Assembly (NCBI GenBank): GCA_016213775.1
Contig: JACQZR010000226.1
Coordinates: forward strand, 1-56,504
DNA: 56,504 bases
Direction of reading: 5' to 3'
Origin: Acidobacteriota bacterium
GTDB taxonomy: Bacteria; Acidobacteriota; Terriglobia; Bryobacterales; Bryobacteraceae
Part shown: one piece after another, positions 1 through 56,504 of the stretch
Layout: each line of letters starts with the position of its first letter
How positions within the stretch are numbered: the stretch's first letter is position 1
Notes under the pieces: generated by a model
Told to the model about the DNA's origin: nothing
The model's input: only the letters and a program-made list of their open reading frames with translations
The model's database searches: none
Translations under genes and position numbers: made by a program

Positions 1-6
1 CTTCGG

Positions 7-657
7 CTACGGAAAATACGGATTCAGTTCCTGATAGAACGTCCGCATGAACGTCTTTGCCGCCTCGGTTGCCGCATCCACATCACCGTTCATCACCGGC
101 AGCGTCACCTTGACCACCGCCGCATCCGACCGGTTGTAGCGGATCGCATCCACTACCGTGTACACCTTCGCCATGTACTCGCTGGCCACCGTGCGGTGCT
201 TGGTCTGATACCAGTACAGAACCAGTGATTTGGAATCTCCGCGCGACACTACGTAGCGGTTCACTTCCACAGGGGGCGCGCCTTCCACATCCACGTAAAG
301 CTTATCGTTCACCAGCGGCATCCAACCGCTTCCCGGCAGGCAATTCTTCGGCGAATGCGGTGCTTTGCCGGCCCTCTGCGTAGTGAAGTACGCGATAAAG
401 AGGTTGCCCCCGCGCTGCATTTTGGAGTTGGCGTAATAGCGGGTGATGACCTCATCCGCCTTCAGAATCTCCATCTCCTCTTTCTCCAGCGTTCCTTCCT
501 GTATCATCTTCCAATCGCCGAATTCCTTTGGAAACTCCGACAGCGATTTCACGACCCGCGTTGGTTCGGGCCGCGACATGCCATAGAAAATGCCCGCATG
601 CGCCAGCAACAGCGCCGTCAGAATCTTCGCCCGGCTCGATTCGAGAAAATCAAACAT
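7..657 (-). CDS. epsI: EpsI family exosortase-associated protein
   Basis: A 216-residue protein with one N-terminal membrane segment (about residues 12-28) followed by an extracytoplasmic domain. The stretch HSPKNCLPGSGW near residue 100 is the conserved Cys-containing signature of the EpsI family, whose members accompany exosortases and are linked to exopolysaccharide export or protein sorting. The ATG start overlaps the last 8 bases of the exosortase gene upstream, so the two are probably translationally coupled. The family's exact biochemical role is not established. Confidence 0.9.
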   Translation of the reverse strand: MFDFLESSRAKILTALLLAHAGIFYGMSRPEPTRVVKSLSEFPKEFGDWKMIQEGTLEKEEMEILKADEVITRYYANSKMQRGGNLFIAYFTTQRAGKAPHSPKNCLPGSGWMPLVNDKLYVDVEGAPPVEVNRYVVSRGDSKSLVLYWYQTKHRTVASEYMAKVYTVVDAIRYNRSDAAVVKVTLPVMNGDVDAATEAAKTFMRTFYQELNPYFP

Positions 658-1579
658 TGGCCGTCTTTGCCCCTTTCCTCCGGTTGTAGATCCAGTTTAT
701 CCCCGCGTGTACGCCCACCAGAATCGCCAGATCCACAACGTAGACAATCCAGCCCTCGGCGGTATGATAGGCCCCCCGCGCCAGTTCGGGATTGATCTCG
801 CTTAGCACACCAGTCATAGTCACCCGGCTGGCATTGGCCGCGATCGCAATCGGCACAGTGGCCACAAACAACGCCCACTTCATCCAAGGCTTGCGGTCGA
901 AAAAGAACCCGTATACCAACGAAAGAAACGTCAACGACAGCAGCGACCGGATCCCGCTACAAGCTTCCACAACCGACAGCTTCTGGCTGGGCAGTTCCAG
1001 AATGTTGCCGTCACGCACGACAGGGATGCCTACACCTCCAAGCACCACCTCAGCGACCCGGCTGGCCAGTAACTGCAAAGGAAACGTGATCTGGTTATAT
1101 ATGATGGATGGAATAGGCACCATGAAGCACAGCAGGAACAGCGGGAAGCCAAGTACCTTCAGTGCGGGTATTCCACCCAGGAAAAGCACGCATCCCACTA
1201 TCGAGACTATGATAGCCGTGCGCGAAATAAACAGTTCGGCGCCCAGTGTGCCCACCAGTGCCTGCACGGCCCCCAAGAGGATCAGCAACAACCCCAGGTT
1301 GCTCGGTTTCAACACGGTAGCCGCGAGTTCGTCACGTTTCTGCCATGCGATGTAAACAGCGATCACGGGGACGAAGAAGCCATGGCCCATGTCCTCGTCG
1401 TTCATCCACTGTTGAATGAGACGCTGCCCAATCGGCGCGTAACAGATACCGAGCAGTACAGCGAACCAGACTGCTTGCTTGATCCACCGCGTCCCCAAAC
1501 CGGCGTTGGGTTGCAGTTGCTCCGGCGTAACTTCCAAAGTTGACTCCATTGTCATCCCAGCGGCCGGCGAAACGGACAC
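650..1579 (-). CDS. Exosortase (multi-pass membrane transpeptidase-like protein)
   Basis: Polytopic membrane protein with the exosortase signatures in order: GHGFFVPVIAVYIAW near residue 65, VVEACSGIRSL with the candidate catalytic Cys207, NASRVTMTG with Arg252 and YHTAEGW with His272. Exosortases are thought to process PEP-CTERM-type C-terminal sorting signals during export with exopolysaccharide. It forms a two-gene unit with epsI. The furthest start is GTG (1579); ATG codons at residues 9 and 11 are plausible alternatives because no strong ribosome site separates them. I saw no obvious PEP-CTERM tail among the complete proteins of this window, so the substrates lie elsewhere. Confidence 0.92.
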   Translation of the reverse strand: MSVSPAAGMTMESTLEVTPEQLQPNAGLGTRWIKQAVWFAVLLGICYAPIGQRLIQQWMNDEDMGHGFFVPVIAVYIAWQKRDELAATVLKPSNLGLLLILLGAVQALVGTLGAELFISRTAIIVSIVGCVLFLGGIPALKVLGFPLFLLCFMVPIPSIIYNQITFPLQLLASRVAEVVLGGVGIPVVRDGNILELPSQKLSVVEACSGIRSLLSLTFLSLVYGFFFDRKPWMKWALFVATVPIAIAANASRVTMTGVLSEINPELARGAYHTAEGWIVYVVDLAILVGVHAGINWIYNRRKGAKTANV

Positions 1580-1677
1580 ACAACCGCCATGTCATTCAGT
1601 TAATCACACAAACTCGTAGATTCACAACCTGACACTCAGGCGCACAAGGCTGATACGCGTAGAATGAGAAGAGATAC

Positions 1678-3429
1678 ATGAAGGCTCTGCTGCTACTGGC
1701 CGCCCTCTCCCTGAAAGCCCAACCCCTCTGGGATCCCGCGCAACCTGTCCGCTCTGGAATGCGCGGGTCGGGAGTCACTGTCTTCTCCGGGATGAAGATC
1801 GAACCGTTCACCGCGGAAATTCTCGGCGTTCTGGAAAACGCAGGGCCAAAGCAGTCGATTATTCTCGCTCGACTATCCGGCGGCCCCCTTGCCCAAACCG
1901 GAGTGCTGCAGGGAATGAGCGGTAGCCCTGTCTACATCGACGGGAAGTTGATCGGCGCAGTTGGACTGGCGTTCAACCTGGCAAAAGAACCGATCGCCGG
2001 CATCCGCCCGATTCACGAAATGATCGATAGCACTCGCCCGTCGAACCAGCGCGCACGCCTCCACCTCCCGTGCCTGCTCTCCAATAGCGGATGTCCGGAA
2101 ACCGCATTGCTACCCCAGTCCAAAGCGGCCGACTTCCCCTTTGGCGAACACCGCCTGTCGGAGATCGCTACCCCGGTGTCGTTCTCCGGATTCCCCGCCT
2201 CGGCAATTGAGCGATTCGCGCCGCAGTTGCGCAGTCTAGGCCTGGAACCGCGCCAGGGACTGACAGGCGGCAGCGGCTCACGCCTGCCGATCGGAAATCC
2301 CGCGCAGCTCAAGCCCGGCGCCATGATCAGCGTGCAACTCGTATCCGGCGACATGAGCATCGGCGCGGATGGTACGGTTACCCACATCGATGGCCGCAAC
2401 CTGTACGCCTTCGGCCACCGCTTCGTCTCGCTCGGCGACGTGGATCTGCCCTTCGCCAGTTCCGAGGTGATCACCCTGCTCCCTAACCTGGGCACCTCTT
2501 TCAAGATTTCCTCGGCGCGCGAATGGCTGGGCACCATCAACCATGATTCCTCCACCGCCGTCCGCGGCCAATTGGGCACCAAGGCGCGAATGACCCCCAC
2601 CACCATCCAGGTACGCGGCGGCGGTAAAACCTCGCGCTATCAAATCGAGATTGTGCGCGATCCCGCCATGACGCCGTTCCTTCTTCAAATGACCACCTTC
2701 GCCGCCATCGAAGCCACGGAACGCGTGGTTGGCGCTGTCAGCTTTCAGGTCCGCCAGCGAATCGACTTTGAGAACGCCGAACCGATGGAGTCATTCAACA
2801 TCTTCTCCGGCGAGTTCAGCTCCGCCATGCAGGCCGCCCAGAACGGTGCGATTCCACTCGCCTACGCGCTGCAACAAGGCTTCCCGGAACTGGCAGTCAA
2901 AAACATCACTCTCGACATCGACGCCACGCCCGCGCGTAATCAGGTGCAGGTGGAGGACGTAATCCCCGAACATCGTACCGTTCGGCCCGGCGAAACAGTG
3001 CGGCTTCGCGTACTCTTCGCGGGCGAAGGCAAGCGCTTCACCCGGACTGCGGAGTACAGGGTCCCCGTCGGTGCCACCCCCGGCTTGCTGCAACTCACCG
3101 TCGCCGACGGACCCACCGCCAATCTGCTCGAGTTGCGCAACGTGGTGCTCACGACTCCGCGCGGCGCCGCTCAAGTTGCCCGCCTGTTGAATCAACTCCG
3201 CACCAACACCAGCGCTTTCCTCCGTATCTGGCGCGCGGAGACTGCCTACATTTCCCAAGGGGAGGACCTGCCCCGCCCACCACCCTCGGCCGCCAATCTC
3301 CTCTCCCGGTCACAAGGAGCCAGTGCTATCGGACTCAACTACACATCCAAAATCGCCGAAGTGGAAATCCCAATCAAGACCACGATGGTCACCGGCTCCA
3401 AGACCATCGCCGTTGAAGTTAAAGAATGA
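1678..3429 (+). CDS. SpoIVB-like peptidase S55 domain protein, secreted
   Basis: A 583-residue protein with a short signal peptide (residues 1-14). Residues 25-115 carry the S55 signature LQGMSGSPVYIDGKLIGAV, with the candidate nucleophile Ser81. A later NLYAFGHRF motif near residue 245 supplies a His of the type expected for the general base. In sporulating bacteria S55 proteases act in signalling cascades; here, in a non-sporulating context, the enzyme is more likely an envelope or secreted protease. The C-terminal half is beta-rich without a recognised domain. Its stop codon overlaps the next gene's start (ATGA), so the pair is probably co-translated. The ATG follows a GAGAAGAG ribosome site. 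Confidence 0.85.
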   Translation: MKALLLLAALSLKAQPLWDPAQPVRSGMRGSGVTVFSGMKIEPFTAEILGVLENAGPKQSIILARLSGGPLAQTGVLQGMSGSPVYIDGKLIGAVGLAFNLAKEPIAGIRPIHEMIDSTRPSNQRARLHLPCLLSNSGCPETALLPQSKAADFPFGEHRLSEIATPVSFSGFPASAIERFAPQLRSLGLEPRQGLTGGSGSRLPIGNPAQLKPGAMISVQLVSGDMSIGADGTVTHIDGRNLYAFGHRFVSLGDVDLPFASSEVITLLPNLGTSFKISSAREWLGTINHDSSTAVRGQLGTKARMTPTTIQVRGGGKTSRYQIEIVRDPAMTPFLLQMTTFAAIEATERVVGAVSFQVRQRIDFENAEPMESFNIFSGEFSSAMQAAQNGAIPLAYALQQGFPELAVKNITLDIDATPARNQVQVEDVIPEHRTVRPGETVRLRVLFAGEGKRFTRTAEYRVPVGATPGLLQLTVADGPTANLLELRNVVLTTPRGAAQVARLLNQLRTNTSAFLRIWRAETAYISQGEDLPRPPPSAANLLSRSQGASAIGLNYTSKIAEVEIPIKTTMVTGSKTIAVEVKE

Positions 3430-5672
3430 TGCGCACCCTCCCCAAGCTCCTTCCAGTGCTGCTGCTTGCCCTCGCCTTGAACGCCGCGAGCACCGTCTAC
3501 TGGGAAATCAACACCTACCAGGAATTCCTCAAAGGCAAGCTGCAAGGCCTCTCCCTGCTGCGCGATGGCTCGCTCCAGATCGCGCCACGCTCGCAGAGGC
3601 TTTTCACTTCCGATCAACCAGTGATCTGGAGCATCGCGCGCTCTCCGCAAGGGCATCTCTACGTCGCCACCGGACATCGCGGCCAAGTCTATCGCATCGA
3701 TCCCGCGGGCAAGAGCGAACTCTATTGGACCGCGCCGGAACCCGAAGTGTTCGCGTTGGCGATTCATGCCGACGGCTCGCTCTTCGCCGCCACCTCGCCC
3801 GACGGCAAGATCTACCGCATCCGGAGCGGCGCACCCAGCGAATACTTCGCTCCCAAATCAAAGTACATCTGGACACTGGCCTTCGCGCCCGATGGCACGC
3901 TCTACGCAGGCACCGGTGACGAAGGCAAGGTGTTCCGCATCACGGCGCAAGGCACGGGCGAAGTCTGGTACGAAACGGGACAGTCCAATGTGACAGCCCT
4001 CGCCTTCGACGCACAGAAACGTCTGTTAGCTGGAACGGAACCCAACGGCCTCCTCTACCGCATCAGTGCCAAGGACCAAGCCTTCGTCCTGTACGATTCC
4101 ACCTTCCCCGAAATCCGCGCCATCATCCCATCCGCCGATGGCGGCCTCTACCTCGCAGCGCTCGGTGGAGCCTTTTCCAAAAAGCAGGCCGGCGCAGCGG
4201 GAGCGGTTTCTCAAATCGGATCGGGCACCATGGTGACGGCGCCCACCACCACTATCACCGTGGAAGCCGCGCAAGTGCAAAGCGGAATCGAAATCAAGCC
4301 CAAGGCGGACGCACCCAAGCCCGCCGCGCCCACGACGCCGCAAACCACCGCCGTCACTGCGCCTATTGTGGAAATGTCAGGTGTGGACAAGTCCGCCCTC
4401 ATCCGCATCCACCCCGACCTCCGCGCTGAAACGCTCTGGGTCTCCAAAGAAGAAAATATCTACGACCTCGCTCCATCGGGCAGCGAAATTCTGTTCGCCA
4501 CCGACAGCCAGGGCCGCGTCTACCGTCTGGAATCCGACCGCAAGCCTACCCTGCTGCTGGAGACCCGCGAAGGGGAAACGACGCGCCTGCTCCATCTGAG
4601 CGATGGGCTGCTCGCGGCAACGTCCCATAACGGTTCGCTCCTTCGCATCGGCGCGCAACCCGGCGACGCCGGCACATACGAGTCGCCAGTGCATGACGCC
4701 ACCAACACCGCGCGCTGGGGCCGGCTACAGTGGCGGGCTCGCACTCCCGCTTCCGCAAAAGTCGCCCTCCGCACGCGCAGCGGCAACTCGTCCCGCCCCG
4801 ACAAAACCTGGAGCGACTGGTCCGCGCCCATCGAAACCACCGGCGCCCAGATCGCCAGCCCCAACGCACGTTTCATTCAATGGAAGGCCGAATTCGCCGG
4901 CAAGTCCGGAAACACGCCGCAGCTCGACAGCGTGACCATCGCTTACCTGCCGCAGAACACCCCGCCCATCGTCAAATCCGTAACCGTAACCTCCCAAGCC
5001 TCAGCGGTCACCACAACAAAGGCATCTTCTTCCACTGCCACCAACGCGGTCTACAGCATCACGGTGAGCGACTCGACCGAAACCGCATCCACCACATCTT
5101 CCGGCAACCCCACCCAAACCGTCACCCGCCCGGTGAACGGCCAGATCGTCATCACCTGGCAGGCCGAAGACACCGACAGCGACAAGTTGGCGTATTCGGT
5201 TTTCTTCCGTGGTGAAGAAGAGAGCGAGTGGAAGCTGCTCAAGCAGAACCACACGGAACTGGCTCTCACACTCGACGCAGACGTCTTTGCCGACGGCCGC
5301 TATTTCTTCAAGGTGATCGCCTCGGACGCGCCATCCAACCCCGCCGCCGATGCGCGCGAAGGGGACTTGGTCAGTTCTCTGATGCTGATCGACAATACGC
5401 CGCCGTCCATCACACTCACCACGCAGCGCGAGGCCGGCGGGTTACGAATCGTGGTGGACGCCAAGGACGCCGCATCAGCCGTTCGCCGCGCCGAATACTC
5501 CATCGACGCCGGCCCGTGGATGACACTCGCGCCCGAGGATGGCGTTGCCGACACTCTGCAGGAACGGTTTGCAGGCCTCGCCGCAACGGTGCCGGCAGGA
5601 GAACACATCCTCGTGGTGAGAGCCTACGACACAGCGGGCAACGCAGGCCTGGCTAAGATCATCTTACGATGA
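3426..5672 (+). CDS. Secreted beta-propeller protein with C-terminal Ig/Fn3-like region
   Basis: A 748-residue protein with a signal peptide (about residues 1-21). Residues 60-220 hold repeating blades of roughly 45 residues with the pattern LYxGTGxxGxVYRI, typical of NHL/YVTN-like propellers. A low-complexity Thr/Ala linker (about 270-315) follows, then more propeller and Ig-like sequence that includes DNTPPSITL near residue 655. Function unknown; a surface scaffold or sugar/protein-binding role is inferred. It is translationally coupled to the S55 protease, which suggests shared action outside the cytoplasm. Its last 64 codons are duplicated downstream (see 6502-6695). Confidence 0.75.
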   Translation: MMRTLPKLLPVLLLALALNAASTVYWEINTYQEFLKGKLQGLSLLRDGSLQIAPRSQRLFTSDQPVIWSIARSPQGHLYVATGHRGQVYRIDPAGKSELYWTAPEPEVFALAIHADGSLFAATSPDGKIYRIRSGAPSEYFAPKSKYIWTLAFAPDGTLYAGTGDEGKVFRITAQGTGEVWYETGQSNVTALAFDAQKRLLAGTEPNGLLYRISAKDQAFVLYDSTFPEIRAIIPSADGGLYLAALGGAFSKKQAGAAGAVSQIGSGTMVTAPTTTITVEAAQVQSGIEIKPKADAPKPAAPTTPQTTAVTAPIVEMSGVDKSALIRIHPDLRAETLWVSKEENIYDLAPSGSEILFATDSQGRVYRLESDRKPTLLLETREGETTRLLHLSDGLLAATSHNGSLLRIGAQPGDAGTYESPVHDATNTARWGRLQWRARTPASAKVALRTRSGNSSRPDKTWSDWSAPIETTGAQIASPNARFIQWKAEFAGKSGNTPQLDSVTIAYLPQNTPPIVKSVTVTSQASAVTTTKASSSTATNAVYSITVSDSTETASTTSSGNPTQTVTRPVNGQIVITWQAEDTDSDKLAYSVFFRGEEESEWKLLKQNHTELALTLDADVFADGRYFFKVIASDAPSNPAADAREGDLVSSLMLIDNTPPSITLTTQREAGGLRIVVDAKDAASAVRRAEYSIDAGPWMTLAPEDGVADTLQERFAGLAATVPAGEHILVVRAYDTAGNAGLAKIILR

Positions 5673-5773
5673 ACAAAGCCCTGGTTCGAAACCCCAACAC
5701 CGCCCGATTCGCCACCCGAACCAAACAATATCCACCCAGCCTGTCCGTCCACATATGAGAGTTGCTCCGAGAA

Positions 5774-6043
5774 TCACTCCGGCTGCAACTGAATTGTGAA
5801 CATCAAAGGGGTAATGCAATCATCCTCCGTCCAGCAAGCCTGACCTTCCAAAATTGTTTTCAGAGTCTTCGGCGGGAACGTGTCGGACAACGCGTGGCAC
5901 GAAACCGTCACGCGCCGACCGTCCTTGTGCTGAAAACGCCGGTGACTCCCTTTACCGCCGCGCAAGACAAAACCATCTTGCAGGAGAGCAGTTATGACTT
6001 CACGGGCTGTGAGGCTTCGGAGATTGGCGTAGTTGATGCCCAT
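5774..6043 (-). CDS. hicA: HicA-type mRNA interferase toxin
   Basis: An 89-residue protein with the HicA double-stranded-RNA-binding fold pattern: LTAREVITALLQDGFVLRGG, then KGSHRRFQHKDGRRVTV with the catalytic His34 and a trailing PPKTLKTIL helix. HicA toxins cleave mRNA and block translation. The C-terminal tail of about 25 residues is longer than in most HicA proteins. It starts with ATG four bases after the hicB stop, so this is a hicB-hicA order with a shared promoter. Confidence 0.88.
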   Translation of the reverse strand: MGINYANLRSLTAREVITALLQDGFVLRGGKGSHRRFQHKDGRRVTVSCHALSDTFPPKTLKTILEGQACWTEDDCITPLMFTIQLQPE

Positions 6044-6047
6044 CGAC

Positions 6048-6293
6048 TCATACGGTGACCGCTACGCGTTCATCGGAGAAAACCGCTACGTCCTCCCGGG
6101 GGCCGCTCGGAATGGGGATGTTGTCTTCGAGCAACTCGTCGATCACGAGCTGCACTACTTCCTGGATGTGCCGAAACGCCTCCTCGCGAGTGTTGCCCCA
6201 TGTGGCGGCGCCATAGCTTCCGAGCGCGGGACAATAGGAGTGCCAGCGGTCTCCGTCCGGTTCCACGATGACCTTGAAGGTGTATGTCTTCAA
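6048..6293 (-). CDS. hicB: HicB-type antitoxin
   Basis: A short HicB_lk antitoxin with the partial RNase H-like core: KTYTFKVIVEPDGDRWHSYCPALG, then GNTREEAFRHIQEVVQLVIDE. It is expected to bind and neutralise HicA. No C-terminal helix-turn-helix or ribbon-helix-helix domain is visible, so it may not bind the operator alone. I place the start at TTG 6293 (Met-Lys-Thr-Tyr-Thr-Phe), the normal family start. A GTG at 6311 is also in frame, but it sits only five bases downstream of the -10 element and would need a leaderless message. Confidence 0.82.
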   Translation of the reverse strand: MKTYTFKVIVEPDGDRWHSYCPALGSYGAATWGNTREEAFRHIQEVVQLVIDELLEDNIPIPSGPREDVAVFSDERVAVTV

Positions 6294-6315
6294 ATCGGAT
6301 CTCAGTTTCACCTTC

Positions 6316-6344
6316 AGTGTAGGGTGGTTTCAGTGAATCGTCAA
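6316..6344 (-). promoter_or_regulatory. Promoter of hicBA with CACTGAA repeats
   Basis: On the minus strand a -35 TTGACG (6344-6339) and a -10 TACACT (6321-6316) are separated by exactly 17 bases, a near-consensus sigma-70 promoter. CACTGAA occurs twice and a related AACTGAG once across the promoter and start region, a plausible operator for autoregulation. The predicted start of transcription is about 6309, leaving a leader of roughly 15 bases before the TTG start. Confidence 0.6.
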
Positions 6345-6501
6345 TGAAGGGTCTTGATGCTGTCAATCAGCACAGCCGCGCGACAACTTGCCCCGGATCG
6401 ATGTTGCGAAACAGCACACACGCAGCCTAACCGCCCAACGTCCACACTCGCTGTCCGTCGTCTTCATCACTGTTTTTCACGGTGGCCATTAGGTCGTTTT
6501 C

Positions 6502-6695
6502 CCGTTCGCCGCGCCGAATACTCCATCGACGCCGGCCCGTGGATGACACTCGCGCCCGAGGATGGCGTTGCCGACACTCTGCAGGAACGGTTTGCAGGCC
6601 TCGCCGCAGCGGTGCCCAATGGCGAACACATCCTCGTGGTAAGAGCCTACGACACGGCGGGCAACGCAGGACTATCGAAGTTGATCCTGAGATAA
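6502..6695 (+). repeat. Second copy of the propeller gene's 3' end (gene remnant)
   Basis: Positions 6502-6695 repeat 5479-5672 at a constant offset of 1023 bases and end at an equivalent in-frame stop (TAA instead of TGA). The first 107 bases are identical. The last 87 differ at about 18 positions, many synonymous (for example CTG/CTA and TTA/CTG Leu codons, CGA/AGA Arg codons), so this copy evolved under coding constraint. Nothing upstream provides a start or the rest of a gene, so it is the tail of a lost paralogue or the far side of an insertion that brought in hicBA. The rest of 6312-6801 shows no gene; the last 60 bases hold a likely promoter (TACACT at 6783) for the next gene. Confidence 0.85.
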
Positions 6696-6801
6696 GAGGC
6701 TCCCCCCGCCATTCGTTCCAGTACGCATGGTCCCAATAGCCTAAGGGTCCAATAAATCATATATTTGTAAGCCGTTTCGTGGTACACTCCGGGAATCCCC
6801 G

Positions 6802-9800
6802 ATGCTGATCATTCTTTTGCTGGCCCTTGGGCTTTGCGCCCCTCTCTATTCACAAGTTGCCGGTCCCAATATCAACATGGTTACCGGCGATCTCCTGGGC
6901 AGTGGAGATCCGTTTCTCCAGCGGCAGAACGAACCCAGTATCGCGGTGTCTTCCCGCTCCACATCCCACTTAATGGCGGTGGCGAACGACTACCGCCTGG
7001 TCGACGTGCCAGGTCTGCTCGACGGCTCCGACGAGATCGGCGATGTATGGCTGGGCATCTTCCGCTCCACCGACGGCGGCGCGTCCTGGAAGAGCGCCGT
7101 TCTGCCCGGATGTCCGTACAATATTCCTTCCTGCACCGCGGACCCCTCCTCTCCCATCAACCGGCGCATGGCTGCCGCCGACGGGACCATTCGCCCCGGT
7201 CCGAACGGAATGTTCCTCATGAACGGGATCGCATTCGACCGCGGCAAGAACGCCACGAGTGACATCTTTGTCACCCGCTTCATGGACTTGAACAACAAGG
7301 AGAATGGCAACCCCTTCGCTTACCTGGACACCATAGTCATCGACTCCGGCACATCGGGACAGTTCCTCGACAAGCCGTGGATTGCTACGGCGCTCGTCCC
7401 CGGAACCACCAGGACGTGCTCCGTTGGAGGAGCCAATGGAGTCCCACCACAGACGTTCCCGGCCTTCGACGTCTACCTGGTGTACGCAAAGTTCACCGGC
7501 TCCTCCACCAAACCAAGTTCCGCCATCATGTTCACCAAGTCCGAGGATTGCGGCAAAACCTGGAGCAAGTCCCCTGTCAAGCTGAGCGAATCGAACTCGT
7601 TCAATCAAGGCACCGCCCTCGCCGTGAATCCTCTTAATGGCGATGTGCATGTCGCATGGCGCCGTTCGGCGTCGAGCAGCGACACGGATGCCATCCTGGT
7701 CACCAAGTGGACCCGCGCAACCGATTCCTGGATTCAGCCCGCAAAGGTAGCCGTCACTCTTCCCGCTGACTCGTTCTTCGACCAGCCCAAAATGACAGGT
7801 TCAGCCTTGGCCTTCCGCGCAAAAGCCTTTCCCACAATGACTGTCGATCACCTCGGACGCGTGTACCTGGCATGGCCGCAGCGCGGTCTGGCGCCTGCTC
7901 CTTTCGAAAGCAACGCCCGCATTGTTGTCGCCACTTCTTCGGACGGTATCAACTTCCCGGTCGCACAGCAGAGGGTGGCGGACCCCTACTCTGCCGGTGG
8001 CCATCAGCTCATGCCTTCCATCACTTTTGCTGGTGGGAGGCTGATGCTCGTCTATTACGACAGCCGCGACTCCCAGACTTACGGCAGGTACACGGCATTG
8101 GGTGGGGGAGAATATCGCGAAGAGCGCGTGCGGGTTGGCGATCCGAACAAACCTTTCACCGGAGACAAAGGCAGGTTCGTGATGGACGATCGCACTCTGC
8201 CGCGATTACATACAGTGGACCTCCGGGGAGTCCAGGCAATTCCCGCCTCAGCCGGCGCCGCGGACATATCTCCATCGTTCGGCGCTTCGTTCCGCATCTC
8301 CCAATACCAATTCGGGAAGTTGCCGCTCGGCGACCGGTCGAAATTCCCCGATGGCAACACCCCGCAAGTAGCCATCCAGCTACAGTACAACCCGCCCAAC
8401 TTCCCAATGTTCGCGCGCGGAACCGCCTCCTTCATTGGGGACTATGTGGAAGTTGCAGGCCCCGTCTACCTGCCCAAGACCGGCGGAGGCTGGGAGTATA
8501 ACCTCACCAACTCCGAGTTTGCAATCTTCCACGCCGCCTGGGCCGACAACCGCAACGTCCGCCCTCCCAAGTTGCCGGCCACCTGGCAGAATTACACCCC
8601 CGTAGCGTCCGCCGGCGGCGTCAGCAGCTACGATTCCTCGCAGTCCAGGCCTTCCTGCCTCCCCGGACAGGAAGGCATGCGCAACCAGGACATCTACTCC
8701 GCGCGCATCTCCGGAGGACTCCTCGTCACCGCACTCGGCAATCAGAAGCCCCTGTCTGCTTCCATCTCCAGAGCCTATTCCGTCCTGGTCCAGAATCAGA
8801 CCAGATCCCAGAAAATTTTCCGGCTCGACATCACGAATCAGCCATCGCCGTCAGGTACGGCTTCGTTCCTTTTTAGCTCGGACCTGCGCACCCTCTATGT
8901 AGTGATCGCTCCCCGAAGCTCCGTTTCGCGAACGGTGTTTATCCAAAGTTCCAACGCGAAAGCCACAGTCAAGGTCGCGATCGTGGAAGTGGCGGCGGTC
9001 CCGCCTTCAGGTGGAAGTTCGCCTCCACTTCCCGGCGGACTACAGAGTTCCGTGGCGCTCAATCCGGACATTGTCAATCCGGACATCGTCAATCCCGATA
9101 TCGTAAACCCCGACATCGTCAACCCGGACATCGTCGTGGCGGAAAGCTATAACCCGGATATCGTCGCACCCATTAAGGCTAATCCGGACATCGTGAACCC
9201 TGACATCGTCAACCCGGACATCGTCAATCCAGACATCGTCAATCCCGACATCGTGAACCCCGACATCGTCAACCCGGACATTGTCAATCCCGACATCGTG
9301 AACCCCGACATCGTCAACCCGGACATTGTCAATCCCGACATCGTCGCAGCGGACATTTCCGCGGGCTATTCGGACACCATCTGGTCAGTGAAGAACATCG
9401 GCAACACGGCGGCGTCCTACCTCACCAAGCTCTTCTCGCGCGATACCCTCACTGTCTGCTCGCCGGGCCAGACTACGGGGTGCGTCAAGCTCCAGTTGTT
9501 CCTGAAGAAAGGCTACCGCACCAATACCGCCGGCGTCGGCGGCAATGCGTGCAAGCTCGGCTATCAACTCCAGAACCAGTTGGTCACCATAGTGAACACT
9601 CCCCAATTCACGATGGTCAACAACCTCCCCGATCCGTCGGCTGTCACTGATCCCTCCGTCTCCAATCCGACGCTGGCGCTGCAGCCCGGCGAGGAGGCAC
9701 AGCTTGTATTGCGCTCGTTTGGTGGATTCGATCCACGCAACATCATCACACCCGTTGTCGTCGCCCAGGCCCCCAAAGGCGCTAACGCGATCGCGCCAAT

Positions 9801-11475
9801 CACCCTCACTATTACCAACCCCAGGCTTCCCGACGGTAGAACAGGACAACCCTATTCCGCGCTGATCAGCACAATCGGATCGGTGAGCACGCTAACGTTC
9901 AGCGTCATCCCCTCTGGCGGCCTTCCCAACGGCCTGAGTTTGAATCCGGCCACGGGCGCCATCACCGGCACATTGACCGCACCCACCGGGATCTACGCCT
10001 TCACAATCCAGGCTCAGGAAGATCCCCCGCTTCTGAACGGAACCAATCTGCCGCTTCGCATCGCAACGCAGCCCTTCACTATCCGAGTGGTGGACACGCT
10101 CAGCCCGCCTGCGGGAACAACACTGCCCCCCGCAGCGCTCAATCAACCCTACTCGGCTGCGATCAACGTCTCCGGTGGCCTGGCCCCGTTCACCTTCACA
10201 TTGGCGCCGGGAAGTTCTCTACCTACCGGGCTGAGTTTGAACTCCTCCACGGGCATCATTTCCGGTGTCCCCACCGCAGGCGGCAATTTCACTTTCACCA
10301 TCGAGGTTCGAGACTCAAGCTGCACCGCGCAACCGTGCGCTCCACAACTGGTCGCCATCACGCTCGCTATCGTCGTCGATGGAACACCACCAACCGTGAT
10401 TCCTTCTTTGCTTGGAACAGCGGGAGCCAACGGCTGGTACACCTCCCAGGTCAGCCTCACGTGGGCGATCAGCGATCCTGAATCCGGTATCAAGACCACA
10501 TCTTCCGGTTGCGCGAATGCGTTGCTCACGGCCACTACAACCATCACTTGCACGGCCACCAATAACGCCGGTTTACCCACCACCACCACCCGGCAGGTGA
10601 ACATTGACACAACGGCTCCCGTGATTACGCCAACCGTGGCCGGCACCTTGGGGAACAACGGTTGGTACAGGAGCAATGTCACAGTGTCCTGGACAGTGAC
10701 AGACTCCGAATCCGGTTTGCAGCCTTACACCTGCCCGCCCACAACACTCACCAGCGACACGAACGGCGCCACCGTTTCCTGTACCGCCACTAACATGGCT
10801 GGCCTTCAGACTATTCAGTCAGTGACGGTCAAGATCGACAGGACGGCGCCGCTTATCGTGGTGACCGCTCCACTGGATGGCGCAGCCATCCCGGTGAATA
10901 CTTCGATCACGGCCGCCTACGCCTGCTCCGATGCACTGTCCACGATCGCCTCCTGCATTGGTACCGTCCCCGCCGGAACGTCATTCACCGTGACGACGAC
11001 CGGCCCCCAGACGTTCACCATCACGGCCACGGATCAAGCAGGTAACACCGCCGTCCGCACCATTCGATACAACGGTGCATACCAGTTCAACGGCTACATG
11101 TCTCCGCTGCAACCGGCCGGCTCGTTCTCCGGAACCAGCAATCTCGGTCAGGCAGTCCCACTGAAGTGGGAATTGCGCGACGGGCAGAACAACCTGATAT
11201 CGGATCTGTCCACCACAATCGACATCCGCACATACTACACCGGGCCAAGGAACGGCACCACTCCGTGCTCGCTGGCCACCGCCGGACCGGTGTTTGTTCT
11301 CTATCTGCCCACAATCGGCGCAACGGGCGGCAGCACTTTCCGCGTCTCCAATGGACAATACACGTTCAATTGGGATACCAGTACTGGCGCGCCCACTGGC
11401 TCGGGGTGTTACACCGTCGCCGTCCAACTCAGTGATGGCTCGGCCCCAAAGGTCACTAGCGTCGAGTTGCGATAG
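6802..11475 (+). CDS. Very large secreted protein: BNR-like region, NPDIV tract, Ig domains, PxKF tail
   Basis: A 1557-residue protein with a signal peptide (about residues 1-18). Residues 30-560 resemble sialidase/BNR-type repeats, with STDGGASWKS and CGKTWSKSP motifs. Residues 754-848 are a tract of 17 NPDIV pentapeptides. Two putative-Ig (He_PIG-like) domains follow near residues 1005-1190, with LPxGLSLNxxTGxIxG patterns. Two HYR-like modules with the motif NGWY(T/R)S come next (about 1200-1360), and a PxKF-like C-terminal domain (VPLKWELRDGQNN) ends the protein. This is a cell-surface or released adhesin-like architecture; ligand unknown. It is transcribed alone and convergent with the kinase gene. 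Confidence 0.8.
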   Translation: MLIILLLALGLCAPLYSQVAGPNINMVTGDLLGSGDPFLQRQNEPSIAVSSRSTSHLMAVANDYRLVDVPGLLDGSDEIGDVWLGIFRSTDGGASWKSAVLPGCPYNIPSCTADPSSPINRRMAAADGTIRPGPNGMFLMNGIAFDRGKNATSDIFVTRFMDLNNKENGNPFAYLDTIVIDSGTSGQFLDKPWIATALVPGTTRTCSVGGANGVPPQTFPAFDVYLVYAKFTGSSTKPSSAIMFTKSEDCGKTWSKSPVKLSESNSFNQGTALAVNPLNGDVHVAWRRSASSSDTDAILVTKWTRATDSWIQPAKVAVTLPADSFFDQPKMTGSALAFRAKAFPTMTVDHLGRVYLAWPQRGLAPAPFESNARIVVATSSDGINFPVAQQRVADPYSAGGHQLMPSITFAGGRLMLVYYDSRDSQTYGRYTALGGGEYREERVRVGDPNKPFTGDKGRFVMDDRTLPRLHTVDLRGVQAIPASAGAADISPSFGASFRISQYQFGKLPLGDRSKFPDGNTPQVAIQLQYNPPNFPMFARGTASFIGDYVEVAGPVYLPKTGGGWEYNLTNSEFAIFHAAWADNRNVRPPKLPATWQNYTPVASAGGVSSYDSSQSRPSCLPGQEGMRNQDIYSARISGGLLVTALGNQKPLSASISRAYSVLVQNQTRSQKIFRLDITNQPSPSGTASFLFSSDLRTLYVVIAPRSSVSRTVFIQSSNAKATVKVAIVEVAAVPPSGGSSPPLPGGLQSSVALNPDIVNPDIVNPDIVNPDIVNPDIVVAESYNPDIVAPIKANPDIVNPDIVNPDIVNPDIVNPDIVNPDIVNPDIVNPDIVNPDIVNPDIVNPDIVAADISAGYSDTIWSVKNIGNTAASYLTKLFSRDTLTVCSPGQTTGCVKLQLFLKKGYRTNTAGVGGNACKLGYQLQNQLVTIVNTPQFTMVNNLPDPSAVTDPSVSNPTLALQPGEEAQLVLRSFGGFDPRNIITPVVVAQAPKGANAIAPITLTITNPRLPDGRTGQPYSALISTIGSVSTLTFSVIPSGGLPNGLSLNPATGAITGTLTAPTGIYAFTIQAQEDPPLLNGTNLPLRIATQPFTIRVVDTLSPPAGTTLPPAALNQPYSAAINVSGGLAPFTFTLAPGSSLPTGLSLNSSTGIISGVPTAGGNFTFTIEVRDSSCTAQPCAPQLVAITLAIVVDGTPPTVIPSLLGTAGANGWYTSQVSLTWAISDPESGIKTTSSGCANALLTATTTITCTATNNAGLPTTTTRQVNIDTTAPVITPTVAGTLGNNGWYRSNVTVSWTVTDSESGLQPYTCPPTTLTSDTNGATVSCTATNMAGLQTIQSVTVKIDRTAPLIVVTAPLDGAAIPVNTSITAAYACSDALSTIASCIGTVPAGTSFTVTTTGPQTFTITATDQAGNTAVRTIRYNGAYQFNGYMSPLQPAGSFSGTSNLGQAVPLKWELRDGQNNLISDLSTTIDIRTYYTGPRNGTTPCSLATAGPVFVLYLPTIGATGGSTFRVSNGQYTFNWDTSTGAPTGSGCYTVAVQLSDGSAPKVTSVELR
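9061..9345 (+). repeat. 15-bp in-frame tandem repeat encoding NPDIV
   Basis: Five copies of AAYCCSGAYATYGTN run from 9061 to 9135. One copy stands alone at 9151-9165 between the spacers VAESY and APIKA, and eleven follow from 9181 to 9345. Both spacers are also five residues, so the register is never broken. A 45-base unit (9241-9285) is repeated exactly at 9286-9330, direct evidence of recent tandem expansion. All copies translate to the same peptide despite third-position variation, so the peptide is under selection. Confidence 0.95.
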
Positions 11476-11609
11476 CCGCGGATTGGCGTCGAGCTATCTC
11501 CTGGCGATGGCGGGACTGAAGTTCCGCGGAGGCTGGCCTGGAAAGGCCAGCCGCGGCCAGGATTGGCCGCCCCACAAGACGGCGAATGGACAAACTGCGG
11601 GGCCAGGAG
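11476..11609. repeat. Intergenic palindrome cluster between convergent genes
   Basis: Three adjacent inverted repeats lie here: GCGGGACTGAAGTTCCGC (11510-11527), GGCTGGCC-TGGAAA-GGCCAGCC (11531-11552, extended by flanking CCGCGG) and GCGGCCA-GGAT-TGGCCGC (11552-11569). No U-tract follows, so this is not a classic terminator, though strong hairpins between convergent genes could still end transcription. The first palindrome recurs at 23226-23242, suggesting a dispersed REP-like element. A 17-base sequence at 11491-11507 is also repeated at 11607-11623, where it forms the last codons of the kinase gene. Confidence 0.6.
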
Positions 11610-14600
11610 CTATCTCCTGGCGAGCCGCCGCCTTGCATCGGCCACCATGGGGTCGTCTGAATCCGGCTTCTTCATATTGAGGAACGCCTGGTAGGATTCG
11701 TGCGCGCCGCTGCTGTTTAACCCCTCGCGCGTTCGCCCCACGTAATACTCGATCTGCGGATAGTAGTGCATGGTCTGCACTTCATCCAGGAAGAGTTCCA
11801 CCACCTCGCCCTTCCTTGCTTTGCAGATATCGAATTCCGAGTTCGCTTCCGCGTAGCTCGCCGCCGCCAAATACGCCCGCCCCAGGCTCAGTCTTCCCAA
11901 CCAGGTATCAGCGATCCTCTGCGCCTCCTGAAACGACCGTATCGCATCGCGGTGTTGATTCTTCTTCAAGAGAATCTCACCGTCGATCAGCTTGGCGTAG
12001 AGTTGCGGGTCGGTCTCCAACCGTTCCGTCAGCATTTTTGCAATCGCCGCTGCCTTTGCCGGCTGACCGGCCTCCAGATAAACTCTGGCCGCCTCGTAGC
12101 AGACGATCTCTTCCTTGCGGAGACTGAGCGCCCTGTCCGCCGCCGCCATAGCCGCCGGAATCCTGCCGAGTGTCAGTAGCGTCGAGGAAAGAACACCGAG
12201 TTTCTTCGCGCCCCCAGCCGTGTTCTGCGATTCCAGATCCGCCGCCGCGCCTTTCTCCAGCAGTGCACTCGCATCGCGGATTCTCCCCTCATAAAGGGCC
12301 ACATCGGCCAGTCCCATTGCGGCGAAGGATGCACCGCGCTTGTCGAGCGACTGCATCTTCTCGAAACCGGCAATCGCATTCGCGGGCCGGTTCTGTGCCA
12401 GTTCCGCCAGAGCCCTGGTATTATGCGCCTTCAAATAAGTGGGGCTGGCCGCGATCACCGCCTCCGCCTCTTTCTGCGCCAGCGAAAAATCTCCGGAGTA
12501 CAAGGCGTACATCGCATAGTTGCTGCGCAACAGGCTGTTTTTCGGGTACACCTCCAGTGCGCGTTTCCCACTCGCCAGCGCCTTGTTCATGTCCCTTCGC
12601 AAATACTCCACATAGGCGAGGTTGCTCAGAGCCGCCGTGTCCGCGGGAAATAAGCGTGCCAGTTCCCGGAACTCTTCGGCCGCTTTCTCGTGATTCAAAG
12701 CCGTCAGATAATAGGCGCCGCGGGTCCGGTACTTCTCCCGCGCGCTCATGCGGTCAATGTGGCTCAGCGCGTTCTTGTAGTATTTCTCAGCGTCACCCCG
12801 CTGACCCAGGTTGGAATACGTTACGCCCAGCGAATAATAGGCCACCGCCATGTTTGGATCGAGCCGCAGTGTTTCCTGGAAAAGCCGAATCGCTTCTTCC
12901 GCCTTGCCGGCAAAGCGCGCCTCTTGCGCTTTGGAATACGTTTGCGCCGCCTCCAGCGAGGCAGCCGTGAATGTCTCCGCCGCCGCCAATTGGAGCGATT
13001 CCGGAGTGACGTCCCCTAACGCCGTTCGTACGGCCGCTGCCATCTTCCCGGCCGCCGCTAGAATCTTCTCGCGGCTCACCTTCGTCGAGGTTTCCTTCAT
13101 CAGCGGCTTGCCTGTCACAGCATCCGTGGCGCGCACCGCTAGCTGGAATTCGTTCCCGGATTTCCGGACAACGCCGCCAACCAGCACCCCAATCCCCTCC
13201 CGCATGGCCACCAGCCGGCCCGCCTTCTCATCAAGCTTCGTTGTCCCGGGCTGCAGTTGTGCGGCCAGTCTCCGCGCGTTGGCGCGGTTGTAGGCTGTGA
13301 CGAATCCCGCCCCTTCCATCGCAAAGATGAACGTCGGCTCCAATGCGCCATCAAAAACAGGGTCCGAGGTCTCATTGTCAAAATCGGACACCAGCACCGA
13401 AACGGCCTTCGTCGGAGGGGTTTTCAGCGCGCCTGAAAACCGGTTCTTCATCAGCAGCCAGCCCCCCGCCCCAACCAGAACCGCTGCCCCTGCCCCGCCT
13501 ACAATCCAGGTGCGGCGACTCGACGGCACCACCACTGGCTGAACCGGAGCACTCGGCATTCCAACCATCGACGGCAGCACAACCGCCGCCGTGGAAATCC
13601 CTGCCTGCACCGCGGCTACAGCCTGAGTCTTTTCGAGATCGAGCGAGGCCGCCACAAAGTCGAGGTCGGTGAGTACCTCGCTGGCCTTCTGATAGCGCTG
13701 TGTCTTGTCGATCGTCAGGCACTTCATGACGATCTGGTTCAGGCCTTCCGGCAAATCCGGATTCTCCGAAATCGGGGGCGCCGGAGCTACCTGTGTCCGC
13801 TTCAGCAAGCTCGCCAAAATGGTCTCGGCACGGTACGGGACTACTCCAGTGAGCATTTCGTAGAACATCACACCAAACGAAAACAGATCGGACCGGTGAT
13901 CCGCTTTCTCTCCGCTGGCCTGCTCCGGTGACATGTACGTGGGCGTTCCAAGCACCATTCCGGCATGCGTCATCCCCTGCGACTCCATCGTCCGCGCCAA
14001 CCCGAAATCCAGAACCCAGATACGCCCTTCCGTGTTGATCATGATGTTCTGGGGCTTCAAGTCGCGATGCGTGACCCCCTCGCTGTTGGCTGCGTCCAGC
14101 GCCAGCAAAACCTGCCTGGCGATGTTCACGCATTCCTGAAGCGAAAGACGGCGGTCCTCCATCACATCGGACAGATCGCGCCCTTCGATGTACTCCATCG
14201 TGATGAATTTGATCTGATCCTCCACCCCCATATCGAAGATGCGGATCACATTCCGATGGCTGATCTGGCGCGATAGAATCAGTTCCTGTTTGAAGCGCTC
14301 CAGGATCTTCGGATCGCTGGCCATGTCGGGCCGGATTACCTTGAGCGCGATCTTCCGGCCGATCTCACGATCCTCGGCCACGTAGACGGCGCCCATGCCG
14401 CCTTCGCCGATTCTCTTCACTATCTCGTAACGGTTGGCGACAAGTGTCCCGGCCTGCAGACTTGTCCCAGTCCCACCAGTTCTCGCTCCGTCCACCATCG
14501 TCGCATCGGCGCTGGGCCGGGTGAACACTACCGTTCTATTGGGGTCGGAGTTCTCGCCGGAAGGCAGTGCAGTGAGGCATATCTCGCACCTCGATGCGTC

Positions 14601-14651
14601 CGCGGGATTCGGGTAGTCGCACTTCGGACAAGGCCTTGTGACTGGCTCCAT
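11610..14651 (-). CDS. Membrane Ser/Thr protein kinase with zinc ribbon, TM segment and TPRs
   Basis: A 1013-residue Hanks-type kinase. N-terminal zinc-ribbon (CPKC...CEIC, Cys 8, 11, 22, 25), then a kinase domain (about residues 74-335) with IGEGGMGAVY, the ATP-binding Lys104 in IALKVI, HRDLKPQNIM, DFGLAR and GTPTYMSPEQ: all catalytic motifs are intact. One transmembrane helix (TWIVGGAGAAVLVGAGG) precedes a FlgO/CsgG-like domain and a long run of TPRs, predicted outside the membrane. I chose ATG 14651 because the zinc ribbon begins there; a GTG at 14690 is possible. Ten or more bases separate it from the methyltransferase gene upstream, so it may be the last gene of the microcompartment transcript. 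Confidence 0.9.
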   Translation of the reverse strand: MEPVTRPCPKCDYPNPADASRCEICLTALPSGENSDPNRTVVFTRPSADATMVDGARTGGTGTSLQAGTLVANRYEIVKRIGEGGMGAVYVAEDREIGRKIALKVIRPDMASDPKILERFKQELILSRQISHRNVIRIFDMGVEDQIKFITMEYIEGRDLSDVMEDRRLSLQECVNIARQVLLALDAANSEGVTHRDLKPQNIMINTEGRIWVLDFGLARTMESQGMTHAGMVLGTPTYMSPEQASGEKADHRSDLFSFGVMFYEMLTGVVPYRAETILASLLKRTQVAPAPPISENPDLPEGLNQIVMKCLTIDKTQRYQKASEVLTDLDFVAASLDLEKTQAVAAVQAGISTAAVVLPSMVGMPSAPVQPVVVPSSRRTWIVGGAGAAVLVGAGGWLLMKNRFSGALKTPPTKAVSVLVSDFDNETSDPVFDGALEPTFIFAMEGAGFVTAYNRANARRLAAQLQPGTTKLDEKAGRLVAMREGIGVLVGGVVRKSGNEFQLAVRATDAVTGKPLMKETSTKVSREKILAAAGKMAAAVRTALGDVTPESLQLAAAETFTAASLEAAQTYSKAQEARFAGKAEEAIRLFQETLRLDPNMAVAYYSLGVTYSNLGQRGDAEKYYKNALSHIDRMSAREKYRTRGAYYLTALNHEKAAEEFRELARLFPADTAALSNLAYVEYLRRDMNKALASGKRALEVYPKNSLLRSNYAMYALYSGDFSLAQKEAEAVIAASPTYLKAHNTRALAELAQNRPANAIAGFEKMQSLDKRGASFAAMGLADVALYEGRIRDASALLEKGAAADLESQNTAGGAKKLGVLSSTLLTLGRIPAAMAAADRALSLRKEEIVCYEAARVYLEAGQPAKAAAIAKMLTERLETDPQLYAKLIDGEILLKKNQHRDAIRSFQEAQRIADTWLGRLSLGRAYLAAASYAEANSEFDICKARKGEVVELFLDEVQTMHYYPQIEYYVGRTREGLNSSGAHESYQAFLNMKKPDSDDPMVADARRRLARR

Positions 14652-14699
14652 TCGGGATCGGAAACCTCTGGGATCTTCAGTATAACCCACACCTCAGGA

Positions 14700-15314
14700 C
14701 TACTTCCCAAACACCAGGAAGTACTGATACGGGAGCATCCCATGCTGCGCCGTCTTCTTGAACCCGGCCGCGGCAAACTCGCCGATCACCTGCTCCTCAC
14801 TGAGCTTCATCGCCTCGGGCGGCCCAATCGGCAGCTTCTTCTTGTAGAAGTCGATGTTCACAATCCGCCCCCCGGGCTTCAACGCCTTCGCCAGCTTCGC
14901 ATAATAACCAGGCCGGTTCTCAATGTGATGCAGCACATCGCAAATGAACACCGTATCCACGGACGCCGGCGGAAGCTTCGGATCATCCGCTGTCGCCAGA
15001 ACCGTCTTCACGTTCTTCGCCCCGGCCTTCTCAACCATCGCCAGCAGCTTCGGATCAATGTCCACCGCATAGACGGTCCCCGCATGATTCGCCAGTCGGC
15101 GCGAAAAATACCCCGACCCCGCACCCAGATCCGCAATCACTTCATCGGGCCGGATCTTCAAAGCCATGATCACCTCGTGCGGCTTCTGCCACGCGTCCCG
15201 TTCTGGATTCTCCAGAACCTTCGCGTACTCTGCCGCGTCACGAGGAGGATGATGTTGATGGGCAGTCTGCTGAGCGAACAAAGCAAGCAAGGCAAGAAGG
15301 GCGGTCATACTCAT
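14700..15314 (-). CDS. Class I SAM-dependent methyltransferase with signal peptide
   Basis: A 204-residue protein with SAM-binding motif I VIADLGAGSGYFSRRLA (about residues 59-75), the acidic VYAVDID motif and DVLHHIENR, all normal for a type 11 methyltransferase. Unusually, residues 1-20 look like an export signal (hydrophobic core, then HQHHPPRD). The start codon overlaps the stop of the preceding shell-protein gene by one base (TAATG), so it is translated with the microcompartment genes. Substrate unknown. A second ATG two codons downstream is also usable. Confidence 0.82.
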   Translation of the reverse strand: MSMTALLALLALFAQQTAHQHHPPRDAAEYAKVLENPERDAWQKPHEVIMALKIRPDEVIADLGAGSGYFSRRLANHAGTVYAVDIDPKLLAMVEKAGAKNVKTVLATADDPKLPPASVDTVFICDVLHHIENRPGYYAKLAKALKPGGRIVNIDFYKKKLPIGPPEAMKLSEEQVIGEFAAAGFKKTAQHGMLPYQYFLVFGK

Positions 15315-15586
15315 TACTCTACCAATTCAATATGGTCAATCACGCCGATCACCGCCATGTCGATAGGCGAGTTTGGCCGCCCCACGCTGGTCATGGCGCT
15401 GAAGCCTTCTGTCACTAGCAGCACCAGGTTCCCCACCCCGGCGTCCACCGCATCCACCGCCACAACCGAATCCCCGCGCTCGCTTCCGTCCAGATTGAGC
15501 GGCTGCACCACCAACGCTTTCTGCCCCTCGTGGCTCTTGTGCTTTTGCGTGGTGACAGCCTCGCCGATGACGCGGGCAATCAGCAT
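15314..15586 (-). CDS. Microcompartment vertex protein, EutN/CcmL family (BMC-P), copy 1
   Basis: A 90-residue single-domain EutN/CcmL protein: MLIARVIGEAVTTQKH at the start, KALVVQPL in the middle, and VDAVDAGVGNLVLLV followed by PIDMAVIGVID at the end. Such proteins form pentamers that cap the twelve vertices of a bacterial microcompartment shell. It overlaps the preceding vertex gene by seven bases. Three different vertex proteins in a row is typical of metabolosome loci, including the PVM type. Confidence 0.93.
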   Translation of the reverse strand: MLIARVIGEAVTTQKHKSHEGQKALVVQPLNLDGSERGDSVVAVDAVDAGVGNLVLLVTEGFSAMTSVGRPNSPIDMAVIGVIDHIELVE

Positions 15587-15873
15587 AGAATCGCTCCCGG
15601 CTGTGTTCGTTTGATGTGCAGCTCATCCACGATGGCGACAATGCACGTATCCGTCACTACCTCTTGCGGTAAATACGGAAAGCTCGATTCCTTCCCCCTG
15701 CAGCAGTACACCAACTCCCCCGCCCCGGTACCCACGCAATCAGTCACCACGATGCGGCGGCCCGTGGGCGCGCCCTCCGGAGTAACCGGCTGCACGATCA
15801 GCAGGCGCTGTGCCTCGAGCTTCGGATCCTTCACCGTAGCCCACACATTGCCTACCACTTTCGCCAAAAACAT
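15580..15873 (-). CDS. Microcompartment vertex protein, EutN/CcmL family (BMC-P), copy 2
   Basis: A 97-residue EutN/CcmL pentamer protein: MFLAKVVGNVWATVKDP, LLIVQPVTPEG, VTDCVGTGAGELVYCCRG and CIVAIVDEL. It differs from its siblings by a cysteine-rich lumen-side stretch (Cys-Cys after VY, plus Cys in VTDC and at the C-terminus) and by replacing the usual PID(A/M) motif with VTDTCIVAIVDEL. It lies two bases after copy 3 and overlaps copy 1. Confidence 0.92.
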   Translation of the reverse strand: MFLAKVVGNVWATVKDPKLEAQRLLIVQPVTPEGAPTGRRIVVTDCVGTGAGELVYCCRGKESSFPYLPQEVVTDTCIVAIVDELHIKRTQPGAILC

Positions 15874-15875
15874 AA

Positions 15876-16184
15876 TCAGCTCTTCTTGTTTTTAGCAGGC
15901 CCGGGATCGTCCAGCGAAAGACTGTCTACAATCCCGATGATTGCGCTGTCGACAGGATGGTTCGCACACCCTTCGGCCATACGCGCGGACGACCCGGCGA
16001 CGGCAATCACCAGTTCCTTGTTCCCCGCGCTCACCGTATCCACCGACACCACGTATCCGGCCTCGTCCTTGAGGCCGCCGCCGGGCTCCGGCGAAACCGG
16101 TTTGATGATGAGCAGCTTCTTGCCCTCCAATCGAGGGTCCTTGCGCGTGGCGACGACGGTGCCCACCACTCGGGCGAGAATCAT
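15876..16184 (-). CDS. Microcompartment vertex protein, EutN/CcmL family (BMC-P), copy 3
   Basis: A 102-residue EutN/CcmL protein: MILARVVGTVVATRKDP, KLLIIKPVSPEPGGG, VSVDTVSAGNKELVIAVAGSSAR and PVDSAIIGIVD, with a charged tail ending in KNKKS. It follows the hexamer gene after six bases. It is the closest of the three to the canonical family sequence, so it is the likeliest major vertex protein. Confidence 0.94.
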   Translation of the reverse strand: MILARVVGTVVATRKDPRLEGKKLLIIKPVSPEPGGGLKDEAGYVVSVDTVSAGNKELVIAVAGSSARMAEGCANHPVDSAIIGIVDSLSLDDPGPAKNKKS

Positions 16185-16190
16185 TGTCGC

Positions 16191-16475
16191 TTACTTCGTG
16201 CTCTTGCCGATTGGCAGAACATCTTCCAGGCTCGGATGCGGACGCGGAATCACGTGCACCGCGATCAGTTCGCCCACACGCCGCGCCGCGGCAGCGCCTG
16301 CATCGGTGGCCGCGCGCACTGCCGCGACATCCCCGCGCACCAGCGCCGTCACGTAACCGGAGCCGATCTTTTCCCAACCGACAAGGGTCACCTTGGCGGC
16401 CTTCACCATCGCATCGGATGCTTCGATCATTGCGACCAGTCCGCGCGTTTCAATCATTCCAAGAGCTTCGCCCAT
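16191..16475 (-). CDS. Microcompartment shell hexamer protein (BMC-H)
   Basis: A 94-residue single BMC domain: [26 protein letters not shown], then the pore-region motif [22 protein letters not shown] and [13 protein letters not shown]-like helix, with [14 protein letters not shown] at the end. Six subunits form the flat tiles of a microcompartment facet, and the GSG segment lines the central pore. It is the only hexamer gene in the window; shells normally mix several, so others are probably encoded elsewhere. It lies between the aldolase and the three vertex genes. Confidence 0.96.
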
Positions 16476-16530
16476 CTATCCTCCAACAGAATTCTTCATG
16501 ATTCCGGTTACCGCCAGGGAAAGTCAAGCG

Positions 16531-17310
16531 CTATGCGAGGCCTCGCGCCTTCAACGCTTCATCCACCAGCGCGATCAACTCTTCCCGCGTCACCACAAAC
16601 TTGTCACTACTGGCGTCGCTGTCGTCAGCCGTCACCGGACATCCCGGTTCAGCCCCAGCCCTCGCTTTCACGCCGTAGCGCGTCCGCGAATCAAACAATT
16701 TGTCCACTTCCTGTTTCGGCAGCAGCGTCGGCCCGCCGAGCATCTCCGCCACAAAATTGATGCGCGCGAAATGCTCCACCGTCTCCATACGGAAAAACGC
16801 CTGAAACACATCCTCGCCATACGACACCGCGCCGTGATTGGCCAACAGCAGCGCATTGTATTTCGGAATCAGCGGCAGCATCGGATCCGTCAAAGCCGGA
16901 GTGCCCGGCAGGCCGTAGGCGGCCAGCGGCACGCATCCCAACCCGATGATCACTTCCGGCAGGAGCGCCTGGTTCAACGACTTGCCCGCCGTGGCAAAAC
17001 CCGTCGCCACCGGCGGATGCGCATGCACCACCGCCCGCACATCCGGACGCAGCCCGTAAATCGTCAGGTGCATCATGATCTCGGACGTCCGCTCGCGCCG
17101 GCCTTCCAGCTTGTTACCCTGCAGGTCCACGATGATCAAGTCATCGGGTTTCATCATGCCCTTACAGATCATCGTGGGGGTACAAAGCACCCGCCCTTCG
17201 TCCAGCCGGAAACTGATGTTCCCGTCGTTGGCCGCGACCCAACCCTTTTGGAACACCAGGCGTCCTACTTCAACAATTTCATCGCGCAATTCACGTTCGG
17301 TCTTCGGCAT
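16531..17310 (-). CDS. Class II aldolase with probable encapsulation peptide
   Basis: A 259-residue class II aldolase/adducin-family enzyme. NDGNISFRL, the zinc ligands in VHAHPPVA and LLANHGAVSYG, and an acidic residue in LPEV match L-fuculose- or L-rhamnulose-1-phosphate aldolases, which give dihydroxyacetone phosphate and lactaldehyde. After the catalytic domain, a flexible linker (about residues 220-235, rich in Asp/Ser) leads to the amphipathic helix TREELIALVDEALKARGLA, the layout of an encapsulation peptide that docks enzymes inside a shell. This fits an aldolase-type (PVM-like) microcompartment. I use ATG 17310; a GTG at 17343 lacks a usable ribosome site. Confidence 0.88.
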   Translation of the reverse strand: MPKTERELRDEIVEVGRLVFQKGWVAANDGNISFRLDEGRVLCTPTMICKGMMKPDDLIIVDLQGNKLEGRRERTSEIMMHLTIYGLRPDVRAVVHAHPPVATGFATAGKSLNQALLPEVIIGLGCVPLAAYGLPGTPALTDPMLPLIPKYNALLLANHGAVSYGEDVFQAFFRMETVEHFARINFVAEMLGGPTLLPKQEVDKLFDSRTRYGVKARAGAEPGCPVTADDSDASSDKFVVTREELIALVDEALKARGLA

Positions 17311-17359
17311 TTCAGGAACTTCTGATTGTATCAGGTAAGGCACCCTCTGACAGGCGCCA

Positions 17360-18493
17360 TCAGAGCCGTTCGATCAACGTGGCGTTGGCGAGCCCGCCGC
17401 CTTCGCACATCGTCTGCAAACCCCACCGGCCTCCAGTCCGGCGCAACTCGTGTACCAGCGTCGTCATCAGCCGCGCGCCACTTGCGCCCAGCGGATGCCC
17501 CAATGCCACAGCACCACCATTGACGTTCACTTTCGCCAGGTCCGCACTCAACTCGCGCTGCCACGCCAGCGGTACACATGCGAAGGCTTCGTTCACTTCG
17601 AAAAGGTCAATGTCCGCCATCTGCAATCCGGCACGTCGCAGCAGCTTGCGCGTCGCCGGCATTGGCGCGGACAACATGATCACCGGATCGTCACCCGCCA
17701 ACGCAAACTCCGCCACCCGCGCCAGGGGCGTCAGCCCCAACTCCTGCGCGGTCTTGGCGTCCATCAACAGCACCGCCGCTGCGCCATCGCTGATCTGCGA
17801 TGAATTCGCTGCCGTCACAACGCCACCGGCCTGAAACGCGGGTTTCAACGTCGCCATCTTCTGGAGCGTAGTGTCTTTGCGAATCCCCTCGTCTTTTTCG
17901 AGCCCCGGTACTGCTACAAATTGCGAGGCAAACCGCCCTTCCTCCGTCGCCCGAGCCGCCCGCTGATGGCTCTCGAAGCTGAAGGCGTCCAGATCCTCTC
18001 GCGTGATTCCGTACCGCGCCGCCAGCATCTCCGCGCCAATCCCCTGATGGAACGTGACACCCTTGTACCGCTCCATCATCATCGGACCGAACGGCATTCC
18101 CGGTCCGTTGCTGTTCGACCCCATCGGCACTCGCGTCATGCACTCCACGCCGCAGGCAATCGCAATGTCATAGCTGCCCGCCAAAATCCCCTGCGCCGCG
18201 AAGTGAACGGCCTGCTGGCTTGATCCGCATTGCCGGTCCACGCTGGTTGCGGGCACCGATTCCGGGAAGCCCGCCGCCAGTACCGCATTGCGCGCAACGT
18301 TCACACCCTGCTCGCCCACCTGCATTACACACCCGCCAATCACGTCATCCACGCGCGCGGCGTCCAAGCCATTGCGCGCCACCAGCGCCTGCAACGTGTG
18401 TGCCAGCAGATCCACAGGGTGCCACCCCTTTAACGCTCCTTCACGCTTTCCAATTGGAGTGCGCACGGCGTCGACAATGACAGCTTCTCGCAT
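17360..18493 (-). CDS. Thiolase family acyl-CoA acetyltransferase
   Basis: A 377-residue thiolase with all catalytic positions: Cys89 in SVDRQCGSSQ, His333 in ALGHPLGASG and Cys363 in CEGGGLANATL. Thiolases cleave or form 3-ketoacyl-CoA; degradative and biosynthetic types cannot be told apart here. The stop lies 49 bases before the aldolase ATG (16 before the alternative GTG), so it is probably co-transcribed with the microcompartment genes. No encapsulation-like tail is visible, so it is not clearly a lumen enzyme. Confidence 0.93.
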   Translation of the reverse strand: MREAVIVDAVRTPIGKREGALKGWHPVDLLAHTLQALVARNGLDAARVDDVIGGCVMQVGEQGVNVARNAVLAAGFPESVPATSVDRQCGSSQQAVHFAAQGILAGSYDIAIACGVECMTRVPMGSNSNGPGMPFGPMMMERYKGVTFHQGIGAEMLAARYGITREDLDAFSFESHQRAARATEEGRFASQFVAVPGLEKDEGIRKDTTLQKMATLKPAFQAGGVVTAANSSQISDGAAAVLLMDAKTAQELGLTPLARVAEFALAGDDPVIMLSAPMPATRKLLRRAGLQMADIDLFEVNEAFACVPLAWQRELSADLAKVNVNGGAVALGHPLGASGARLMTTLVHELRRTGGRWGLQTMCEGGGLANATLIERL

Positions 18494-18516
18494 ATTCGCT
18501 AATGGTACTCCAACCC

Positions 18517-19416
18517 CTACAATCCCTCCGGCAGAAGCTCCTTCGCCGACTTCTCAATCCCCGCGATTGCATACAGGTTCCGGTGAATCGTCTCGCAAAT
18601 ATCATCGAGCGGCAGGTCGTTGTCATCCTGGCCGAACGGACCCTCTATCTCGACGCCGATCTCCTCAATTCCGAAGAAAACGTAGGAGATCACCAGGACA
18701 TCCAAAATCGTGAACCAGCCATAGCTCGACAACAGGGCGAATGGGAGGCTGAAGCAATACAGCACAAGCGCTCTGCGTAAGTGCACGACATAGGCGAACG
18801 GCAGCGGCGTCTTCCGGATGCGCTCACAGCCGCCCAGTTGATTCACCAACTGGCTGATATTCGCATCCAACGCCGTGTAGACAATGTTCGAAATCATTCC
18901 CCGCTCACGGGCGTTATTCAGGACCGCCGTCATGCGTGAAGCCACGGCCAGCGCCGGATGTTGCGCCTCCGCCACCGCCGCCACATCGGATGTCAACAGG
19001 TCCGCAGACAGCGGCCCAAGGCCGTTCTGGCCACGCAGCCCGCGCGCCAACGCAAACGGAAACACCGCGGTCCATCGAGTCAGTTCGAACAGCAATTCCC
19101 GATCCCCGCCAAGGTGAACCGCCGCCCCGCGAATGAGATTGCGCGAATCATTGACGATGCCGCCCCACAACCTGCGCCCTTCCCAATAACGGTCGTAGGA
19201 GGCATTCGTGCGAAAGACCAGCAACAACCCTAGCGCCGTCCCGACCAACGCATGCAGCAATGAGGGAATGGCCATCGGGAACCACAGGTGGTGGACCACC
19301 ACCACCCCAATCGTCCACAACACACACAGCGAAACTCGTCCACTGATCTCTTTCACCAAAGAGCCGCGGACATCAAAGAAATGGTCGGTCCATTTATGGG
19401 GATCGTAGTGAATCAC
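18517..19416 (-). CDS. Bestrophin family anion channel
   Basis: Protein of about 299 residues matching the bacterial bestrophin (UPF0187) family: IHYDPHKWTDHFF at the start, then a hydrophobic pair of helices, FRTNASYDRYWEGRRLWGGIVNDSRNL near residue 70, and YGWFTILDVLVISYVFFGIEEIGVEIEGPFG, followed by the polar C-terminal helix. Bacterial homologues form pentameric ion channels. I place the start at GTG 19416, the usual family start; upstream TTG at 19515 would add 33 unrelated residues. It is divergent from the ABC transporter genes. Confidence 0.85.
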   Translation of the reverse strand: MIHYDPHKWTDHFFDVRGSLVKEISGRVSLCVLWTIGVVVVHHLWFPMAIPSLLHALVGTALGLLLVFRTNASYDRYWEGRRLWGGIVNDSRNLIRGAAVHLGGDRELLFELTRWTAVFPFALARGLRGQNGLGPLSADLLTSDVAAVAEAQHPALAVASRMTAVLNNARERGMISNIVYTALDANISQLVNQLGGCERIRKTPLPFAYVVHLRRALVLYCFSLPFALLSSYGWFTILDVLVISYVFFGIEEIGVEIEGPFGQDDNDLPLDDICETIHRNLYAIAGIEKSAKELLPEGL

Positions 19417-19543
19417 GGCGTTAAGAAGCGGAACAGCACAACGGCGAGGCCAACCTGCGGAACGCGTGACCTCTCTCCACTTTATCGCGACCCTCTCAAT
19501 TCCTGCACTCCTCAACCCGCCTCGGGTAAACTAACGTAGTTCG

Positions 19544-21052
19544 ATGCTTCTCCAACTCTCCGGCATTCAGAAGCGCTTCGGCGGTGTTGTCGCTCTCAAA
19601 AACGGCAACCTCACCGTCAATCCCGGCGAAGTCCACCTGCTGCTCGGCGAAAACGGCGCCGGCAAATCCACGCTGATGAAGATCGTCGCCGGCCTCTACC
19701 AACCCGACGGCGGCGACTTCCTCTGGAAAGGCCAAAAAGCTACTTTCACTACACCTGCCGACGCCTCCCACGCCGGCATCGCGATGGTCCACCAGGAGTC
19801 CCTGCTCGCCCCTCACCTCAGCATCGCCGAAAACATCTTCCTCGGCCGCGAAGAACGCCATCCTCTCGGCTGGGTCAATCGCGCCAAAACCCTCGACGCC
19901 GCCCGCCGCCTCATTGAAGAACATCACTTCCCGCTGAACGCCGAATGGCGCGTGGAAAAGCTCAGCCCCGCCGGCAAACAATTGGTCGAAATCTGCCGCG
20001 CCATCCAACACGGGTCATCTCTTCTCATCTTCGACGAACCCACCAGTTCTCTTTCCGATGCCGAGACGCAGGAAGTCTTCCGCATCGTGCGCACCCTGCG
20101 CGAACGCAAGATGGGCGTCATCTACATCACCCACCGCCTGGAAGAACTCCGCGCCGTCGGCGACCGCGTCACCATCCTCCGCGACGGCGACACCGTCCAC
20201 CATTGCCCTCTGTCCGAAATCACCAACGACCGCATCATTCAGCACATGGTGGGCCGCGACCTCGGCACAATGTATAGACGCGAGTCACGCCCGCCCGGCG
20301 AAGAGCGGCTCCGCGTCCAGGGAGTCACCCGCAAACCCATCCTCGACAACGTGTCGCTCTCCGTACGCGAAGGGGAAATCGTAGGCCTCGCCGGCTTGAT
20401 CGGCGCGGGCCGCACCGAACTCTGCCGCGCCATCTTCGGCCTCGACCCCATCGACCACGGAATCATCACCGTCTCCGGCAAACCTGTCCACGTGGGCTCC
20501 CCACGCGAGGCCGTCCAACACGGCATTGCCCTCATCCCCGAGGACCGCCAGAAAACCGGGCTCGCAACGGCGCTCCCCATAAGCCACAACCTCACCGTCG
20601 CCAACATCTCGAAAGTCAGCCGTTTGGGCTGGCTGCTCGATCACCCCGCCGAAAAACGGCTCACTGCAGACTACGCCGCCAAGCTCCGCCTCAGATACGA
20701 CTCTCCCGCGCAGCTCGCCGGGCGTCTCAGCGGCGGCAATCAGCAGAAGGTCGTCATCGCGAAATGGCTCGTCCGCGGCGCACAAGTGTTCCTCTTCGAT
20801 GAGCCCACTCGCGGCATCGACGTCGGCGCGAAAGTGGAAGTCTACGAAGTGATCGACCAGCTCGCCCGCGCCGGCGCCGCCATCCTCATGGTGAGTTCCG
20901 AACTCCCGGAACTCCTCCAAGTGGCCGATCGCATTGTCGTCATGCGTCAGGGCCGCATCACCGGCGAACTCCCCGGTCATACCACACAGGAAGAAATCAT
21001 GAAACTGGCCACGTTGCACGACTGCGGCGCATTGCTTGGAGAACACACCTAA
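19544..21052 (+). CDS. Sugar ABC transporter ATP-binding protein (RbsA/MglA type, two NBDs)
   Basis: A 502-residue double ATPase. NBD1 has Walker A GENGAGKST, signature LSPAGKQ and Walker B LLIFDEPTSSL. NBD2 has the degenerate Walker A GLIGAGRTE usual for this family, signature LSGGNQQK and FLFDEPTRGID. Members energise ribose, xylose, galactose or autoinducer uptake with a single permease. Its stop overlaps the permease start (TAATG). There is no periplasmic sugar-binding protein gene in the window, so the substrate cannot be inferred; proximity to the aldolase/microcompartment genes suggests a pentose or deoxyhexose, but that is only context. Confidence 0.93.
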   Translation: MLLQLSGIQKRFGGVVALKNGNLTVNPGEVHLLLGENGAGKSTLMKIVAGLYQPDGGDFLWKGQKATFTTPADASHAGIAMVHQESLLAPHLSIAENIFLGREERHPLGWVNRAKTLDAARRLIEEHHFPLNAEWRVEKLSPAGKQLVEICRAIQHGSSLLIFDEPTSSLSDAETQEVFRIVRTLRERKMGVIYITHRLEELRAVGDRVTILRDGDTVHHCPLSEITNDRIIQHMVGRDLGTMYRRESRPPGEERLRVQGVTRKPILDNVSLSVREGEIVGLAGLIGAGRTELCRAIFGLDPIDHGIITVSGKPVHVGSPREAVQHGIALIPEDRQKTGLATALPISHNLTVANISKVSRLGWLLDHPAEKRLTADYAAKLRLRYDSPAQLAGRLSGGNQQKVVIAKWLVRGAQVFLFDEPTRGIDVGAKVEVYEVIDQLARAGAAILMVSSELPELLQVADRIVVMRQGRITGELPGHTTQEEIMKLATLHDCGALLGEHT

Positions 21053-21975
21053 TGTTGCAGCGCCTTCTTCCCTTCCTCACCTTGATTGTCTTGTTCGTCG
21101 GACTCTCCATCGCCTCGCCCGACCATTTCCTCTCACAGACGAACCTCTCGAGCGTCGTCCGCCAGACCGCCGTCATCAACCTTATGGCGCTTGGCATGAC
21201 GCTCGTCATCATCTCCGGCGGCATCGATCTCTCCGTCGGGTCCATCCTTGCTATGGGCGGCCTTCTCGGCACCAAGATGATGGCGAAAGGCTACCCCATC
21301 GGATTCGGCATCTTCATCGGCATCCTCACCGGCAGCGCCTGCGGCTTCGTCAACGGCATCCTCACCACGCGCCTCAGGATCAACCCGTTCATCGTCACAC
21401 TCGGCACGCTCGGCATCATCCGCGGCGTCACCCTCATCATCTCCAACGGGCTGCCCGTACACGAAATCCCACCCGCCTTCTCCTACCTCGGCGAAGGCAC
21501 ACTGCTCGGCGTCCCGTTCGTTCTCTGGGTGTTGGTGTTCTGCGCGGTCGCCGTCCACATCATCCTCGAACACACGCGTCTTGGCCGCTACACATTCTCC
21601 ATCGGAAGCAATACCGATGCCGCCTATTACGCAGGCATCCCCGTTGCTTTCCACACCACTGCGGTCTACGTCATCTGTGGCATGCTCACCGGGCTCGGCG
21701 GCATGATCGAAGCATCGCGCCTCATGACCGGCCAGCCCACCGCGGGCCAGGGCTACGAACTGCAGGCCATTGCCGCGGTGGTCATCGGGGGCGGATCGCT
21801 GCGCGGTGGCGAAGGCAGCGTCGTCGGCACCCTCATCGGCGCATTCATCATGGGCCTGCTCTCCAACGGCAGCGACCTCCTCGGCATCAGCCCCTACGTC
21901 CAACAAGCCATCATCGGAGCAGTCATCATCATTGCCGTTTCATTCGACGAGCTCCGCAAACGAAAGATCACCTAA
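21052..21975 (+). CDS. Sugar ABC transporter permease (RbsC/XylH type)
   Basis: A 307-residue polytopic membrane protein of the BPD_transp_2 family, with GGIDLSVGSILAMGG (about residues 62-76), GILTTRLRINPFIVTLGT and ELQAIAAVVIGGGSLRGGEGSVVGT, all hallmark segments of ribose-type permeases. About eight or nine membrane helices. It begins inside the ATPase stop codon and ends three bases before the threonine synthase start, so the three genes form one transcription unit. Confidence 0.94.
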   Translation: MLQRLLPFLTLIVLFVGLSIASPDHFLSQTNLSSVVRQTAVINLMALGMTLVIISGGIDLSVGSILAMGGLLGTKMMAKGYPIGFGIFIGILTGSACGFVNGILTTRLRINPFIVTLGTLGIIRGVTLIISNGLPVHEIPPAFSYLGEGTLLGVPFVLWVLVFCAVAVHIILEHTRLGRYTFSIGSNTDAAYYAGIPVAFHTTAVYVICGMLTGLGGMIEASRLMTGQPTAGQGYELQAIAAVVIGGGSLRGGEGSVVGTLIGAFIMGLLSNGSDLLGISPYVQQAIIGAVIIIAVSFDELRKRKIT

Positions 21976-21977
21976 GC

Positions 21978-23204
21978 ATGAACACCATCTCCCATCTCGA
22001 ATGCAGCCACACCGGCGAACGCTACGAAGCGGGGCAGGTTCACAATCTGTCCAAAGCCGGCTACCCGCTGCTGGTCAAGTACGATCTCGAAAAGGCGCGC
22101 GAAGGCTGGAGCCGCGATTGGATCAACAACGCGCCAGCCAACATGTGGCGCTACGCCCCCGTACTTCCCGTCACCAAACCCGCGTCCATCGTTTCCCTTG
22201 GCGAAGGCATGACGCCAATGATCCGTACGCGCCGCCTCGGCGAAAAGCTGGGCGCAACGAACCTGTGGGTCAAGGATGACGGAGTCAACCCCACCGGCTC
22301 GTTCAAGGCTCGCGGACTCTCCTGCGCTATCTCGATGGCCAAGGAACTCGGCCTGACCAAGCTCGCCATCCCCTCCGCCGGCAACGCCGCCAGCGCTCTC
22401 GCAGCCTACGCCGCCGCAGCCGGCATGGAAGCCCACATCTACATGCCGCAGGATGTTCCACAGGCCAATTACATCGAGTGCAAAGCCTTCGGCGCGCACG
22501 TCACCCTCGTCGATGGCCTCATCAGCGACTGCGCCAAAATCGTCGCCGCCAAGTCCCCTGTCGAAGGTTGGTTCGACGTGTCCACCCTCAAGGAGCCGTA
22601 CCGCATCGAAGGCAAAAAGACCATGGGGTACGAAATCGCCGAGCAGTTCCAGTGGACCCTCCCCGGAGCCATCCTCTACCCCACTGGCGGCGGCGTCGGC
22701 ATCATCGGCATGTGGAAAGCGTTCCAGGAACTGGAAACCCTCGGCTGGATCACCGGCAAGAAACCCAAGATGATCGCCGTGCAAGCAGAGGGCTGCATGC
22801 CAGTGGTGCGCGCCTACCTCAAGGGTGCCGAGCGCAGCGAGTTCTTCGAGAACGCCTCCACCGTCGCCAGCGGACTCCGCGTCCCGAAACCCCTCGGCGA
22901 CTTCCTTATCTTAAAGGCCGTGCGCGATAGTGGCGGCACGGCAATCGCGGTATCCGACGCCGAAGCCCTCCACGCCGGTGTCGACCTCGCGACAACCGAA
23001 GGCATCTTCGCCGCCCCCGAAGGAGCCGCCTGCGTGGCAGCTATTCCGAAACTCCTTGCTTCCGGCGCACTCGAGGCCGGCGAAAAGATCGTCATCTATA
23101 ACACCGGAGCCGGCCTCAAATATCTCGAAGCCTACTCCACGCGCTTCCCCCGCGTCCCCGGCGGCGAAAGCGATAAACTCGGCGGCCTCATCACCCCGCG
23201 CTAG
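21978..23204 (+). CDS. thrC: Threonine synthase
   Basis: A 408-residue fold-type II PLP enzyme. PLP-binding Lys110 lies in NPTGSFKARGL, the phosphate-loop segment is IPSAGNAASALAAY, and a second glycine loop is YPTGGGVGIIGMW. It converts O-phosphohomoserine to threonine in the cytosol. The N-terminal ECSHTGERY segment is a partial rubredoxin-like knuckle, common in the longer threonine synthases. It starts with ATG just after the permease stop; sharing a transcript with a sugar transporter is unusual for thrC. It is the last gene on the C-rich side of the skew switch. Confidence 0.93.
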   Translation: MNTISHLECSHTGERYEAGQVHNLSKAGYPLLVKYDLEKAREGWSRDWINNAPANMWRYAPVLPVTKPASIVSLGEGMTPMIRTRRLGEKLGATNLWVKDDGVNPTGSFKARGLSCAISMAKELGLTKLAIPSAGNAASALAAYAAAAGMEAHIYMPQDVPQANYIECKAFGAHVTLVDGLISDCAKIVAAKSPVEGWFDVSTLKEPYRIEGKKTMGYEIAEQFQWTLPGAILYPTGGGVGIIGMWKAFQELETLGWITGKKPKMIAVQAEGCMPVVRAYLKGAERSEFFENASTVASGLRVPKPLGDFLILKAVRDSGGTAIAVSDAEALHAGVDLATTEGIFAAPEGAACVAAIPKLLASGALEAGEKIVIYNTGAGLKYLEAYSTRFPRVPGGESDKLGGLITPR

Positions 23205-23225
23205 CCGCTGCACTCCGCATGTGTG

Positions 23226-23242
23226 GCGGACTTCAGTCCCGC
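23226..23242. repeat. Palindrome matching the element at 11510-11527
   Basis: GCGGACTTCAGTCCCGC is an inverted repeat and, on the minus strand, reads GCGGGACTGAAGTCCGC, the same as the 11510-11527 copy except for one extra base and one change. It lies in non-coding sequence directly after thrC, again at a gene end. Confidence 0.55.
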
Positions 23243-23245
23243 GAA

Positions 23246-23530
23246 CCCTGGCGTCGCCGCCGTGTATTGGGCGATGCCTGGCTGCGCAACCTGGAAACAC
23301 TCCTGAACGAAGAAGGCGGCGGCGATCTCATCTTCTTCACTGGCGACGCAGCCCCATCCGGCAACCCCGCCGGATACGACGAAGTAACGTCCTTCTGAGA
23401 AGCCCTCGGCACCGAACTTATTCTCGGCCCTGACTGCATCTTTCTCACGCTGGATGAAGGGCATTGGCAAGAACCCGCCGTTCGGCTTCGGCCCCTCCTG
23501 GAAGGACGCCATCCTCGCGAGTTCGAGCCC
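23246..23530 (+). pseudogene. Remnant of a calcineurin-like metallophosphoesterase
   Basis: One reading frame gives WLRNLETLLNEEGGGDLI, FFTGDAAPSGNPAGYDEV, TSF, then TGA at 23396-23398, and continues EALGTELILGPDCIFLTLDEGHW. This resembles the GD(I/L)AxSGxxxEYxxxxxFLxxL segment of metallophosphoesterase domains that sit at the head of large modular proteins. The upstream metal-binding motif (DxH), the NHD motif and any start codon with ribosome site are absent, so it is a fragment. The base composition changes from C-rich to G-rich near 23520, so the downstream part (23530-23735) is probably unrelated. I see no gene there. Confidence 0.4.
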
Positions 23531-23735
23531 AGGCAAGGGGAGCGCAGTTTGGATAGGCGAGCCGGTCTCGCTCGGGATGGTACGAACGCGGATGGGGTGT
23601 ACCGGTTCGAGCGAAGGGGGGATTCATCGCGCGAGAGTTGCAGACGGCGCCATCCTCCTCCATCCTCCTCCGATTCCGCAGCAGTTCGGAGATGAGCGTG
23701 TGCTACGCTGAAGTCAATCCCCTTTGCCTTCCGTC

Positions 23736-24353
23736 ATGATCAAAGTCTGCGGTATCACCAATATTGAGGACGCTTCTGCCGCGGTTGAGGATGGTGTTGA
23801 TGCGGTAGGCTTCAACTTCTTTCCAGGCAGCAAACGGTATGTCACTCCGGAAAAGGCGGCAATGATTGCGCTTGCGCTTCCGGCTGGTGTCCTGAAGGCC
23901 GGAGTGTTTGTGAATGAGCGTGCGGAGACGGTGCAAGAAATTGCGCGGGTGTGTGGATTGGATGTGGCGCAACTGCACGGGGACGAACGGCCGGAAGATG
24001 CTCCGAAGGGCGTGCGGATCTGGAAGGCGTTTCGAGTGGAGGCAGGGTTCCGGTTAGAGGCAGCGATGGTGAGCTTTCCCGAAGCAGAGGCGTTGCTGCT
24101 GGATGGTCCCGCGGGGGGTGAATTTGGCGGAGCCGGCATACCGTTTCTGTGGCGGGTGGCGTTGGGAGCGCCGCGAAAGGTGGTGCTGGCCGGCGGGCTC
24201 GATGGAAGGAACGTGCAGGCGGCGATTGCGGCGGCACGGCCGTGGGGCGTGGACGCATGCTCGAAGTTGGAATCGTCACCGGGAATCAAAGACCGAGGGA
24301 AGATGAGAGAATTTATCAGCGCCGCACGGGCGGCCGTGGTGGAGACAGCATGA
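23736..24353 (+). CDS. trpF: Phosphoribosylanthranilate isomerase
   Basis: A 205-residue TIM-barrel enzyme with MIKVCGIT at the N-terminus (catalytic Cys), [29 protein letters not shown] and [18 protein letters not shown] (catalytic Asp, phosphate site). It performs the third step of tryptophan synthesis. I use ATG 23736; an in-frame TTG at 23724 adds four residues. ATGA overlap with trpB at the 3' end. No other trp gene except trpB is in the window. Confidence 0.95.
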
Positions 24354-25576
24354 ACTCGCAGAGTGCAATTTTGGAGACGACGCTGCCGGACGAACGGGGG
24401 CATTTCGGGCCGTTTGGGGGACGCTATGTTCCCGAAACGTTGATGGCCCCGCTGGAGGAGTTGGAGGCGGCGTATCTGGAAGCGCGGCAGGATCCGGCGT
24501 TTCGCAAAGAGTTGAATGCACTGCTGGCGGATTACGCCGGGCGGCCGACGCCTTTGTATCCCGCCACGCGGTTGTCGGCGCACTTGGGTGGCGCGAAGAT
24601 CTACCTGAAACGCGAAGACCTGCTGCACACGGGCGCGCACAAGATCAACAACTGTCTCGGGCAGGCGCTGCTGGCGAGGCGGATGGGGAAGAAGCGAGTG
24701 ATCGCGGAGACGGGGGCAGGTCAGCACGGCGTGGCGTCGGCAACGGTGGCTGCGCTGTTCGGGTTGGAATGCGTGGTGTACATGGGCGAGGAAGACATGC
24801 GGCGGCAACGGCTGAATGTGTTCCGGATGCGCATGTTGGGTGCGAGGGTGGTGGGAGTGTCGTCCGGATCGCGGACGTTGAAGGATGCGATCAATGAAGC
24901 AATGCGGGATTGGGTGACGAACGTGTCGTCGACTCATTATCTATTGGGGTCGGCGTTGGGCGCGCATCCGTATCCGATGATGGTTCGCGATTTTCACCGT
25001 GTGATTGGGGAGGAAGCGCGGAAGCAGATTCTGGAAGCAGAGGGGTGCCTGCCGAATACGATTTATGCCTGCGTTGGCGGCGGCAGCAATGCGATCGGGA
25101 TATTTCATCCGTTCCTGCAGGATGCGGCGGTAAAGCTTATCGGGATTGAGGCCGGCGGGTGCGGGACGAAGCTTGGCGAACATGCGGCGCGTTTTTCCGG
25201 TGGTGCGCCGGGCGTGCTGCACGGGGCGTACTCGTACCTGCTGCAGAATGAGGACGGTCAGGTGTCGTTGACGCATTCGGTGTCGGCGGGATTGGACTAT
25301 GCGCTGGTTGGGCCGGAGCACGCCTGGCTGCATGATAATCAGCGGGCTGAGTATGTGTCGGTAACGGATGAAGAGGCGCTGCAGGCGGCGCGGACGCTGG
25401 CGCGGACGGAAGGGATTATTCCAGCGCTGGAATCGGCGCATGCGGTGGCGGAGGCGATGCGGCGTGCACCGATGTGCGCGGGAGAGGTTCACATCGTGAA
25501 CCTGTCGGGGCGTGGAGATAAGGACGTGGACATTTACCGCGAGAACTTCATCGAGTTAGACGCAGTGCTGGCGTAG
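24350..25576 (+). CDS. trpB: Tryptophan synthase beta chain
   Basis: A 408-residue PLP enzyme of normal length: [12 protein letters not shown], the PLP Lys98 in [29 protein letters not shown] phosphate loop and LSGRGDKD at the end. It condenses indole with serine in the TrpA-TrpB tunnel complex. Coupled to trpF by ATGA overlap. The expected trpA is not downstream; decayed genes lie there instead, so trpA must be elsewhere. Confidence 0.97.
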
Positions 25577-25582
25577 GAACTT

Positions 25583-25921
25583 GTGCTGGAAACGCCGCGG
25601 CTGTTGATTCGGGGATGGCGGAATTCGGATCGTGCGCCGTTTGCGGCGATGAATGCGGATCCGGAAGTGATGCGGTACTTCCCCGCCCTGCTGACATTGG
25701 AAGAAACGGATGCAATGCTGGAGCGCAACCGTGCTCACTTTGCGCGGCATGGGTTTGGGCTCTGGGCTGTGGAGTTGAAGGGGCCGGGCGAGTTCGTTGG
25801 GTTTATCGGCCTGAGTGTACCGGCGTTTGAGGCGCACTTTACGCCTTGTGTGGAGATCGGATGGAGGCTGGGGGCGTCATGCTTGGGTTGTTGGCCAGGT
25901 AAACAGATCCACCAACCTTAG
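25583..25921 (+). pseudogene. Truncated and frameshifted GNAT acetyltransferase
   Basis: Starts as a RimJ-type GNAT protein: ETPRLLIRGWRNSD, AAMNADPEVMRYFP, then CVEIGWRL. Here the frame breaks. In the next frame the sequence reads RHAWVVGQ, the expected continuation (family pattern ARHAWGxGxATEA), and then homology ends about 20 codons later. The acetyl-CoA-binding segment and the C-terminal half are missing, so the product cannot be active. The start is GTG seven bases after trpB. Confidence 0.7.
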
Positions 25922-26273
25922 GTGATGCGTAGCTTGAGCACGAACGCGATCAACGTCATGGAGCGGTTTATCCACGAGTACCCCGGGTTTGGGAAGTCGG
26001 GCGCGGATGTGAGGGCGTTGTTCCGCGTGCTTCGCGCGGCGTTTCCGGATCTGCGGGTGGAGGTTCACGCGCAGTTTTTGGACGGCGACGGGCAGCGGGT
26101 CCACCAGCAAGACATTTCATGGGACACATCGCGGGGAGTTCGCGGGCGTTGCGCCAACGGGGAAAGCGGTGGCGATCCGGGTGATGGATTTCGTGCGGGT
26201 GAGCGATGGGAAGATGCGTGAGCATTGGAATGTTGTCGATGTCGCGGGATTGCTGGGACAGTTGCGGAGTTGA
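25922..26273 (+). pseudogene. SnoaL-like / ester cyclase family pseudogene
   Basis: The first frame gives VMERFIHEYPGF, then ADVRALFRVLRAAFPDLRVE and VHAQFLDGDGQRV. From about 26100 the homology moves to another frame: SKTFHGTHRGEFAGVAPTG, then KAVAIRVMDFVRVSDGKMRE and HWNVVDVAGLLGQLRS before TGA at 26271-26273. Together they make one complete SnoaL-type cone-fold protein broken by a single-base indel near 26090-26105. The N-terminal end also seems shortened, since it abuts the broken GNAT gene directly. This points to a deletion joining two decaying genes. Confidence 0.75.
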
Positions 26274-26301
26274 GGCCGGAGCCCGCGGTAACAATAGCCC
26301 G

Positions 26302-27057
26302 ATGCCTAACTATACGGAACTTGCTGAATCTCTGGCGAAATCCCTGGAACTGACGACCGCTGCGATCGCGGTGCGGTTTGCCGGAGTGGATGATGCCACT
26401 CCGATGCACGCGGGGGCGGCGCCGGCCGGGTGCCAGTTCTGGGAACGCGGGGCGACGGCGACGTTCGCCACGACAGCGGCGGATCATGCGCTTTGCTCGA
26501 TCGGGGTGCACACGCACAACCTGGAACCGACACCGGCGCAGCAGAAAGACTTGATGGACACGCTGCGGGTGTTGGGGGAGTTGACATATGTCCGGGCAGA
26601 CGACGTCCCGCAGATTCCGGTGCTGCGCGAGCGGCCGGCGAAGGTGGTGTACGGGCCTTTGGCGGATGCGGAGGTGGCACCGGATGTCGTGCTGTTGTTC
26701 GTGAGGGCGGATCAGACGCTGGTGTTGTCGGAGGCGACGCAGCAGTTGGAAGGGCGGAATGCGCCGGCAATGGGGCGACCGGCTTGCGCGATCGTACCGC
26801 AAGCAGTGAATACGCAGGGGGCAGCGTTGAGCCTGGGTTGTTGCGGGGCTCGGGCCTACCTGGATGTGTTTACGCCGGACGTGGCGATTTTTGCAATCCC
26901 GGGGGCGCGGTTGGAGGCTTACGCGGAGAGGATCGGGAAACTGGCTGCGGCGAACGCGATGCTTGGGCGCTTCCATGCGTCGCGGCGGGCGGCGGTGGAA
27001 GCGGGGGAGAGGCCGGCGATTGAGGAGTCGCTGGCGGCGTTCCAGGCCGCGGGGTGA
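26302..27057 (+). CDS. DUF169 family protein
   Basis: A 251-residue DUF169 protein. It shows the family's AIAVRF opening, CQFWERG with the conserved Cys, HALCSIGVHTHN, VVYGPL and SLGCCGARAYL with paired Cys, and a C-terminal helix. Function unknown; the conserved cysteines suggest metal or redox chemistry. It starts at ATG 26302 and converges with fabH, the stop codons lying nine bases apart. Confidence 0.85.
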   Translation: MPNYTELAESLAKSLELTTAAIAVRFAGVDDATPMHAGAAPAGCQFWERGATATFATTAADHALCSIGVHTHNLEPTPAQQKDLMDTLRVLGELTYVRADDVPQIPVLRERPAKVVYGPLADAEVAPDVVLLFVRADQTLVLSEATQQLEGRNAPAMGRPACAIVPQAVNTQGAALSLGCCGARAYLDVFTPDVAIFAIPGARLEAYAERIGKLAAANAMLGRFHASRRAAVEAGERPAIEESLAAFQAAG

Positions 27058-27066
27058 TGTTTCCGG

Positions 27067-28083
27067 TTAGACGGGCGGACCGTTGGGGGAGTCCATTTGC
27101 CAGCGCCAGAGGTTGGCGCCGACGGTGAAACCCGCGCCGACGGCGGCGAACAGGACGATATCCCCCTTCCTGATCTTGCCCTGGGTCCAGGCGTCGCGGG
27201 TCGCGAGGGGGATGGTCGCTCCGGTGGTGTTCCCGTAGCGGTTGATGTTGATGAGCACCTTCTCGGGGGGTATGCCGAGGCGATCGGCGGCGGCGGTGAT
27301 GATGCGCCGGTTGGCCTGATGGGGGATCAGCATGGCGATGTCATTGATGGTGAGGTTGTGTTTGGCGAGAAGATCACGACTCACTTCGTACATTTTCCGG
27401 ACGGCGTATTTGAAGACCTGCTGGCCTTCCTGATGGACGGAGTGCATGTCCTGGTCGATGGTGTCATGACTGGCGGGCATGCGGCTGCCGCCGGCGGGCA
27501 TTCTGAGGAAGTCGCCGCCAGAGCCGTCGATTTCGTTGAGGTGTCCGAGGAAGCCGGCTTCGGCGGGATCGTCGGTGGCTTCGACAAGCACGGCGCCGGC
27601 TGCATCCCCAAACAGGACACAGGTGGCACGATCCTTGTAGTTGAGAATTCGGGACATGGTGTCGGCGCCGATGACGAGGACGCGCTTGTGGGTGCCGCCC
27701 ATAATGAAGTGGGCAGCGGTGGTGAGACCGAAGACGAAGCCGGAACAGGCGGCGATGAGATCGAAGCCCCAGGCGCCGCGAGCACCGATGCGGTTCTGCA
27801 CCAGGCATGCCGTGGCGGGGAAAAGCATGTCGGGGGTGACGGTGCACACGAGGACGGCATCGACGGTATTGGCGGGGATGCCGCGTTGTTCCAGGACGAT
27901 GCGGGCGGCCTCGACGGCCATGTCGGAAGTGGCAACATCCTTGGGGGCGATGTGGCGCTGCTCGATGCCAGTGCGTTCAACGATCCAATCATGGCTGGTA
28001 TCGACAATACGTTCGAGATCCTGGTTGGTCATGACCCCGGAAGGAACGTAACAACCGAGGGCCGAAATCTTTGCGTGCGGCAA
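27067..28083 (-). CDS. fabH: 3-oxoacyl-[acyl-carrier-protein] synthase III (KAS III)
   Basis: A 338-residue FabH with the full triad: Cys113 in DLIAACSGF, His255 in IPHQANRR and Asn285 in NRYGNTTGA. It starts fatty-acid synthesis by condensing acetyl-CoA with malonyl-ACP. The start is TTG 28083, supported by AGGAG eight bases upstream. Alone here, outside a fab cluster, so it could serve a specialised acyl chain rather than bulk fatty-acid synthesis. Confidence 0.94.
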   Translation of the reverse strand: MPHAKISALGCYVPSGVMTNQDLERIVDTSHDWIVERTGIEQRHIAPKDVATSDMAVEAARIVLEQRGIPANTVDAVLVCTVTPDMLFPATACLVQNRIGARGAWGFDLIAACSGFVFGLTTAAHFIMGGTHKRVLVIGADTMSRILNYKDRATCVLFGDAAGAVLVEATDDPAEAGFLGHLNEIDGSGGDFLRMPAGGSRMPASHDTIDQDMHSVHQEGQQVFKYAVRKMYEVSRDLLAKHNLTINDIAMLIPHQANRRIITAAADRLGIPPEKVLININRYGNTTGATIPLATRDAWTQGKIRKGDIVLFAAVGAGFTVGANLWRWQMDSPNGPPV

Positions 28084-28182
28084 AAGCTGTCTCCTGTTTC
28101 ATCCGGGTAGTCCGGCACGTCATCTGGTTCGGCGTGCAGCCCGGTGAATTGCTGTAACTCTCTATGGTACATTCGGGAGCGA

Positions 28183-28938
28183 ATGCAAGGAAACCTTTCC
28201 GCAGCGACTGGCATCGCATGCGCAGCGACTGGTGTCGCACCCACAGCGGAGAGTCTGATCGCGGGGGTTTTCCGGCAACTGCGTCCGCGGACGCCGATTC
28301 CGGAAATCCGGGTGGAATTCCGGGATTTCGCGGGGATCACGAGCACGGTGGAGTGGAAAGGCGGGGTGCTGCGGATGCAGATTTCGGATGTGCTGGCGCA
28401 GGCGCCGGCGGACGTGATCGAGGCGCTGGGATTCATCCTGATGGGGAAGATGCTGAAGAAGCCGGTGGCGGCGCGGTTCCGGGACCGGTACCGGCGGTAT
28501 CTGAACCGGCGGGATGTGGTGGAGGCGGCAGAGAAGACAAGGCGGAGCCGTGGACGGAAACAGCTCCAGCCGGCCCAGGGGCGGCACTTCGATCTGAAGG
28601 GTCTCTTTGAGGAGTTGAATTTCCGGTATTTTCACGGATTGATGTCGAGGCCGGAACTCGGGTGGACGCCGCGGGAGTCACGGACGATTCTCGGGCATTA
28701 CGATCCGGCGCATCATGCGATTGTGATCAGCCGGACGCTGGACCGCGCGGATGTGCCGAAGGAAGTTGTGGCGTACGTGCTGTATCACGAGATGCTGCAT
28801 TTACGGTATCCGGTGAAGCGGGCGGCGGGGCGGAGGTGCGTTCATACGGAGGAATTCCGGAAAGCCGAGGAGATGTTTGAGGGGTTCAAGGGAGCCGAAC
28901 GCTGGATTAAGCGGGTATTTGGAGGAAGGGATCAATGA
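28183..28938 (+). CDS. SprT-like / M48-type zinc metalloprotease
   Basis: A 251-residue protein with an HExxH zinc motif in VLYHEMLHL (about residue 202), then a later His in CVHTEEFRKAE that would be the third ligand. The region FEELNFRYFHGLMSRPELGWTP matches the SprT-like fold entrance. The N-terminal 100 residues are conserved-looking but unassigned. No signal peptide, so cytosolic. Start ATG 28183 has a GGGAG ribosome site at 28176; an upstream GTG adds 13 Cys-rich residues and is unlikely. Confidence 0.75.
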   Translation: MQGNLSAATGIACAATGVAPTAESLIAGVFRQLRPRTPIPEIRVEFRDFAGITSTVEWKGGVLRMQISDVLAQAPADVIEALGFILMGKMLKKPVAARFRDRYRRYLNRRDVVEAAEKTRRSRGRKQLQPAQGRHFDLKGLFEELNFRYFHGLMSRPELGWTPRESRTILGHYDPAHHAIVISRTLDRADVPKEVVAYVLYHEMLHLRYPVKRAAGRRCVHTEEFRKAEEMFEGFKGAERWIKRVFGGRDQ

Positions 28939-28993
28939 AAGGCAAAGGCCCAGCAGAGGAAGCCGGGCCCGGGTTCATATTCGTTGTTGCGAG

Positions 28994-29536
28994 TTAAGCG
29001 GCTGAAGGGGCGATGGCAGGCATGGCAACCTGCAACTGGGCGACCTGTTCGCGAAGCTGGCGGATGGCTTCGGTGACACTGGAAGTGTCGAGGCCGTCGA
29101 ATCCGAGGCGGAACAGGAAGAGGCGATAACGGACCTGTACCAAGCGCACGGAGAACAACATGCGCTGTTGGAGGAGGGAGCGGGTGACCATGGGGTTGTC
29201 GATTCCGCTCTGAACGACGAGGTGGCGAAGCTGGCTATGAAGACGATGGAATTCCAGTTGGACGCTACCCAGGTAAGCACTGAAGAGGGAGGCGCGCTGA
29301 GCACGGAGACGAGTCAGCATTTCGGGGTGAAAGCCCGGTTGACGTTGGAGGAATTCGAAATCCTCTGAAGCCAGCAGGCGCTGCATGGGAGCGAGATTGA
29401 GAGAAGAGGCCGAAGTTGCGACGACATTGGGGGTACCGGGACCAGGCCGCAACATACGGTGAAAGATGTAAGCCGAGATGGCGAGCAAAACTACAAGGAC
29501 GCCACCGGCGACAAAGACCAAGGCCGAGTTTTCCAT
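28994..29536 (-). CDS. Membrane-anchored protein of unknown function
   Basis: A 180-residue protein with one N-terminal membrane segment (FVAGGVLVVLLAISAYIF, residues 8-25) and a helical, charged cytoplasmic or periplasmic part rich in Arg/Gln/Leu (RLRAQRASLFSAYLGSVQLE). Ends in an Ala/Pro-rich tail. No family recognised. Convergent with the SprT-like gene and 92 bases downstream of the next membrane protein gene on the same strand, with which it may be co-transcribed. Confidence 0.6.
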   Translation of the reverse strand: MENSALVFVAGGVLVVLLAISAYIFHRMLRPGPGTPNVVATSASSLNLAPMQRLLASEDFEFLQRQPGFHPEMLTRLRAQRASLFSAYLGSVQLEFHRLHSQLRHLVVQSGIDNPMVTRSLLQQRMLFSVRLVQVRYRLFLFRLGFDGLDTSSVTEAIRQLREQVAQLQVAMPAIAPSAA

Positions 29537-29628
29537 ATAATCTTCCGTTCCAGGATATCCGAAGCTTGCGTGGAATGCAATCGGGTTTTCGCGATTTGAC
29601 AAAAGGAATTCACGTATTCCAGTTGGGA

Positions 29629-30414
29629 TTACCGCTGACCCGCGCGGGCGAGAGCGGAGTTGATGCCTTCCAACTGAGTGAGCAGTTTTTCCTGATCGCC
29701 GGGATTCCAGCGGTGGCCAACCACCACGTCTACATGCTCTCCAGAGGGCTTCAGCAGGACGGCCCAGGTCACAACCAGGAGGCCCGATAAGCCGAGCCAG
29801 GCGACATCGACAAGTGCATATTGCTGCCGGGTGACGTAGGCGCGGATGAGAGTCGACAGTGCTTTGCAGAGGAAGTAGGTTGTGAAGAGAAAAAAGTGGA
29901 CGACGACATTGCGCGGGAGCCGGATCGGGTACCAGGTGAGGACTAGGGTACCCAGGAGGATGGAAGCGGTAAGAGCGATGTAGACACTTCGCTCGGCGGC
30001 GAAGAAGAGCGGGAGACGCCACTGGGGTCCCAGTTTGGCGGCAGCGGTTGCCTGGAGGTAGAAGAGAAGGGACCCGCCGACGGCGCAGACGATAACGATT
30101 CCGAGCAGTGCCCAGCGGCTGACGGTGCGAATGGCTGGATATTGCCGGAGGACGAGTGAAAACAGCTCGGCAATGACGAGACCCATGAGAAACGCAACGA
30201 CAGCCTGAGTAAACATGTAGAAGTAGGCGTAGACGTCGCGTGGGAGGGTGACGGCACGGAGAAAGAGGTCACGGGCAATTGTGAAGCAGAGGAAGGCGAA
30301 GAAGGATCTATAGACGACGGCCAATCCTGAGAACCAAAGGCGGACCGCAAGGACGACGGTAGCAATCGAGCCGAATATCCAGAAGGCCTGGGTGATGGCT
30401 TGTAGATTGTCCAT
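29629..30414 (-). CDS. Seven-helix integral membrane protein, unknown function
   Basis: A 261-residue protein with about seven hydrophobic segments (for example FGSIATVVLAVRLWFSGLAVV, ALLGIVIVCAVGGSLLFYL-like and YIALTASILLGTLVLTW). The C-terminal polar tail (VVVGHRWNPGDQEKLLTQL) is probably cytoplasmic. I do not recognise a family. Start ATG 30414 follows GGAGAG; an upstream in-frame start adds 16 residues. Confidence 0.6.
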   Translation of the reverse strand: MDNLQAITQAFWIFGSIATVVLAVRLWFSGLAVVYRSFFAFLCFTIARDLFLRAVTLPRDVYAYFYMFTQAVVAFLMGLVIAELFSLVLRQYPAIRTVSRWALLGIVIVCAVGGSLLFYLQATAAAKLGPQWRLPLFFAAERSVYIALTASILLGTLVLTWYPIRLPRNVVVHFFLFTTYFLCKALSTLIRAYVTRQQYALVDVAWLGLSGLLVVTWAVLLKPSGEHVDVVVGHRWNPGDQEKLLTQLEGINSALARAGQR

Positions 30415-30521
30415 ATCGCGGACCGGTCTCTCCACTTGAGATGCCAGGAATCCTGACACCACCTACATTGCAGTATATCATCAGCTTCGTGCCATTTTTT
30501 CAACAAATTGCAAGGCAGGGC

Positions 30522-30558
30522 AAAAGAAAAATGCGGCAGGGGAACAGACCCTGCCGCA
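30522..30558 (-). terminator. Rho-independent terminator, minus strand
   Basis: A perfect 10-base stem (TGCGGCAGGG at 30532-30541 with CCCTGCCGCA at 30549-30558) and a 7-base loop, followed on the minus strand by TTTTTCTTTT. It lies 114 bases downstream of the small secreted peptide gene and stops that transcript before the membrane protein gene. Between gene and terminator an 11-base direct repeat ACTGCAACGGT occurs at 30572-30582 and 30605-30615. Confidence 0.85.
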
Positions 30559-30671
30559 CGTTTCAAAATCGACTGCAACGGTACACGTCCTCGATTGCGA
30601 TTGCACTGCAACGGTTGACAACGAGGGGGGGGACGCCGCCTCTGTCGACGAGACGTGTGGGCAACCGAGAG

Positions 30672-30812
30672 CTAATTGCCGCCGCCGCTGCCAGAGGGGG
30701 GAGGAGCAGGATCGTCGCAGGGGAGGCATTCCGGCATGGGAATATCAATGGCGCTGATGGTGGACACGCCGACCATGAGAAGGCCGAGAGCGAGGACGAG
30801 ACGTTTGAGCAT
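30672..30812 (-). CDS. Small secreted peptide (46 residues)
   Basis: A 46-codon gene: ATG 30812 to TAG 30672. Residues 1-21 form a complete signal peptide (MLKRLVLALGLLMVGVSTIS then Ala). The mature part is about 25 residues, IDIPMPECLPCDDPAPPPSG and a short Ser/Gly tail, with a CLPC cysteine pair. A GGAG ribosome site lies eight bases before the start, and a strong terminator follows downstream. No family is recognised; the features look like a released peptide (signal, bacteriocin-like or thiol-redox). A palindrome shared with the XRE-regulator region lies 100 bases upstream. Confidence 0.7.
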   Translation of the reverse strand: MLKRLVLALGLLMVGVSTISAIDIPMPECLPCDDPAPPPSGSGGGN

Positions 30813-30911
30813 TAGGATGATCTCCGCTTACGAAAGTGTTCCGGATGTATCCGGTTTGGGTTCGATTTGATGATAGTCGTTTTCATTCGATTTGCATCAC
30901 GAGGAGCAAAG

Positions 30912-30931
30912 GTTTTCGGAATTCAGAACAA
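30912..30931. promoter_or_regulatory. Probable operator, second copy of the XRE-linked palindrome
   Basis: GTTTTCGGAATTCAGAACAA matches the perfect palindrome at 32370-32389 in 16 of 20 positions, including the whole right arm TCAGAACAA. It sits between two divergent genes: 100 bases upstream of the secreted peptide start and 87 bases upstream of the 159-residue protein start. Confidence 0.55.
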
Positions 30932-31017
30932 GTCTGGGAATAGGTAAGGGGCTAGGTGGGCTAGTCCACCTCACCGGAACGTGTGCTGGTATACTGGGAT
31001 TCGCTTAGACTGACCGA

Positions 31018-31497
31018 GTGCTAGGGACACCCTTTGTCGTGAAGTGGAGTGAATCGAAATCGAAATCCCCGGCCGAGGCGGCCCGGGATCTCTGGCGTCA
31101 CACGCTCTCACAGATTCCGACGCTCTTCGGGAGGCTGGTGTACCTGGCATCGCTAAGGGATGTGAACACGGGCCAGTACGTGCATCACGGACTATCGACG
31201 GTGTTTGGACCGGACGTGGCCAACGCGGCGATGCGCAAGAGTCATGAAGAGGTGTTCGCGGAGTGGCTCGGTTACGGGCTGGAGGCGCAGCGCAGCGATC
31301 TGGAGTTTTACGTATCGGGGTTGGAGCCGCAGCGCAAGACCGTAGTGGAGAACTGGACGAAGCTGGAGCCTTTCCGGGCGCTGCCGCCGGAGACGGCACG
31401 GATGGTGGAGAAAGACCTGTTCTACTCGGATCTGGAGATGGTTCTCAGCCTGTTGAGGAACGAGCTCGGCGTTTCCTGGAATGGTCCAGGCGCATAG
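31018..31497 (+). CDS. Conserved-looking protein of unknown function (159 residues)
   Basis: Soluble, mostly helical protein with no signal peptide and no family I recognise (SPAEAARDLWRHTLSQIPTL near the start, then FGRLVYLASLRDVNTGQYVH; SDLEMVLSLLRNELGVSW near the end). Start is GTG 31018. A good -10 element TATACT lies at 30990-30995, though no clear -35 is visible. Its last 53 bases overlap the convergent XRE-regulator gene, so antisense overlap of the two messages is likely. Confidence 0.65.
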   Translation: MLGTPFVVKWSESKSKSPAEAARDLWRHTLSQIPTLFGRLVYLASLRDVNTGQYVHHGLSTVFGPDVANAAMRKSHEEVFAEWLGYGLEAQRSDLEFYVSGLEPQRKTVVENWTKLEPFRALPPETARMVEKDLFYSDLEMVLSLLRNELGVSWNGPGA

Positions 31498-32239
31498 CGA
31501 CACCGACAACCTGGCCAATGACATCGGCTTGGCCGCGCTCAAAGAAGACGGGATTGCTGAGCGCGGCGGGATGGGGCTGCATGACGATCTGGCCGGACTC
31601 GGAGAGATGGCACCAGCCGCAGAAGTATCCCTCCTCTGTTTCCAGGAAGTAGATGGGTCGATCATATTCATTGCTCCAACCGGTGTTGAGGATGCGCCGT
31701 TTGGTTTCGTCGATGAGGACAAGGGCGCCTGGCTGGAGGATGGGGTACATGAACCAGTCGTCGGTTCCGACGTAACCGTAGCGATGGTCTTCCAAATCGA
31801 GGTTATCGAGGAGCATGAGGGGGAGTTTGCCCCAGCGTTGAATCATGCGGCTGAGGTAAGTGGTTTTGCGAAGGTCGAGGCCGGGGTCGAGGGCAAGCGG
31901 GACAGTAACGGAACCGGCGCCGCTGGGCGGATTGTATTCGATGAGGTGGGTTTTTTCGATGTCGATGCGGGCGGAATCGGAAGGGAGCTCGGTGACTTTG
32001 ACCCCATACCAGCTCATGACTTCGATGGGGTCAAGGCGGTAGATTGCGCAGAGGGAATAGAGGCGGTAGAGGGTGGGGACGACGCCCTTGTTTTCGATGT
32101 CGGCGAGGCGGCTGAGACCGAGCGCAAACTCATCGTTCTGATGGTGATCCGCAATCTTATTGCTCGCTTCCTCCACGTCTCTGTAGCGTAGATCAAGGCG
32201 TTCGCGGACCTTCTTCAGCTTCTGACCTGCATCCTCCAT
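31445..32239 (-). CDS. XRE-family regulator with S24-like C-terminal domain
   Basis: A 264-residue protein. The N-terminal part (KLKKVRERLDLRYRDVEEAS, then SRLADIENKGVVPTLYRLYSL) is an XRE/Cro-type helix-turn-helix. The C-terminal part (about residues 160-250) has a LexA/S24 layout with WFMYPILQPGALVLID. The catalytic Ser of S24 proteases, expected just before Met-x-Pro, is Phe here, so self-cleavage is unlikely and the domain is probably a sensor or dimerisation unit. Start ATG 32239 is chosen because the helix-turn-helix begins there. Divergent from ubiX across a palindromic operator. Confidence 0.8.
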   Translation of the reverse strand: MEDAGQKLKKVRERLDLRYRDVEEASNKIADHHQNDEFALGLSRLADIENKGVVPTLYRLYSLCAIYRLDPIEVMSWYGVKVTELPSDSARIDIEKTHLIEYNPPSGAGSVTVPLALDPGLDLRKTTYLSRMIQRWGKLPLMLLDNLDLEDHRYGYVGTDDWFMYPILQPGALVLIDETKRRILNTGWSNEYDRPIYFLETEEGYFCGWCHLSESGQIVMQPHPAALSNPVFFERGQADVIGQVVGVAMRLDHSRKRRARSSTG

Positions 32240-32369
32240 GCTATGATGCTCTGCCGAGCGGTCTTGCTCGCTCCGTCTGACAGACGAACCGGCTGGATCG
32301 GATAACTGCACGGGTTTGTAAGGGATTATCGCGACCGGGAGCGCGCGGAGCAAGAGCGATTTGCATGCC

Positions 32370-32389
32370 TTGTTCTGATTTCAGAACAA
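32370..32389. promoter_or_regulatory. Perfect 9-bp-arm palindrome, probable operator
   Basis: TTGTTCTGATTTCAGAACAA has two perfect nine-base arms around TT. It lies 24 bases upstream of the ubiX start and 131 bases upstream of the XRE-regulator start, in the only space between these divergent genes. It is the natural candidate site for the regulator. A related copy is at 30912-30931. Confidence 0.65.
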
Positions 32390-32412
32390 ACGGGTAGTGA
32401 AGGAGGCGAGTT

Positions 32413-32979
32413 TTGCAGATCATTGTGGGGATCTCAGGAGCGAGCGGTTCCATTTACGGGATACGCCTCCTGCAGAGGCTGGGGAAGGTGGATGCGGCGG
32501 AGACGCATCTGGTATTGACCCGGTCGGGAGAGAGGACGGCCTTTCTGGAAACGGGAATGAAGGGTGCGGAGATCCGGGCGCTGGCGAACCATCACTACGC
32601 AGTGGAAGACATCGGGAGCCGGCTGGCGAGCGGATCGCACGTGGTGGATGCGATGGTGATTGCGCCGTGCTCGATTCATACACTCTCGGCGATCGCTCAC
32701 GGGATCAGTTCCAATCTGCTCGTGAGGGCGGCGGATGTGACTTTGAAAGAGCGGCGAAAGCTGATTCTCATGGTGAGGGAAACTCCGTTTCATTTGGGCC
32801 ACTTGCGATCGATGACAGCAGTGACGGAGATGGGAGCTATTGTAGCGCCTCCGATACCGGGGTTCTACCACAATCCGCAAAGTGTCATGGAGATCGTGGA
32901 CTTTAGCGTGGACCGGGTGTTGGATCTGATCGGGATGCCGGCGGCGGAAGCCAAACGTTGGGATGGCGGGCGAGCTTAA
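32413..32979 (+). CDS. ubiX: Flavin prenyltransferase UbiX
   Basis: A 188-residue UbiX flavoprotein (GISGASGSIYGIRLLQRL at the N-terminus, MVIAPCSIHTLSAIAHG, RKLILMVRETPFHLGHL and PGFYHNP), which makes the prenylated FMN cofactor used by UbiD-family decarboxylases. The start is TTG 32413, fixed by a perfect AGGAGG at 32401-32406. No ubiD is nearby, so its partner is elsewhere. A palindromic operator immediately upstream implies repression or activation by the XRE protein. Confidence 0.93.
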   Translation: MQIIVGISGASGSIYGIRLLQRLGKVDAAETHLVLTRSGERTAFLETGMKGAEIRALANHHYAVEDIGSRLASGSHVVDAMVIAPCSIHTLSAIAHGISSNLLVRAADVTLKERRKLILMVRETPFHLGHLRSMTAVTEMGAIVAPPIPGFYHNPQSVMEIVDFSVDRVLDLIGMPAAEAKRWDGGRA

Positions 32980-33000
32980 GCGGGGCGCGTGCGAGGATGG

Positions 33001-33843
33001 ATGAAGATGAAAAAGATACGCACGTCATTTCAAGGCGAACCGGGCGCCTTCAGCCACATGGCAATCCGGAAACTGCTGGGGGAACGGGGAGAGGCGGTGC
33101 CATGCGAACGGTTCGACCAGGTGTTCCGGTCGTTGAGCGAGGGGTCAGTGGATGCGGCGGTGATCCCGATTGAGAACACGCTGCACGGCTCGATTCACGA
33201 GAACTACGATCACCTGTTGCACTTCAAGCTGCCGATACAGGGGGAGACGAACGTACGGATCGTGCACAACCTGATCGCTCCGCCGGGAGTGAGTTGGAAA
33301 CAGGTGCGGAAGGTGTATTCTCACCCGGTGGCGTTGAACCAATGCTTGAATTTCTTTGAGGGGAATCCGCAGTTGGAGCGGGTGACCTTTTACGACACGG
33401 CGGGAAGCGTCAAAATGTTGATGGCGGAGCGGCGGGAGGCGTCAGCCGGGATTGCGTCGGAGATGGCCGCGGCGACGTATGGGGCGCGGATCCTGAAGCG
33501 GTCGATTGAAGATGACCGGCAGAATTTCACGAGGTTTTTTCTGTTGCAGCGGGAGGGGGACAAGCCGGTGCTGGAGCAGACCGGGGAGCGCAAGACGACG
33601 ATTGTGTTCACGCTGCGGAATGTGCCGGGGTCGTTGTTCCGGGCGTTGAGCGTGTTTTCATTACGCGATTTGAACCTGGCGAAGATTGAATCGCGGCCGC
33701 TGCGGGGAAAGCCGTGGGAGTACCTGTTTTATCTGGATGTGTTGATTGGGCAGGACGATGGGCGGATGCAGAAGGCGTTGGGGCATCTGGAAGAGCTGGC
33801 GGACTTTTTGAAGGTGCTGGGCAGCTATCCGCGGGGAAAATGA
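33001..33843 (+). CDS. pheA: Prephenate dehydratase
   Basis: A 280-residue monofunctional enzyme. The catalytic domain has FQGEPGAFSHMA, VIPIENTLHGSIHENYD, YSHPVALNQC and NFTRFFLL with the essential Thr-Arg-Phe. The C-terminal ACT domain has VFTLRNVPGSLFRALSVF and the phenylalanine-binding motif ESRP. It makes phenylpyruvate for phenylalanine, with feedback by Phe. Start ATG 33001 follows GAGG; an upstream GTG at 32989 adds four residues. Same strand as ubiX, 21 bases apart. Confidence 0.95.
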   Translation: MKMKKIRTSFQGEPGAFSHMAIRKLLGERGEAVPCERFDQVFRSLSEGSVDAAVIPIENTLHGSIHENYDHLLHFKLPIQGETNVRIVHNLIAPPGVSWKQVRKVYSHPVALNQCLNFFEGNPQLERVTFYDTAGSVKMLMAERREASAGIASEMAAATYGARILKRSIEDDRQNFTRFFLLQREGDKPVLEQTGERKTTIVFTLRNVPGSLFRALSVFSLRDLNLAKIESRPLRGKPWEYLFYLDVLIGQDDGRMQKALGHLEELADFLKVLGSYPRGK

Positions 33844-34170
33844 AGCGCGGCCAGGCCTGGATTTTCGGGGCGCTGCCGGCCAATGATGAACCCCACATGA
33901 CTCGCCCGTTCGGACCGGTTGCGCCCGATTGATAAAAATGGATTACGGGACTGGTCGTATGCGGAGCCGGCTTGAGGCGTGGCTGGTTTTACGCAAAGAA
34001 GACAGTTTTGTGTTCAAAGCGACCATCCCGTGGTGCCAACAGCTTGTGCGTGATTTCGGAACCGTGATGAACCCCTCACGACCGGCCTTTGGCGCGGCCT
34101 CCCCGATGGCGGAAGGATTTTCGGAGCAACACTGATAGAAGCCGGACAGGGAGAGCTGTAGTAGACTGGC
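33844..34170. other. Gap with no supported gene
   Basis: This 327-base stretch has no frame with convincing protein features. A 30-codon frame begins inside the pheA stop (ATG 33840) but has no homology or composition support. The final 40 bases probably hold the promoter of the sensor kinase gene. Confidence 0.5.
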
Positions 34171-37100
34171 GTGCTGCGGCGGCGGGGTGCAACGGATTGG
34201 GCTTCGATCCGGATGGCGGGAGCGACACGGGAATGTCAACTTCAGGTGGCCTTCAAATCAACCATGGTTCCTGTCGAAGAGACCACTGTGGCGGTCCTGC
34301 ATCAGCGACTTGCGTCAAGACCTTGTCTCCAGACCTGGACAGTGTTCCTGCTCGCATTGGCAGGCGTTGGGTGTGGTGGGCAGGAGCGGGAGGAACAGGA
34401 ACTGAGGAGCGCGCGGCAGGTCCGGGGCCTTTCCGGCGATGCCACTTACGCAGCCAGCGTGCGGCTGAAGGGACACGTCACCTACCTGGATCCGGCGTGG
34501 AACATGCTGTTTGTGCAGGATTCCACCGGCGGCGTACGGATTGAGGCGGTAGCGGCGCCGCGGCGATTGCGAATCGGACAGGCTGTTGAGGTCCGCGGCA
34601 AGGTTGGCTGGGGCGGTACGGCGCCGACTGTGACGCAGGCAATCGTGTCGGCTGTGGCAGGGGATGGCCCGCACATTCCTGCGGCCAAGGTGATTAGCGG
34701 GATTGCTCCGGCCGCTCTGACGTACCAGCGCGTGACGGTGGAAGGGGTGATCCATGCGTCGAAGCTCGAGGGGAATGGCCGGCTCCGGCTGGAGGTTCGC
34801 AACCACAACGAAACCTACCGGGCGCGTGTGCTCGATTTGTCAGGCACGGATTTCCGGTTGTTGGTGGATTGCCGTGTCCGGGTGAGCGGGGTGATGGACT
34901 CGGACGAAGAGAAGATCGGGGCGGGACGCACAAAGCTCTGGGTGAACAGTCTGGCGGATGTGGTGATCGAACAGAGCGCAGCCAGTCTGGATTCGCTGCC
35001 GGTGGTTACGGTGGGAAGCATTGGAAAAACGCCTGGAGATCGAAGGGTGCATCTTCGCGGGATGGTAAGGGCGGACGGAAGGGGGCAGGTTCTCAAGGAC
35101 GGAACGGGTAGCGTCCGGTTGCGCGCCGGCGCGGCACGGCTGGCCGAATCGGTGGAGCCGCAGGACGTATATGGGTTCGCGCTTAAGGAAGACGGGCTGG
35201 TGATTGCCGAGGCGACGACCGGGGCGAGCATTCCCAGTGGAGTTCCGGGAGGCGGGAAGTTACAGACCCTTACCAAGACGAAACAGGTACACGAGCTGAA
35301 CGCGGAGCAGTCGGCGCGCGAGTATCCGGTTCGCCTGGAGGGGGTGATCACGTATTTCGACCCTGTGCTGCACACAACGTTTCTACAGGACGACACCGGG
35401 GGAATCTACGTGGCGGCGCACGCAGTGCGGAACGTGGTATTGAAGCCGGGGCTGAAGGTGAGAGTGGAAGGGCTGAGCGGAGTGGGATATGCGCCGATAG
35501 TGACCGCTCCACGAGTGACCGTGTTGGGTGAGGCGGCGATGCCGGCAGCGAAAGAGGTTTCGCTCGAGCGCCTGTTTGCGGGCGTGGAGGACAGCAACTT
35601 TGTGCAAGTGGTGGGAGTCGTGCAAGCGGCGAGCGAGATGGCGGGGCACGCGGTGCTGCACCTGGCATCAGGGTCGCGGGTTTTCCAGGCGCACGTGATT
35701 GGCCTTCGTGAGCTGCCGGCCTCCTGGCGGAACGCGAGAGTCCGTCTGCGGGGGGCAGGGGGAACGCGCGCCAACATGAGGCAGCAAGCGGTATCCATCA
35801 AGATCTTTGTGCCGGGCGTGGAATTTGTCGAGGTTGAGAAAGCGCAGCAGTCACGGGAAGCGCTGCCACAGCGGCGAATCGACCAACTGCTGCGGTACGG
35901 GCAAGCGGAGGGCGTGGGGCATCAGGTGAGGCTGCGGGGCGTGGTGACGCTGGCGCGGCCGAAGGGCCCAACCTACATACAGGACGGGAGCGGGAGCATC
36001 CTGATCCGCAACCATCCATACACCGCAGCGCGAGTGGGTGACATAGTGGACGTAGCCGGCTTTCCCTTCATGGGGGAGACGTCGCCGTACGTGCGGGATG
36101 CTGATTTGGCGATCGTAAGTTCTGGCCCGCCGCCGGAGGCCCGGCGCGTGAGCGCGCAGGAGATCCTCGAGGATGGCTTCGACGGCGAGTTTGTGGAGAT
36201 CAATGGCTATTTTGTGAGCCAGGCTTCCGGAAGGACGAGCCACACGCTGGTGGTACGTGCCGGGCGGATCCTATTCGAAGCACGTTTGGACGATGCCTCG
36301 GGAATGCCGGCGCTGGCGCCAGGGACGCAGTTACGGCTGCGAGGCGTTTCGCTGATTCGCGGAGGGGACGAGAATGGAGCACTTCCGCAGTCCTTCACCA
36401 TCGCGATGCGGACAGCAGGCGATGTAGCGATTGTAAAGGCGGCGCCGTGGTGGACGGTGGGGCGTACGTGTGGGCTGGCCGTGGTGCTGGCAGCGCTGGT
36501 GCTGCTGGCGGTTGCCTGGGCAGTCACGTTGAAGGAGCGGGTGCTGCGGCAGACGGTGGTGATCCGGAACAAGCTGGCGGAAGAAGAAGCGCTGAAGAGG
36601 GCGGCGGAGCAGGCCAATCTGGCGAAGAGTGAATTCCTGGCAAACATGAGCCATGAGATCCGCACGCCGATGAATGGCGTGATTGGGATGACGAGCCTCC
36701 TGCTGGACACGAATCTGACTCCGGAGCAGAGGGAGCTGACGGAGATTGCGCGGAAATCGGGAGAGGCGCTACTGGGCGTGATCAACGATGTTCTCGATTT
36801 CTCAAAAATCGAAGCAGGCAAGGTGGTGATCGAGCCGTTTCCTTTTGACTTGCGGAAGCTGGTGGAGGAGGTTGGGGAGATCCTCGCACCGCGGGCTTCG
36901 GAGAAGGGGATCGACTTGGTGGTCCGCTACCCGCCGCATACAGCTACGGCATTCATCGGAGATGGTGGGCGGATCCGGCAGATTCTGATCAACCTGGCGG
37001 GAAACGCGATCAAGTTCACCGCGGCCGGAAGCGTGTTGATCGATCTGCAATGCGCGCAGGCGCCCGATTCGGAGGGCGTGCTCACTGTTTCGGTGGAGGA

Positions 37101-38202
37101 CACGGGCATTGGGATTCCCGCGGGATTGAAGGAGAAGGTATTTGACAATTTCACGCAAGCCGACGCATCGACGACGAGGCGATTTGGAGGGAGCGGGTTG
37201 GGGCTGACGATTTCCAAGCACCTGGTGGAACTGATGGGTGGAAGCATCGGGGTGGAGAGCGAAGTGGGAAAGGGATCGAGGTTCTGGTTCCGCGTGCCTC
37301 TGCGGATAGACAGGCAGGTGGCGGCGGTGACGGTTTCGCACAACGACCTGAAGGGACTACGGGTGTTGATCGTCGATGACAATGAAGTAAACCGGCGGGT
37401 GATTCACGAGCAGATCACCGGGTGGGGGATGCGCAATGGGAGCTACTCATCGGGCCAGGATGCGCTGGAGGCGCTGCGGTCGGCACACGAGGAGAACGAC
37501 CCGTTCCAATTCCTGATTTCGGACTTTGATATGCCGGAACTGGACGGACTCGAACTCACCAGGGCGGTGAAGGCAGATCTGCGGCTGCGGGACACGGTAG
37601 TGGTGCTGCTCACGTCGGTGGGCGACCTGGCGGAGTCGCAACAGGTGCGCGCCGCCGGCTGCGCGGCTTGTTTGACCAAGCCAGTGAGGAACTCGCAACT
37701 GTTGAATGCGTTGCTGGCGTCCTGGGGATCGCGGTTGGGGGAGGAATGCCGCGATTGCGGGGAGAGCGTGGTGGAAAACGCCGCCCCGGCGGATGTTGGG
37801 ATCGAGACGGCGGGACTGCGCGTCCTGGTGGCGGAGGACAACGCGGTGAACCGGAAGGTGGCCACGAGACTGTTGGAGAAGCTGGGGATTCAGGCGGAAG
37901 TGGCCTGCGATGGAGCCGAGGCGATCGCGATGGTGGCGCGGCATCCGTTCGATATTGTGTTCATGGATTGCCACATGCCGGTGCTGGATGGCTATGAAGC
38001 GACGGAGGAGATTCGCCGCCGCCAGCGGCCGAATGAGACTGTGCGCATCGTTGCTTTTACAGCGGAGGCTACAGTTCGGGCGAGGGAGCAGTGCAGCAGG
38101 GCGGGGATGGACGATTTCATCACGAAGCCAGTGAGTCTGGGTAGTCTGAAACGGATGGTTGAGAAATGGGCTCCGCGTGTCGAGACAAACGTGGGCGCCT
38201 GA
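34171..38202 (+). CDS. Hybrid sensor histidine kinase with repeated OB-like sensor and two receivers
   Basis: A 1343-residue membrane protein. A hydrophobic segment near residue 57 ([12 protein letters not shown]) is followed by four repeats, near residues 97, 293, 387 and 584, of a V-x-L-x-G-x-V-T pattern and then QDxTGxIxIxA, which look like OB-fold modules in the periplasm. A membrane helix lies at about 763-785. Next come HisKA with the phospho-acceptor in [12 protein letters not shown] (about residue 827) and HATPase_c with [16 protein letters not shown]. Two receiver domains start near 1063 and 1215; their phospho-Asp positions are in [12 protein letters not shown] and [12 protein letters not shown]. 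Ligand unknown. No separate response regulator is beside it. Confidence 0.9.
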
Positions 38203-38217
38203 TCAATGGGCTCCTGA

Positions 38218-38691
38218 TCAGCGGCGGTTGCGGAGGAGGCCCTCCCTGGCTTCGGCTTCCTGGGTACGCTTGCGCTCAGCGTCACGTTTGTCGTGAAGCT
38301 TCTTACCTTCGGCGATGGCGAGTTCGCACTTGACGTAGCCGGCCCTGAGATAAAGCTTGGTGGGGATGAGAGTCAGACCCTTGTTCTGAGTTTTCCCAAG
38401 GAGCTTGTCAATTTCGCGGCGGTGGAGGAGGAGTTTGCGGCGGCGGGTGGGAGGGTGATTGGAACGGTTGCCGTGGCTGTATTCGGCAATGTGGGCGTTG
38501 CAGAGCCAGGCTTCGTTGCCGACGATTTCGGCGTAGGCGTCGCGGAGCTGGATTTTTCCGGCACGGGCGGATTTGACCTCGGTACCGGCGAGGACGAGGC
38601 CAGCTTCAAAACGGTCGTGGAGGAAATAATTGTGGCCCGCCTGGCGGTTGTCGCTCAGGATCTTGATGCCGGAATCGCGTGGTGTGGCCAT
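38218..38691 (-). CDS. smpB: SsrA-binding protein SmpB
   Basis: A 157-residue Smp[57 protein letters not shown] and the basic C-terminal tail [19 protein letters not shown]. It delivers tmRNA to stalled ribosomes in trans-translation. Convergent with the sensor kinase; the stop codons are 15 bases apart. No tmRNA gene was seen near it. Confidence 0.97.
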
Positions 38692-38815
38692 GGTTCTTTT
38701 GTATGGGGCGGGCGGCGCCGCTATTTTGTATTCAACGCTGGTAAAGGTTGCGGCGTCAATCAGTTAAGGAACACCAGCCCGATACCATAGTAGCATGGCT
38801 TGAAGAATCAATAAG

Positions 38816-41179
38816 ATGCGAGCAAAGATCCAAATAGCGCTGATAGCGATCCTGGCGATTTTCGCCCTATCTACGGCGGAAGCCAAGAATCGCAAGAGCG
38901 AAAAGCTGTACGCCGAGGGGAAAGCTGCCGAGGCCCGCAAGGAGTGGGACAAGGCCCTGGACCTGTATGAGAAGGCGATCATCGAAGATCCGCAGCGCGT
39001 GGATTACCAGATGGGCCTGCGGCGTGTACGGTTTCAAGCCGGTCAGGGACATGTGGACAAGGGCCAGCGGCTACGGGCGGCCGGGCAGGTGGACGAGGCG
39101 TTGGTGGAGTTCCAGAAGGCGCTGTCGATCGACCCTTCGTCTTCGATTGCGGACCAGGAAATGCGGCGCACCATCGAGATGATCCAGCGCAACAAGAAGC
39201 AGCAGAGTACGGAGGATCAGAAGGCGTTGACGCCGGCGCAGCAGGCGCGTAAAGAGAACGAAGACCGCATCGCGTCGATGCAAACGGCGCCGGAGCTGCG
39301 TCCGATTGACAAGAAGCTGATCACGCTGAAGATGAACAATCAGCCGCCGCGGATTCTGTTTGAAACGATCTGCAAGCTGGCGGGAATCAATGTGATTTTC
39401 GATTCTGAGTATCAGCCGCCGGGACGGAACTTTTTTGTGGACCTGAACAACGCGACGCTCGATCAGGCGCTTGATTTTGTTGCCATCCAGACGAAATCGT
39501 TTTGGAAGCCTTTGAGCACGAATACGATTTTCGTGACGCAGGACAATGTGACCAAGCGGCGGGACTACGAAGACATGGTGGTGAAGACATTCTACCTGAG
39601 CAATGTCGGGCAGGTGCAGGAGCTACAGGAAATCGCGACGCTGGTGCGTGCGGTGACCGAGGTGCGGCGTTTGTTCACCTACAACGGGCAGTACATTATT
39701 GTGATTCGAGGTACGGCGGACCAGGTGGCGCTGGCGGAGAAGCTGATCTATGATTTGGACCGGCCGAAGTCGGAAGTGGTGGTGGACGTGGTGGTGATGG
39801 AAATGAGCAAAACGGCGAGCCGGAGCTTGGCCGCGTCGATTGCGAATGGGGGGACACCGGGGCTGAATATTCCGGTTTCGTTCACGCCGCGGAATCCCGT
39901 GCTGAGCGGAACAAAGACCGACACTACTACCACTACGGCGACGAGTTCGGCGATTTCGCTGGCGCAGATCGGGCGGATTTCCACGAACGATTTTTCATTG
40001 ACTTTGCCTGGGGCGACTTTTCAGGCGCTGCTGACGAATCGCGACGGACGGGTGCTCCAATCGCCGCAACTTCGCGCGGTGGAGATGCAGAAGGCGTCAC
40101 TGCGTATCGGCGATAAGATTCCGTTTGCGTCGGGTAGTTTTCAGCCGGGGTTTGGCGCGGTGGGCCAGGGTATCAGCCCCCTGGTGAGTACGCAGTTTCA
40201 GTTCGCCGAAGTGGGCGTCAACGTGGACATGACACCGAAGGTGCATGGGACGGACGAAGTTTCTCTGCACATTGAACTGGAGCTGTCCACCGTGCGCGAA
40301 CGCATTGATATCGGCGGATTGCAGCAGCCGGTGATCGGACAGCGGAAGCTGATTCACGACGTGCGCATGCGCGAGGGCGAGGTGAGTATTATCGGCGGGT
40401 TGCAAAGTCTGACGGAATCGCTTTCGAATAACGGCTTTCCGGGGATTAATAGCATTCCGGTTCTGCGGCGGCTGTTCGGCAGCGAGAGCAAGGACAAGAC
40501 CGAGACGGAGCTGGTGATTGCACTGGTGCCGCACATAGTGCGGGCGCCGGAGATTACGCCGGCGAATCTGCGCGGGATTTCGGCGGGTAACGACCAGGTG
40601 GTGAGACTCAGCTATGCGCCCCGCGAGGCAAAGCCGGAAGCACCGAAGCCGGTGGTGCAGGCGAACCCGAATGTACCTGGGTTTGTGCCATCGACGCAGG
40701 CGACGCCGGCCGGTCCGGCCGCGGCTCCGGCCACAACGCCTGAGCCACGGGCCGCGGTTGCGCCGATAGGGTTGTTGACCTGGCAGCCGGCCTCGCTGCG
40801 GGGTAAGGTGGACGGCCAGGTGTTCATGGCGTTGCAGGTGAACAACACCAACGATCTGTTCGCCGCTCCGATGAAGTTGACGTGGGATCCGAAGGTGGTG
40901 AAGCTGGTGGAGGTGATGCGCGGCAATGCGCTGTCACCGGACGGCCAGAAGATCACGTTCACGCCGGTAATCACGGCGGAGAAGGGCGAGGCGAGGATCG
41001 AGATGAGCCGCGCGGCCGGTGCGAGTGGAGTGAATATCACGGGTCCGCTGGTGATGTTCAAGTTTGTGGGCGTGGGCAAGGGATCGAGCCGGATTCAGAT
41101 TCAGGATTTGCAGATGAAGGATTCCAAGAACGCTCCGATTGCGGCGTCGGCACCCGCGGCGACGATCACGGTGGAGTAG
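38816..41179 (+). CDS. Secretin with TPRs and a C-terminal cohesin-like domain
   Basis: A 787-residue secretin of the GspD/PilQ type. Signal peptide 1-23, then TPR-type repeats (about 28-110). A secretin N0/STN-like segment follows (about 165-240), then a secretin_N segment (YLSNVGQVQELQEIATLVRA). The secretin core is around 400-600 (SLRIGDKIPFASGSF, VGVNVDMTPKVHG and SIIGGLQSLTESLSNNGFPG). A Pro/Ala-rich linker near 620-645 leads to a terminal cohesin-like domain (about 650-787, LTWDPKVVKLVEVM). It forms an outer-membrane channel. The cohesin-like domain is an uncommon addition. Confidence 0.9.
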   Translation: MRAKIQIALIAILAIFALSTAEAKNRKSEKLYAEGKAAEARKEWDKALDLYEKAIIEDPQRVDYQMGLRRVRFQAGQGHVDKGQRLRAAGQVDEALVEFQKALSIDPSSSIADQEMRRTIEMIQRNKKQQSTEDQKALTPAQQARKENEDRIASMQTAPELRPIDKKLITLKMNNQPPRILFETICKLAGINVIFDSEYQPPGRNFFVDLNNATLDQALDFVAIQTKSFWKPLSTNTIFVTQDNVTKRRDYEDMVVKTFYLSNVGQVQELQEIATLVRAVTEVRRLFTYNGQYIIVIRGTADQVALAEKLIYDLDRPKSEVVVDVVVMEMSKTASRSLAASIANGGTPGLNIPVSFTPRNPVLSGTKTDTTTTTATSSAISLAQIGRISTNDFSLTLPGATFQALLTNRDGRVLQSPQLRAVEMQKASLRIGDKIPFASGSFQPGFGAVGQGISPLVSTQFQFAEVGVNVDMTPKVHGTDEVSLHIELELSTVRERIDIGGLQQPVIGQRKLIHDVRMREGEVSIIGGLQSLTESLSNNGFPGINSIPVLRRLFGSESKDKTETELVIALVPHIVRAPEITPANLRGISAGNDQVVRLSYAPREAKPEAPKPVVQANPNVPGFVPSTQATPAGPAAAPATTPEPRAAVAPIGLLTWQPASLRGKVDGQVFMALQVNNTNDLFAAPMKLTWDPKVVKLVEVMRGNALSPDGQKITFTPVITAEKGEARIEMSRAAGASGVNITGPLVMFKFVGVGKGSSRIQIQDLQMKDSKNAPIAASAPAATITVE

Positions 41180-41181
41180 TT

Positions 41182-41691
41182 ATGGTGGCGCGGATGTCGA
41201 CGGTAATGCGGCGGCCTGTGCTGCGGGCGAGATGGGTTTCGCAACGCGGGCTGACGTTGGTAGAGCTGATCGTGGCGTTCACGATCCTGATGCTGCTATC
41301 CGGGATGTCGGTGCCGCTGGCGAGATACAAGGTGCGCCGGGACAAGGAACGGGAACTGCGTTTGGCGCTGCGCGAATTGCGGACCGCGATTGACAAATAC
41401 AAAGACGATGCCGATGCAGGGAAGTTCGGCCAGCTCAAGATGGGAACGGAGGGGTATCCGGAGAACTTGCAGGTGCTGGTGGAAGGCATGAAGCTGGCCA
41501 ACGAGGTGGACAAGAAGAAGAAGTACCTGCGGAGGATGCCGAAGGATCCTTTCACGAATTCTACGGAATGGGGTGTGAGGAGCATGCAGGATGATCCCAA
41601 GTCGATGGCTTGGGGTGGGCAGCACGTGTTCGATGTGTATTCGAAAACAATGGAGAAAGCACCCGATGGCACGCCTTACTCGGAATGGTAG
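41182..41691 (+). CDS. Type II secretion/type IV pilus pseudopilin (GspG-like), copy 1
   Basis: A 169-residue prepilin. The leader is unusually long for this family (23 residues). Cleavage is expected after Gly23 in SQRG, before LTLVELIVAFTILMLLSGM, with the conserved Glu at +5. The globular part (VRRDKERELRLALRELRTAI, then KYKDDADAGKFGQL) resembles major pseudopilin GspG. It follows the secretin by two bases (RBS GGAG), so the genes share a transcript. The C-terminus TPYSEW is nearly the same as in the next gene. Confidence 0.85.
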   Translation: MVARMSTVMRRPVLRARWVSQRGLTLVELIVAFTILMLLSGMSVPLARYKVRRDKERELRLALRELRTAIDKYKDDADAGKFGQLKMGTEGYPENLQVLVEGMKLANEVDKKKKYLRRMPKDPFTNSTEWGVRSMQDDPKSMAWGGQHVFDVYSKTMEKAPDGTPYSEW

Positions 41692-42070
41692 GCTCGGATT
41701 CTCGCTGGTGGAACTGATGATCGTGATGGCGGTCCTCGGCATCCTGTTGTCGGTGGCGGTGCCGCAGTATAACAAGGCGCTGATCCGGTCGAAGGAGACG
41801 ATTCTGAAGCAGAATCTGTTCACCATGCGGACGACGATTGACGAGTACACCTACGACAAGGGGAAGGCTCCGCAGAGCCTGGAAGACCTGGTGACGGCGG
41901 GGTACCTGCGGAAGCTTCCGTATGATCCGATGACGAATTCGGACCGCGCGTGGAAGGTGATCATGGAAGACGCGTCAAATGCGGTGAATCAGAGCGAGCC
42001 GGGGATATTCGATGTGCGGAGCACTTCGGATAAGACGAGTCTGGAGGGGACTCCGTACGCGGAGTGGTAA
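41666..42070 (+). CDS. Type II secretion/type IV pilus pseudopilin (GspG-like), copy 2
   Basis: A 134-residue prepilin with a short leader (11 residues, RLG) and cleavage before FSLVELMIVMAVLGILLSVA (Glu at +5). The rest matches the GspG pattern: KALIRSKETILKQNLFTMRT and TIDEYTYDKGKAPQSLEDLV. It overlaps copy 1 by 26 bases. The shared ending TPY(S/A)EW argues for tandem duplication. The start is ATG 41666; upstream in-frame codons belong to the overlapping gene. Confidence 0.88.
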   Translation: MARLTRNGRLGFSLVELMIVMAVLGILLSVAVPQYNKALIRSKETILKQNLFTMRTTIDEYTYDKGKAPQSLEDLVTAGYLRKLPYDPMTNSDRAWKVIMEDASNAVNQSEPGIFDVRSTSDKTSLEGTPYAEW

Positions 42071-42082
42071 TCAAATCGGAAT

Positions 42083-42847
42083 CTAAGCCAACTGTGACGT
42101 GATTTCGGCGCCGCGTTCGAGCATCATGGCGACTTCGCTCGAACAGCCGAGGAATTTCATACCGCGCTCGCGCCAGAACTTGGCGAGGGCGAGGTTTCGC
42201 GTCTGCGTGCCGGGGGCGACGCCGTGCTCGACGCAACTGTCGCGAACAGCTTCCATGGCGGCGACAAGTTTGGGGTTCATGAAGTCGCCGGGGGCGCCCA
42301 TGGCGATAGAGAAGTCCGCGGGACCAATCATGACGGCGTCGATGCCAGGAACGGAAAGAAGTTCGTTGCGGGCTTCGAGGGCGCGCTGGGTTTCAATCTG
42401 GAGCACGACGAGGGTGTGCTCGTTCATGTGCGTCATGATATCCGGGATGGTGGCCTTGGCGTAGTCGACGTGGTGGGGCGTGAGGCCGTAGCCGCGAATG
42501 CCTTTAGGCGGGTACTTCGTCCAGGAGATGGCTTTTTCCAGAAGTTCCGGGGATTCGACGCGCGGGAAGATGATGCCCATGCCGCCGCAATCGAGACCGC
42601 GGGCGACGAGATCGTACTGCATGTCGGCGACGCGGACGATGGGCATCAGGCCGGCTTGCACGGAGGCGTGACAGACATCGTGGATGGTTTCCAGGCCCAG
42701 CCAGCCGTGCTCGCCGTCGATGAAAGCCCAATGGAACCCGGCGGCGGCGAGGATGCGTCCGACATCAGGGGAACGGAGCATTCCAAACGAAGTGCCGAGC
42801 TGGACCTTGCCCTCTTTGAGGGCTTGCTTGACGGTATTGATGCGCAT
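42083..42847 (-). CDS. HpcH/HpaI family aldolase
   Basis: A 254-residue class II pyruvate-type aldolase: GTSFGMLRSPDVGRILAAAG, FIDGEHGWLGLETIHD (metal-binding acid), GGMGIIFPRVESPELLE, LQIETQRALEARNELLSVPG and MIGPADFSIAMG. Relatives cleave 2-keto-3-deoxy sugar acids or 4-hydroxy-2-ketoheptanedioate to pyruvate and an aldehyde. The substrate is not decided by sequence. It is 12 bases downstream of bshC, same strand. Confidence 0.88.
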   Translation of the reverse strand: MRINTVKQALKEGKVQLGTSFGMLRSPDVGRILAAAGFHWAFIDGEHGWLGLETIHDVCHASVQAGLMPIVRVADMQYDLVARGLDCGGMGIIFPRVESPELLEKAISWTKYPPKGIRGYGLTPHHVDYAKATIPDIMTHMNEHTLVVLQIETQRALEARNELLSVPGIDAVMIGPADFSIAMGAPGDFMNPKLVAAMEAVRDSCVEHGVAPGTQTRNLALAKFWRERGMKFLGCSSEVAMMLERGAEITSQLA

Positions 42848-42859
42848 GAATGGGTAGCC

Positions 42860-44437
42860 TTACAGATACAGAATATGATGATCGGGGCAGTCGAGGCGAA
42901 TGTTGTCGTAGAGAGTGTCGAGGAGGTGGGGACCGTGTTGGGCAAGGAAAGGAAGGATGGTGTAGAAGCGCTCCTGGAGGTGCTTGTGGGGGAAGAGGAG
43001 ATTGTAGAGGTAGGCGGCGTCCTGCTGGGCGCGTGTGTCGCGGCGTAAGGATTCACGGGTAATTTTGCGCTCCATCTTTTCGAGCTGGTAGCGCATCTTG
43101 GCGGTGCTTTTATCGAGGGCCTTGGCGAGCGTCGAGTCGAAGGGTTGGAGAGCGTGGCGGAGAGCGGCGAGGTGTGAGTTGACGCCCTGCGACGATTTTT
43201 GGAAAGAAGCAGCGACTTCAGCGGGGACGAGGCGGGCGGCGATTTCCTGCTTGAGGTGATCTTCGCCGGGGAAGCAGGAGTCGAGGTGGAGGCGGTAACG
43301 CTCCATGAGCTTGCGGCTGTGGGCGTCGATGATGGTGAAGCCGCTACGAGGAACGGAGACGGGCATTCGGCCGAGCAGGTTTTTGTAGATGACAGCGGAT
43401 TGGGCGAGGTAGGCGAGTTCTGCGGGTCCACCGATGTAGGCGACGGTGGGAATCATGTAATCCTGGACGACGGGGCGGAGAGTGGCGTTTGGGGAAAGGG
43501 ATTCCGCGCGGTCCTGGAGTTCGGCGGTGGTGAAGCGGCGGTCGCGATGGTAGTATGCACCGTTGTCGCGGCGGAGGGCGATGCGCTCGCCGTTGTCGAG
43601 GAGGAAGAAGAGCGAGGTGTGGTCTTCGATGTGGACCTGTGCGTGGTAGCCGCCGGCGGTAAGCTCGTTGTTCCGCTGGAGCAGGCTGGCGGTGAGGTCG
43701 GGGGCGGCGGCCGCGGCCTGTGCGAGGAATGGAGCGGCGAGTTTACGCGATGCGGGATGCATCGGATCGAAGAAGAGGAGTCCGTAGGTGGAGAGCAGGT
43801 CGCGGAGGAGGGCGACGAAGGCTTCGCCGTAGTGGCATCCGGGCCGGTAGGCGGCGGTGACGGTGGCAGCGATCTCTTCGCCGTGGGGGAACGGTTGGAG
43901 AGAGTTGGCGAGGGTGGCGTTGGGGAGGTCGCGCATCTCGAGGTTGCCGACGGGGCGAGTGGAATCTGAGGGGATGGAGAGGTGGAGGGGGACGGGTTGG
44001 TTTTGGGCGGTGTAGGTCCAACAGGTGCTGACTTCGGCGAGATCGTGATCTTCAGTGGCGAGCCAGAAGATGGGGACGGCATCGAGACCGGAGTCAGTGA
44101 GCTGTTGGGCGAGTTTGACGGCGGTGAGGGCTTTGTAAATAGTGTAGGAGGGGCCGGAGTAGAGTCCCACCTGCTGCCCGGTTACAACTGCAACAGTGTT
44201 TGGATTCGAGAGGCGTTCGAGGTGGGGGTGAGCGGGGTTCTGTTGTTTGAGGGCGGCGATGAGGGCGGCGCGACGGTCGGCGGGGAATTGGATGGCAGCG
44301 GCAGCGTTGCGGTAAGACTGTGGGTCGAGGGGATTGTGTGGATAGAGATGTTGGACGCGGTCGAAATGATAGAGGAGGTCACCGAAAAGGCGTGACGTAT
44401 GCGGTATGTCGGTATATCGTTTACAAAAGGCTTGCAT
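42860..44437 (-). CDS. bshC: BshC, putative cysteine ligase of bacillithiol synthesis
   Basis: A 525-residue BshC: VVTGQQVGLYSGPSYTIYKA near residue 90, FWLATEDHDLAEV (about 150), VAYIGGPAELAYLAQ, VSVPRSGFTIIDA and a C-terminal coiled coil with NLLFPHKHLQERFY. BshC adds cysteine to glucosaminyl-malate to give bacillithiol, a thiol known outside Firmicutes too. Full length with ATG start and GGGGCAGGG upstream. The bshA and bshB genes are not visible. Confidence 0.93.
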   Translation of the reverse strand: MQAFCKRYTDIPHTSRLFGDLLYHFDRVQHLYPHNPLDPQSYRNAAAAIQFPADRRAALIAALKQQNPAHPHLERLSNPNTVAVVTGQQVGLYSGPSYTIYKALTAVKLAQQLTDSGLDAVPIFWLATEDHDLAEVSTCWTYTAQNQPVPLHLSIPSDSTRPVGNLEMRDLPNATLANSLQPFPHGEEIAATVTAAYRPGCHYGEAFVALLRDLLSTYGLLFFDPMHPASRKLAAPFLAQAAAAAPDLTASLLQRNNELTAGGYHAQVHIEDHTSLFFLLDNGERIALRRDNGAYYHRDRRFTTAELQDRAESLSPNATLRPVVQDYMIPTVAYIGGPAELAYLAQSAVIYKNLLGRMPVSVPRSGFTIIDAHSRKLMERYRLHLDSCFPGEDHLKQEIAARLVPAEVAASFQKSSQGVNSHLAALRHALQPFDSTLAKALDKSTAKMRYQLEKMERKITRESLRRDTRAQQDAAYLYNLLFPHKHLQERFYTILPFLAQHGPHLLDTLYDNIRLDCPDHHILYL

Positions 44438-44517
44438 CCCTGCCCCACGCGGACAATCTACAGGGTAACAGATGAGCCGGAGGGGGCGAAGGAATCAAGA
44501 TTCTTTTGGTTCGCGGC

Positions 44518-45711
44518 TTACCCTGTGCGCGTCTGATGGGTTTGTGGCGGCGGATGGGGCGGGGTGGAGGCTGCGATGGCGAGAGCGGCCATTGCCACCA
44601 CCCAGGCGGCAACGCCGAGGCGTTGCATGGGGAAATCGACGATGCTGTGCAGGAAGACTGCGGCGATGCCGAGTGCCCAGGGTTTCCGCAGGGCGGCGCG
44701 GAGACTGAGGAAGGCGAAGAGGGCCATGAGGGCGACGAGCGGGAGTCCGCCATCGGCGGCCCATTCTGCCCAGTCATTGTGGGCGTGGTTCACGAAATGG
44801 CCGGAGTCAAAAGAGGCGAAGCGAGGGTAGACGATGGGGAATGAGCCGAGGCCCCAGCCGGAGAGCGGGCGCTGGCGGGCCATCTCGATGGCGGAAGCGA
44901 TCATTTCTTTGCGGAATTTCAGCGGGTTTTGGTCGGTGATTTTGGTGCTGAGCAGTTCCCACCCTCCGATGGCTACGAATAGGAGAGCGGCGCAGGCGAA
45001 TCCGGCTCCAGCGCGGATGGCGAAGCGGGAGGAGAGGTAGCGACGGCTGAGCAGAAAGAAGATGGGGATCTCGATCGTGGCGAGTGCGGCGCCGGCCCGG
45101 GAACCCGAAGCTACCGCGGAGGAATAGAGGAAGGCGGAGGCCGCCATCCAGAGCCAGTCCGTGCGCTTCTTGTGGATGGCCTTCCACAGGGCAAGAGGAA
45201 GAAGTAACGCGGCGAAGGAGGCGAAGTTATTGCGGCTGCGGAACGGCCCGGGCACATGGGCCTCCGCGGTCGGCCAGAGCCAGAAGAGTCTTCCACCGGA
45301 GCTGTAGAACTGCGCCATGGCGAGAAGGCAGACCGCTACGCTGAAGACTGCGGCGATGTGGAGGAGTTGTTCGCGGCGTGTGTGCGTGGTGGCGGCGACG
45401 GTCACGCCGGCGAATACGGCGGCGAGGGCGGCCCAGTCGAGCGCGCCGGACCAGGTAGTCCATTGCGCGGCGCTCTGCGAAGTGAGGTTCTGGAGCAGGC
45501 CGAGGATCGCGGCGGCAGCGAGACAGGCACCTGCGACGAGCGTCGCGGGACTGGGACTCGCCGGGAGGGATGTGGTGGTGCCGGATCGGCGTTGAGCGAA
45601 GAGACCCGCGACGCCGGCGATTCCTACGGCTGCTTGCAGCAGCCGCAGCGACCACGGCTGCTGATGCCAGATGAGCAGCGTCGCGAGACAGAGAACGATC
45701 AGAAGCGGCAT
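44518..45711 (-). CDS. O-antigen ligase / polymerase family membrane protein
   Basis: A 397-residue protein with about ten to twelve hydrophobic segments and the O-antigen ligase (Wzy_C) motif GPFRSRNNFASFAALLLPLA, then SGWGLGSFPIVYPRFASF and NHAHNDWAEWAADGGL. Such proteins polymerise or ligate polysaccharide units at the periplasmic face. It is the last gene of the exopolysaccharide operon, three bases after the preceding epimerase gene. Confidence 0.88.
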   Translation of the reverse strand: MPLLIVLCLATLLIWHQQPWSLRLLQAAVGIAGVAGLFAQRRSGTTTSLPASPSPATLVAGACLAAAAILGLLQNLTSQSAAQWTTWSGALDWAALAAVFAGVTVAATTHTRREQLLHIAAVFSVAVCLLAMAQFYSSGGRLFWLWPTAEAHVPGPFRSRNNFASFAALLLPLALWKAIHKKRTDWLWMAASAFLYSSAVASGSRAGAALATIEIPIFFLLSRRYLSSRFAIRAGAGFACAALLFVAIGGWELLSTKITDQNPLKFRKEMIASAIEMARQRPLSGWGLGSFPIVYPRFASFDSGHFVNHAHNDWAEWAADGGLPLVALMALFAFLSLRAALRKPWALGIAAVFLHSIVDFPMQRLGVAAWVVAMAALAIAASTPPHPPPQTHQTRTG

Positions 45712-45714
45712 GCG

Positions 45715-47313
45715 TCAGACGCGGACCTTCTCGGGCGTCCAGTCAGGCTCTTGCTGGTTGTTCAGTACGGCGGCGAACGCGGCCATGACTTGGGTATCCG
45801 TTTCTTCCTTGGAGGTCAACCGGCCAGCAGCTTTGAGGAACCGCTGGTTGTGGAAAAGCGGATCGGTGTAGTCGGAGATGCGTTTTGATTCGAGCGCTGC
45901 CTGCAAATCGCGCACGCCTGCTTCGAGGTGGGTCTTACATTCAAAGCCCAACTCGCAGCGGATCTTATCAAAGCAGACCCGGTAATTCCGCCGATCGGGG
46001 TTCTCGATGTGTTCCACACGCGTACCGGGCACAAGGCGTTGGATCGTGTCGGCCACTTGCGTAAGCGTGTAGTTGAGCCGGGAGTCTCCGAGATTGTAGA
46101 CTTCGCCACTGACGACGGAGAGAGGAGCATCGAGTGCAGTCAGGAAGCCTTCGGCAACATCGGACACGTGTATGAACGGACGCCACTGTTCTCCGTTGTA
46201 GATAGTGATGACGCCTTCGCGAAGGGACTTGGCGGTTAGGAGATTTACTACGAGGTCGAAACGCGGGCGGTAGGAATTGCCGAAGACCGTTGCGAGGCGA
46301 AGAATGGTTGGATGGAAGCGGTCAGTACGGGCGCGCAGAAGGGCTTGCTCGCTGTCGACCTTGGTTTGGGCGTAGAGCGAGATCGGGCCGACTTCGGATT
46401 GCTCGTCGACGATCTCCTCGGTTTCACCGTATACGCTGCAGGAAGAGGCGAACAGGAAACGCTCGACTCCGTAGCCTTTTGCGATCTCGGTCATCATACG
46501 TGTAGCGGCGTAGTTGATCTCCAGGGCGGCGGACTTGTCCTGTTCGCAGGCGGGGTCGCCGACGATGGCGGCGAGGTGCACTACCGCGCTGGCGCCGTTC
46601 ATGGCGGAAACGACGCTTTGGATGTTGCGGCAGTCACCGATCTGAAGCTCGAAGTTCGGATGGCCGAAGAGCTCGCGTACTGCGGAGTCGCCATAGACGA
46701 AGCTGTCCAGCAGACGGACCTTTCGACCTTGCGCAAGCAGCTTTCGGCAGAGGATGGACCCGATGTAGCCGCCGCCGCCAACGACGAGAACTGGCTTGTC
46801 CGGCTGTGGAATGCCGGACTGCACTGAATTGGGGTTTTTCTCCGGATCCGCCCCACCGGCGCTGTGAAACCACTGCTTCATCAGACGCGCGCCGATGGTT
46901 GTTGCGTTCACCATGAGGATGAAAGTGACAGCGGCACTTCGCGGGAGAGTGCCTGCACGGGCCATGAGGAACGCCGCAAGTATGAACGCTAACGAAGCGG
47001 CTGTTGCACCGCGCGCGAGCGTAAACAGCTTATAGCGGGAAGCGTAGGATCTGTTCCGGGTGTAGAAGCCGCTCGCGAGGAAGACCACCGGGAAGATCAC
47101 TGAAAGTGGGACGAAGGTCGTCAGATAAAGGGAGCGCAATTCGGCCACCGAATCCGGCGACACCAGCGGGCGGCTCTCGCTCATTTGCCACAGCAAAGCC
47201 GCGGCGAGTGAAGCGAGCGCGGACAGGTGTACAAGGATGAGGTCGGCGATCACACGCGGGAATATCTCTCTCAGCACACGGTCGCTCAGGGGACGGCTCT
47301 GGAACTTGTTCAT
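45715..47313 (-). CDS. Membrane-anchored NAD-dependent sugar epimerase/dehydratase
   Basis: A 532-residue fusion. Residues 1-150 hold four membrane helices with FLASGFYTRNRSYASRYKLF, like the N-terminal part of CapD/WbpM polysaccharide enzymes. From residue 174 an extended short-chain dehydrogenase follows: nucleotide loop VVGGGGYIGS, HLAAIVGDP, active-site Ser in FASSCSVYG and Tyr314-xxx-Lys318 in YAQTK, with RPFIHVSDVAEG near the end. The middle domain of CapD proteins is missing. It probably modifies nucleotide sugars for exopolysaccharide. ATG preceded by AGGAG. Confidence 0.86.
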   Translation of the reverse strand: MNKFQSRPLSDRVLREIFPRVIADLILVHLSALASLAAALLWQMSESRPLVSPDSVAELRSLYLTTFVPLSVIFPVVFLASGFYTRNRSYASRYKLFTLARGATAASLAFILAAFLMARAGTLPRSAAVTFILMVNATTIGARLMKQWFHSAGGADPEKNPNSVQSGIPQPDKPVLVVGGGGYIGSILCRKLLAQGRKVRLLDSFVYGDSAVRELFGHPNFELQIGDCRNIQSVVSAMNGASAVVHLAAIVGDPACEQDKSAALEINYAATRMMTEIAKGYGVERFLFASSCSVYGETEEIVDEQSEVGPISLYAQTKVDSEQALLRARTDRFHPTILRLATVFGNSYRPRFDLVVNLLTAKSLREGVITIYNGEQWRPFIHVSDVAEGFLTALDAPLSVVSGEVYNLGDSRLNYTLTQVADTIQRLVPGTRVEHIENPDRRNYRVCFDKIRCELGFECKTHLEAGVRDLQAALESKRISDYTDPLFHNQRFLKAAGRLTSKEETDTQVMAAFAAVLNNQQEPDWTPEKVRV

Positions 47314-47346
47314 TTTCTACTCCTGCAATTCATCGTTGGGAAACTC

Positions 47347-48582
47347 TTAGGATGGAAGCACTCTTTCGGCATTGGGACGAAGGTCCACTCCCGCTGCGAC
47401 ATCCAGGCCGACGCGAACGGTGGTGGACGCCCGATGATTCTCAATGACGCCGGTGACTGCTGCGATCACATCCTCCACATCCTCATCGGTCATTCGGGGG
47501 TATGCCGGCAAGGAGAATAGACCTTTGAAGAAGTGCTCTGCATTCGGGAACTGCTCGGGGCGGTAGCCGTAGGTGTCCCGATAGTAAGGGTGGCGATGGA
47601 GCGGGATGAAGTGAACGCTCGTACCAATGTTTCTTTTCCGTAGTTCGTCAATGAAGCCCGTTCTGTCAATCCTGAGGCGGCCTTCCCGGATGCGGACGGC
47701 GTAGACGTGATAGACGTGCCGTCGGCCGGGGAGTTCTTCCGGAAGCTGCAGTTCCTCGTAACGGCGGAAAGCGGCGTCGAAGCGGGCCGCGATTCCGCGC
47801 CGACGCTGAATAAAACCGTCCAGCTTGCGCAGTTGATGGAGGCCCATCGAAGCCTGGATGTCGGTCATGTTGTCCTTGTAGCCGGGCTCCATGACTTCGT
47901 AATACCAGGAGCCTGTTTCGGTGTAACGCTTCCAGGCATCGCGGCTCATTCCATGCAGAGCGAGCCGCCGCAGGAGCACTGCGAGTTGGTCGTCCTCGGT
48001 GGTGATCATGCCGCCTTCGCCGGTGGTCATGTTTTTGGTGGCGTAGAAGCTGAACGATGTGGTGCGTCCAAGTGTTCCAATGGGGGTGCCGTGATAGGCT
48101 GCGCCAACCGCATGGGCCGCGTCTTCAAGGACTTGCACACCGCGGCAGTGGGCCAGTTCGAGAAGATCGTGCATCTCGCAGGCCTGGCCGGCGAAGTGTA
48201 CAGGGATGATGGCGCGCGTCCTTGCGGTAAGCAATGGGTATACGGCCTCGGCATCCAGGAGGCCTTCGCTTCCGACGTCCGCGATGACTGGCTTGGCTCC
48301 GAGGTGTTCGACGACGTTGGCCGTGGCACAGAACGTCATCGTTGGGACAATCACCTCGTCGCCCGGTCCAATTCCACAGGCCTTTAGTGAGAGGTGCAAG
48401 GCCGCGGTACAGGAGTTGACGGCTATGGCGTTTCTGGCACCGGCATAGTGCGCGAATTCGGCTTCAAAGCGTTTCACTTTCGGGCCGGTGGTAACCCAAC
48501 CCGATCGCAGACTGTCGACAACTTCATTGATCTCTTCCTCACCGATCTGAGGAAGGCTGTAGGCAAGAAACTGGTTCCGCAC
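47347..48582 (-). CDS. DegT/DnrJ/EryC1/StrS aminotransferase
   Basis: A 411-residue PLP-dependent sugar aminotransferase: LRSGWVTTGPKVKRFEAEFA, NSCTAALHLSLKACGI, MTFCATANVVEHLGAKPVIA, LEDAAHAVGA and SFYATKNMTTGEGG with the internal aldimine Lys. It transfers an amino group to a nucleotide-bound keto-sugar, which the neighbouring acetyltransferase may then acetylate. The start is GTG 48582, with GGAG seven bases upstream; it overlaps the glycosyltransferase gene by 44 bases. Confidence 0.92.
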   Translation of the reverse strand: MRNQFLAYSLPQIGEEEINEVVDSLRSGWVTTGPKVKRFEAEFAHYAGARNAIAVNSCTAALHLSLKACGIGPGDEVIVPTMTFCATANVVEHLGAKPVIADVGSEGLLDAEAVYPLLTARTRAIIPVHFAGQACEMHDLLELAHCRGVQVLEDAAHAVGAAYHGTPIGTLGRTTSFSFYATKNMTTGEGGMITTEDDQLAVLLRRLALHGMSRDAWKRYTETGSWYYEVMEPGYKDNMTDIQASMGLHQLRKLDGFIQRRRGIAARFDAAFRRYEELQLPEELPGRRHVYHVYAVRIREGRLRIDRTGFIDELRKRNIGTSVHFIPLHRHPYYRDTYGYRPEQFPNAEHFFKGLFSLPAYPRMTDEDVEDVIAAVTGVIENHRASTTVRVGLDVAAGVDLRPNAERVLPS

Positions 48583-49810
48583 TTTGGATCTCCTTTTCCA
48601 CGCTGGTACGCATGCTGTGAATGGGGTGACAGGCAACGGCAGGCTCGCTACTGCCGTACTCCGTGGGGTCCACGCGCTTCAATAATTCGAGATAGAGGCG
48701 GTGATAGCCGGCGAGCATGACACTGTCGGTGTAGTTGTTGAGGAAGACATTTCGCGCCGCGGCCTGCTTTTGCAGCCGTAACGCGGGATCGATAGCCATG
48801 GCTGCGATGGCTCCGGCAAGTTCCGTCGGCTGGCCAGGGGGCACGAGGATTGCGCCCTTGCCAGATTGAGTTGCTTCGATGTTCGGGCTGATGCTGGTGG
48901 TGACGATGGCCTTGCCGGCTGCCATTGCCTCCAGCAGGGCGATAGAAAGGCCTTCGCGCCATGTTGGCAGGACGACAATGTCCGACGCATCGAGCAGCAG
49001 GGGCACATCAGACCGGAACCCGAGGAAACGGATGTGTCCGGCGAGGGCGCGTTGTTGGACGAGTTCTTCGAGTTGGGGGCGCAGAGGGCCTTCCCCGGCA
49101 AACCAGACGACCAAGCGGTCACCCCAGTAGCTGCGCAGTTGGGCAACGGCTTCCACCATGTCCTCGAGGCCCTTCTCGGCAGCAAGCCTGCCAGGAGTGA
49201 AGAGAACGATCTGCCCTGGCTTGACGCCGAGCGACTCTCGGAGCTCTTCCCTTTCGCCGCGACTGAATCGCGGTGGATCGGGGATGCCGTTGGGGACGGC
49301 GCGGATCTTTTCAGGAGAGGCAATGCCCAAACGTTTTCCCCAATCAGCATGGAAATGGCTGACCGTGATCACACGATCGCATGCCCATGAGGCGATGCGG
49401 TCCAACAATGTGTAGAAGGCGATTTTCCGAGGTGGGGAGCCTTCGTGAAAGGCAAAGCCGTGTGCGGTGTGAATGACGATGGGAACACCGGCTAATCGGG
49501 CAGCAATTCTGCCGACAAAGCCCGCCTTCGTCGTGTGAGTGTGGACAACGGTGTAGGGCTGCATCCGCAGAAAGCGCCAGAGACGAATGAGCCCCAGCAG
49601 ATCGCGAAATGGCCTGATGGCACGCCAGATAACGTCCAACTCCACCGTGCGAACACCTGCGCGGCGAGCAGCGTCCAGAAAGACCGGGTCGGTTGCGAGG
49701 ATCTCCACTTGCCAACCGAGTGATGTCCAGAAGCCCGCCAGCCGCAAAATGGCGAACGAGGCACCACCGAATTTAGAGTCGCCAACAACTTGCAGAATCC
49801 GTACGTTCAT
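48539..49810 (-). CDS. Glycosyltransferase family 4
   Basis: A 423-residue GT4 enzyme: VVGDSKFGGASFAILRLAGF at the acceptor side, HTHTTKAGFVGRIAARLAGV, FTPGRLAAEKGLEDMVEAV and the donor-site EGLSIALLEAMAAGKAIV with the EX7E pattern. It should add one sugar to the lipid-linked repeat unit in the cytosol. Its ATG overlaps the acetyltransferase stop (ATGA). Confidence 0.92.
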   Translation of the reverse strand: MNVRILQVVGDSKFGGASFAILRLAGFWTSLGWQVEILATDPVFLDAARRAGVRTVELDVIWRAIRPFRDLLGLIRLWRFLRMQPYTVVHTHTTKAGFVGRIAARLAGVPIVIHTAHGFAFHEGSPPRKIAFYTLLDRIASWACDRVITVSHFHADWGKRLGIASPEKIRAVPNGIPDPPRFSRGEREELRESLGVKPGQIVLFTPGRLAAEKGLEDMVEAVAQLRSYWGDRLVVWFAGEGPLRPQLEELVQQRALAGHIRFLGFRSDVPLLLDASDIVVLPTWREGLSIALLEAMAAGKAIVTTSISPNIEATQSGKGAILVPPGQPTELAGAIAAMAIDPALRLQKQAAARNVFLNNYTDSVMLAGYHRLYLELLKRVDPTEYGSSEPAVACHPIHSMRTSVEKEIQSAEPVSCLQPSSDR

Positions 49811-50805
49811 GCGTTTTGGTTTCCCTTCGTCGCGAGCAGTTTGCGGAAGGTGAGGCTGGTGGCCGCCAGACGGAACCCGCAGGACTCATACAGACGCCCG
49901 GCGGGGATGTTACGAAACTGGGTGCCGACCGTTACCGCGTCGCAACCTTGCGCTTTGAGCCAATGCAAGGCGTTGAGTGTGGTCATTCGAGCCAACCCTT
50001 TGCCACGAGCCTTCTCCGAAGTAGCAACAAGCACGATCGTTGCCAATTTCTTGCCGGTGAGCAAGGCGACATCTTTGTCGAAGCTAAGCGTAACGTAGCT
50101 CAGCACTTCGTTTTCGCGGGCAGCAACAAACACCGCATCGGCGGCCTTGCCCGAGCAGGAGTTGCGAAGCCACTCACGGTGCAGTCGATTCGCAATGGAA
50201 GTCGAGAGTGCCGAATCGGCATGAAAACGGTCAAATTGATACGCACGGTCCGCCAGATCGACTACTCCCTCGACGTGCCACGGCTGAAGAAGCCCGATCG
50301 TGAGGTCAGAGCTGCGTTGAAGAGCGGGGCCGGCGAAATCGGTGAGCCGCAGGGCGAAGGTTTGGATGCCGTCCATGAGCTGGAATCCGGCGCCTTCGAG
50401 AGCGTGGACCAAAAAGAGGTCAGAAGTGGATGCCCGCGCCGTGAGGTGATGGATTCGCTCCTCCACGCAGTCGTTGAGGAGAGCCGCCAGGCATTCCCGG
50501 AAATTGGACGGACCATTCCTGAATCCAGCAGCAGCGAACTCAACTCTGGCGGCCGGGAAGCCGAACTGGGCCGTGTCCCAGGAAAGAGGCTTCCAGGCGG
50601 CCGCCGCATCCTGCTTGAGATGGATGCGGACATCGGGATTGGCGACCCAATCGGCGACGCGGTGATCGAGTAGCATTGCCATTTCGGAACCCGTGACCAG
50701 AGCCGGAAAGGGAAACAAAGGGACTTCGCCCAGCAGCTTCACGAGGGTCTCGTGGACGGGATTGACAGGACTAACGGTTGGAATCGGTTGCAGTGCGGCT
50801 GCCAT
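49807..50805 (-). CDS. GNAT-fold sugar amine acetyltransferase (WecD-like)
   Basis: A 332-residue protein whose C-terminal third is a GNAT domain with the acetyl-CoA loop ATSEKARGKGLARMTTLNAL and YESCGFRLAAT. The layout resembles dTDP-4-amino-sugar acetyltransferases. Next to a sugar aminotransferase it likely acetylates the amino sugar that enzyme makes. ATG 50805 is preceded by AGGAGG with ideal spacing, so the longer starts upstream are not used. It overlaps the sugar transferase gene by 35 bases. Confidence 0.8.
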   Translation of the reverse strand: MAAALQPIPTVSPVNPVHETLVKLLGEVPLFPFPALVTGSEMAMLLDHRVADWVANPDVRIHLKQDAAAAWKPLSWDTAQFGFPAARVEFAAAGFRNGPSNFRECLAALLNDCVEERIHHLTARASTSDLFLVHALEGAGFQLMDGIQTFALRLTDFAGPALQRSSDLTIGLLQPWHVEGVVDLADRAYQFDRFHADSALSTSIANRLHREWLRNSCSGKAADAVFVAARENEVLSYVTLSFDKDVALLTGKKLATIVLVATSEKARGKGLARMTTLNALHWLKAQGCDAVTVGTQFRNIPAGRLYESCGFRLAATSLTFRKLLATKGNQNA

Positions 50806-51394
50806 TGCTTCCTCCTTCATGAATGCCTCGACGCAGGAATACGTAAGGAAAGGTCTTGAATAAGATCTCGAAGTCGCGCCAGAGAGACCAGTTGGCGACA
50901 TAGTGGGCATCGAGTTGGCGGCGGTGCTCCCAACTGATGCTGTTGCGCCCGCTGATCTGCGCCAGTCCGGTGATGCCCGGCCGCATGGCCAGTTTTACGC
51001 GATCGGCAGTGGAGTAGTAGCGGAGCTGGTCGGACTGGTCTGGCCGCGGCCCGACGATGCTCATTTCGCCGGCGAGGACGTTCCACAACTGCGGAAGCTC
51101 GTCCAAGCTAGTTGCGCGAAGCCAGGCGCCGAGCGGTGTTACTCTCGGATCGGACTGGCCGGTGAAGGCGGAGCCGTCGGCGTTTCTCAGGTCCGGGGCC
51201 CCGTTTCGCATCGTACGAAACTTGCAGATGCGGAACGTCACTCCGTGACGGCCAAGGCGCTTTTGGCGGAAGATGGCCGGGCCTGGCGAGGTGATCCGAA
51301 CCGCTACCCAGATGAAGCCAAGCAGTGGAGCGAGCACCACCATCGCAACGAAGGCGATGAGGATGTCGGTGAGGCGCTTTAGGACGTCTTCCAT
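50771..51394 (-). CDS. Undecaprenyl-phosphate sugar-1-phosphate transferase
   Basis: A 207-residue WcaJ/WbaP-type bacterial sugar transferase with one membrane helix (about residues 6-34), QKRLGRHGVTFRICKFRTM, then LDELPQLWNVLAGEMSIVGP and RPDQ. It starts polysaccharide assembly by loading a sugar phosphate onto undecaprenyl phosphate. It lacks the extra N-terminal helices of large family members. ATG 51394 is preceded by GGAAAGG; 100 bases separate it from the tyrosine kinase gene, enough for an internal regulatory site. Confidence 0.9.
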   Translation of the reverse strand: MEDVLKRLTDILIAFVAMVVLAPLLGFIWVAVRITSPGPAIFRQKRLGRHGVTFRICKFRTMRNGAPDLRNADGSAFTGQSDPRVTPLGAWLRATSLDELPQLWNVLAGEMSIVGPRPDQSDQLRYYSTADRVKLAMRPGITGLAQISGRNSISWEHRRQLDAHYVANWSLWRDFEILFKTFPYVFLRRGIHEGGSNGSRTATDSNR

Positions 51395-51494
51395 GCGGAT
51401 CCCTTTCCTTTCCAAAGCCGCTACTTGAGGCGCGCGCACGCTACACGGGCGGCGTGGCCCATTTGCTCACGGCGATCTCCGTTCCTGCGATGAA

Positions 51495-53714
51495 CTATCC
51501 CTTGGCGGGCTTGTAGTACTTGCCATAGTGGCTGTAGTAGTAGTAGCTGTCGCTCATCTCCTGATGAACCTGATTGAGCACGATCCCCATGACGTTTGCG
51601 CGCAGCCGGGTGAGTGTTCCGAGAACCGCGGCCACAGCTTGGCGGCTTGTTTCTCCGGCACGGGTGACGACCACGACACCGTCGACAGAAGTGGCCATCT
51701 GCAAGGGTTCGGCGAAGCCGAGGAGCGGTGGTGCGTCAAGGATGATCATGTCGTATTCGGCACCGGCTTCTTCAAGCACTTGCAACAATCCGCGGCCGAC
51801 GAGATCAGAAGCGCGGCGGGAGGGGGGACCGGCCGGAAGTACGTCCAGGAACGGAAGCCCCTCCGGCTTGCAGAGAATCTCCCTCCAGGAGACCTCGCCG
51901 AGAAGGACGTTGGAAAGACCGATTGCAGTAGAGAGTCCGAAACGCTTGTGTACGCTGGGGCGGCGCAGGTCGCCGTCGATGAGCAACGTCTTGTGATGTT
52001 GTTCGGCATGCGTGGCGGCGAGATGGGCGGCGATGGTGGATTTGCCTTCTCCGGGGGAAGCGCTGGTCACCAGCAGGGAACGAAGGCGCCTGTCGAAATC
52101 GCTGAGCAGGATGGAATTGCGGAGTGTACGAATGGATTCCGCATAGGAGTCCATATGCTCGTTGCCGTCACTGAGAGCAACCAGCGCCTTGCTGGTTCCG
52201 ACACCGTTCTGAGCGACCGGGCCGAGGCGGGACTTCCAGTTCTTGACCACCGGCAAGGTGCCGATGACCTGAGTGTTGAGCGTGCGAGCAGCCTGTTCGG
52301 GGTCGCGGACGGTGTTGTCGAGGGTGTCGCTGAGCACGGCGGCTCCGCAGGCGATGAGAGTCGAGAACAGGAATGCGAGTGCGATATTCAGATTGAAATT
52401 CGGAAAGACAGGCTTATGGGAGGGACGCGCCGCGTCCGCAATGCGGATGGACGAGTTCTGGAAGCTGGCATTGATGCCAGCCTCTTTGATCTTGCGAACG
52501 AGTTCCTCGTAGAGCTTCTTGTCGGCTTCGGCTTCTCGCTTTAGAGCCTGGTATTCGAAGGAACGGGAGTTGAGGCGATCGAAATCGCTTTTGGTTTCCT
52601 GAACGGTTTTTTGCAGCATGCCCTCGCGGCTCATCGACTCCTGGTATTCGATCTCCACGCGCTGGGCGATGTTCTGACGCGTCTTGTCGTGCAGGCGCTG
52701 GACCTCACCAAGCTGCGCTGCGACCTTGCGGTACTCCGGATGGGCAGTACCGTAGTGGGTCTTGACCTGAGTGAACTTCTCCTGCGCCTCGTTCAACTTT
52801 TCAGTGAGCTTGCGCAGGGGTTCCCCCTGGGCGGAAACCTGCGCGGCTTCCAACGACCCGTTGCGGACCGAATAGAATGCGGCTTCCTTACGGACACGAT
52901 CAGCCTGTGCATTGGTGTATTCGGTATTGAGTTGGAGGAGCCGTGCGGAGAGGATACTGGTTTTTTCCTCGGGGCTGATGACGTTCAGTTCGCGTTCGAA
53001 CTGCATCAGAGCAGCGCCTGACTGTTCCATCTTGGCTCGCAGTTCCTCCATCTGCTTCTCCATGAAATGGGTGAGGCTGGCCGAGGACTTGAAGCGGATG
53101 TTGTAGGTGTGTTCGAGGTACGATTGCGCAATCGCATTGGACACGTCCGCGGACAACTGCGGATCGGCGGAGCGAAAGCTGATCAACAGCAGATAAGTGC
53201 TGCTGGGGCGAGTGACTTTGAGATTCTTCTGGAAGACCGGCGCCTGGGCAACATTTGATGCGCTCCAGTTCTTGCCTTCCTTGGTGGAGTCTACCGCGAG
53301 CAGGTTGAAACGATGCGAGACAGGACGAAGGACGCTGTCGGACTGGACGAGCCTAACCTGGGTTGCGAGGAACTGGTCGGAATCGAGCATCGCCGAGGAG
53401 CGTACCGCGTCCTGACCAACGACGCCATTGGGGGTTTGGCGGTCGATATCCACGGTAGTGGTGGATTCAAAGACCGGTGTAATGCGGTTGGAGACAACGG
53501 CGGTGGCAGACACGCAGGCGGCAACGAATAGGAGAATCTTCCAGCGATGCCGTTTGAAAATCCAGAGATAGTGCGACAGAGGAACTCCGGTATCCTCGGG
53601 CTCCTGTTCGACGAACATCGGCGGCGCCCAAGGGGCTAGGCGGCCCGGATCGCCGCCATACCGCGAGGATTCACTCATCAACGCTAATTCTTTGTCGGTC
53701 TTTTCGTATGACAT
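51495..53714 (-). CDS. Polysaccharide chain-length regulator / BY tyrosine kinase (Wzc type)
   Basis: A 739-residue Wzc-like fusion: Wzz domain with membrane helix near residues 60-78, long coiled coil (about 195-400), second helix near 430, then the kinase with Walker A ASPGEGKST (about 547), Walker A' LLIDGDLRRPS and Walker B IILDAPP. The C-terminus ends in a tyrosine cluster, SYYYYSHYGKYYKPAKG, the autophosphorylation tail. It controls polymer length and export together with the outer-membrane protein. ATG with AGGAG upstream. Confidence 0.95.
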   Translation of the reverse strand: MSYEKTDKELALMSESSRYGGDPGRLAPWAPPMFVEQEPEDTGVPLSHYLWIFKRHRWKILLFVAACVSATAVVSNRITPVFESTTTVDIDRQTPNGVVGQDAVRSSAMLDSDQFLATQVRLVQSDSVLRPVSHRFNLLAVDSTKEGKNWSASNVAQAPVFQKNLKVTRPSSTYLLLISFRSADPQLSADVSNAIAQSYLEHTYNIRFKSSASLTHFMEKQMEELRAKMEQSGAALMQFERELNVISPEEKTSILSARLLQLNTEYTNAQADRVRKEAAFYSVRNGSLEAAQVSAQGEPLRKLTEKLNEAQEKFTQVKTHYGTAHPEYRKVAAQLGEVQRLHDKTRQNIAQRVEIEYQESMSREGMLQKTVQETKSDFDRLNSRSFEYQALKREAEADKKLYEELVRKIKEAGINASFQNSSIRIADAARPSHKPVFPNFNLNIALAFLFSTLIACGAAVLSDTLDNTVRDPEQAARTLNTQVIGTLPVVKNWKSRLGPVAQNGVGTSKALVALSDGNEHMDSYAESIRTLRNSILLSDFDRRLRSLLVTSASPGEGKSTIAAHLAATHAEQHHKTLLIDGDLRRPSVHKRFGLSTAIGLSNVLLGEVSWREILCKPEGLPFLDVLPAGPPSRRASDLVGRGLLQVLEEAGAEYDMIILDAPPLLGFAEPLQMATSVDGVVVVTRAGETSRQAVAAVLGTLTRLRANVMGIVLNQVHQEMSDSYYYYSHYGKYYKPAKG

Positions 53715-53764
53715 GGAACTCCTGTAAATCTTGTTGAGCTGGGCCTGGTGCAGACGCGTCCCTG

Positions 53765-54712
53765 CTAACGACGCCAGACCAGAACTCCGCTGGCGGTGCT
53801 CGCTCCGAAGCCGGCCAGACGATCGAGGACGTTGGCTGTCAGCTTCTTTCCTTTGTTGTCGGGAATGTAGAGGATGTCGTTGGCCTGCAACTGGACATCC
53901 TTGGTCTTGCGATCTACAATCTTCTGAATTTCGATGACGATCTCATGTTTTTCGGGCGAGCCCGGTTCTTTGCGATAGATGAAGGCCTGCTTGGCGGAGA
54001 AGGGCAGCAAACCTTCGGCGAGGGCAAGCAGTTTGAGGACGCTGGTTCCGGACGACTCGTGCACGGGGAAAGCACCGGATTTACGGACGTTGCCGACGAC
54101 GAACACTTTGCCGACTTCGGGCACGCGAATCTCTTCTCCGCCGCGCAACTTTACATTCAATTCCGGATCGGCTTCATCGATAAGGCCTTTGATCGGGACA
54201 CGCTGGATGAGGACTGTTGATTTGCCAGCGTCATCTGTCTGAGGGCGGCTGACAAGGATCTCCGGGCCTGCTTCAGGGGTTAAGCCTTCGGCACGGGTGA
54301 TGGCATCCACGAGGGAGATTCCACTGATGGCCTGGAAGGTGACGGGCTTCTTCACTGCGCCAACGACGCTGATAGGGCGGCTGTGGTACTCCATCATCGT
54401 CACGGTGACCACAGGATCCACGAGGATATTTTCCTTCTGAAGAGCATCGGACAACCGGAGTTCCAGTTCGGACGGCATGGAGCCTTCCGCCTTGAGGCGC
54501 TGACGCAGCATGGGGAGGCGGATGAATCCGTCGGCACTCACGCGGACACTGCGGGAAAGCTCCGGGGCGTCGTAAACGGAAACCGCGATCAGGTCATTCG
54601 GACCGATACGCTGAGCGGGCAGGTTGGCGACGTTGGATTCCGATGTTTGGATGCGCGGTGTCTGGGCGAGAGCCGCGAAAGCGCACGCGAGTGTCAGAAC
54701 AAATGTTCTCAC
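53765..54712 (-). CDS. Polysaccharide export protein (Wza-like, SLBB domains)
   Basis: A 315-residue protein with a signal peptide (residues 1-17). It has the polysaccharide export signature IGPNDLIAVSVYDAPELSRS, two SLBB-type segments (ISVVGAVKKPVTFQAISGIS and VFVVGNVRKSGAFPVHESSG) and a hydrophobic C-terminus. It would form the outer-membrane exit with the Wzc protein. No lipoprotein Cys is present, unlike E. coli Wza. Start is GTG 54712 with AGGAGA seven bases upstream, not the TTG at 54736. Confidence 0.9.
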   Translation of the reverse strand: MRTFVLTLACAFAALAQTPRIQTSESNVANLPAQRIGPNDLIAVSVYDAPELSRSVRVSADGFIRLPMLRQRLKAEGSMPSELELRLSDALQKENILVDPVVTVTMMEYHSRPISVVGAVKKPVTFQAISGISLVDAITRAEGLTPEAGPEILVSRPQTDDAGKSTVLIQRVPIKGLIDEADPELNVKLRGGEEIRVPEVGKVFVVGNVRKSGAFPVHESSGTSVLKLLALAEGLLPFSAKQAFIYRKEPGSPEKHEIVIEIQKIVDRKTKDVQLQANDILYIPDNKGKKLTANVLDRLAGFGASTASGVLVWRR

Positions 54713-54732
54713 GGGTTGTTCTCCTAGTTTCT

Positions 54733-55065
54733 TCAAGCCGATTGCGTCACATCCACGGGCGAGAGTTGGAGAGTTTCGCCAGAGGTGCGCAGGGAATCCA
54801 CCAGTTTGAGAAGGTCGTCGATGCGGGTTTCCAGAGCGGTCACTTTGTGGGTGATTTCCTGGACCGAGCGCTCTCCTGTTTCAGCCTGAGGGATGTACTC
54901 CTCTTTCTTCTCGACCACAGATGCAAGATCTTTGAGGACGCAGGAGCGAGCGTAATCAGAAATGCTGCGAGCACCGTGAACACGGCACCCCCCTTGCAGC
55001 TTTTGGAACTCCTCTTCGCTGAGACGGAAGTTCACCAGACGATTGCGTGGTTTGAAAACTGGCAT
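54733..55065 (-). CDS. Ribbon-helix-helix protein heading the exopolysaccharide operon
   Basis: A 110-residue protein. Residues 8-45 (RNRLVNFRLSEEEFQKLQGG, then ARSISDYARSCVL) form a ribbon-helix-helix DNA-binding domain, followed by a helical, coiled-coil-like tail (VQEITHKVTALETRIDDLLK). Its position as first gene of the operon, 20 bases before the wza-like GTG, suggests an autoregulator of exopolysaccharide synthesis. The plasmid-mobilisation version of this fold looks similar, but the context does not support that role. Confidence 0.75.
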   Translation of the reverse strand: MPVFKPRNRLVNFRLSEEEFQKLQGGCRVHGARSISDYARSCVLKDLASVVEKKEEYIPQAETGERSVQEITHKVTALETRIDDLLKLVDSLRTSGETLQLSPVDVTQSA

Positions 55066-55082
55066 TGTCGTATCCTCTCGCC

Positions 55083-55102
55083 GATATCGGTGTGCAGATA
55101 TC
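55083..55102. promoter_or_regulatory. Paired GATATC sites, possible RHH operator
   Basis: GATATC occurs at 55083-55088 and 55097-55102, each flanked as CGATATC, with centres 14 bases apart. The pair lies 18-37 bases upstream of the ribbon-helix-helix gene's start, where an operator would block transcription. Proteins of this fold commonly bind such tandem short sites. A ribosome site AGAGG lies between this pair and the start. Confidence 0.45.
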
Positions 55103-55479
55103 GTTGTGTTTGATTTCGCTGAAGCGAGCTCAGGTTTGATGCTCGCAGTTGTTACATAGGCAAGAGAGGTACCAAATGCGTGGCGGATCGGGACGACTCG
55201 TAAACGCTTGGAAAGACGCAGTGTACGCGTTTGATCAACAGAAGTGCTCAGAGTGGTAAGTACGAGAACGCGTTTCGAGACGGAACAGGAGGGTCCGGTC
55301 GTGTTTCATTGTGGCATTGGGGAGGAAAACGGAACGTTGTATCGCAGGTGTTAGCGCGGGTCGCGGCAGAGGATCGCTTTTGCGGCGAAGATGCCACCGA
55401 GGATGGAGAGCCCAATGATGCAGAAGCATAAAAGTGGCAAGGAACATGCAAGATCAGCGCCAGTGTACACTAACTCCCC
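55103..55479. other. Divergent intergenic region with no supported gene
   Basis: About 377 bases between the exopolysaccharide operon (minus) and the penicillin-acylase-family gene (plus). It must hold promoters in both directions. Short open frames exist but have no ribosome site or recognisable protein; one 29-codon hydrophobic frame on the minus strand (55351-55440) was considered and set aside. Confidence 0.5.
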
Positions 55480-56504
55480 ATGAGGCTAGTGATTCCATTG
55501 TTGCTGATCGCGCGGGCCTTCGCCGCGAACGGGCCGGAGAGAATCGAGATTCTGCGCGATGAATTTGGCGTGCCGCATCTGTTCGCCAGGACTCCAGAAG
55601 GCGCGATGTATGCTTCCGGTTACGTGCAGGCTACCGACCGGCTGGAGGAGTTGCACATCAATTACAGGAAGGCCCTTGGGACGATGGCGGAGGCTTTCGG
55701 CGAACAGCAGGGACGAGATAACTGGTTGCGGCACGATATCCGCCAACGGATGTGGGAACATGCGCGCGTGGCACGGCAGAAGTATCCGGCGCTGCCGGCG
55801 CATGTCAGGCGGCTGTTAGAGGCCTACGTGGCCGGGATTGCGCGCTATAAGAAAGACCATCCGGGCTCGCTGAAGCAGCCTGATTTCACGATTGAGCCAT
55901 GGCATGTGGTTGCCTATGGCCGGTACACGATCTGGCGATGGCATGAGGGGGATGCGGCGGATGATTTGAAGAAGGGCGGCATTGAGCCCGACCCGATTCC
56001 GTATCGCGGATCCAACCAAATGCTGATTGCGCCGAAGCGGACAGCGATGAAGGCTCCGATTGCGATCATCGACCCACATCTGAGCTGGTACGGCGAAACA
56101 CGGTATTACGAGATGCGCATGTATGGCGGCCCGCAACTGGCTTACTCGGGCGGGGCCAGGCTGGGACTTCCCTTCCCCACTCTCGGTCACAGCCGATATG
56201 TGTCCATCGCGATGACGACCGGCGGGCCGGACACGGGCGATGTATTTGAGGAGACCGTGAAGGATGGTAAGTACCTGTTTCGCGGCGAATGGAAATCTCT
56301 ACGTATCGAGAAAGACCGGATTGGGGTGAAGCGCGCCGATGGGGTGGAATGGGTGGACCAGACTTTCGCGTACACGCACCACGGGCCGATCTGGGCGCAC
56401 AAGAACGGGAAGGCGTATTCGATGGCGACTCCTTACGGGAGCGAGTTCCGGCTGGTGGAGCAGGCCTGGCAGATGATCACGGCGAGGGACCTGATTGAAA
56501 TGAA
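55480..56504 (+). CDS. Penicillin acylase family hydrolase, cut by the window edge
   Basis: The first 341 codons of an Ntn-hydrolase precursor, open to the end of the window. Signal peptide about 1-16 (LVIPLLLIARAFA), alpha-chain region with LRDEFGVPHLFARTPEGAMY and GYVQATDRL, then the autocleavage site YRGSNQMLIAPKRT with the catalytic N-terminal Ser178. PIAIIDPHLSWYG and PFPTLGHSRYVSIAMTTG follow, normal for the beta chain start. Members hydrolyse amides such as acyl-homoserine lactones or beta-lactams. Start ATG 55480. The C-terminal half is not in this window. Confidence 0.9.
   Translation, partial: MRLVIPLLLIARAFAANGPERIEILRDEFGVPHLFARTPEGAMYASGYVQATDRLEELHINYRKALGTMAEAFGEQQGRDNWLRHDIRQRMWEHARVARQKYPALPAHVRRLLEAYVAGIARYKKDHPGSLKQPDFTIEPWHVVAYGRYTIWRWHEGDAADDLKKGGIEPDPIPYRGSNQMLIAPKRTAMKAPIAIIDPHLSWYGETRYYEMRMYGGPQLAYSGGARLGLPFPTLGHSRYVSIAMTTGGPDTGDVFEETVKDGKYLFRGEWKSLRIEKDRIGVKRADGVEWVDQTFAYTHHGPIWAHKNGKAYSMATPYGSEFRLVEQAWQMITARDLIEM

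Follow-up and report, generated by a model that had tools for sequence, protein, structure and literature searches.

The window analysed here is a stretch of 56,504 nucleotides that makes up all of contig C149. The draft genome to which it belongs comprises 10.96 Mb in 314 unordered contigs and is 98.5% complete with an estimated contamination of 4.6%. On its plus strand thrC, encoding threonine synthase (21978..23204; NF006050 at 615.5 bits against a cut-off of 303, and PF00291), is followed by a decayed stretch of 531 bases in which no intact gene is recognised (23205..23735), and then by trpF (23736..24353; PF00697 over its cut-off, and NCBIfam trpF models that match below theirs), trpB (24350..25576; TIGR00263, 609 bits) and a GNAT-like open reading frame (ORF). 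Our home-made gene caller missed both thrC and trpF in the window. The best match to thrC in a relative is 81% identical at the DNA level, and the nearest named thrC loci come from MAGs that carry the labels Candidatus Solibacter usitatus, Bryobacterales or Acidobacteria, which marks the genome as that of a Bryobacterales-type acidobacterium.

The initial annotation had described the sequence between thrC and trpF as decayed, and this description holds: none of the six frames read across 23205-23735 is free of stops, and the plus strand at 23207..23395 retains the relic of a calcineurin-like metallophosphoesterase. The relic was recognised by its match to an ORF on contig C75 of a relative from another genus (G014), to which it is 70-72% identical over 53-56 residues; that ORF matches PF00149 at 7.5e-10, and the relic itself gives no Pfam match at E values up to 1. 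Matches to the relic occur in two of the 25 genomes searched, its own genome counted, and no plasmid-encoded relatives of it were found. The caller also listed a 111-residue ORF on the minus strand at 23201-23536. The stretch has no counterpart elsewhere in the genome (best match E 0.11), and the only repeats spanning it between 22,900 and 24,100 are one direct pair of 16 bases and one inverted pair of 18 bases at 78% identity. We thus found no mediating element, neither a second copy in the genome nor anything beyond these two short local repeat pairs, and repeat-mediated recombination was set aside on the same evidence.

Several other features of the window deserve mention. Behind trpB, at 25583-26260, the short GNAT-like ORF (112 residues) is accompanied by further broken-looking sequence, possibly a second scar that carries no skew change. 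ARAGORN reports a tRNA with no clear anticodon at 26360-26451, inside a DUF169 gene, which is probably false; no RNA family in the window scored over threshold. Because exosortase-type genes lie at the left end (an exosortase with DUF3485, 1-1579) and polysaccharide export genes at the right (45715-54736), we suspected a circular contig. This was rejected: the ends share no overlap of 11-400 bases and no 16-mers, and the ORF at the right end is not continued at the left.

Plus-strand GC skew changes sign at the decayed stretch. It is negative in every sliding 2-kb interval through 22001-24000 and positive in all from 23001-25000 onwards, its cumulative minimum falls at 23,516, and the maximum-likelihood change-point lies at 23,530 with a gain of 506 lnL units (support interval 23425..23573, the positions within 3 units of the best). 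The C-rich segment to the left, whose last gene is thrC, has a mean skew of -0.159 (1..23530), and the G-rich segment to the right, whose first gene is trpF, has a mean of +0.231 (23531..45600); the relic lies on the C-rich side of the scar. Within the joint, from about 23,600 to 23,900, skew stays close to zero; the step is thus sharp without being confined to a single base. Measured as the contrast between adjacent 10-kb stretches, the step (+0.395) is the largest of 901 overlapping positions on the 49 of 80 sampled pieces that reach 20 kb. By difference of segment means the window again comes first (0.390), with position 9690 of contig C215, which was added to the sample later than the 80-piece comparison, a close second (0.359). 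A smaller step at 45.6 kb, from +0.231 to +0.104, coincides with the start of a cluster of polysaccharide genes on the minus strand, which make up most of the last segment (45601..56504); it may reflect a later insertion or a difference in composition.

The reversal does not follow gene orientation. In a curated set of 34 genes (hand-picked ORFs that are Pfam-supported or long), plus-strand skew at third codon positions is negative in all 13 genes on the left and positive in all 21 on the right, and the values of the two sides do not overlap. Left of the joint the means are -0.426 for plus-strand genes (n=6) and -0.294 for minus-strand genes (n=7); right of it they are +0.447 (n=8) and +0.390 (n=13), respectively. 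Regression on the 34 genes gives a coefficient of +0.383 for side and -0.009 for gene strand (R2 0.90), and none of 5000 shuffles of the gene values matched the observed contrast between sides. Five automatically called ORFs with the opposite third-position sign were left out of the set because they are short or antisense: 6048-6311, 21972-22784 (antisense to thrC), 23201-23536, and 47707-48387 and 49816-50673 (each antisense to Pfam-supported genes). The flip is also present in sequence of the window outside called genes. Taken together, these data confirm what the initial annotation had claimed, an abrupt skew reversal at about 23.5 kb that is independent of gene orientation; the change-point, the clean sign change in sliding intervals and the flip on both gene strands leave a skew observation that is real, strong and placed correctly.

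Two skew switches would be expected of a chromosome that has a single origin and a single terminus. Counting sign changes with skew of at least 0.05 on both sides, we found 11 further switches in 1.85 Mb of the remaining genome (83 pieces, of which four under 6 kb were left unscanned). The sample is non-random, some contigs having been extended for their switches and two, C215 and C125, fetched for their trp or RRM genes. With the window there are 12 switches, six up and six down. Four of the other 11 flip on both gene strands (two on C28, one on C40 and one on C121, the dnaA contig), four are flanked on one side or both by genes of a single strand (C24, C6 and two on C17), and in the remaining three the gene strands disagree on one side (two on C215, one on C125). 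The switches that withstand the gene-strand comparison, the window included, number five, three up and two down, and three of them lie outside both the window and the dnaA region. Skew signs of whole pieces are balanced as well: beyond 0.03, 32 of the 83 pieces are positive and 32 negative. On C215, a stretch with a skew of -0.05 (4660-9690) lies between two G-rich stretches, directly behind a crp-like gene, and has the look of an insertion; within it the genes of the two strands give conflicting skew, and its long ORF reads like a TonB-dependent receptor with no NCBIfam match.

Gene order around thrC and trpF was compared with that in close relatives. A trpC homologue lies directly upstream of trpF in all eight same-genus loci examined, and a convergent RRM gene follows thrC in six of eight (in G007 and G010 the caller gave none); neither arrangement exists in the window, and both adjacencies are therefore broken here. 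By tblastn, trpC, trpF, trpB and trpA are contiguous in seven of the nine trp loci searched, four from the same genus (G001, G004, G005 and G010) and three from other genera (G013, G021 and G023). Downstream of trpA in these relatives come, in most cases, chorismate mutase-, aroF-, tyrA- and crp-like genes. The other two loci, from other genera (G014 and G032), yielded only trpB and trpA, with trpC and trpF not found on the stretches searched. The caller missed or misplaced trpF, trpB or trpA in several relatives, for which positions were taken from DNA matches, and the trpB rows of the tblastn comparison serve for place only, not for identity. None of the same-genus relatives carries the thrC-trpF joint. 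Ten of them yielded both loci, and in each the contig with thrC is not the one with trpFB, an observation that on its own says little when assemblies are drafts; G005 gave no thrC match. Skew in the relatives, read on the gene's own strand, ranges from -0.147 (G001) to +0.321 (G003) around thrC and from -0.115 (G011) to +0.083 (G008) around trpFB (n=8 each), so both loci occur in both strand polarities, many values being near zero. The thrC region of G003 has an unusually strong skew, +0.32 over 20 kb, and several other relatives are near zero; skew strength thus differs greatly within the genus.

The displaced neighbours were located on other contigs of the same genome. The trpC gene (C77:30527-31303, by its match to the IGPS family) lies inside a 57-kb contig, trpA with the chorismate mutase-, aroF-, tyrA- and crp-like genes lies behind tadA (C215:719-4673; the names chorismate mutase, tyrA and crp rest on matches below curated cut-offs), and the closest RRM copy, at 83% against 73% and 64% for the other two copies compared, lies inside its contig (C148:5987-6343); all three have other neighbours there. 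The trp operon of the relatives is therefore split into at least three places in this genome, namely trpC alone, trpF-trpB, and trpA with the aroF-, tyrA- and crp-like genes, and all of these genes are open frames. Because trpC, trpA and the RRM gene sit on other contigs, the loss of the thrC-RRM and trpC-trpF adjacencies does not depend on how C149 was assembled.

Several explanations of the skew switch were weighed, and it is mainly the neighbour evidence that sets their odds. Gene strand influences skew in many genomes, and gene orientation may explain the C215 and C125 switches in this very genome. For the window switch, a skew driven by transcription or codon use and following gene orientation is nonetheless as good as refuted by the 34-gene regression, in which strand contributes next to nothing beside side, and by the flip of both gene strands and of the sequence outside called genes. 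An origin of replication of any kind is very improbable. That the switch would mark the origin of the chromosome is suggested by its minus-to-plus direction, its sharpness and its size, which exceeds that at dnaA; we consider this reading hardly credible, since the only DnaA gene over the family cut-off lies on C121, where Pfam places gyrB, dnaN and dnaA in a row and where the skew makes its own minus-to-plus switch, a smaller one from -0.089 to +0.095, with the cumulative minimum at 8,413, within gyrB and roughly 4.4 kb away from the dnaA start. Just before dnaA, within 500 bases from 12,866, C121 has three DnaA boxes with one mismatch each, a density reached among the 80 pieces by C1 alone besides; the window reaches one box (at most one mismatch) per 500 bases and has no exact box. 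There is no AT-rich stretch at the switch (AT 0.34-0.50 per 50 bases across 23,451-23,750) and no Pfam match to dnaA or dnaN among the 38 window proteins and trpF. The initial annotation had noted the lack of all three features, with which our scans agree, and its alternative of an origin falls with the C121 locus. An origin that serves a second replicon, or one that is secondary and of an unfamiliar type, would have the right polarity and would suit a genome as large as this one, and an ORF of 110 residues at 54733-55065 comes near the NikA-like mobilization model PF21983 (1.1e-5, just below cut-off). The window nevertheless carries the only trpB and smpB of the genome over their cut-offs, its sole ParA-like match lies within a Wzz-type polysaccharide protein (51495-53714), Pfam scans of the window returned no Rep match, and half of the 12 switches share this polarity, which is therefore not special; we regard this reading, too, as highly doubtful. 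Equally slight is the chance that the joint is a working secondary origin that dispenses with DnaA boxes in a chromosome of about 11 Mb that fires at several places, in which case several of the minus-to-plus switches would be origins and not rearrangement scars.

The main rival is a false join, in which the assembler, near 23.5 kb, would have connected two sequences that are far apart in this genome or come from a very close one. The draft state in 314 contigs and the 4.6% estimated contamination are in its favour, as is the fact that the window step is the largest in the sample, and aberrant skew is used as a sign of misassembly in PMC7717575 (SkewIT) and in PMC7111523, a paper on curating genomes from metagenomes. 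We consider it unlikely, though well ahead of the origins. The RRM gene and trpC lie inside other contigs, so the adjacencies would be lost even without this join, provided that those contigs are themselves assembled correctly, and the joint region has no second genomic copy that could mislead an assembler. Both halves of the window also match the oligonucleotide make-up of the genome, but so do stretches of some relatives: several of these have values of 0.138-0.197, against a 95% point of 0.194 for the genome itself. Because relatives share this range, the tetranucleotide test cannot rule out a join with a close relative, and the rejection of a two-organism chimera, based on both halves falling inside the tetranucleotide spread of the genome, carries the same proviso. 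Contamination of the right half was rejected on other grounds. The right half is likely to be native, given that trpB (over its cut-off) and smpB are single-copy in the genome, and the trpF protein shares 56-63% identity with same-genus copies (four loci) as opposed to 51-54% with those of other genera (three loci). Weighing against this, the DNA of trpB is no closer to its own genus (up to 73%) than to G014 and G032 of other genera (73%).

We therefore favour, with some confidence, a recent rearrangement joint between oppositely replicated stretches of DNA. The segment that ends after thrC would formerly have had its plus strand as the lagging strand (C-rich), and the segment that begins before trpF, formerly with its plus strand leading (G-rich), would have been joined to it, each keeping the strand bias gained at its former position and the metallophosphoesterase relic sitting in the scar. 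An inversion, probably as one of several steps, may have made the joint. This reading takes the skew to reflect replication direction and the joint to be real in the cell. The joint also appears to be young relative to the time that skew needs to re-equilibrate, because the bias does not fade across the genes toward it; according to Merrikh and Merrikh 2018 (PMC6220195), turned DNA regains the bias of its new strand slowly, and by this argument undiminished skew beside the joint would imply youth.

A single simple inversion is not supported. It would predict a partner joint at which the RRM gene faces trpC and the skew turns from plus to minus, and, taking the C148 copy to be the RRM orthologue, this was not found: the two genes lie on different contigs with other neighbours, which calls for more than one event or another mechanism. 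Likewise, the additional cut of the trp operon between trpB and trpA points to several events. The initial annotation had leaned to an inversion or rearrangement joint over an origin; the broken adjacencies and the other switches of both signs support the rearrangement, and the simple inversion lacks such support, its partner joint not having been found. According to the Solibacter usitatus genome paper (PMC3174227), rearrangements there are mediated by abundant mobile elements and repeats, which fits the lineage, but the joint itself showed no such element.

Most probably, then, the skew switch is a commonplace trace of genome rearrangement rather than an origin. It points to a lineage with a high turnover of gene order, in which the trp operon is split and stretches of both skew signs are patched together. 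It also illustrates how an origin and a local reversal of skew can be distinguished in a draft assembly, using skew freed of gene strand, the gene neighbours conserved in relatives and, for control, the contig that holds dnaA.

Like a bacterial oriC, the window switch runs from minus to plus on the plus strand; unlike one, it has no dnaA-dnaN, box cluster or AT-rich element, and dnaA-dnaN-gyrB lie on C121. A GC-skew inversion at the breakpoint of a chromosomal inversion is described in Merrikh and Merrikh 2018 (PMC6220195), whose adaptive claim was tested by Liu and Zhang 2022 (PMC9098844). As at such a breakpoint, a turned stretch would keep its old skew and the sign changes at the joint; in contrast to it, a single inversion misfits the neighbours here, and the joint is known from one end alone. 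With the skew breaks ascribed to misassembly in PMC7717575 and PMC7111523 the switch shares a local reversal away from the dnaA region, and it differs from them in that the neighbours to be expected have also moved to other parts of the assembly and the joint region is single-copy.
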